Source: Alphaproteobacteria bacterium
Lineage (GTDB): Bacteria; Pseudomonadota; Alphaproteobacteria; JACAEB01
Assembly (NCBI GenBank): GCA_013389075.1
Contig: JACAEB010000020.1
Coordinates: 1-37,803 of the forward strand
Direction of reading: 5' to 3'
DNA: 37,803 bases
Positions 1-37,803 of this stretch are shown piece after piece. Position 1 is the stretch's first letter. Each line of letters starts with the position of its first letter. Under the pieces are notes generated by a model that saw only the letters and a program-made list of their open reading frames with translations, made no database searches and was not told where the DNA came from. The position numbers and the translations under genes are program-made.

Positions 1-383
1 GGGCCGACCAGGGCCGCGAGCACGGCGACGAGCGCGCCCACCGCCAGAATCCCGTCGAGCGCTCCCGGACGCATGCGCACGGGCGCGCCGCCCCTTGCCT
101 CCGCCCTCAGGTCGTAATCGAGGAGGCCCAGCGCGGCGCCCGCCTCCGCAAGACCCTCCGGTGGCCGCGCCGGATCGGGAACGAGGATCACGGCGGTCGT
201 CGCATCGCCCCGCGGGGGCCTGCCGTCGGCATCGGTCAGAAGGCCGCGCCGCTGGTCCCAGCGCAAGACCGCGGACGGGCGCGCCGGCTCCCGCAGGAAG
301 ACGGCCGCGAGCTCGCCCGTCCACCAGCGCCACAGCCCGGCCGGGCCGCTTCCTGTCCCGCTCTGCCCCTGCTCGTCCGCCAC
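1..383 (-). CDS. partial protein of a secretion/pilus-type locus, possibly PilN/GspL-like; runs off the left edge
   Basis: Hand translation from a GTG at 383: MADEQGQSGTGSGPAGLWRWWTGELAAVFLREPARPSAVLRWDQRRGLL...VRMRPGALDGILAVGALVAVLAALVG. Open to the window edge with a C-proximal hydrophobic segment, directly downstream of a prepilin peptidase. Not in the ORF track. Family assignment is tentative. Confidence 0.45.
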   Translation of the reverse strand, partial: MADEQGQSGTGSGPAGLWRWWTGELAAVFLREPARPSAVLRWDQRRGLLTDADGRPPRGDATTAVILVPDPARPPEGLAEAGAALGLLDYDLRAEARGGAPVRMRPGALDGILAVGALVAVLAALVG

Positions 384-418
384 CGCGCTCGCGCTCTCCC
401 TTGGGCCATCCGGCCGGA

Positions 419-1021
419 CTATAGCATCGGGCCGTAGAGCCAGTGGAGCCAGAAGGCGAGGCAGAGAAAGACCCCGAAGGGCAGCGGCGTGTCGGCGGCG
501 GGGCGGCGCCCCCCGAGCGCAAGCACCCCAAGGGCGGCAAGACCCGCGAGCGCCGCAAGGAGAACGAGTTCGGGCAGCGCCGCCGGACCGAGCCAGGCCC
601 CGGCCGCCGCGAGGAGCTTGGCGTCCCCGAGCCCGAGACCTGCGCGCCCGCGCAGGGCACGGTAGAGCCGGTCGATGGCCCAGAGCGCGAGAAATCCGCC
701 CAGCGCCGCGCCGGCATGGGAGAGCGCCATCTCCCGGCCCCCGCCCAGGGCGAGCAGGAGACCCGCCCCCGTCAGCGGCAGGGTGAGGAGATCGGGGAGC
801 CAGAAATGGCGCAGGTCGAGGAGGCCGAGGGCGAGCAGCATCGCCCCGAGGCCGAGCGTGAGGACAAGCTGCTCCGCCGGAACGACGAGCACCGACCAGA
901 GGCCCATGAAGGCGAGCCCGGCAAGACCGGCGCGCCAGAGCGGCGGATCATCCGCAAAAGCCTCGACAAGGGCCCGGATGCGCCCGGGCTCGGGGCCCGC
1001 CTCGGGGGCCGCCGGGCTCAA
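419..1021 (-). CDS. prepilin peptidase, A24 family (short form, C-terminal peptidase domain only)
   Basis: Multi-TM protein with GLLDLRHFWLPDLLTLPL and GLGDAKLLAAAGAWLG (the two Asp motifs of A24 peptidases). A candidate TTG start overlaps the stop of the upstream dehydrogenase. Confidence 0.75.
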   Translation of the reverse strand: MSPAAPEAGPEPGRIRALVEAFADDPPLWRAGLAGLAFMGLWSVLVVPAEQLVLTLGLGAMLLALGLLDLRHFWLPDLLTLPLTGAGLLLALGGGREMALSHAGAALGGFLALWAIDRLYRALRGRAGLGLGDAKLLAAAGAWLGPAALPELVLLAALAGLAALGVLALGGRRPAADTPLPFGVFLCLAFWLHWLYGPML

Positions 1022-1971
1022 TAGCCCCGCATCCGGTCGACCGCCGTCCGCACGGTCTGGCCTGCCTCGAGGCGGCGGACGTTCTCGGCAAAGACGGCGA
1101 CGGAGGCATCGAGATGGCCGGGAAAGCCCCCCGCCACATGCGGCGTCAGCACGAGATTGGGAGTCTCCCAGAGCGGGCTGTCGGGGGGCAGCGGCTCGCG
1201 CTCGGCGACATCGAGCGCCGCGCAGGCGAGGCGCCGCTCGACCAGCGCCGCGGCGAGGGCCGCCTCGTCCACCACCCCGCCCCGGCCCAGATTGATGAAG
1301 GACGCCGTCTTCTTCATGGCGCCGAGGATGTCCGAGCCGATGAGCCCGCGCGTCGCCTCGGTCAGCGGCAGGAGGCAGACGAGCACGTCGGCCTCGGCCG
1401 CGACACGCGCCGTGTCGCCCGCGCCGTGGACCGCCTCCACATGGGCCACGGGCCGCGGTGTGCTCCGCGTGCCGATGACGCGCATGCCGAGTGCGGCCGC
1501 CTTGCGCGCCAGCGCCTCCCCGATGCGGCCGAGCCCCAGAATGCCGAGCGTGGTCTGCCGCGCGTCCCCCGGCAGGAAGGGGCGCCAGAGCCGGTCCCGC
1601 TGGGCCGTGGCGGCCCAGGGCAGGCGCTTGATCATCATCAGCACGAGGGCGAGCGCGAAATCGCTCATCGGCTCGACCGAGATCCCGGCCGAGTTCGCGA
1701 ACACGGCTTCCGGCCTCAACCCGTCGAGCGGATAGAGGTGGTCGACCCCGGCCCCCGGCGCCTGGAGGAGACGAAGCCTGCGCGCCCGGCCCCATTGCCC
1801 GGAGGGCGGCTTGAGCGCGAGGAGATAGCTCACCTCCGGCAGGCCGTCGGTGAAGGGCCCGGGCGCGTCCCAGAGGATGACGGGCCGGTCCGGAAAGGCC
1901 GCCTCGAGCGCCGCCTTCATGTGCGCGGCATAGGCGGAATAGACGTGAACCGGAGGCGGCGTCGGCGGCAC
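1018..1971 (-). CDS. D-2-hydroxyacid dehydrogenase, glyoxylate/hydroxypyruvate reductase A-like
   Basis: 317 aa; GILGLGRIGEALARKAAALGMRVIGTRST Rossmann motif, FINLGRGGVVDEAAL, LDVAEREPLPPDSPLWETPNLVLTPHVAG. Confidence 0.88.
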   Translation of the reverse strand: MPPTPPPVHVYSAYAAHMKAALEAAFPDRPVILWDAPGPFTDGLPEVSYLLALKPPSGQWGRARRLRLLQAPGAGVDHLYPLDGLRPEAVFANSAGISVEPMSDFALALVLMMIKRLPWAATAQRDRLWRPFLPGDARQTTLGILGLGRIGEALARKAAALGMRVIGTRSTPRPVAHVEAVHGAGDTARVAAEADVLVCLLPLTEATRGLIGSDILGAMKKTASFINLGRGGVVDEAALAAALVERRLACAALDVAEREPLPPDSPLWETPNLVLTPHVAGGFPGHLDASVAVFAENVRRLEAGQTVRTAVDRMRGY

Positions 1972-2007
1972 CGGACATACTCCTGTCAGTTCGGGCAGAA
2001 CCTTGGC

Positions 2008-2487
2008 CTATTCGGCCGCACAGGGATCCGGAGCGCAAGGCCCCCGCCGCGCGCAGGCGCCAGCGTCCGGGGCAGCCACCGGGGCGGGGGCGGGATCGGC
2101 CCATTCGAAGGCGCGCGCCATCCACTGGGCCCGGTCGGGTCCCACGAGCGCCCCGACCGATTCGGCGAGCTGCTCCTCGAATCGGGACATGAGCTGACAC
2201 CCGGCTTCCGTTAGGCTCAGACGGGAGGAGCGCCCGTCGGTCGGGTCGGCATCCCGCCGAATGAGGCCGCGATCCTCGAGCTGCTGGATCTGCGGCGTGA
2301 TGGACGGCTTTTTCACCATGGTCCGGGCGGCCAGCTCGACGGCGCGGCGCGGCCCTTCCCGCATGAGCAGGAGGAGACGATACTGTGCGAGTGTCAGTTC
2401 GCTGTCCCGGGCGAGGGCTTCGACGTCCCGAAAGAGCACCACGAGGCTACGAACCGTTCGGACCATACTCCGATCGGGCAAGGTCAC
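2008..2487 (-). CDS. MarR family transcriptional regulator
   Basis: 159 aa; wHTH signature LTLAQYRLLLLMREGPRRAVELAARTMVKKPSITPQIQQLEDRGLIRRDADPTDGRSSRLSLTEAG. Confidence 0.85.
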   Translation of the reverse strand: MTLPDRSMVRTVRSLVVLFRDVEALARDSELTLAQYRLLLLMREGPRRAVELAARTMVKKPSITPQIQQLEDRGLIRRDADPTDGRSSRLSLTEAGCQLMSRFEEQLAESVGALVGPDRAQWMARAFEWADPAPAPVAAPDAGACARRGPCAPDPCAAE

Positions 2488-2508
2488 ACCTCTCAGGCTG
2501 GATTGATT

Positions 2509-2519
2509 TTGTTCAACAA
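2509..2519. promoter_or_regulatory. candidate MarR operator palindrome TTGTTCAACAA
   Basis: Perfect inverted repeat TTGTT-C-AACAA in the divergent gap between the MarR gene and the beta-propeller protein. Confidence 0.35.
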
Positions 2520-2566
2520 GAAGGGAATGCTTCCCGGATGAGAAGCGCCATAGACGAGTCCTTATC

Positions 2567-3676
2567 GTGAAGAGCTGTCGTTACGTCAAGCCACCCGTTA
2601 AGCACAGTGTTCGAACCACGCTGGCCAGGGGGATCGATTTGCTCGGTCTATCCGCCGCCCTGCTGGCGTTTTGGGCAGCCTTCGGGAGCGCCGTGGCAGA
2701 GGATGCCGATTGCATGAAAATCACGCGGCTGGGGGACGGCCCGATCATCCGGCCGGAGATGGACGCCCGCATGGGCCCCAACATTCAGGGGCCCTCGCTC
2801 ATCCGCGTCCCCGACTGGGTTCCCGATCCTCTGGGCCGCTACTATCTCTATTTCGCCGACCACAAGGGGACCTATATCCGCCTCGCCTATGCCGATGCCG
2901 TGGCGGGGCCCTGGACGGTGCATCCCCCGGGCAGCCTTCAACTCGCCCAGTCGGGCTTTCCGACCGAGGCGCCGGCGCTGCCCGAGGGCAAGCCCCTGCC
3001 CGACCGCGCGCCCCGCGCGCCCGGCGTCCCGAGCCCCTATGACGATCAGGTGATCCCGCACATCGCCTCGCCCGACGCCCATGTGGACGAGGATGGCCGG
3101 CGCATCCTGCTCTACTATCACGGGCTCGAGGCGTTCGGCCTTCAGGTCACGCGCGTCGCGGTCTCGACCGACGGGCTCGCCTTCACCGCCCAGCCGCAGA
3201 TTCTCGGCCATCCCTATTTCCGGGTCGTCCGGCACGAGGGGGTCAGCTATGCCCTCGCCATGCCCGGCATCCTCTACCGGTCCGAGGACGGGCTCACGGG
3301 CTGGAGCGCGGGACCCGTCCTCTTTCCCGCGACCATGCGCCATTCGGCGCTCCTCAAGCGGGGCGACACGCTCCACGTGTTCTGGACCGAGGCGGGCGAC
3401 GCGCCCGAGCGGATCTGGGTGTCGCGGATCGCGATGGTGGGACCGTGGACCGAATGGCGCGCCTCGGAGCGCGTCGAACTGATGCGGCCGGAGCTCCCCT
3501 ACGAGGGCGCGCTCGAACCCGTCGCCCCCTCCCATCGCAGCGCCGTCACCCACCCGGTGAACCAGCTCCGCGATCCGGCCATTTTCGAGGAGGACGGGCG
3601 CGTCTACCTCCTCTATGCGGTGGCCGGCGAGAGCGGCCTCGCCCTCGCCGAGATCGACATGTCGGCCTGCCGCTGA
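2567..3676 (+). CDS. exported beta-propeller glycosidase-like protein (GH43/GH117-like fold)
   Basis: 369 aa, GTG start, N-terminal signal peptide. Repeated blade-like segments such as GPSLIRVPDWVPDPLGRYYLYFADHKGTYIRLAYADAVAGPWTVH, and LRDPAIFEEDGRVYLLYAVAGESGLALAEI. Confidence 0.6.
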   Translation: MKSCRYVKPPVKHSVRTTLARGIDLLGLSAALLAFWAAFGSAVAEDADCMKITRLGDGPIIRPEMDARMGPNIQGPSLIRVPDWVPDPLGRYYLYFADHKGTYIRLAYADAVAGPWTVHPPGSLQLAQSGFPTEAPALPEGKPLPDRAPRAPGVPSPYDDQVIPHIASPDAHVDEDGRRILLYYHGLEAFGLQVTRVAVSTDGLAFTAQPQILGHPYFRVVRHEGVSYALAMPGILYRSEDGLTGWSAGPVLFPATMRHSALLKRGDTLHVFWTEAGDAPERIWVSRIAMVGPWTEWRASERVELMRPELPYEGALEPVAPSHRSAVTHPVNQLRDPAIFEEDGRVYLLYAVAGESGLALAEIDMSACR

Positions 3677-3705
3677 AAAAAAGCCCGCCGGCAGGGCCGG
3701 CGGGC
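3676..3705 (-). terminator. rho-independent terminator (minus orientation; A-run precedes the hairpin on the plus strand)
   Basis: 10-bp perfect stem GCCCGCCGGC (3683-3692) / GCCGGCGGGC (3696-3705) with a 3-nt loop and seven U on the minus strand (A7 at 3676-3682). Confidence 0.7.
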
Positions 3706-3850
3706 CAGGCAATACGCCGCCCGCAAGAGAACGGGCAGCGCGGGAGGACTCGAGGCGTGGCGGCGAGCGCACGCCACGCGAATCTGAAAGGCACCGGAGC
3801 CTTGATGCCGAAAGGCCAACCCGATCTGCCACCGGGCTTTGAGCAACGTA
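3676..3850 (-). ncRNA. candidate structured small RNA ending at the intrinsic terminator
   Basis: Region with no convincing CDS and successive inverted repeats: 3790-3795/3804-3809, 3755-3760/3774-3779, 3719-3723/3732-3736, then the terminator hairpin. A C-rich CCTCCC (minus strand, 3742-3747) sits between two stems. Confidence 0.35.
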
Positions 3851-4026
3851 TTAATTCAAGTGTATAGCAGGGCGCTCGACGGAAATCCACAGCCCTCGAT
3901 GCGACAATCGCGCGCTTGGGCGCACGCACCTTCGCTCCTAAGGTCGACCTGTCGAAGAGCCCTGGCCCGGCCCTGCCGAGAAGACGACAGGCGCGACACG
4001 TCCAGTGCAGCGAGGGAGGTTGCGCG

Positions 4027-5526
4027 ATGGGAGGCAGCATGCCGGCAAAGACCCGTGCCGCGGCCGAGCCGGCCGAACATTTCGACGTGCTCATCGCCGG
4101 CGCCGGCATTTCGGGCATCGGCCTTGCCTACCACCTCACCCGTCAGTGTCCTGATCGCACCTTTCTCGTTCTCGAGGCACATGAGAGCTATGGCGGGACA
4201 TGGCTCATCCATCGCTATCCCGGCATCCGCTCGGACAGCGATCTGCACACCTTCGGCTACCGCTTCAAGCCCTGGTCGGGCCCGCCCATCGCCACAGCCG
4301 CCGAGATTCTCGCCTATATGGGCGAGGTGATCGAGGAGAACGCTCTCGGCGATCACATCCGCTACCGGCACCGGATCGTGCATGCCGACTGGAGCTCCCG
4401 CGAGGCCCGCTGGACGGTGATCGCCGAGCGGCCCGACGGCTCGCGCAGCACCTTCACCGCCGGGTTCTTCATCGGCGCCCTCGGCTATTACGAGCAGGAC
4501 AAAGGGTATACGCCCGAGTGGCCCGGCATGGCGTCATTCCGTGGGCGGATCGTCCATCCGCAGACCTGGCCCGAGGATCTCGACTTCGCAGGCAAGCGCG
4601 TCATCGTCATCGGATCGGGCGCGACCGCGGCCACGCTCGTGCCCGCCATCGCCGGGCAAACGGCCCACGTCACGCTCGTCCAGCGCTCGCCCACCTACTT
4701 CAAGACCGGACGCAACGAGATCGAGCTCGCGACGCTTCTGCGCGAACGTTCGATTCCGGAGGCCTGGATCCACGAGATCGTCCGGCGCGGCATCCTGCAC
4801 GAGCAGGCGAAGTTCGTCGCCCGCGCGAAGGCCGAGCCCGAGACGGTCAGGGACGAACTTCTCGCCGATGTGCGCGCGAACCTGCCCGAGGATTATGACG
4901 TCGGCAGACATTTCACGCCGCGCTACAGGCCCTGGCAGCAGCGGATCGCGTTCGTACCCGACGCGGACCTCTTCAAGGGCATTGCCGCCGGCAAGGCGAG
5001 CGTCGTGACGGACACGATCGAACGCTTCACCGAACGGGGCCTGATCCTGTCATCGGGAACCGAGATCGAGGCGGACATCATCGTCACGGCGACGGGATTC
5101 AATCTCTCCGTGCTCGGCGACATCCCCTTCACCGTGGATGGCGACCCGGTCGATCTCTCGCAAACGCTGACCTATCGCGGCTTCATGTTCACCGGTCTTC
5201 CCAACCTCGTGTGGATCTTCGGCTATTTCCGTGCCAGCTGGACCTTGCGCGTCGATCTTCTCGGCGATCTCATCTGCCGTCTGCTCAATCACATGAAGGC
5301 GAAAGGCGCGCGCGCGGTGGAGGTGGCCCCGCCCGAGGGTCTTGCCCTGAAGCGGCTGCCCTGGGCGGACACGGAGGATTTCAATCCCAACTATCTCCTG
5401 CGCCGCCTCGACCGCATGCCCCGCCGCGGTGATCACCCCGACTGGCAGCACACGCAGGACTACTGGCGCGAGAAGGATGAATTGCCCGCCATCGATCTCG
5501 ACGGTCCGGCTTTCGTCTATCGCTGA
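4027..5526 (+). CDS. FAD-dependent monooxygenase, Baeyer-Villiger type
   Basis: GAGISGIG FAD site, GGTWLIHRYPGIRSDSD, FRGRIVHPQTWP matching the BVMO fingerprint FxGxxxHxxxWP, and GSGATAATLVPAIA (NADPH Rossmann). SD-like GAGGGAGG is upstream of ATG 4027. Confidence 0.88.
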   Translation: MGGSMPAKTRAAAEPAEHFDVLIAGAGISGIGLAYHLTRQCPDRTFLVLEAHESYGGTWLIHRYPGIRSDSDLHTFGYRFKPWSGPPIATAAEILAYMGEVIEENALGDHIRYRHRIVHADWSSREARWTVIAERPDGSRSTFTAGFFIGALGYYEQDKGYTPEWPGMASFRGRIVHPQTWPEDLDFAGKRVIVIGSGATAATLVPAIAGQTAHVTLVQRSPTYFKTGRNEIELATLLRERSIPEAWIHEIVRRGILHEQAKFVARAKAEPETVRDELLADVRANLPEDYDVGRHFTPRYRPWQQRIAFVPDADLFKGIAAGKASVVTDTIERFTERGLILSSGTEIEADIIVTATGFNLSVLGDIPFTVDGDPVDLSQTLTYRGFMFTGLPNLVWIFGYFRASWTLRVDLLGDLICRLLNHMKAKGARAVEVAPPEGLALKRLPWADTEDFNPNYLLRRLDRMPRRGDHPDWQHTQDYWREKDELPAIDLDGPAFVYR

Positions 5527-8129
5527 TCCGCCGAGCTGCCGGGGCGCCGGTCGATCCAGATGGGGCTCGACCAGGCAAGGCCGCCATCCGCCTGCTTTAT
5601 CCGCACATAATAGGTGTCGCCGGGCCGCGTCCGGGACGCATCCTCGAAGCGGAAGGCGCGATCCCAGCTGTCGGGCGTGGTGTACCAGCCGACCCGGATG
5701 AGGTCGGTGTTCGCCCCAGCCGGCACTTCGATCTGCACCGGCCCGTCGTCGAGCGCCGACAGGGCGATCTCCCTGACGATCGGCTGGGGCTCACCGCGCG
5801 GCCTGAGATCGAGCTGAAGGCGCGCGTCCGGACCTGCATCCTTCAGACGCGCGAGCGCGAAGTTCCATGTGCCGCGTGTGCGGATGGCGAGTTCGCCCGT
5901 ATTGCGGTCGGTCTGGCTCACGCCCGCTTCCGGCGTATGCGGATCCTCCGGATGCGGTGCATGGAAGTCCTCGAGCGTGACGCCCTCGAAACGCGCGCTT
6001 CCGCGCCAGATGCGCCAGGCGCGGGACGGCACATGGCGCTCCTGCGGATCGGCCTCGGAGAAGAAGGCGATCTGCAGCAGCTTCTCCTCGCCTGCGCGGG
6101 GCCCTGTGTAGGAGATCGTTTCGATCTCCTGCCCATTCTTCACGATACTGATGGACTCGATGGGAGCCGACCCGACGACCTCGCCTTCGACCAGCACCGG
6201 GGAGCCGGCCGGCGCGATGCCGCCCATGCCGGTCCCGTTGACGGACACGTCGAGAATGATCCGTGCCCCGTTGGTGGCGTAGGCCGCCCTCTCCCGCATG
6301 GCATCGAAGATCATGTCCCGGTCATGTTCGGGCGCAAGGACCGCCGCAAGTCCGCCCCGGCTCGGAAGGACAGGCCTGTCCTTGCGCTCGACCCGGATTC
6401 CGGGATGGCCGATATGGTTGTCGCTGGCTCCGATGAACCCGACAGGATGGCCTTCCTGCAGATAGCGGCGCCCCAGCCATTCGAAGGTCCCGTGCTCGGA
6501 CACGATCTCGATCAGACGCTCGACGTCGGGATCGGACACCATCCAGTCCCCGGGATTGTGTGCATGCGGAATGACGATGACGTCCTCGGGGTCGTTTTCC
6601 GCCTTCAGTCGCTCGAAGAGCTCGGGAAGCCGCGGTGCCCGCTGCCGTTCGACGCGCCTGCGCCCGTCATTGGTCCGGAACGCCACATTGTGGTGGCCGC
6701 CAAGATCGGGGGGCGCGGTGTATTCATAGCCGAGATAGACGGCAAATCCGGGGCCGTCCCAGCGTTGCGCCGCATCGACCAGCACATCCCATTCCTGATC
6801 GTCCATCCAGAGGTCGTGTTCGCTGAGAACGGCGAAATCGAGCCGCGCATCGTCACGGGCGAAGCTGTAATAGCCATCGACCGTCCCGTTGCCCTCGGCA
6901 AAGCCCGTATGTCCGTGGGTTTCACCCCAGAAGACCCGCGCGCGCGGAGCCTGCGCCACGAGAATGGGCGTGACCCATCCCTCGATCGCTCCGTCCACGG
7001 AGCGGATGCGGATATGGTGCGGACCCGGCTCGGTCAGCCCGATCTCGATGCGATCGAGGGTCGGCGCGCCGGCCTTCGTCGTCGCGATCGTGGCACCGCC
7101 GCTTTCCAGCACATAGGCCGGAGCGGAGCCGCTCGCCCGGTTGCGGAAGACGTCCTCGGTGCGGATGGTCAGCTCGAAGCGCTCCCCAGGTCGGACGATC
7201 GCCGGCGCGAATCCCGCGACACGCGAGGGGCTCGCCCCTCCGATCTCGAAGGGAACCTCCTTGAGCGGAAAGATCGGCCCTGCCTCCTCGAGGCGCACCC
7301 AGACCCGCAGGCGAAGGCCGTCGGTCGAGAAGCTGGGCACCCTGTAGCCCGGCGACCCCTGGCTCGTGTCTCCGAGCGTCAGCGTGACCCTGTCGCCCGG
7401 TCCGAGCTGGCCCGACCTCACCCTGAAGAAGGGTTGCGGCACGTCGACACCCCCGAGCATGCCCGAGAACGTGCCGGAGAACGGATGGGTCGTCACTTCG
7501 AACTCGACATCCGGATTGGAGCTCGACACGCTCAGATAGTTCGGTGCCGCGGGATCCGTCGTCTGATAATCCGTCCGCGCGGCAAAGACGCGCGGGGTGA
7601 ACATGAGCCCGCCGCCTGGCCGGATCGGGCTCGCCCCGACCGTGTAGGTCTGCGCCAGCGTTGCGTAGCCATCCGCCGCGAAGGGTCCAGTATCGTCGGA
7701 GGAGAGAGCACCGATGGCGTCGGGATTGGCTTCGCGGAAGGTCATCTCCCGAACGAGGTCGTCGATGCCGGCATAGGCGGCGGTGCCCGCGGGGGACCTG
7801 CCGCGCGCACCCTGATCGATGATCGAGGAGACGACGCTTGGCAGGTCGGGGTGAATCTCCCACCCCTGTTGCGCGAAGCGATTGGCCCAGGCGTAGAGGG
7901 TTTGCGCCCGCTCGACGAGCGTATTTGCGCTGGTGGGCGCACGGTCGAGCGCCGCCTTCAGGCTCTCGACCTCCTGCCGCAGATCGGCGGAGAGATAATC
8001 GTCCGCCCGCTCACCCGCGGAGGGTCCGGGCCCGGACCAGACGGCAAGGCCAAGCGCGGCCAGAAGGCCCAAGGCGGCGATCAGCCCCATCCCGCGCCCC
8101 TGCGACCAACGCCCTGTCAGCATGCGCAT
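5517..8129 (-). CDS. DUF3604 domain protein (PHP-like putative metallo-hydrolase), exported or membrane-anchored
   Basis: 870 aa; N-terminal hydrophobic segment; FWGETHGHTGFAEGNGTVDGYYSFARD, FAVLSEHDLWMDD, VIPHAHNPGDWM, FIGASDNHIGHPG metal-ligand-like His/Asp motifs. Confidence 0.8.
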   Translation of the reverse strand: MRMLTGRWSQGRGMGLIAALGLLAALGLAVWSGPGPSAGERADDYLSADLRQEVESLKAALDRAPTSANTLVERAQTLYAWANRFAQQGWEIHPDLPSVVSSIIDQGARGRSPAGTAAYAGIDDLVREMTFREANPDAIGALSSDDTGPFAADGYATLAQTYTVGASPIRPGGGLMFTPRVFAARTDYQTTDPAAPNYLSVSSSNPDVEFEVTTHPFSGTFSGMLGGVDVPQPFFRVRSGQLGPGDRVTLTLGDTSQGSPGYRVPSFSTDGLRLRVWVRLEEAGPIFPLKEVPFEIGGASPSRVAGFAPAIVRPGERFELTIRTEDVFRNRASGSAPAYVLESGGATIATTKAGAPTLDRIEIGLTEPGPHHIRIRSVDGAIEGWVTPILVAQAPRARVFWGETHGHTGFAEGNGTVDGYYSFARDDARLDFAVLSEHDLWMDDQEWDVLVDAAQRWDGPGFAVYLGYEYTAPPDLGGHHNVAFRTNDGRRRVERQRAPRLPELFERLKAENDPEDVIVIPHAHNPGDWMVSDPDVERLIEIVSEHGTFEWLGRRYLQEGHPVGFIGASDNHIGHPGIRVERKDRPVLPSRGGLAAVLAPEHDRDMIFDAMRERAAYATNGARIILDVSVNGTGMGGIAPAGSPVLVEGEVVGSAPIESISIVKNGQEIETISYTGPRAGEEKLLQIAFFSEADPQERHVPSRAWRIWRGSARFEGVTLEDFHAPHPEDPHTPEAGVSQTDRNTGELAIRTRGTWNFALARLKDAGPDARLQLDLRPRGEPQPIVREIALSALDDGPVQIEVPAGANTDLIRVGWYTTPDSWDRAFRFEDASRTRPGDTYYVRIKQADGGLAWSSPIWIDRRPGSSADQR

Positions 8130-8180
8130 TTCCCCCACTCCCTGAGCTTTGCCTCGCTGCACGCCCGAGGCGGGGCCGGG

Positions 8181-8201
8181 CCAGAATGTCACAACTTCTG
8201 G
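8181..8201. promoter_or_regulatory. inverted repeat CCAGAA-N9-TTCTGG upstream of the DUF3604 gene
   Basis: 6-bp perfect arms in the divergent intergenic region. Confidence 0.25.
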
Positions 8202-8389
8202 TCAATGGTGGTGTAACGGAAGGCATGGCCCGGACCCTGCGGCAGCCGGATGGGGCTACTCCAGGCGCCGATACCCGCCGGGTTGCACAACGGGGAGCCG
8301 GAGACCTAGAGTCGCCCGGAGAAGAGCGCGGCCGGCAGGATCTGACGGTTCGGACCGCGCCATGAAGGCTGGATCAGGGAGGATCTGTC

Positions 8390-9196
8390 GTGACAAGGGT
8401 GCTGGGAGTGATTTCTGCGCTGGCGCTTTTCGGCCTGTGTGCCGGCGCCGTCGTGCTGGCCTTCGCCGGATTTCTCTATCAGGCCGGCGTCATTGACCTG
8501 CAGACCGCGTTTGGCCGCTGGCGGCCATCGCTCGACAATCCGGTCAGCTTCTTCCTGCCGCCAGTGCGACATGGCTTCCTCGCGACCGGCGCCTACGTCG
8601 TCTTTCTGTCCGCAGCGGTCTCGTTCGTCATGCTTGTGCTGGGGCTTGTGCTGCCACCGCACAGGATCATGCGCCTGTCGGCTGTGACCGTGATCCTGAG
8701 CGGCCTCGTGCTCTGGACTCCCTACCAGCAATCCACGAACGCCGCATCCGTGCCGCCGATCCACGACATTACAACCGACACGGAAGATCCGCCCCGTTTC
8801 GTCGACGTTGTCCCGCTTCGGGAAGCGGACAACGCCCGCAATCCTCCCGACTATGCCGGAGCGCGGGTGGCGGAGGCCCAGAAGCGCGGCTATCCCGGTC
8901 TTGGCCCTCTGCAGGTGCAGGCGATGCCCGACGCGGTCTTCCCCGAGGCGCTCGCGGCCGCCAAGGAGATGGGATGGACGATCGTTGCCTCCGTCCGGGA
9001 GGAGGGACGTATCGAGGCCACCGACAGGACCTTCTGGTTCGGGTTCCGCGATGACGTCGTGATCCGGCTGCGGGCGGAGGACGGTGGGACCCGGATCGAC
9101 GTGCGCTCGAAATCGCGCGTCGGCGGAAGCGACATCGGCGCGAATGCCCGCCGCATCACCACCTATCTCGATCGCCTCGCAGCGCGTCTTTCCTGA
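8390..9196 (+). CDS. DUF1499 domain protein with N-terminal membrane region
   Basis: 268 aa; three hydrophobic segments, then TDTEDPPRFVDVVPLR...DAVFPEALAAAKEMGWTIVASVREEGRIEATDRTFWFGFRDDVVIRLRAEDGGTRIDVRSKSRVGGSDIGANARRI, typical of DUF1499. Confidence 0.85.
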   Translation: MTRVLGVISALALFGLCAGAVVLAFAGFLYQAGVIDLQTAFGRWRPSLDNPVSFFLPPVRHGFLATGAYVVFLSAAVSFVMLVLGLVLPPHRIMRLSAVTVILSGLVLWTPYQQSTNAASVPPIHDITTDTEDPPRFVDVVPLREADNARNPPDYAGARVAEAQKRGYPGLGPLQVQAMPDAVFPEALAAAKEMGWTIVASVREEGRIEATDRTFWFGFRDDVVIRLRAEDGGTRIDVRSKSRVGGSDIGANARRITTYLDRLAARLS

Positions 9197-9198
9197 GG

Positions 9199-9221
9199 GG
9201 GGCGGGGACTTGACCCGCCCC
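9199..9221. terminator. stem-loop between convergent genes (possible terminator)
   Basis: GGGGCGGG / CCCGCCCC with a 7-nt loop; no clear T-run. Confidence 0.35.
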
Positions 9222-9259
9222 GCCCGAAGGATCCCCGGATTCAGATTGCTTTCATGACC

Positions 9260-10201
9260 TCAGGTCATCTGCATGAAGAGATCGATCATTCCGACGATCG
9301 CTTCGTGAGCATCCTCCGGCACGAAATGGGCTGACTGCGGAAGTTCCACGACGGGCGCACCCGGAAACTGGTGCTTGAAGATCCGTATCGTGACCTGGGG
9401 CATGACCGCGAGATCCTTCATGCCGCAGACCATGAATTTCGGCTTGGCACGGAGCTTTTCGATGACCTCAGGGCTCGGCTGCTCAACATAGGGCACGCCC
9501 TTCCCCTCGATGAGCGGAATGTAGACCTGCCGCGCCTGCTCCTCGACGGCGGCCCGATGCTCCTTCTCCTTGAACGGCGCCGTGTACGCTTTGTCCATGA
9601 GCGGTGTCCATGGTGTCTTCGCGAGCAAGGGCAATTTGACGAAGAGACCCCCGAGCGTTGTGTCCATGTTGTCATACATGGTCTGGAAGACACCCTGCGC
9701 GTGCTTCTCGGCAATCCACATCAGATAGGGGGCGGCGTTCTCCGGACCCGCGAGGAGGCTGTTCTCGAACTCGAGATCGATCCCGAGCATCACCGTGTTC
9801 TGAATGACAAGGCGCTTGATCCGGTCCGGATGACGGAAGGCGAAGCCCGCGCCGATCGGGCCCCCGATGTCATGGAGCACGAGCGTGATATCCTTGAGAT
9901 CGAGGTCGAGGATGAACTTGTCGAAATTCCGGCTGTGCCCGTCGAATGTGTAATCCCGGCCGCGCGGAGAGTCGCTCTTGCCATAGCCCATATGGTCCGG
10001 GGCAATCACCCGGTATTTCCTGGAAAGCGGGGGAATGTAGTTCCGATACAGGTATGACCATGTCGGAAAGCCATGGACCAGGAAGATCGGCTCCCCTTCC
10101 CCCTCATCCACATAGTGCATCCGGAAGCCCGGGGCATTCGTGAAGTTTGCCTTGAAGGGGTAGGTTCCATCGAACGTCTCGGTGGCGGGAACATTGCCCA
10201 T
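9260..10201 (-). CDS. alpha/beta hydrolase, haloalkane dehalogenase-like
   Basis: 313 aa; VHGFPTWSYLYRNYIPPLSRKYRVIAPDHMGYGKSD; nucleophile region LVLHDIGGPIGAG (Asp); C-terminal SAHFVPEDAHE. Confidence 0.8.
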   Translation of the reverse strand: MGNVPATETFDGTYPFKANFTNAPGFRMHYVDEGEGEPIFLVHGFPTWSYLYRNYIPPLSRKYRVIAPDHMGYGKSDSPRGRDYTFDGHSRNFDKFILDLDLKDITLVLHDIGGPIGAGFAFRHPDRIKRLVIQNTVMLGIDLEFENSLLAGPENAAPYLMWIAEKHAQGVFQTMYDNMDTTLGGLFVKLPLLAKTPWTPLMDKAYTAPFKEKEHRAAVEEQARQVYIPLIEGKGVPYVEQPSPEVIEKLRAKPKFMVCGMKDLAVMPQVTIRIFKHQFPGAPVVELPQSAHFVPEDAHEAIVGMIDLFMQMT

Positions 10202-10257
10202 AAGAATCTCTCCTCAGGCTCAAGAGTTGCAGAGAAGTGCGTCTGGTTCCGGCGCTC

Positions 10258-11877
10258 TCAGCTGGGCCAGTAGACGAAGTCGAGCTCGTCCAGATCCTCA
10301 GTCGACGGATCGGGCGGAGGTGGATCGGCCCGCGAGGGGATCTCGAAAAGCGTCATGTTCTCGGGCGGACCGACGTCTTCGTCGAATGTGGCGAGGGCCT
10401 CCGTGAGGCGAGCAACCGTTTGAGGCTCATCGGCAGCAATATTGACCTTCTCCGTCGGGTCCTCCTGGAGGTCGTACAGCCAGACCCGCTCCGGGCGATT
10501 CGCGGTCATCAGCTTGTACCGCCCGTCGAAGATGGCGAACACATCGCCCGCACGCCAGATCATGGGGACGGCTGCGGACGGTTTCGTGCCACCGGCGAGC
10601 GGTGAGAAAATGTCCGTCCCGTCGAGCGGAGCCGCAGGCTCGGCCACTGCGTCGGCAAGGGCCCCAAGTGCCGGAAAGAGGTCGAGATGGCGTACCGGCG
10701 TCTTCACGACAAGGCCCGCCTCGAATCCTGCCGGCCAGCGGACGAAGAGGGGCACACGGATGCCCCCTTCCCAGAAGGATCCCTTGAAGCCACGAAAGGG
10801 AAGATTATGCGTGTAAAGACGGGTGTACTCGGCACCGCCATGGTCGGAAGTGAAGATCACCAGCGTGTCCTCTGTGAGGCCTTCCTCCTCGAGCGCGTCG
10901 AGAATACGCCCGATCGCACGGTCGAGAGACACGACCATCGCCGCATAGACGCGCTCTTCGTGATCCTGGATCCAGGACAGTTCGTCATAAATTGCCCGAG
11001 GCGCCTGCAGCGGATTGTGCGGCGCGTTGAAGGCGACATAGGCGAAGAAGGGCGCGCCGGCATTCCGCCTGATGAACGAGACCGCTTCGTCCGCCCAGAG
11101 ATCTGTCTGGTACTGCCGGCTATCCATGGGCTCGCCATTGCGGAGCGCATCATATCGGAAGATCTGCCACAGGTTCTCGTCGATCGGCAGCTTCGCATTG
11201 ACGATGTCCGGGTCCTCCGGGAGCGCATAGAGCGACGCGCCGCCGAGAAAGCCGACCCACTCGTCAAACCCCTGGGCGCCAGGCTGCATGTCCGGCGCCA
11301 TGCCCAGGTGCCACTTGCCGAACATGGCGGTGCGATAGCCCGAGGACTTCAGGAGTTCGGCGAGGGTAACCTCCTCCGGCGGGACCCCCACCGCCTGCGG
11401 AGGATCCTGGCCCTCCGCCCGTTCCGGAAAATACAGTCCCGGAATCCCGTCATAGACCGTTCCGGACAGCGTCTTCGCAAAAGCCGCGGACCCGGGATTG
11501 AACTCGAAGCCATAGCGCTGCGGCATTCGGCCCGTCATCAGGGACGCCCGGCTCGGTGCACAGGTCGCGTGCCCGGAATAGGCCTGGTCGAAGCGAACGC
11601 CCTCCAGCGCGATCCTGTTGATATTGGGTGTCGCCACGGGGGCCGGCCGATCTCCCGCCCGAAGCTCCGTGTTCAGAGAAAGATCGTTGATACCGAGGTC
11701 ATCGGCAACGATGAGGATGACGTTTGGCGGCCGCGCGGCGGAGGGCGCGGGCGCCACGTCCGACATGACCGGCGCCGCTGCGGCCGGGCTCTCCGATTTG
11801 GCGGTGTCGCTCTCTCCGCATGCGGCAAGCGCAAGCAGAATGGCCAGTGTCGGCGCAAATCGCTTCGGGGACCTCAT
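10258..11877 (-). CDS. sulfatase (type I, formylglycine-dependent), predicted lipoprotein
   Basis: VILIVADDLGINDLSLN; CAPSRASLMTGRMPQRYG (CxPxR); FGKWHLGMAPD; TSDHGGAEYT; lipobox LALAACGE. SD GAGGAG precedes ATG 11877. Confidence 0.9.
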   Translation of the reverse strand: MRSPKRFAPTLAILLALAACGESDTAKSESPAAAAPVMSDVAPAPSAARPPNVILIVADDLGINDLSLNTELRAGDRPAPVATPNINRIALEGVRFDQAYSGHATCAPSRASLMTGRMPQRYGFEFNPGSAAFAKTLSGTVYDGIPGLYFPERAEGQDPPQAVGVPPEEVTLAELLKSSGYRTAMFGKWHLGMAPDMQPGAQGFDEWVGFLGGASLYALPEDPDIVNAKLPIDENLWQIFRYDALRNGEPMDSRQYQTDLWADEAVSFIRRNAGAPFFAYVAFNAPHNPLQAPRAIYDELSWIQDHEERVYAAMVVSLDRAIGRILDALEEEGLTEDTLVIFTSDHGGAEYTRLYTHNLPFRGFKGSFWEGGIRVPLFVRWPAGFEAGLVVKTPVRHLDLFPALGALADAVAEPAAPLDGTDIFSPLAGGTKPSAAVPMIWRAGDVFAIFDGRYKLMTANRPERVWLYDLQEDPTEKVNIAADEPQTVARLTEALATFDEDVGPPENMTLFEIPSRADPPPPDPSTEDLDELDFVYWPS

Positions 11878-11903
11878 GAACCATTCTCCTCGCTTCCGGA
11901 CCT

Positions 11904-13493
11904 TCATCCCGGCCAGTACATGTAATCGAGTTCATCCAGTCGCTCGAAATCCCCCGGGACCGGCGGCTCGGCCCGTACCGGCATCTCGAACGCCGGAACG
12001 TTTCGAGGCGGCGGCATCGGGTCGAAGTGATCCCTTACGCGGTCAAGCAGTGACTCGACGATATCGGGCCGTGCTTTAGCCAGATTGTGGTCTTCCGCCG
12101 GACCCTCGCCGACGGAATAAAGCCAGACCCGGCCCGGCTCCGGACGCGGTGTGGCGATCAGCTTCCACTGCGGACCGAGATAGGCGACGGCCTCCCCTGC
12201 CCGCCAGAAAAGCTCCTCGTGGCCAAACCGGGGAAGAAGGCCGCCCTCTTCAGTCAGGAGTGCGCGCCCGTCGAGCGGCCCGGCTGTTGTCACGCTGGCA
12301 GGACCCATGAGCCGGTCGAAGGTGGGAAAGAGGTCAAGAAGGCTGACGGGTGTTTCGATCATTTGCCCGCGTGCAGCAATGGCACCATCCCAGCGGATGA
12401 AGAGCGGCACACGGATCCCGCCCTCCCAGAAGCTGGCTTTGAACCCGCGTAACGGCTGATTGTGCGTCCAGATCTCCGTGTAGTCTGCCCCGCCATTGTC
12501 CGAGGTGAAGACAATGACGGTGTTCTCCATCTGCCCGCTCTCACGCAGTGCATCCAGAACGCGCCCGATCGCCCGGTCGAGGGCTCTGATCATTGCATAG
12601 TAGACACGCGTCTCGTGATCCTCGACCCCGACGATTGCATCGTAGTCGGATTTTAGCGCCTGCAGCGGATTGTGCGGAGCCAGAAAGGCGAGATAAGCAA
12701 AGAACGGCCTGTCATCATCCTCGCTTCGGATGAACTCGATCGCTTCGTCCGCATACAGGTCCGTACGCAGCCGATCGGCCTCGACGGGGACGCCGTTTCT
12801 GAGCGGTGGCGCGTTCGGAAACATCCAGAACTCTGCATCGATGGGCAGGGGAGCATTGACGGCGCGAGGATCGTCCTTCGGCAGATAAAACGGAAATCCG
12901 GCGAGGAATGCCGTCCAACGGTCGAAGCCCTGATTGCCGGGAAGGTATCGCTCCTCAACGCCAAGGTGCCATTTTCCGAACTGCCCAGTGCGATAGCCGT
13001 GCGCTCTGGCGAGTTCACCGAGCGTAACCTCCGATGTCGGAAGGCCTGCAGCCTCCTGGGAGGATCGGCCAAGCCGGTCTTCGAAGAAGAGTCCCGGGAT
13101 GCCGCTGTAGCTTCTCTTGCCGAGAACACTTGCGAAAGCATCCGAGCCCGGATTGAATTCGAGGCCGAACCGCTGAGGCTCACGGCCAGTCAACAGCCCG
13201 ACCCGGCTGGGCGCGCAAGTCGCATGTGCAGCATAGGCACGCGTAAAAATTAAGCCCTGCTCCCCGATCGAATCGATATGCGGCGTTGCGACAGGAGGCA
13301 GAGAAGTGCCGCGTTCCCCCCGAAGGGGATTGAGCGACAGGTCGTTCACACCAAGATCATCGGCGACTATAAGCAGAATGTTCGGAGGGCCTTCTCGGCC
13401 AAGGCCGGCCTGCCGCCCGCTTGCGTCCAGCAGACGACACCCCACCAAAGACAGAAGGGCCGTCAGCGCACACAGGACCCGCAGACTGTGCAT
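11904..13493 (-). CDS. sulfatase (type I, formylglycine-dependent), predicted lipoprotein; paralogue of the neighbouring sulfatase
   Basis: ILLIVADDLGVNDLSLN; CAPSRVGLLTGREPQRFG; FGKWHLGVEERY; TSDNGGADYT; lipobox LSLVGC. Confidence 0.9.
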   Translation of the reverse strand: MHSLRVLCALTALLSLVGCRLLDASGRQAGLGREGPPNILLIVADDLGVNDLSLNPLRGERGTSLPPVATPHIDSIGEQGLIFTRAYAAHATCAPSRVGLLTGREPQRFGLEFNPGSDAFASVLGKRSYSGIPGLFFEDRLGRSSQEAAGLPTSEVTLGELARAHGYRTGQFGKWHLGVEERYLPGNQGFDRWTAFLAGFPFYLPKDDPRAVNAPLPIDAEFWMFPNAPPLRNGVPVEADRLRTDLYADEAIEFIRSEDDDRPFFAYLAFLAPHNPLQALKSDYDAIVGVEDHETRVYYAMIRALDRAIGRVLDALRESGQMENTVIVFTSDNGGADYTEIWTHNQPLRGFKASFWEGGIRVPLFIRWDGAIAARGQMIETPVSLLDLFPTFDRLMGPASVTTAGPLDGRALLTEEGGLLPRFGHEELFWRAGEAVAYLGPQWKLIATPRPEPGRVWLYSVGEGPAEDHNLAKARPDIVESLLDRVRDHFDPMPPPRNVPAFEMPVRAEPPVPGDFERLDELDYMYWPG

Positions 13494-13498
13494 CCTGA

Positions 13499-14503
13499 TC
13501 AGTGTCCAGACCGTCCGCGGGGCCTCAGGACGCCCGTCAACCGCGTCGGGCGCACCTGATCCAGCGGGGCCGGATTGCCCGGAATCTGGCTTCCGCCCAG
13601 GAAGAACCAGGGCCGGTACCCAAGCTGGGCGCGGATCTCCGGGTCGAGCGACATCATCGTCTCGTCATCGATCGAGAGAAACGGATTCTCGAACTGGCGC
13701 AGATAGCCGCGGCCATAATAGGCGAAGACGCCGGTACGGGTCCGATCGCTTGAGCGATTGCGCCCCGTCCCGTGCAGGAGGCGCCCGTCGAAGACCATGC
13801 AGGTCCGCGCCGGCGCAACGGCTCCGACCGTCTGCGGCGGGTTTTCAAGCCCCGTCCCGGCGTGGAGGCCCACGCCCTCGTGCAGCTGTGCGACGCTTGC
13901 CGGATCCCAGCGGTGGCTGCCGGGAACGATCCGTGTAGCGCCATTATCTTCCGTGAAGTCCTCGAGCATCCAGACGGTGTTGACCACCATCGGAACCGGC
14001 GTCGGAAACCCGATATAGGACTGGTCGACGTGCAAGCCTTGCGAGAACGACCCCGGAAGGGTGCGGACAGAGCCAAGCGTCGACAGCAGGAAGCCCTCTC
14101 CCAAGGCATGGCTCAGGATCTGGTCCGCGATCGGATGAAGCAGAACGCTCTGGAAGATCTTGCCCTTCATGAGAAGATTTGTGAGGCGCGCGTCTCTCTG
14201 CTCCGTCTCAAGAGCGATTCCGGCTTCCCGCTCGCCCTCATACTGCTCGACAACGCGGTCAAGCAAAGCCGCACGCGTCGGCTCGTCGATCGCTTCTGCG
14301 ATGAGGCAGTAGCCGGCCCGGTCGAAATCCGCCTTCAGTTGATCGACGTCCCGTGTCGGCGCGGGAAGCGGCCCGTCGAATGCCGGTCCGGCCGCCTGCC
14401 CCGCCGTCACGGGTGCACCAATGAAGGGCTTGTTGGCTGCATGTTGGGAGATTCGTGTGAGATCAATTCCGGTCTGGCTCTTAGACACAAGCGCTTCAGA
14501 CAT
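13499..14503 (-). CDS. phytanoyl-CoA dioxygenase (PhyH) family Fe(II)/2OG oxygenase
   Basis: 334 aa; HVDQSYIGFPTP (HxD), TRIVPGSHRWDP, FDGRLLHGTGRNRSSDRTRTGVFAYY (distal His and Arg). Confidence 0.87.
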   Translation of the reverse strand: MSEALVSKSQTGIDLTRISQHAANKPFIGAPVTAGQAAGPAFDGPLPAPTRDVDQLKADFDRAGYCLIAEAIDEPTRAALLDRVVEQYEGEREAGIALETEQRDARLTNLLMKGKIFQSVLLHPIADQILSHALGEGFLLSTLGSVRTLPGSFSQGLHVDQSYIGFPTPVPMVVNTVWMLEDFTEDNGATRIVPGSHRWDPASVAQLHEGVGLHAGTGLENPPQTVGAVAPARTCMVFDGRLLHGTGRNRSSDRTRTGVFAYYGRGYLRQFENPFLSIDDETMMSLDPEIRAQLGYRPWFFLGGSQIPGNPAPLDQVRPTRLTGVLRPRGRSGH

Positions 14504-14590
14504 TTCGGCACCTTCCCAAATTCTGCAAAGCCAAAGACGGGTCCGCCGGCCCCGGCTCGCTGCCGAGGCCGGATCTTCCGGTGTTCCAGG

Positions 14591-16726
14591 TCAGAACTTC
14601 ACGCCCAGCCGCACCGACCACGTCCGCGGAAGATTGATCTTTTCCGTGTTGCCAAGTGGAGCGGCGACCTTCTGTATGCTGAATTCGCTGTCGAAGGCGT
14701 TCTGCACCCGGGCCGTGAGGGACCAGCGCTCGTTCCGCACCCCGAGCGCGAAGTCGTGCAGGAGCGCGTCATCCATTTCGAGGACGGAGTTCGGTCCCAG
14801 GAGAGAGTTCCCCGCCTCGTCGATCCAGCCGCCCCAGGCCCCGGTGAACCCGTGCTGTGCGAACGCTTCGACCGAATTGGCGATCGGCTGGGTAAAGGTC
14901 GAGGTAAGGGCCAGCTGCCAGTCGCGAAGGTAGGGAATGGCGAAGCCTTCGAGCGGTCCGCTCTCGAATTCGCCGTCGGCCCAGCTCGCCGCCAGATTGA
15001 AAAGGAGGCGCCCGCCGGTCGGCTCGAACGGAACCCGCGCCGCTGCCTCCAGCTCCACGCCATCCACCTGAGACTTGCCGGCGTTGATCACGTAGTTGAG
15101 GAATCCAACGCTCGAGAACGTGGTCTGATTGATAATGAGATCGCTCGCGATGGCGCGGAAGACGGCCGCGTTGACATCGAGCGCGCCATCCAGAAGCTGC
15201 GACTTGACGCCCAGCTCGTAGGACTTGGTGTCCTCGGAATCATAGGCGAGGGAGTAGACGGGATCGGTGGGCAGAAGCGTCGGTGCCGGACGATTGTTGA
15301 ATCCGCCCGGTCTGTAGCCCGTCGCGTATCGCGCATAGACATTGAACATGTCACTGGGGCTGTAGCTCAGCGTGACCACCGGCGAAATGTTCTCATAGTC
15401 GTCGCTGGCGCTCGTGGTGAAGCTGGACGGAAGACCTGTGAAATCGATGTCGATTTCCTTCTTGTCGCGCGTGTAGCGAAGCTCCCCGGTGAGATTGAGG
15501 CTTGACGTAATGTCGTAGCCCACAAGGCCGAAGGCGGCGTAGGACCAGTCGTCGGACGTCGTGGCCGACCGGAAGTTCTGGGCCGCCATGGCGAAGCCGC
15601 TGCGATCGACCACATTGTCGACCTCGAGCCTGAGAATTTCTGCACCAACCACCGAGGAGAGGGGGCCGCCAGGATTGGAAACGAGGCGGACTTCCTGGCC
15701 CCAGCGGGTCACTTCGTCCGTCTGGCCACGGACCTGACCGGGGTCGAACATGCTGGTGCGCGTGTAGGCATCGTTATCGTCGACCTGTTCCGCGTCACGG
15801 CTCTTGTAGATGCTTACGCCGGAGAGCGTGGCAAAGCCGAGATCCCAGTTCAGTTCAAGGATTCCGTTATATTCGCTGCGCTCGAAGCGGCTCTCCGTGT
15901 TCAGAGCGTTCCGGAAGGGATCGGGGCCAAGCGTCGACACGAAGGTGAGCGGGACGAGGCTCGGCGTTTCCTCATCGAAGTAATCGATGGTCAGATTGGC
16001 GTCGAAGCCATCACCCTCATAGCGCAGGCCGAGCCGTCCGCCCGTCGCCCGCTCATCGTCGAGCGTCGATCCATCGAGCGTGTTCGTCGCAAATCCGTCC
16101 TGCTGATCGATATGCAGCGCGCTGAGCCGGGCCGACCAGCGATCCGACAGGGGCCCCGTGATGTAGCCGTTGACCTCGTAGCGGTCGTTCTCTCCGTAGG
16201 CGACTTCTGCACCGGCACCAAAGGCGTCCTTCGGCCGGGCGGAAACGACATTGATCGCACCACCAACGGCATTCCGTCCGAAGGTCGCGCCCTGAGGGCC
16301 CCGATACACCTCGATGCGCTCGACATCGAACATGTCGAGGCGCGTGAAGCTGTAGCCCCCGAGATTGCCGCCCGCCGTGAACGCGCCATTCCGATAGATG
16401 CCGGTCGCCGCCTCGGCGTTGATCTGCAGGCCCACACCCTGCCCGCGGATGGAGATCTGATCGGCAAAGGGCGCGCCAACCGCCTTCCAGTTCACGTTGG
16501 GCACGAGGCGAACGACGTCATCGATGGTGGTGATGCCATCGCGGGCCAGACGCTCGGAAGAGAGAGCGGTAACCGCGGTCGGAACCTTCACAAGCGATTC
16601 TTCGCGCTTACGGGCAAAGACCACCAGCTCGTCCACCCCCTGCGCTTCAGCGAGGGAGGGGACGGACAGGAACGCGAGGACCGATCCTGCGCTCAGCAGC
16701 TGTGCCGGCCTGGATAGGCGTTTCAT
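14591..16726 (-). CDS. TonB-dependent receptor
   Basis: Signal peptide; plug domain GITTIDDVVRLVPNVNWKAVG, VERIEVYRGPQGATFGRNAVGGAINVVSARP; beta-barrel ending SVRLGVKF. Confidence 0.95.
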   Translation of the reverse strand: MKRLSRPAQLLSAGSVLAFLSVPSLAEAQGVDELVVFARKREESLVKVPTAVTALSSERLARDGITTIDDVVRLVPNVNWKAVGAPFADQISIRGQGVGLQINAEAATGIYRNGAFTAGGNLGGYSFTRLDMFDVERIEVYRGPQGATFGRNAVGGAINVVSARPKDAFGAGAEVAYGENDRYEVNGYITGPLSDRWSARLSALHIDQQDGFATNTLDGSTLDDERATGGRLGLRYEGDGFDANLTIDYFDEETPSLVPLTFVSTLGPDPFRNALNTESRFERSEYNGILELNWDLGFATLSGVSIYKSRDAEQVDDNDAYTRTSMFDPGQVRGQTDEVTRWGQEVRLVSNPGGPLSSVVGAEILRLEVDNVVDRSGFAMAAQNFRSATTSDDWSYAAFGLVGYDITSSLNLTGELRYTRDKKEIDIDFTGLPSSFTTSASDDYENISPVVTLSYSPSDMFNVYARYATGYRPGGFNNRPAPTLLPTDPVYSLAYDSEDTKSYELGVKSQLLDGALDVNAAVFRAIASDLIINQTTFSSVGFLNYVINAGKSQVDGVELEAAARVPFEPTGGRLLFNLAASWADGEFESGPLEGFAIPYLRDWQLALTSTFTQPIANSVEAFAQHGFTGAWGGWIDEAGNSLLGPNSVLEMDDALLHDFALGVRNERWSLTARVQNAFDSEFSIQKVAAPLGNTEKINLPRTWSVRLGVKF

Positions 16727-16777
16727 TGGACACTCCCCTCAATTGACGTTTCGGCCGTTGAACACCGGCCCCTTCAG

Positions 16778-16805
16778 TGTCGACATATTTGATTCAAAGT
16801 CAACA
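16778..16805. promoter_or_regulatory. candidate GntR operator: TGTCGACA-N13-GTCAACA
   Basis: Palindrome TGTCGACA plus a related GTCAACA arm in the TBDR/GntR divergent gap. The same pair recurs at 22020-22048. Confidence 0.5.
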
Positions 16806-16890
16806 TTGATCGAGGCCTTGACCTGGATCACCGCTGCCGATCACATCGCCCGCACGTGCGGCCCGGCCGCCCCCGAATCCGGAAAGGACC

Positions 16891-17658
16891 ATGAGCGAAC
16901 AGGGAAAGCGCGATTCAAAAGCGATCGTGGACGATGTGATTGCACGCATCCGGCGCAACGAACTGCGGCCTGGCGAGCACCTGAAGGAGAAGGATCTCGC
17001 AGACTATTACGGCACGAGCCGCGGCCCGGTCCGTGAGGCGCTGAAGGCGCTCGAAGCGCGGCTCTGGCTCACCCGCGAATCGGTCCGTGGCCTGCGGGTG
17101 GCGAGCGCGGCCGACGAACAGAGCATCGATGCCGTGTGGATCAGCTCGGTGTTGCTGGGCCTGTGCGCCCGCCTTGCCGCGATGCGTGCGACACCGGAAG
17201 AACAGGACGACCTTTTCGCGACGGTCCGGCGGCTCAAAGCGGCAGCCGACTCTCCGATCGATACGGGCGATTTCATCATGCTTGCGCAGGAACCCTGGTT
17301 CAAGCTGTCCGCGTCGGCACGCAGCGCGCAGTTGACGCTCTTCTTCGAAAACAGCTTCCAGAGCGCGCTCCGGACCTTTGCGCGCAAGGGCTTCGAACGG
17401 CCGGTCGCCCGGCAGGAGCTCGCGCAGCTCTGGCTTGAGCTGGCAGTGGCGATCAAGACACGAAATACGACGAGGGCGGAGGATATCGCCCGTCAGATTC
17501 CGACCCAGGCGCTCGATGAGGTCCTTCGTCAGACGGGGCTCGAGGAAGAACGAGGAGAAGCCGGCCCGGTCGCGTGGTTGGGCGATCCGCATCGGCCGGC
17601 CGAACCCGCGCGGAAGGCCAGGGGGAAGCCGGACCGACCAAAGCCGGTGGACTCCTGA
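16891..17658 (+). CDS. GntR family transcriptional regulator (FadR/FCD-like)
   Basis: IVDDVIARIRRNELRPGEHLKEKDLADYYGTSRGPVREALKALEARLWLTRESVRGLRV is a canonical GntR wHTH, followed by a helical C-terminal domain. Confidence 0.92.
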   Translation: MSEQGKRDSKAIVDDVIARIRRNELRPGEHLKEKDLADYYGTSRGPVREALKALEARLWLTRESVRGLRVASAADEQSIDAVWISSVLLGLCARLAAMRATPEEQDDLFATVRRLKAAADSPIDTGDFIMLAQEPWFKLSASARSAQLTLFFENSFQSALRTFARKGFERPVARQELAQLWLELAVAIKTRNTTRAEDIARQIPTQALDEVLRQTGLEEERGEAGPVAWLGDPHRPAEPARKARGKPDRPKPVDS

Positions 17659-17671
17659 GCCCTGAACAAGA

Positions 17672-18619
17672 TCACCCCGTCGTGAGAGGGCTGCCATTTC
17701 CCCCTCGGATGAACGCGTCCAGGATCTCCGCCAGCAGCGGTCCGGCATCTTCCTGGATCATGTGTCCGGCCTTTGCGATGACCCTGTGCTGACGCCCCCG
17801 AGCCCCCGCAGCCGCCTCCTGAAGCATGCGGTCCCAGGTGCCGGTTGCGACCGGATCATCGGCGCCGAAGACCGTCAGGAGTGGTGTGTTGATGTGCCCG
17901 AGCGCGGCCAGCGCCTTGCGGTTGTCGCGAGCGCCCTCATCCTCGGGTGACACCGGTATGAGCTGTGGAAACCGTCGGGCAGCAGTCTTGTAGGTCTCGG
18001 ACGGAAAAGGGGCGTCATAGGCGCGCCGCTCGTCCGGCGAGAGGCCGCATGTGGTCAGTTGGCTGACGATCTGGCCAACCGGCAACACGGGCGTGAGACG
18101 CGCAAACAGCCTCCAGACATGAACGAAGGGTGAGAGCCTGCGTCCGTCGGGCAGGCCCGTGTTCGCAGCACAAACGCTCAGAAAGAGGTCTGGCTTTTCG
18201 GCAGCGAGGCGCAGTCCGATCAATCCGCCCCAGTCCTGGCAAAAGAGGTGGACCGGGGCAATGCGGGTCGCTTCGATGAAGGACGCCATCCAGGCAACGT
18301 GCCGACGATAGGTGTAAAGCGCAGGATCGGTGGGCTTGTCAGACCGGCCGAAACCGATCAGGTCGGGCGCGATGGCCCGGTAGCCGCGCGACACCAGCCC
18401 CGGGATCACCTTCCTGTACAGATAGGACCAGGAGGGCTCGCCGTGCAGAAGAAGGATCCGCACGCCGTCGCGCGGGCCCTCGTCGAGATAATGCTGACGG
18501 ATCACTCCCACATCCGGGTCTGCGATCTCCACATAGTGCGGCGCGAAAGGAAAGTCTGGAAGATCGGCGAACCGATCATCCGGCGTCCGAAGAACGGGCG
18601 ACTGCAGCTGCACGGCCAT
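17672..18619 (-). CDS. haloalkane dehalogenase (HLD-I-like)
   Basis: HGEPSWSYLYRKVIPGLVSRGYRAIAPDLIGFGRSDKP; nucleophile FCQDWGGLIGLRLA; YDAPFPSETYKTAARRFPQLIP; FGADDPV; AGHMIQEDAG. Confidence 0.87.
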   Translation of the reverse strand: MAVQLQSPVLRTPDDRFADLPDFPFAPHYVEIADPDVGVIRQHYLDEGPRDGVRILLLHGEPSWSYLYRKVIPGLVSRGYRAIAPDLIGFGRSDKPTDPALYTYRRHVAWMASFIEATRIAPVHLFCQDWGGLIGLRLAAEKPDLFLSVCAANTGLPDGRRLSPFVHVWRLFARLTPVLPVGQIVSQLTTCGLSPDERRAYDAPFPSETYKTAARRFPQLIPVSPEDEGARDNRKALAALGHINTPLLTVFGADDPVATGTWDRMLQEAAAGARGRQHRVIAKAGHMIQEDAGPLLAEILDAFIRGGNGSPLTTG

Positions 18620-18629
18620 GATGACGCTC

Positions 18630-19502
18630 TCAACCGATGACCGGCTGAGGGACCTCGGCCAGGACAGTGTTCTCAAGCACGCCCAGCCCTTCGACTTCGA
18701 TCCTGATGCTGTCGCCCGGGCGAAGGAATCTCGGTGGCTTGAAGGCCCCTCCCACACCCGCCGGGGTTCCCGTGAACAGGATGTCGCCCGGTTCGAGGGT
18801 GAACGCGGTCGTGAGATGGGCGATCTGGTCGAAACAGTTGAAGACAAGATGGCGTGTGTTCGAGTTCTGGCGCAGCTCCCCGTTGACCCAGCATCTGATA
18901 TCCAGCGCATGCGGATCGGCGATCTCGTCCGACGTCACGATAAAGGGACCGATGGGTCCGTGCGTGTCAAAGGACTTGCCGATCGTCATGGTCGGAGTTC
19001 GCAGCTGCCAATCCCGCACGCTGACGTCGTTGCCCACGCAGAACCCGAAGATCACCTCGCCTGCCCGCTCACGCGGCACGTGACGGCACCGCTTGCCGAT
19101 CACGACGCAAACCTCCGCCTCGTAATCGAGATAATCGCTGACGGCGGGCTTGGCGATTGGCTCGCCGCTCCCGATGACGCAGGTCGACTGCTTGTTGAAC
19201 CAGAGCTGGTGCTCCGGACGCTGCATGCCGCTCTCCTCGATATGGTCGGCATAATTGAGACCGATCGCGAGGATCTTTGGTGGACGGAGGATAGGGGCTC
19301 GCAGCGAGACATCCGCAAGCGGAACAGCTGTCGCGGTCTCGAGAACAGTGCGTATGCGCTCAAGGAGCGGCCGGCCGGCGGCGATCAGCCTGGTCATTTC
19401 GTTGGGGATGGCCGGATCCTCTGCGCTCAGATCGACGATCCCCTCGCCCTTGACCGCACCGACCGCTGTCCGCCCACGGTACTCGAAAGTTCCCAGTTTC
19501 AT
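18630..19502 (-). CDS. fumarylacetoacetate hydrolase (FAH) family protein
   Basis: ILAIGLNYADHIEESGM; DYLDYEAEVCVVIGKRCRHV; GFCVGNDVSVRDWQ; FDTHGPIGPFIVTSDEIADP; LEPGDILFTGTPAGVG. Confidence 0.93.
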   Translation of the reverse strand: MKLGTFEYRGRTAVGAVKGEGIVDLSAEDPAIPNEMTRLIAAGRPLLERIRTVLETATAVPLADVSLRAPILRPPKILAIGLNYADHIEESGMQRPEHQLWFNKQSTCVIGSGEPIAKPAVSDYLDYEAEVCVVIGKRCRHVPRERAGEVIFGFCVGNDVSVRDWQLRTPTMTIGKSFDTHGPIGPFIVTSDEIADPHALDIRCWVNGELRQNSNTRHLVFNCFDQIAHLTTAFTLEPGDILFTGTPAGVGGAFKPPRFLRPGDSIRIEVEGLGVLENTVLAEVPQPVIG

Positions 19503-19519
19503 TCCTGCCTCTCCGTACC

Positions 19520-20443
19520 CTAATTGTGCTGCAGATCGAGATGCGGTCCCCATTGCGTCTCGATCAGCTTGTTGACGGGATGCCGCCCCGCCGGCGCATC
19601 GGCGGGGAGCATGTCGCCATCCGTCCAATGCTCGAGCTGATTGCCCCACGGATCACGCCAGTAATCGAATATCTGACTGCCGAGGATGTGACGGCCAATG
19701 CCCCATGAGTGTCGGTGCCCCGCCTTCTTCATGTGGTCGTGCCCGGCCATGACGGCATTGACATCGGTGACCTCGAAGGCGGCATGGCCGAAGCCCGGTC
19801 GTCCCATTTGCAGCAGAACGAGCGTGTGATGATCGACAGGTTGCCGGCCGCGATCCACCCGCATGAAGGCACCGATAAGACCCTCGACACCATCCATGTA
19901 GATTTCGTCAGACGACAGAAAGCCGAACCGTTCCTTGTACCAGGCCTCGCTTTCGCGAAAGTCCTTGCATTCGATGACGCAGTGTCCGAGCCGCTTCACC
20001 TCGGCCGGCCCCTGTGTCACCGTCAACCGGCCCGACCGCGGCTTGTCCTGCGCCGTGTTGACGATGGCGGCCGGCTTCGCGGGCAAAGGCTTGGACTTAC
20101 GGCCTCCGGCAAAGACCTCGATCGTGAAGCCCCCCGGATCGGTGAGACGGACGCAGGAACCGCCGCCCGGCCCATCCTGTGCTGCGACCTCGACATGTTC
20201 GGCGCGGGCGAGACGCTCGACGTCTCGCTCGCTCGCGGCCCGCAGCCCGATACCGAGGAAAGCGGGGGCTCCCGGCTCGGTGACATGGCAATAGGGACTG
20301 TCACCCGTTCCCCGCATGTAGAGCCGGTCGGTTTCCCGACCAGCGCGTACAAGGCCGAAATCCGTGAGGAATGCTTCCATCTGGTCGAGATCGGGGGCAC
20401 GAAAGCGCACATAGCCAATGTCGTGGATCTTGATGATGGCCAT
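19520..20443 (-). CDS. VOC family extradiol (catechol 2,3-dioxygenase-like) dioxygenase
   Basis: Two VOC modules; putative ligands in RLGHCVIECKDF, GFGHAAFEV and GNQLEHWTDGD (2-His-1-Glu pattern). Confidence 0.83.
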   Translation of the reverse strand: MAIIKIHDIGYVRFRAPDLDQMEAFLTDFGLVRAGRETDRLYMRGTGDSPYCHVTEPGAPAFLGIGLRAASERDVERLARAEHVEVAAQDGPGGGSCVRLTDPGGFTIEVFAGGRKSKPLPAKPAAIVNTAQDKPRSGRLTVTQGPAEVKRLGHCVIECKDFRESEAWYKERFGFLSSDEIYMDGVEGLIGAFMRVDRGRQPVDHHTLVLLQMGRPGFGHAAFEVTDVNAVMAGHDHMKKAGHRHSWGIGRHILGSQIFDYWRDPWGNQLEHWTDGDMLPADAPAGRHPVNKLIETQWGPHLDLQHN

Positions 20444-21957
20444 CAGCGCGCCTCCTTCAGTCTCGCTTGCTCTGTATCAGGATGGATGATCACCTTGCCT
20501 CTGGCCTCACCGCTCGCAAGGCGGATCATGGCGGCAGCGATGTCGCGGAGAGGATAGTGCCGATCCAGAATCGGCCGGATCCGGCCCTGCCCAGCCCAGC
20601 CGGCCAGCCGCTCGAGTGCCGCCCGATTCGGCTGGAAGAGGACCCACTGCACGCCGACGCCCAGCTTGCTCGCCTCACGACGCTGCTCGGCCAGCACACG
20701 CTTCGCCTTGATTGGTCCAAGGAGCAGTCCGTGCTTGTCCACAAGGGCAAGGGTCGGATGAATGGTCGTCGCGAACACGCCACCGCCTTTCTTCAGTATG
20801 CCAAGCATCCGGTCGAACTCGGAGGGATCAGCAGAACAAAGAGCGATATCGTAGTCCCGCAAGCTCGCCGCATAGTCGCTTGATCCAACCGGATGAACCT
20901 CATCCGCTCCGAGCGCCTGAACGGCCTCGACTTCGTGCGCGCGACAGCTCGCGGCAACGTGGGCCCCGAGCGCCTTGGCAATCTGGACCGCCATCGAGCC
21001 GACGCCTCCAGCACCCCCTTGCACGAAGACACGCGCATCCCCTGCGCCATCGTCCGAGAGCGGTCCCTGACCGACGAGGCCTGCCCAGGCGGTCAGAAAG
21101 CAATAGGGCATGGCAGCCGCCGACTCCGGTGAAAGACCCTCGGGCACTGCGACGACATGCTCGGCCGCCAGGATGACATGGCTTGCGAGCGTGCCGTCCC
21201 GCGACGGCGGCTTTGCGCCGAAGACCATGTCGCCTGCCGAACATCCGCTTACGCCGGACCCGACAGCCTCGACCACTCCGCATACATCGGTTCCGAGCGT
21301 CAGCGGAAATCCGCCTGCCTTGCGGATCCTGAAGAGTCTGGCGCCATAGCCCGACATCCGCATCACGTCGATGTGGTTCAGCGAAGCGGCCAGGATGCGC
21401 ACCCTTACCTCGCCAGGCCCGGGCGGCAGCCTTGGCCGGGTATCATTGACCCGAAGGACCTCTTGGGGCGGACCGAAGCGCCATTGAAGGGCAGCCGTAA
21501 TCTTCTGCTCCGGGGATTGTTCGAGAATGCGCTTGAGATTGCCGAGCCCCGCCCTTAGACGCGGGCGCAGGACCGCCCGCATCAGCCGGAAGGCAAGAGC
21601 GACGGATGCACCCCTGGCCCGCGCCTCACACCGCCAGCGGAACTCGGTTCGCTCCGCCCCCCGTTCGACGACTTCATAGGTGAACTTCGGAAGGACGGGC
21701 GCAAGGTCTGGATGAATGACGAGCCTCCGGCCCCGCTCGAATTCGGCGATTTCGACCGAAACGGCCTCCTCCCGGCCCGGCGGCACGACGGCGATCTCGT
21801 TGTAGCGCTTGCCGATCGTGCCGTCCGGCAGATCATCCGCGCTGCGCATCTGAACCACACCCGGAAACCAGTCCGGGTAGTTCTCGAGATGGCTCACAAA
21901 GGCGAACACCGCTTCGGCAGGGCGCGCAATCTCAATGGTGTCGGCCAGGACGAGCAT
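20443..21957 (-). CDS. SRPBCC (polyketide cyclase/dehydrase-like) - MDR zinc-type alcohol dehydrogenase/quinone oxidoreductase fusion
   Basis: N-terminus MLVLADTIEIARPAEAVFAFVSHLENYPDWFPGVVQMRS (SRPBCC), then GPGEVRVRILAASLNHIDVMRMSGYG, LGTDVCGVVEAVGSGV, VFVQGGAGGVGSMAVQIAKALGAHVAASC (MDR) in one uninterrupted frame. Confidence 0.85.
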   Translation of the reverse strand: MLVLADTIEIARPAEAVFAFVSHLENYPDWFPGVVQMRSADDLPDGTIGKRYNEIAVVPPGREEAVSVEIAEFERGRRLVIHPDLAPVLPKFTYEVVERGAERTEFRWRCEARARGASVALAFRLMRAVLRPRLRAGLGNLKRILEQSPEQKITAALQWRFGPPQEVLRVNDTRPRLPPGPGEVRVRILAASLNHIDVMRMSGYGARLFRIRKAGGFPLTLGTDVCGVVEAVGSGVSGCSAGDMVFGAKPPSRDGTLASHVILAAEHVVAVPEGLSPESAAAMPYCFLTAWAGLVGQGPLSDDGAGDARVFVQGGAGGVGSMAVQIAKALGAHVAASCRAHEVEAVQALGADEVHPVGSSDYAASLRDYDIALCSADPSEFDRMLGILKKGGGVFATTIHPTLALVDKHGLLLGPIKAKRVLAEQRREASKLGVGVQWVLFQPNRAALERLAGWAGQGRIRPILDRHYPLRDIAAAMIRLASGEARGKVIIHPDTEQARLKEAR

Positions 21958-22019
21958 GACGCCACTCCGCATGCGCGCCTCAAGTGGCGCCGGTGGACAG
22001 GGGAACGACGAGGATTGAA

Positions 22020-22048
22020 TGTCGACAATAGGTCGCCCTATGTCAACA
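22020..22048. promoter_or_regulatory. candidate GntR operator: TGTCGACA-N14-GTCAACA upstream of the SRPBCC-MDR operon
   Basis: Same motif pair as 16778-16805; internal near-palindrome TGTCGACAATAGG...CCTATGTCAACA. Confidence 0.5.
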
Positions 22049-22065
22049 CATTCGATTTCACTCCC

Positions 22066-22929
22066 TCACACGCCACCCGGGCTGTACCGCGCGGCGAAGG
22101 AGGCGGTGGCTGCAATGACAGCAATGCCGACAATCGCCTCAGCGAGGATGGATCCGCTCAGAACGGCTCCCGCGCCTGCCCGTCCCCCTCGCAGGCGGTC
22201 CGTCAGAAGAAACCGGTGAAGAGCCGCGAAGCCGATCAGGATCCCGACAAGGCTCAGCTTGACCAGAAGGCCCCGGCCCCAATCCGTTCCCAGCCACAGC
22301 CAGGGCCATTGCGCCGACAGCAACCCTGCGAGCGCCCCGCCCGCGAGGACCAGCACGATCAGTCCGGTCGCCGCGCGCCGCGCGAAGGCATCCATGAGCT
22401 GCGCCGCAATGTCGGGCGTATCCTGACGCGCGGCCGCCGCCAAAGGTGCAAGCGACCCGAGCCAGAACGAGGCGGCTATCACATGGAGACCGATGGCAAG
22501 CTGCAGGACCGGCCGGGGATCGTGAGAGACCACGTGGCCCGAAAAGGCGAAGGACGCCGACAAGATGACCGCCGCCCCGACCGCCGCCACCCTTGAGCCT
22601 TGCGCCAGCCAGACGCCCAGAAGGGCCAGTCCCGCCAGCCGCATCCCGAGACTGATCCCGTTCGTCTCCAGATAAAGCTGGACCGTGTACGGATCGACGG
22701 CACCTGCCCAATCACCCCCGATCGCGAGCAAGGTGACGGCGGCCAGCAGGCTCAGGCCCACGAGCGCCGCGACAAGCGCCACGACACCCGTCCGGCGGGC
22801 GGTCCTGTCGGCGGGCGCCGACCGCCCGCCGAGCGAAGCGGCGTAGAGGGCACTGCCGATGCTCCACACGAGACCAAGCGTCGCCAGGATCCGGATGGAG
22901 AGGTGCGCGAGCTCGAAGCCCGGGCTCAT
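22066..22929 (-). CDS. copD: copper resistance protein CopD family membrane protein
   Basis: Multi-TM protein; SASFAFSGHVVSHDPRPVLQLAIGLHVIAASFWLGSLAPLAAA, GRGLLVKLSLVGILIGFAALHRF; adjacent to copC. Confidence 0.88.
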   Translation of the reverse strand: MSPGFELAHLSIRILATLGLVWSIGSALYAASLGGRSAPADRTARRTGVVALVAALVGLSLLAAVTLLAIGGDWAGAVDPYTVQLYLETNGISLGMRLAGLALLGVWLAQGSRVAAVGAAVILSASFAFSGHVVSHDPRPVLQLAIGLHVIAASFWLGSLAPLAAAARQDTPDIAAQLMDAFARRAATGLIVLVLAGGALAGLLSAQWPWLWLGTDWGRGLLVKLSLVGILIGFAALHRFLLTDRLRGGRAGAGAVLSGSILAEAIVGIAVIAATASFAARYSPGGV

Positions 22930-22935
22930 GGAGGC

Positions 22936-23292
22936 TTACCGGACCGAGAAGCCGAATTCGCCGGTCATGATATGGCCGTCGTCAGCCACGGCACGCCACT
23001 CGACCACATAGGCGCCCGGGGCAAGCGCTTCCCCCACAGGCACGACCATCTTCGTGGATGCGGGCGCGCTGCGATCGAGTTTGAGCCTTATCGGCTTCCC
23101 GCCGATGGGAACAATCTGCACTCTTGCCAGCTTCACGTCCGCACCAAACTCGAGCATCAGCTCCTCCGGCGGGGCGACCTCAGCCCCGTCCGCGGGGACC
23201 GAGCTCGTCAGCGTCGTATGCGCCGCGGCCGACAGCGTCAGCGTCACGGCGAGAGCCACCCCACTCAGAATGGCCACGAACACACGGATCAT
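22936..23292 (-). CDS. copC: copper resistance protein CopC
   Basis: Signal peptide then AHTTLTSSVPADGAEVAPPEELMLEFGADV...YVVEWRAVADDGHIMTGEFGFSV. Confidence 0.9.
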   Translation of the reverse strand: MIRVFVAILSGVALAVTLTLSAAAHTTLTSSVPADGAEVAPPEELMLEFGADVKLARVQIVPIGGKPIRLKLDRSAPASTKMVVPVGEALAPGAYVVEWRAVADDGHIMTGEFGFSVR

Positions 23293-23343
23293 ATCACGTC
23301 TCCAGAGTCAGACGAGGCAAGAGCGTCGTCATTTCCACGTTCG

Positions 23344-24306
23344 TCAGGGGTGACCACCGGGCGAATGTTCGTGTCCGGACAGCATGTTGCCATAGGCGAC
23401 GTCGAGCAGCTTTGCCCGTTCCGGCGAAAGCTCGCGCGAGTGGATGGCCCGGATATCGGTCCAAAAAGCACCCATCTCGCCGAGGACCGCCACCATCGTG
23501 CTGCGGTCATCCGCTTGGTGGCTGGCGAGATAGTCGGGTACGAGCGCTTCGATCTCGGAGCGCAGCTCGTCCACTTCCTCTTGTGCCGCCTTGGGGAGCG
23601 CATCATAGGTGCCGGTCACGATAAACGCAGAGCCGTTCACCTCACCCAGCGCGAGGGCCGCCTGACCAAGGAGCTCCCCCTTTACCGAATCGGGCGGAAT
23701 GGGAAGGCCGGCATCCATGAACGGGAGCCAGTGGTTGTGGCCGGTGAACTCTCCATCCTGAGCGGGGATGAACCAGAGGTGGTTCATCACGATCCCGTCG
23801 GCGCTGGTCCGTCTCGGGCCGCCCTCCGTCCGCGCGACATCGGCCAGGGCCCGATTGAGCGGATCCTCCGCATCGTGACGGTGCCACATCGCCTCCATCC
23901 CGTCGAAGAGATCAGGCACCGGATCTTCCTTGGGCTGCCGCTTGATCCAGGAGGCGCCGACCAGCTTCAGCTCTCCCTGAAGCGGCGCGAACATGAGCAC
24001 TTCAGGCTTGGAGGGATCGAGGTCGGGGCTGTCGAGCAGATCCCGGTTTCCCCAGTGCTCGCCCATGGTGGGCGTGCTGCTGTTGGGCCGCCGCCAGCCG
24101 GCCGCCCGGGCTTTCTCGGGGGTACCGTACTTGCTGATCACCTCCTTGCGCGCAGCATCGAGCTGGGCGCGCGCCTTGGCCGAGACCTCGATCTGACCAC
24201 CATAGCCTCCATCGGCCATGGCCGAGGGCGCACTCCAAACCGACAGGGTGACGACTGCGGCAGCCAGCTGCAGGCTCAAAGACCCCGGACGGAAAATCTT
24301 GCTCAT
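23344..24306 (-). CDS. uncharacterised exported His-rich protein, operonic with copC/copD
   Basis: 320 aa; signal peptide; MEAMWHRHDAED, VMNHLWFIPAQDGEFTGHNHWLPFMDAG, C-terminal HEHSPGGHP. No family recognised. Confidence 0.75.
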   Translation of the reverse strand: MSKIFRPGSLSLQLAAAVVTLSVWSAPSAMADGGYGGQIEVSAKARAQLDAARKEVISKYGTPEKARAAGWRRPNSSTPTMGEHWGNRDLLDSPDLDPSKPEVLMFAPLQGELKLVGASWIKRQPKEDPVPDLFDGMEAMWHRHDAEDPLNRALADVARTEGGPRRTSADGIVMNHLWFIPAQDGEFTGHNHWLPFMDAGLPIPPDSVKGELLGQAALALGEVNGSAFIVTGTYDALPKAAQEEVDELRSEIEALVPDYLASHQADDRSTMVAVLGEMGAFWTDIRAIHSRELSPERAKLLDVAYGNMLSGHEHSPGGHP

Positions 24307-24339
24307 GCGGCATTCTCCCTATCGCTTCGCGCACCAAAG

Positions 24340-24355
24340 ATGAATGACCATTCAT
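24340..24355. promoter_or_regulatory. candidate TetR operator palindrome ATGAATG-AC-CATTCAT
   Basis: Perfect 7-bp arms in the divergent gap between the His-rich protein gene and the TetR gene. Confidence 0.6.
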
Positions 24356-24470
24356 TTCATGTCAAGTCGCCGGTGGAACACCCGCACGTTCCGTTGACCC
24401 TGAAGACCTCATGCCGTTCAATCACGGGGACTCTTGCCCTTCAGGCGCGTCCTTCGGAGACGATCGAGCG

Positions 24471-25172
24471 ATGTCACTCAGCGGTGCACTGCCCGCCCTT
24501 CAGGACCGGAGCCGCGACAGCCGAGACAGGATCCTCGAGGCGGCCGAGGAAGCGTTCTCCGAAAACGGCTTCGCGGGCGCAAAGCTCACCGACATCGCGG
24601 AACGGGCAGGCCTGGCGGTCGGAACGATCTACAATCGGTTCACGGACAAGGATGGCCTCTTCACCGCCGTGCTCGACAATTACGTTCGGACCACACGCTA
24701 TCTGATCGAGACGGGCGTCGACTGGGAAGGTCAGCGAAAGTCTCCGGCAGGAGACATCCTCCAGAATTTCGTCTTCGGCAGCTTCGAGAACCTTCTGCGA
24801 AACAAGGGTCTCATGCGCGCCATCATCGAACGCAGCCTGTCGGATCCATCCGCCTACGCTCCCCTGGCCGGTCTTGCCGACAATGTCGAGGACAGGTTCC
24901 ACTCGCTCCTTCGCCTGCACCCCGAGTTCAAGCGATCGAGCACGTTGCGCAGCGAGATTTCCCTCGCATTCCGCCTGATCAACGGAACGTTCATGGATCT
25001 GCTTGTCCGGGGACAGCTCACGAACCATTCGATATGCCAGACGAGCGTCCATTACCTGACAGAATTGCTGGTGGCTCGCTTTGGGTGCAAGCCGCCCTCG
25101 CGCAAGCGCACGTTCGATCCCACCCACGCAATGCGCATACGGCAGAGACCTCCGCCTGGGGACAATAGGTGA
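24471..25172 (+). CDS. TetR/AcrR family transcriptional regulator
   Basis: RDRILEAAEEAFSENGFAGAKLTDIAERAGLAVGTIYNRFTDKDGLFTAVLDNY. Confidence 0.92.
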   Translation: MSLSGALPALQDRSRDSRDRILEAAEEAFSENGFAGAKLTDIAERAGLAVGTIYNRFTDKDGLFTAVLDNYVRTTRYLIETGVDWEGQRKSPAGDILQNFVFGSFENLLRNKGLMRAIIERSLSDPSAYAPLAGLADNVEDRFHSLLRLHPEFKRSSTLRSEISLAFRLINGTFMDLLVRGQLTNHSICQTSVHYLTELLVARFGCKPPSRKRTFDPTHAMRIRQRPPPGDNR

Positions 25173-25260
25173 CGATCCGATCGCCGAGGCGCGGACGTCT
25201 GCCGCGGTCAATCGCCGATCACGATTTCCTCCGCCATATCCGGGCGGTCGCGCAGGACGC

Positions 25261-27087
25261 TCATTCGCCCGCTTCAATCCAGATGGGAGAGGTGTAGGCT
25301 CGCTCCTGGATGGTCGAGGGCACATCGGCAGGTGTCGGCAGGCCAAGTTCGATCGCATCCAGGGTCGTCCACCGCGGCGTCGGAATCTCGAGGACGCGCA
25401 CGTAATAGGCGGCCTGCGCAGCCGGATCGTATGCCGGATCCTTCCAGACGGCACCGAGCTGAACCGCCCCGATGCTGTTCGTGTAGCGCCCGGTCACGAG
25501 ATCGACGGTATTGCCGACGGGGGGAACCGCTCCGGTCTTCGGATCCGCCATCCGGCCATCGGACAGAGCGACATCGAAGATGTCTTCGCCGCTTGCTCCT
25601 CGCTTGCTCCACACTTTGACGATCTGTATGCGGTCGAGATTGGCTCCCTCCGGATCTTTCGCGGCGCTGACCAGAAAGACCGGTCCGTCTCCCGCTCGGG
25701 CCTTCAGCGAGCCCCCCATGGGCACGCCCCGCGCGTAAGCGTCCGATACCCATCCGCCCACGCCCGGTTCGAGCCCATCAAGATTCCATCCGGCAAAGAG
25801 ACGAACCGTGATCCGGGGGCCGGTCGTCGCATAGGTTTCCTTCCGGGCCAGGGCGTCGAACAGCGCCTCCCGCGAGTTCTCGGCCGCCCAGATACCGGTC
25901 AGCCCCGAGGCACCATATTTGCGCAAGCGGCCCGCGTTCGCCCGGCGCTCCGCGGTCGCGTCACTCGCACCATGGTTGCCATGAAATCGTGCTTCATCGA
26001 TCTGTGGCAGACCGTTGTGCGTGTCGGTCGCACCGACCAGGCCGAACTTGTACGGATTGAAACCGTCCGACTCCTGGAACGTCACGCCTGTCCGAAGCGC
26101 GTCGCGGACATATCCGCCCGCGAAGTTCGTCACCGGCAACTGCGATCCAAACCGCTGCTCGATGATCTCGAAGTCTGCAAACTCGTCGGTCAGCGAAAGC
26201 GCGGGATGGGTCTCCGACGTCCCCTTTGTCTGTGTCACTTCAACAAGGGGCTCGTTGGCCATGCGCCGAGAGGCGTAGGTCGCCGTCAGCGCCCCGCCAT
26301 ACGAATCCTGGAGCGGAAACATGAGGCCATTCGAGCTGTTCGAGTTGTGGGGGATCGCGAGAACAGAATGTCCGTCGCGGCGCGCGTCCTCCATGTAGGT
26401 CCAGAGATCTTCGGGCCGCACACTGACGTCCGAGCTGAACGGCAATGGCGCGGTGTCGCCACGGAAGATGACATTGCGGTGCAAATTCTGCCCGTCTGGA
26501 GCCGCGCTCCATTCGAAGGCGATGAAGCTCGTGAATTCGCCGGGCCTGTTGGCCACATTCGCCGCACTGATTTCGTCATCCCATGCGTCGCGGATGATCT
26601 CGGGAAGAAGCGCGGGATCTCCCCCGAGAGCCTCGGCGGTCCGCCCCTGCATCGAGGCGATGCGGAATCGAATGTAGGCTGCGCGGGACTTCGCCGGATC
26701 GGGATCGTTGATTCCTTCCGCAAGCCCGAACTTCGACGCCGGGCTATCAGGATCCGAGGTCGCACGAAACACACCCATGAACTCCGCGTGGTCGGTCACG
26801 GCCAGAAAGTCGAGAGGCCGATCGAGCTGGAGCTTGTGCCCGCTCGGATGCAGAACCGGCTCGCCGCGCGCGAAGGCATACGCGTCCGCTGGTGTGGCAA
26901 GGGTCTTGAACGAGAAGGCGTCCAGGGAATAGGACGTGTGCACGTGCAAGTCGCCGAAATACACGTGGGTTTCAGCCTTCCCGGCCTCCTCCGCTCCGAC
27001 GGGATCAGAGGCAGCGAATACACCGAGGCCGACGATCAGCGCCGCACCAAGGTGCAATGCGCGATCAGAACCGAGAATCCGTGTCAT
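25261..27087 (-). CDS. DUF3604 domain protein (PHP-like putative metallo-hydrolase), exported
   Basis: 608 aa; signal peptide; VYFGDLHVHTSYSLDAFSF, LAVTDHAEFMGVF, AIPHNSNSSNG, GLVGATDTHNGLP, C-terminal AYTSPIWI. Confidence 0.88.
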   Translation of the reverse strand: MTRILGSDRALHLGAALIVGLGVFAASDPVGAEEAGKAETHVYFGDLHVHTSYSLDAFSFKTLATPADAYAFARGEPVLHPSGHKLQLDRPLDFLAVTDHAEFMGVFRATSDPDSPASKFGLAEGINDPDPAKSRAAYIRFRIASMQGRTAEALGGDPALLPEIIRDAWDDEISAANVANRPGEFTSFIAFEWSAAPDGQNLHRNVIFRGDTAPLPFSSDVSVRPEDLWTYMEDARRDGHSVLAIPHNSNSSNGLMFPLQDSYGGALTATYASRRMANEPLVEVTQTKGTSETHPALSLTDEFADFEIIEQRFGSQLPVTNFAGGYVRDALRTGVTFQESDGFNPYKFGLVGATDTHNGLPQIDEARFHGNHGASDATAERRANAGRLRKYGASGLTGIWAAENSREALFDALARKETYATTGPRITVRLFAGWNLDGLEPGVGGWVSDAYARGVPMGGSLKARAGDGPVFLVSAAKDPEGANLDRIQIVKVWSKRGASGEDIFDVALSDGRMADPKTGAVPPVGNTVDLVTGRYTNSIGAVQLGAVWKDPAYDPAAQAAYYVRVLEIPTPRWTTLDAIELGLPTPADVPSTIQERAYTSPIWIEAGE

Positions 27088-27107
27088 GAGCGTCAGCCCC
27101 CTTCCCG

Positions 27108-27422
27108 CTACGGGTAGCGCTGTTTCAGAAACGCGACCAGATCAGCGAGTTCAGTGTCGCTGAAGCCGAACGCAGGCATGGTTGGATTCGCAGGCGCCAG
27201 AATGAGGCTGGACAATTCTTCGTCCGTATAGGTTGAAAGCGCGACGAGCGGACGCCCACCCTCGCCATGGCAACCCATACAGCCGTTGGCGGTGAAGATG
27301 GCCTCACCCCGCAGGAGTGCGTCGGCGGCCAAATCCGCACCTTCAGCATTCGTCCTGTCGGAGCCGACCCCCACAAGAAGCGACAGGGCCAGCAACAACA
27401 GGCCGGGGACTGCAAGTCTCAC
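27108..27422 (-). CDS. c-type cytochrome (monohaem, exported)
   Basis: GTG start at 27422, signal peptide, GEAIFTANGCMGCHGEGG (CxxCH), MPAFGFSDTELADLVAFLKQRYP (distal Met). Confidence 0.85.
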   Translation of the reverse strand: MRLAVPGLLLLALSLLVGVGSDRTNAEGADLAADALLRGEAIFTANGCMGCHGEGGRPLVALSTYTDEELSSLILAPANPTMPAFGFSDTELADLVAFLKQRYP

Positions 27423-27435
27423 ACTCTGTCTCCGT

Positions 27436-29463
27436 TCAGTCCGCGAGTGCAAAAGCGACAAGCTGATGGGGCGGGCCCGCGTTGGTCTGCGTCCCTCTGT
27501 CGGTTCCACCAAGAGCGACGACGATGAACTGGCGTCCATTGACCATGTAGGACATCGGTGCCGCGCCCCAATACGTGCTCGGAAGATCGTAGGACCACAG
27601 AACGCTTCCCGTGGCCTTGTCGTGCGCCCTCAGCTTCGGCCGCATTTCGTCGAGCGGCTGCATCTCGCCCCAGTGGCCCCGCTCCGCGCTGAACAGCAAC
27701 GTGCGGGTCGCGATGACGGCACCGAATCCCCATGATCCGAGCGGAGGAAACGTGCGGCCCGCCAGTGCGGGATGCTGATTATACCCCTCGCCAAAAGGCA
27801 CCCGCCAGAGATGTTCACCCGACGTCATGTCGATTGCGGTGATCCGCGCATATGGGGGCCTCGTGATCGGGAAATTGTTCGGCATCGGGATGGTCGTTCG
27901 GCGGAGCCCGTAGGGAACATTCCGTACCGCCGGATCCGTGCGGTCGAGCTCACGGAATTGCATCACGTTGAAACCCGTCCATGACGGCACATAGAAGATC
28001 TGAGACTCCGGATCGAACGCGCCGCCCGTCCAGTTGCCACCGCCGCCCGTGCCCGGCAGGATCAGAGTGGGTTTCGTGCCGATGGGCGTGTAGAGCTCGC
28101 CCGGCCCGGTCTTTGCGAGCAGTTCGCGCGCTGCGGCTTGCAGCTCAGGCGTGAGGTCAACCACCTTATCGTCTGTGATCGGAGGCAGGACATCATAAGG
28201 TGCCGGCTTGACCGGAATGGGTTGCGTCGGCGACGTGTACTCGCCCTTGATGACACTCCTCGGGACCGGGCGCTCTTCGATCGGCCAGACGGGCGTGCCA
28301 TCGCGCCGGTCCAACACGTACAGATAATTTGTCTTGGTGACCTGCGCGAGCGCAGGAATGGCCCGACCGTCTACGGTGATATCCATCAGGACGGGGGCTG
28401 CCGGCAGGTCGTAGTCCCACAGATCGTGATGAATGGTCTGGAAATGCCAAGAGCGCTCTCCGGTCGCCGCCTCAAGAGCCACGATGCTCTGTGTAAAGAG
28501 GTTATCACCGGGCCGCTGAACGCCGATCAGGCTGGTTTCTGCCGAGGTCACCGGGAGATAGACAAGCCCCAGATCCTCATCGCAGCTGGTCATCGACCAG
28601 ACATTGCCCTTCCCCGTGTACCGCCAGCTCTCGTTCTTCCACGTGTCGTTGCCGAACTCACCGTCACGCGGGATGGTATGAAAGACCCACCGAAGCTCGC
28701 CGGTCTCGGCATCGAAGCCCCTGACGTCGCCGCGTGGATGTGTGAGCACGGAATATCCCAAAGGCTCACTGTAATCCACCGAGCCGAAGGTGACGACGGC
28801 TCCAATGACGATGACCCCGTCACACAGCGTGGGGGGAGAGATGAACCCGAACTGCTGCTGGGGAACGCGATCGTTCTGGCGCGGCTCGGGAAAGCGCAGA
28901 AGCTTGCCGACGTCGACGACACCCTCCTGACCGAACCCGACCACGGGCTTGCCGGTGGCGGCGTCGAGCACGAAGAGCCGTCCGTCCGTCGATGCAAAAA
29001 TGATCCGATCGCCGTCAGCCCGCTCCCAGAAGGTCAGCCCGCGCGTGACGTGGCCATAATTGGCCGGCCTTGGTCCGCGATAGGCTTGCGGATCGAACGT
29101 CCAGATGGTCTTTCCCGTTTCCGCATTCACAGCCGCGACGACGCTGAGGGAAGTCCGGACATAGAGCACGCCATCGACGACAAGGGGCGTCGCCCGATTT
29201 CCGCTTGCCCGGGCAATCTGGCCGTCAGGTGTCTGAATGTCCGCGGCATTGATGTCGTTGTCGGGAGACATCCACGTCCACACAACTTCGAGCCGATCGA
29301 GATTCTCTGCGCTGATCTGATCGAGCGGCACGTACTTTGTCGCTGCAAGATCTGCGCTGTAGGCCGGCCAGTCGATGTTTTCCGGATCGCGTGCGATGGC
29401 CATCGACGAGGCGCAGAGCGTGGCGGCGGCAAGCAATGCGGCAAACGTGGATCTCATGGTCAT
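27436..29463 (-). CDS. PQQ-dependent dehydrogenase (quinoprotein glucose/quinate dehydrogenase-like beta-propeller)
   Basis: Signal peptide; DWPAYSADLAATKYVPLDQISAENLDRLEVVWTW; repeated W-motif blades (GKTIWTFDPQAY, GSVLWSYDLPSTYWG); MSYMVNGRQFIVVALGG. No CxxCH haem motif. Confidence 0.92.
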   Translation of the reverse strand: MTMRSTFAALLAAATLCASSMAIARDPENIDWPAYSADLAATKYVPLDQISAENLDRLEVVWTWMSPDNDINAADIQTPDGQIARASGNRATPLVVDGVLYVRTSLSVVAAVNAETGKTIWTFDPQAYRGPRPANYGHVTRGLTFWERADGDRIIFASTDGRLFVLDAATGKPVVGFGQEGVVDVGKLLRFPEPRQNDRVPQQQFGFISPPTLCDGVIVIGAVVTFGSVDYSEPLGYSVLTHPRGDVRGFDAETGELRWVFHTIPRDGEFGNDTWKNESWRYTGKGNVWSMTSCDEDLGLVYLPVTSAETSLIGVQRPGDNLFTQSIVALEAATGERSWHFQTIHHDLWDYDLPAAPVLMDITVDGRAIPALAQVTKTNYLYVLDRRDGTPVWPIEERPVPRSVIKGEYTSPTQPIPVKPAPYDVLPPITDDKVVDLTPELQAAARELLAKTGPGELYTPIGTKPTLILPGTGGGGNWTGGAFDPESQIFYVPSWTGFNVMQFRELDRTDPAVRNVPYGLRRTTIPMPNNFPITRPPYARITAIDMTSGEHLWRVPFGEGYNQHPALAGRTFPPLGSWGFGAVIATRTLLFSAERGHWGEMQPLDEMRPKLRAHDKATGSVLWSYDLPSTYWGAAPMSYMVNGRQFIVVALGGTDRGTQTNAGPPHQLVAFALAD

Positions 29464-29467
29464 TTCC

Positions 29468-30604
29468 TTACCGCCCTTCAGGAGCGAGCAATCCCGGCTC
29501 CGGCTTCTTTCCGTTGCGGATCCAGTCCAAGAGCTGATCGAAGGCAAGAGAAAACTCTTCGCCAACGAGGCTGGGTCCTTCCGTCCGGGTAAAGAACTTC
29601 TGCACGAAGAGATCTGATGTCCCGGCAATCTGGGTCAAGGTGTCGTAGTAGCGTGTCGGCTCCACGGGTGAGACGTCGTCGATGAGCTTGTTCACAGCCA
29701 GCAGCGGACGCTCGATGCGACCCGTTGGGGTATACCACTCCCTGAGATAGGCTTGCGCCGCAGGATCCGCCGTATAGCGGGGAATCTGCGCGTTGATCCG
29801 CGCCTCTTCCTCGGCACTTCCTCCAACCGTATAGATCGTGTTCGTGTTGCTGAATGGATTGCCGCCCGCACGTTCGTTGAGTTCGCGAAGCACTTCGGCA
29901 TAAAATCCGACCGTCCGTGCAAGGCCTTCCGTGTTGCGAAATCCTGCGGCAAGGGCGAAGGCGGCGAGGCGCTCTTCCTGTCCCTCGGTCAGCTCCCGCG
30001 CCTTTGCCACGCTCGCCTGCATGGTCTGGTCGCCGAGCGGGAAGTCGACCACCGACCCCGGCAGCCCGGGAAAATACTGGTCGAACAGAAGGCGGATGTC
30101 GAACAGGCGCTCCTTGAGATGGACCAGCTTTGGCTCGTTGTTGGCTCCACTGGCAAGTCCACCATCATAGACGGTCGGGTACTTCTCCATCATGATGTAG
30201 GTGATGAAGCCCCCCATATGGCTGCCCGCCATGATCGTCAGCTTGGGCCGGCCATGCGTTTCAACGTAATGCCGACGCAGCGCCTCGGTCTCGAGAACAC
30301 CCTGCTCGATCGCGAAACCTTGACGGCTGAAGGCCGATTGCGCGCAGGCGAAACCGCGCTCCATGACGATCGGGCAGACGATTGCGCCCATGTCCCGATC
30401 GAACCCGCGATAGCCCTGGGAGGCGATCTGGTAGCCGTGCGCCCAGAGGACGAGGCCTTCCACCTTTCCATCCGGGATCGAGATCCGATAGGGCGCCCCC
30501 TCCAGCACCCCCTCCTCGACCGTCGGAGCAGCCACGGCGGAACCGGCCAGCAGCCCCGCGACCAAACCTGCAATTGCGCCCGTCCGCGCGCCAGACCTTG
30601 GCAT
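29468..30604 (-). CDS. exported alpha/beta hydrolase with unusual GSHMGG nucleophile-elbow sequence
   Basis: 379 aa; signal peptide; VLWAHGYQIASQGYRGFDRDMGAIVCPIVMERGFACAQSAFSRQGF; LTIMAGSHMGGFITYIMMEKYP. Confidence 0.72.
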   Translation of the reverse strand: MPRSGARTGAIAGLVAGLLAGSAVAAPTVEEGVLEGAPYRISIPDGKVEGLVLWAHGYQIASQGYRGFDRDMGAIVCPIVMERGFACAQSAFSRQGFAIEQGVLETEALRRHYVETHGRPKLTIMAGSHMGGFITYIMMEKYPTVYDGGLASGANNEPKLVHLKERLFDIRLLFDQYFPGLPGSVVDFPLGDQTMQASVAKARELTEGQEERLAAFALAAGFRNTEGLARTVGFYAEVLRELNERAGGNPFSNTNTIYTVGGSAEEEARINAQIPRYTADPAAQAYLREWYTPTGRIERPLLAVNKLIDDVSPVEPTRYYDTLTQIAGTSDLFVQKFFTRTEGPSLVGEEFSLAFDQLLDWIRNGKKPEPGLLAPEGR

Positions 30605-30615
30605 CGCTAGCCCCC

Positions 30616-31620
30616 CTACTTTCTGGTGATACGGGCGATCCCGTCCGTGGCCGTCTCCATCCGGTCCGAAGTCAGAAATTCGAGGGCAGCCGTATCCCCG
30701 TTGACGAACGCATCGAGGAAGGCGGTCGTTGCCGACTTCGTCGCCGCAGCATGTACAGCATCGGGCAGCCACCGTCTCACCCCGGAGTCGGGCGGCTGAG
30801 GAAACTCCGGATCGGGCATGACCGTCATGCCAAAACCGTGATCCACGCCCTCGATGAACACCAGGTATTTATGCGGAGGTGACGAATAGTTGAAGGCATC
30901 GAGGCGCCACGTGTGCGGACGATCTCCTCTTGCCGGGTCCCGGCTGCCCGTCAGCAGCATCATGGGGATCGCGACGTTCGCGAACCCCTCGACCGTCCGG
31001 CCCTCGCCAAGACCTTGACCGGAAAGAGAGATCACGGCTTTGAAGCGGGGGTCGGTGCGGTCGACCGTCAAGCCCTTGCCGTCATCAAGCACGAGACCGG
31101 CCGCCATCATTGCCGTATCCGCCCCGTAGGAGTGGCCGCCGACGGCGATCCGCTCGAGATCGATCCGGCCGTCGAGCCCCGGAACACCCAGCGCATTGAT
31201 CACATCGACGATCGCCGAGAGGTCCTCCGGTCGCCCGAACCTCAGATCGTCGGCGAAGACGGACGGGTCATCCCACGAGTTGCCGAAATCGGAGCTGTCC
31301 TCGTGAGTTGGCTGAATGACGGCATAGCCATGGGACGCCCAGTGGCGGGCCAGTGGGGCGTAAAAATAGCGGGCGGCCCAGGCGCCATGGGAAAACACGA
31401 GGGCCGGCACTTTGTCCGTCCCCGCCGGAAAGGTGATCCTGAGAGGGATTTCCTTACCCCGTTTCTCATCCTTCAAGGTGACGCTGTCCGCCAACTCGAT
31501 GGTACGCGGGCCCGGATCCGCCTTGTACAGATCCTGCCCGCGGACGGATGAGGCTGCGCCCCCGAGACTTGCCATAGTCACCACAACCAATCCGACCTTG
31601 CTCAGTCGCGACATCCGCAT
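30616..31620 (-). CDS. exported alpha/beta hydrolase (chlorophyllase/PAF-acetylhydrolase-like)
   Basis: PALVFSHGAWAARYFYAPLARHWASHGYAVIQPTHEDSSDFG; nucleophile AVGGHSYGADTAMM; GVDHGFG; signal peptide. Confidence 0.83.
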   Translation of the reverse strand: MRMSRLSKVGLVVVTMASLGGAASSVRGQDLYKADPGPRTIELADSVTLKDEKRGKEIPLRITFPAGTDKVPALVFSHGAWAARYFYAPLARHWASHGYAVIQPTHEDSSDFGNSWDDPSVFADDLRFGRPEDLSAIVDVINALGVPGLDGRIDLERIAVGGHSYGADTAMMAAGLVLDDGKGLTVDRTDPRFKAVISLSGQGLGEGRTVEGFANVAIPMMLLTGSRDPARGDRPHTWRLDAFNYSSPPHKYLVFIEGVDHGFGMTVMPDPEFPQPPDSGVRRWLPDAVHAAATKSATTAFLDAFVNGDTAALEFLTSDRMETATDGIARITRK

Positions 31621-31631
31621 GATCCGAAGTC

Positions 31632-32624
31632 CTACTTGTACGACAATTTCGCAACGCCGTTCGTCGCCCGCTCCATCTGATCCGACTTCAGATATTCCAG
31701 AGCCGCCTGATCACCGTTGAGGAAGGCATCGAGAAAGGCCGTCGTGGCCGACTTCGTCACAAGTCCGTGAACCGCGTCGTCCCTCCAGGGCCGGACGCCC
31801 GATGGCGGCGGTTGCGGAAACTCCGGGTCCGGCAGAACGGTCTTGCCGAATCCGTGATCGAGACCCTCGACGAACACGAGAAACTTGTTGCCGGGCGTTG
31901 CGTAGGTAAACGGATCAAGACGCCACGTGTATGGGCGGTCGAGCCTCGCCGGATCCCGCGTGCCGGTCATGAACAGCGTGGGAATATCGATTGCGGCGAA
32001 TGCCTCTTTCGTTCGCGATTCATCGAGACCCTGCCCGGACAGCGGCATCATCGCCTTGATGCGCGGGTCGCTGTAATCGACGGCCTCGCCTTTGGAGTTG
32101 AGAGACTTCAGACCGCCCGCCATCATGGTCGTATCCGCGCCGTAGGAGTGCCCCCCTGCCGCGATGCGGTCCTCGTCGATGCGGCCGTCGAGACCGGGCA
32201 CGCCGAGCTGGTTGATGGCGCTGATAATGGCCGAAACATCCTGCGGCCGGCTGTAGCGGATCTCCTCGGAGAACACGACCGGGTCATCCCAGGCGTAGCC
32301 AAAGTCGGAGCTGTCCGCATGGGTGGGCTGAATGACGGCATAGCCGTGCGAGGCCCAATGTCGCGCAAGGGGCGCATAGAAGTACCGCGCCGCCCAGGCC
32401 CCGTGCGAGAACACGAGAGCCGGCACTTTCCCTTCCCCCACCGGGTAGGTGATGCGCAGCGGGATGTCCTTCCCGCGCCGCGCGTCGTGAAGCGTCACAT
32501 CGTCGACCATCCGGATTTCGAACGGACCCGCCTCGGCCTTGTAGAGCTCGGCTGCGAAACCCGACGATGTGGAACCGAGCGCTAGAACGGCGCAAGCAAG
32601 CAGTGCGGTAAGCGCACGACCCAT
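31632..32624 (-). CDS. exported alpha/beta hydrolase, tandem paralogue of 30616-31620
   Basis: PALVFSHGAWAARYFYAPLARHWASHGYAVIQPTHADSSDFG; AAGGHSYGADTTMM; GLDHGFG; signal peptide. Confidence 0.84.
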   Translation of the reverse strand: MGRALTALLACAVLALGSTSSGFAAELYKAEAGPFEIRMVDDVTLHDARRGKDIPLRITYPVGEGKVPALVFSHGAWAARYFYAPLARHWASHGYAVIQPTHADSSDFGYAWDDPVVFSEEIRYSRPQDVSAIISAINQLGVPGLDGRIDEDRIAAGGHSYGADTTMMAGGLKSLNSKGEAVDYSDPRIKAMMPLSGQGLDESRTKEAFAAIDIPTLFMTGTRDPARLDRPYTWRLDPFTYATPGNKFLVFVEGLDHGFGKTVLPDPEFPQPPPSGVRPWRDDAVHGLVTKSATTAFLDAFLNGDQAALEYLKSDQMERATNGVAKLSYK

Positions 32625-32695
32625 TTCCAATCCTCCCTGCCGGCGGACCACCAACCCGTGCCGGATGCCGCCTTCCCTGTTGATCTTGCCACGCA

Positions 32696-32723
32696 AGTAT
32701 ATGTACGCTACGTACATTGTCAA
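32696..32723 (-). promoter_or_regulatory. sigma70-like promoter of the hydrolase/PQQ operon with the operator palindrome filling the spacer
   Basis: Minus strand TTGACA (32718-32723) - 16 nt - TATACT (32696-32701). Palindrome ATGTACG-CTA-CGTACAT at 32701-32717. Confidence 0.65.
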
Positions 32724-32754
32724 GCGCCAAACGCGCAAGGGCTGCGAGAGCCTC

Positions 32755-32783
32755 TCGACTCCTCTGTACGTTCCGTACATATT
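32755..32783 (+). promoter_or_regulatory. candidate promoter of the TonB receptor with operator palindrome TGTACG-TTC-CGTACA in the spacer
   Basis: TCGACT (32755-32760) - 17 nt - CATATT (32778-32783); palindrome at 32765-32779. Confidence 0.5.
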
Positions 32784-32862
32784 GGGGGTGGCGGGAAGCT
32801 GATGGCAAGCCTGCCCAAGGAGGGAACGGGCTCCATTGGAGATCACAGGGAGGAAGACGATC

Positions 32863-34980
32863 ATGAGGGGACATCATCGAGAACGCCTGCTGACGACGTC
32901 AAGCATTGTGGGCGTCCTCTTGCTGAGCGGTGCAGGCGTCCAGGCACAGGAAGCGAGCCCGGACGAGATTCTGGTTCAGGCGCGCAAGCGCGCTGAAAGC
33001 CTTCAGAACATCCCCGTGTCCGGGAGCGTTCTTGGGCGCGAGACAGTCGAGGATTTAGGCGGCTTCGTGGATGCCACGCAGATCGGCCAGTACCTGACCG
33101 GCGTTTCCGTCGAAGAAGATGGCAACCCGGAATATTTCATCCGTGGCGCCGGAACCGGCCGCAACCCCTTCGCCGATTCGGCCACGTCTCAACAGCGCAA
33201 CGGTGCCGACATTCAGGGCGGGTTCGGCGGGCGGGCTCTCGGCCGCATGGACACGTTCGATCTGCAGCAGATCGAGGTCTACCGGGGTCCGCAGGGCGCG
33301 CTGTACGGACGGAACGCCGTGGGCGGCGTGATCAACGTCGTGAACCGGGAGCCGCAGCCCTTCTTCGAATATTCCGCCCTCGCCTCATATGAGTTCGAAG
33401 GCAAGGAGACGCGGGCCGAGGCGACGGTCAACTATCCGCTGATCGACAACCGTCTGTTCCTGCGCGTCGGCGGACTCTTCGAGGACGAAGACGGCCTCTA
33501 CTTCAACGAATTTCTGAACGAGCCATCGAACCCCTACGAACTCGGCGGTGGACGGGTAAGCCTCAAGGCCCTGTTCAACGAACGGGTGGACGCGCTTCTG
33601 ATGGTCGACTACGAGCAGGAGAATTACACGAATTACATCTTCTCGACATTCCTGCAGCGGACGGAGGCCGGAGACACGATCGCGGCCGGTGCCGGACGTG
33701 ACGTCGACGGCGTGCCGTTTGGCACGACCCGTGTACCTTTCCCTCCGAATTCGGATGGCGACCCCTATCGTCAGGCCTATGACACATCCGGCTTCTACGA
33801 CAAGAGAACCGTGAACGCCCTTCTCAAGGTCAATGCGGACCTCGGCTTTGCCACGGCTTCATCCACGACCAGCTTCCGCCATCGGATCGTCGACCTGCTG
33901 ACGGACCTCGATGCCTCCTACAATTTCGGCAGTCCGACCTTCATCGGGTACGGTGCCCCTGGTGCCATGTCGCTTCCGACGGCGACCGGCGGAGCTCCTG
34001 CCTCCGCCGCCACCTGCCGGAACACGTCCGCCGCCATTGTGCCAGCGGCCGTGACCTATACCGGGTATGACTGCACCATCACGTGGCTGACGGAATCCTC
34101 TTCCTTCGGCCAGGAGTTCAAGTTCGTGTCGCCGGGCCAGTCGCGTCTGCAGTGGCTCGCCGGGGTCGACTACAGATATTTCAACAATCCCTACTTCCAG
34201 GACACGGCCGGTCTAGCGGTCTTGGCCGCCGCCGTGACGAACCAGAGCATCGACGCCGAGTCGGAAAACCACAGCTTCGGAGCCTTCGGTACGGTGAACT
34301 ACAGCCTCACCGACAGGTTCGACCTGGCGGGTAGCGCGCGATATTCCTACGAGCGCAAGGGCTTCCGCTCAGTGACGATCGACACGAGCGAAGGCGACCT
34401 CATTCTCGACTTCGAGGATGCCCGCACGACGCAGCAGATCGATCCGTCCCTTTCGCTCACCTACACGCGCGAGGGCGGCGGCATCGTCTATGCCTCCTGG
34501 GCACAGGCCCACAGGTCCGGCGGGTTCAACCGTGCATCTGGCGCCTCCGACGTGGGCATCTTCGTCCCCTTCGAATTCGAAGATGAGAAGGCCAATTCCT
34601 ACGAGCTTGGCATCAAGGGCGACTTCGGCTTCGCAGGCGGCCGGATGGACTACAGTGTCACCGCCTATCGCGTCGACTATCAGGATGTGATCCAGAACGT
34701 CACCATCGTCGGCCTCATTGACGAGAGTGGCGACCCCCTCTCGAGTGGCAACAACCTCCTGAACGTCGGCGACGCCTATGTGCAGGGCGTCGAGGCCGAA
34801 CTGAGGGGACTGGCACCGGATTTTCTGGGTACGTCCGGCTCGCTCGCCTATCTCCAGGGAATCAGCTTCTCCGAAAGCAAGATCACGAGCGGGCTCCTCG
34901 AGGGGAGCGCCCTCACCCAGATCCCGCGCTGGTCCCTGAACGGAAACTACACCTACCGGCGTGCATTGCCCTTGCTCTAG
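32863..34980 (+). CDS. TonB-dependent receptor, ends prematurely at an in-frame TAG
   Basis: Signal peptide; ILVQARKRAESLQNIPVSGSVL (TonB-box/plug), QQIEVYRGPQGALYGRNAVGGVINVVNREP; barrel strands run up to YTYRRALPLL-TAG. Confidence 0.9.
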   Translation: MRGHHRERLLTTSSIVGVLLLSGAGVQAQEASPDEILVQARKRAESLQNIPVSGSVLGRETVEDLGGFVDATQIGQYLTGVSVEEDGNPEYFIRGAGTGRNPFADSATSQQRNGADIQGGFGGRALGRMDTFDLQQIEVYRGPQGALYGRNAVGGVINVVNREPQPFFEYSALASYEFEGKETRAEATVNYPLIDNRLFLRVGGLFEDEDGLYFNEFLNEPSNPYELGGGRVSLKALFNERVDALLMVDYEQENYTNYIFSTFLQRTEAGDTIAAGAGRDVDGVPFGTTRVPFPPNSDGDPYRQAYDTSGFYDKRTVNALLKVNADLGFATASSTTSFRHRIVDLLTDLDASYNFGSPTFIGYGAPGAMSLPTATGGAPASAATCRNTSAAIVPAAVTYTGYDCTITWLTESSSFGQEFKFVSPGQSRLQWLAGVDYRYFNNPYFQDTAGLAVLAAAVTNQSIDAESENHSFGAFGTVNYSLTDRFDLAGSARYSYERKGFRSVTIDTSEGDLILDFEDARTTQQIDPSLSLTYTREGGGIVYASWAQAHRSGGFNRASGASDVGIFVPFEFEDEKANSYELGIKGDFGFAGGRMDYSVTAYRVDYQDVIQNVTIVGLIDESGDPLSSGNNLLNVGDAYVQGVEAELRGLAPDFLGTSGSLAYLQGISFSESKITSGLLEGSALTQIPRWSLNGNYTYRRALPLL

Positions 34981-35277
34981 AACAGCGGCCTGCGCCTCTT
35001 TCTCAACACGAGCTGGGAAATGGAAGCCGGCGCGTACCAGACCTTCGCCACCAAAGCGGACACGCGAAAGCTGTGGGACCTGCAGGGCGGGATAGAAGGC
35101 GAAACGATGGGACAAAGCTGGCAGCTGATCGGCTTCTGGAAGAACTGGTGGGACGTGAACTACGCCATCACGCAACGCAGCTACGCGCAGCCCGGCGGAG
35201 CGGCGGCCGTGCCGACAGTCTTCGAGAATCCCCAATCCACCTATGGTGTCCGTTTCACCATTCGTGGCCGTAGCTGA
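34981..35277 (+). pseudogene. detached C-terminal part of the TonB-dependent receptor (in frame after the amber codon)
   Basis: Same frame continues NSGLRLFLNTSWEMEAGAYQTFATKADTRKLWDLQGGIEGETMGQSWQLIGFWKNWWDVNYAITQRSY...PQSTYGVRFTIRGRS-stop, which looks like TBDR terminal beta-strands. Confidence 0.75.
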
Positions 35278-35446
35278 ATGGCGAGACAGGCTCGCCGTTC
35301 CTGATGGTCTTGAAATTTGCGTCGGGTGCCCGGCTTTGCTATCAGCCTGGCACCCGCACGCAGCGGCGAGCGATGAAACCCCGTTCGTGAAGCCGCTGAC
35401 CGAAAGACCTGTTTTCCCGTGTGTGGGGCCAACACGTGGAGAATGC

Positions 35447-36130
35447 ATGGGATCATCCCTCGCCTCGCATGCCGATCACTCTCCGACACGCAAGCGGATG
35501 CGCCGGTCGGATCGGCGCCATCAATTGCTATCGCTCGCGGAAGAAATTCTGCTCGAGGACGGGGGCAGCGCCGCCCTGACCATGGAACGGCTCGCGGAAA
35601 AGGCGGGCATCGCCAAGACCGTTGTCTATAGCCACTTTTCCAATGCCTCGGAGGTCAGCCTTGCCGTTCTTGAGCGGCACTGGACGGATCTGCACGACCA
35701 GTTTGTCGAAGCCACGCGGCACGAGCCGAGCGTCACCGGCAAGCTGGAGATCATGGTGAGGATCTATTTCGGCGCGTCCGCAGACCGTCGGATGCAGCTT
35801 CGCCGTCTCTTCTTCAAGATTTTGCACGACCCCAAAGTCTCCGCCGAAATGCGAGCGCGTCAGCAAGCCCTCGAGACGGAAGCCGTCCGATTGCTGATGG
35901 AAGAGACGGAGATCGATGCGAGAGACGCCCCGCTGGTCGCCAACTTCCTCTTGGGTGCCGTCGGCCGCGTCGGGAGCAGAAAATTCGACACGCCTCAGGA
36001 CTTCGAGAATGCCGTCGCAGGATTCTTGCAAATGGCGACAGCTGTCATTCAGAGCATGCAGAAGACCAAGGCAGCTCGGCCTCGTGGCAGAACCTCCTTG
36101 GGTGACCGCGGGGCCCGACGCTCGTCCTGA
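35447..36130 (+). CDS. TetR family transcriptional regulator
   Basis: RRHQLLSLAEEILLEDGGSAALTMERLAEKAGIAKTVVYSHFSNASEVSLAVLERHW. Confidence 0.9.
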   Translation: MGSSLASHADHSPTRKRMRRSDRRHQLLSLAEEILLEDGGSAALTMERLAEKAGIAKTVVYSHFSNASEVSLAVLERHWTDLHDQFVEATRHEPSVTGKLEIMVRIYFGASADRRMQLRRLFFKILHDPKVSAEMRARQQALETEAVRLLMEETEIDARDAPLVANFLLGAVGRVGSRKFDTPQDFENAVAGFLQMATAVIQSMQKTKAARPRGRTSLGDRGARRSS

Positions 36131-36206
36131 CACCGCCTTCCGAAACGTCTCAGCTCGACTGGAACCGAGTGCCTGCCCTGCTGATGCTCGCGAACCGCTG
36201 ATCCGG

Positions 36207-36243
36207 TTGATACCCGGCGCCTGAATATGTACGATACGTACAA
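36207..36243 (+). promoter_or_regulatory. candidate promoter of the serine hydrolase, overlapped by operator palindrome TGTACG-ATA-CGTACA
   Basis: TTGATA (36207-36212) - 17 nt - TACGAT (36230-36235); palindrome at 36228-36242. Confidence 0.5.
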
Positions 36244-36287
36244 TGTACCGCCATCGCCATCGGGCACGGCTCGACCGGAGAAAAGCC

Positions 36288-37493
36288 ATGATCAAGCGCA
36301 CAGCCCTCTCGATTGTGCTCGCAATGGCGAGCCTGAGTGCCGCGTCCGGCTCCCCCGCACAGGCAGCCGAGGGTGGTGACGCCATCACCCGACGGATGAA
36401 GGCGGCGATCGCCGAGGGGACCCTTCCGGGGGCTATCGTCCTTGTACGGAAGGATGGGAAGACGGTCTATGAGGAGACCTTCGGCTTCGCTGACCGCGAG
36501 GCCGGGAGAGCCCAGAAGCTGGACGATCTCTTCAACCTGGGCTCCACGTCGAAGCCCGTTGCAATGAGCGTCATCCTCACAGAAGTCGCTGCAGGCAGGA
36601 TGGGTCTTGACGATCCGATCTCCAGATGGTTCCCCGGATATGGCGGTGGGCGGCTTGCCGACGGCTCTGCTTCCGAACGCATGCCGATCGTTCGGGAAAT
36701 GATGGCTCACATATCCGGAACATTCTCCTTGAGATGCAGTGAGCGGCGGCAACTGGCGCTCCTGTACATGTTTGGCCGCACACTGAGGGAATCGGCCGAG
36801 GCCATAGCAGCCGAACCCCTTGTCGATCAGCCTGGCAGCAGCTTCTGCTATGGCGGCCCCTCGATGCAGGTCGCGGGCCGCGTCGCCGAGATCACCTCCG
36901 GCAACGATTTTGAGACGCTGGCCAGGACCCGCGTCTTCGACCCGTTGGGGATGGACAGCACGTTCTATACGTCCTCCCGGTCAGTGGCAGACAGGCTGTC
37001 GGTCATCTATGCTCCTGGAACGGACGGAAAGCTGGAACGATCGCCAAGGATGAGAAACCCGGAAGGCGAGAGCTTTGTCCTTGTGCCCGGGGGGCTCTAT
37101 TCAACCGCTTCCGACCTCGCACGCTTTCTCGAGGCCTTCCTGAGCGGAGGAGAACTCGAAGGCCAGCGTGTTCTGCCGGACAGCCTTGTTCTCGAGGCAC
37201 GCAGGAATCAGATCGGTAGCCTGAAGACCGACCTTGGAGATCCCTCCATCGGTGATCGCAACAGCGCGGCACTTGGTGCGATCGGGGGTTATGGCCTTGG
37301 CTGGATTCTGGACGAAGTGGGGCCTGACGGGCTGGCAAATGTCTACTCCCATGGCGGCGCCTACGGAACATATATCTGGGCCGATCAGCGCGCCCGGCTG
37401 GCCGTGGTCCTGATGACCCAGATCCCGCTCGCTTACGCGACGCCCGTCTGGAATGACGTTTTGCCCTTGATCCGGGCGACCTGGGGCAACTGA
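36288..37493 (+). CDS. exported serine hydrolase, beta-lactamase/class C-like esterase family
   Basis: Signal peptide; NLGSTSKPVAM (SxxK), FCYGGPSMQVAGRVAE (Tyr motif), DPLGMDSTFYT, YGLGWILDE...YSHGGAYGTYIWADQ. Confidence 0.87.
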   Translation: MIKRTALSIVLAMASLSAASGSPAQAAEGGDAITRRMKAAIAEGTLPGAIVLVRKDGKTVYEETFGFADREAGRAQKLDDLFNLGSTSKPVAMSVILTEVAAGRMGLDDPISRWFPGYGGGRLADGSASERMPIVREMMAHISGTFSLRCSERRQLALLYMFGRTLRESAEAIAAEPLVDQPGSSFCYGGPSMQVAGRVAEITSGNDFETLARTRVFDPLGMDSTFYTSSRSVADRLSVIYAPGTDGKLERSPRMRNPEGESFVLVPGGLYSTASDLARFLEAFLSGGELEGQRVLPDSLVLEARRNQIGSLKTDLGDPSIGDRNSAALGAIGGYGLGWILDEVGPDGLANVYSHGGAYGTYIWADQRARLAVVLMTQIPLAYATPVWNDVLPLIRATWGN

Positions 37494-37803
37494 GGCCCAC
37501 CGCACCGGGAGTGTGGTGTGAAGTCGATTGTCGTCCGTGATAGCCTGCGGGACGACGAGGAGAGTGTGGTCCTGGGAAGCCGCGCTTACCTCGTCGGACT
37601 TGCTGCAGTTGTGCCCACAGCACCCTCGCCCACTCGCCTCTGACGTGCTCAGGGGCTTGCTGGTCGTGTTCGGCCGCCTCGGTCAAGAGGTCCCCGGATG
37701 GAACAAGGTGCTGACCTCCAGGCACGCCGGCACGTGAAACGGACATGAGATCTATGGCTGGAAAGCGGTCCCGGACGAAACCCGATACGCGGCGGCGCCA
37801 AAA

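Follow-up and report, generated by a model that had tools for sequence, protein, structure and literature searches.

Three copies of the palindrome TGTACG-N3-CGTACA as candidate operators of a local TetR-type repression circuit in an alphaproteobacterium

Three exact copies of the palindrome TGTACG-N3-CGTACA, clustered within 3.5 kb of alphaproteobacterial DNA, are quite probably the operators of one dimeric repressor in a local repression circuit; the repressor is most likely the TetR-type protein TetR1 (35447..36130, plus strand). The window, meaning the whole stretch of DNA analysed, covers 37,803 nucleotides (positions 1-37,803 of contig JACAEB010000020.1, assembly GCA_013389075.1, Alphaproteobacteria bacterium, JACAEB01). 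The assembly comprises 2,742,039 bases in 237 contigs and is 83.7% complete, with ~16% of the genome missing; genome-wide motif counts are pattern searches of this assembly.

The sequences and coordinates reported for the palindromes in the earlier note are exact. Candidate operator site 1 (32702-32716) extends to a 17-bp version, ATGTACG-CTA-CGTACAT (32701..32717); site 2 reads TGTACG-TTC-CGTACA (32765..32779) and site 3 reads TGTACG-ATA-CGTACA (36228..36242). The earlier note placed them upstream of a hydrolase/PQQ operon, a TonB-dependent receptor (TBDR), and a β-lactamase-like hydrolase, and all three are indeed upstream of these units and intergenic, in a window that is ~91% coding by the analysis's own gene set. 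Sites 1 and 2, with centres 63 bp apart, share the divergent gap between the minus-strand unit and the TBDR gene.

Within the assembly, the motif occurs at this locus only. Scattered genomic copies would have spoken against a local regulon, as the earlier note recognized, and the 2.74-Mb assembly holds three exact copies, all in the window. One-mismatch copies are absent, and the 34 matches at two mismatches are at background level; the reversed pattern has no exact match. Relaxing the search to GTACG-N(0-9)-CGTAC recovers the same three sites, every one with a gap of N3. GTACG-gap-CGTAC is rarer genome-wide than its reversed control (three vs 73 matches), and GTAC is rarer than CATG in the window (51 vs 160). 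A motif-agnostic scan (6-bp arms, gaps 0-10) finds no other type of inverted repeat more than once in the window, and seven of 200 Markov simulations of a 37.8-kb window contained some inverted-repeat type three times, anywhere. Repetition by itself is only mildly unusual; the case gains its weight from the way the sites cluster, lie between genes, and overlap promoters, together with the motif's absence from the rest of the genome.

Promoter-like sequences in the region number three, vs 0.5 expected. Predicted promoter P1 (32696..32723, minus strand) has the form TTGACA-16-TATACT with 11/12 consensus matches in the promoter scan, and site 1 is exactly its 16-bp spacer, as the earlier note had described. 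Predicted promoter P3 (36207..36235, plus strand; TTGATA-17-TACGAT, 9/12, promoter scan) precedes the esterase gene, and site 3 covers its -10 region. Site 2, centred 91 bp upstream of the TBDR start, overlaps a weak, putative promoter P2 (32755..32783, plus strand; TCGACT-17-CATATT, 8/12), a pair under the scan threshold and read by eye. Overlap with a promoter, claimed earlier for every site, thus holds at sites 1 and 3 by the scan and at site 2 extends to this weak pair only. At sites 1 and 3 palindromic operators lie over the promoters of adjacent units, a placement that fits the proposed repression by steric block.

The genes behind these promoters form a cluster for uptake and breakdown. 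The P1 unit (minus strand) begins with an exported-type alpha/beta hydrolase (31632..32624) resembling PAF-AH, chlorophyllase, and PETase, followed by a paralogue of the same type, 66% identical to it (30616..31620), a tannase-like hydrolase with a weak match to DUF6351 (29468..30604), a PQQ-dependent dehydrogenase reading frame (27436..29628), a c-type cytochrome (27108..27539), and finally a DUF3604 protein (25261..27087). Because these genes are tightly packed on the same strand, they probably form one operon. On the plus strand lie the TBDR (32863..35277) and a serine beta-lactamase-fold esterase (36288..37493), whose closest solved relatives are carboxylesterases. The TBDR frame is broken by a TAG at 34978-34980, which reflects a nonsense mutation or else an error in the assembled sequence; after this codon it runs on to a normal-looking C-terminus at ~35277. 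The motif is missing ahead of the genome's third hydrolase paralogue (C92, 47%), no close relative of the tannase-like gene was found in the class, and a search with polyvinyl alcohol as candidate substrate gave no match. The adjacent catabolic island (3916-22929) encodes an FMO-like monooxygenase, two sulfatases, a second TBDR, a PhyH dioxygenase, a GntR/FCD regulator, alpha/beta hydrolases, an FAA hydrolase, a glyoxalase-fold dioxygenase-like protein, an SRPBCC-ADH fusion, and a second DUF3604 protein.

TetR1 is most likely the reader of the sites, a reading based on position and exclusion. Its gene sits between two site-bearing units, and the protein matches the Pfam TetR_N profile with 29.2 bits (cut-off 24), in line with membership of the TetR/AcrR family. 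The earlier note named this gene as the regulator, and it stands as the best candidate. The same note saw no copy of the motif in the gap upstream of TetR1, and there is none. The promoter scan found no promoter-like sequence in this ~170-bp gap either, and its sole terminator-like sequence is at chance level. TetR1 may be cotranscribed with the TBDR gene, and hence be autoregulated via site 2.

Searches for TetR1 relatives in the class (385 genomes), the phylum (399), the genome_contigs set, viral contigs, and plasmids returned distant TetRs only and no close relative; the best matches reach ~40-45%, over the HTH region only. The genome is the sole representative of its family and order in the searched set. 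The genomes searched yielded no homologous locus, and two distant TetR loci that were inspected (L039, L069) lack a good copy of the motif. Since no orthologous locus was found, the pairing of TetR1 with the sites is drawn from this one genome rather than from co-occurrence. The nearest characterized relative in sequence and fold searches is FasR of Mycobacterium tuberculosis, the fold model being weak: the single-sequence AlphaFold model shows nine helices at pLDDT 73.8, too weak to interpret, and its PDB matches have low TM-scores. Against the FasR family NF053731 (NCBIfam), TetR1 scores 66.3 of 330 bits, below the cut-off. With the match so far under the cut-off and the model weak, a fatty-acyl-type ligand is a lead only.

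Elsewhere in the class the motif behaves differently. The 384 other genomes contain 29 exact copies of TGTACG-N3-CGTACA, spread over 22 genomes; all were retrieved and their neighbourhoods checked with the TetR profile, which found no TetR gene beside any of them. Most (26/29) lie inside predicted ORFs, including one recurrent copy with an AAG spacer that appears in several genomes inside ORFs of similar size, and three are intergenic (L046, L055, L067). These 29 copies look like chance background, and the present locus is unlike that pattern. A regulon conserved across the class is ruled out, as the copies are mostly coding and the intergenic three have no TetR gene nearby. At L067:6001-6015, a single TGTACGGAGCGTACA occupies the divergent gap that separates a ROK-family gene from a gene for a periplasmic sugar-binding protein, with ABC transporter genes adjoining; it may be a genuine operator serving some unrelated regulator.

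The alternative that survives best, though improbable, is that another regulator reads the sites: the second TetR of the window (TetR2, 24411-25172), the GntR/FCD protein encoded at 16891, or a regulator from an unlinked gene, for instance an IclR. The lack of a site at the TetR1 gene itself speaks for it, and the reader gene could lie elsewhere in the genome or in the missing part. The half-site GTACG...CGTAC also resembles the IclR type GTNCG-N5-6-CGNAC (PMC13273656), including GTACGCAGAGCGTAC of CatR (PMC8222616), and that group likewise controls catabolic operons. The IclR spacing is 5-6, whereas all three copies here have N3 and the other spacings from 0 to 9 are absent genome-wide; no IclR was found in the window, and the other contigs of the genome offer just two HTH_IclR matches, both marginal at 24 bits, in ORFs of 182 and 120 aa. 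The surroundings of the GntR and TetR2 genes contain no copy of TGTACG-N3-CGTACA. TetR2 has a different, perfect palindrome in its own divergent gap (ATGAATGACCATTCAT, 24340-24355), where TGAATG-N2-CATTCA has its sole exact genomic match; it is probably the autoregulatory operator of TetR2. Because TetR2 has this unique palindrome of its own, it is probably not the reader of the TGTACG sites.

It is less probable still that TetR1 binds the sites but activates at least one of the promoters. FasR, its best match, is a TetR-type activator (PMC7382501) and gives this reading its precedent, but the similarity of 66 of 330 bits is far under the family cut-off, and FasR activates fas-acpS in an unrelated gene context. 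Moreover, with site 1 filling the -35/-10 spacer and site 3 covering the -10 element, both occupy polymerase-blocking positions, and repression rather than activation is most likely. Chance palindromes or a structural repeat with no regulatory role are very unlikely: the seven simulated windows leave some room for them, against sites that are unique genome-wide, intergenic in three of three cases, exact in their N3 gap, and overlapping promoters, and against a class background that is mostly coding.

In the preferred reading, repression by TetR1, the circuit would work as follows. Without inducer, a TetR1 dimer would occupy the -35/-10 spacer of the minus-strand hydrolase/PQQ promoter, cover the esterase -10 region, and sit on the TBDR promoter, so that RNA polymerase would be blocked. 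A ligand derived from the substrate would free TetR1 from the DNA; the remote kinship with FasR prompts the guess that this ligand is probably hydrophobic or acyl-like. Release would then jointly switch on uptake by the TBDR, ester cleavage by the four hydrolases, and periplasmic oxidation by the PQQ dehydrogenase and cytochrome c. Several points count against the TetR1 circuit: no site precedes the regulator gene, the genomes searched show no orthologous locus in which TetR and site co-occur, site 2 has only a weak promoter, the TBDR has an in-frame stop, and the regulator may be encoded outside this locus.

Such a layout has precedents. MbdR of Azoarcus is a TetR repressor of 3-methylbenzoate catabolism whose operators overlap promoters and which is freed by a pathway intermediate (PMC4424350). 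The likeness extends to the catabolic cluster, to several palindromic operators over -10/-35 or start sites, and to release by an inducer, which is here proposed. MbdR differs in its operator (ATAC-N10-GTAT), in its inducer (3-methylbenzoyl-CoA), and in having operators at its own promoter. AraR of Bacillus subtilis (PMC4218819) has TGTACG/CGTACA half-sites that overlap within its consensus, but it is a GntR-type regulator of arabinose genes, and its half-sites are contiguous without the 3-bp spacer. A literature search for the operator TGTACG-N3-CGTACA found no paper with a match, only related half-sites with other spacings for IclR regulators and AraR; the earlier impression of an undescribed motif agrees with this.

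The type of circuit is well known; novelty appears to lie in the operator, in a TetR that has no close relatives among the genomes searched, and in the pathway with its substrate. Whether a TetR of an unseen sequence group, with an unreported operator, governs a pathway of uptake, de-esterification, and periplasmic oxidation in this lineage only is an even question. The proposed regulator–operator pair is directly testable, and it would mark the genes of one pathway in a lineage without close relatives among the genomes searched. A 15-bp operator inside a strong promoter could also be used as a sensor part. If the hydrolases, PQQ dehydrogenase, cytochrome, DUF3604 protein, and TBDR do share one switch, its inducer would give a clue to their common substrate.
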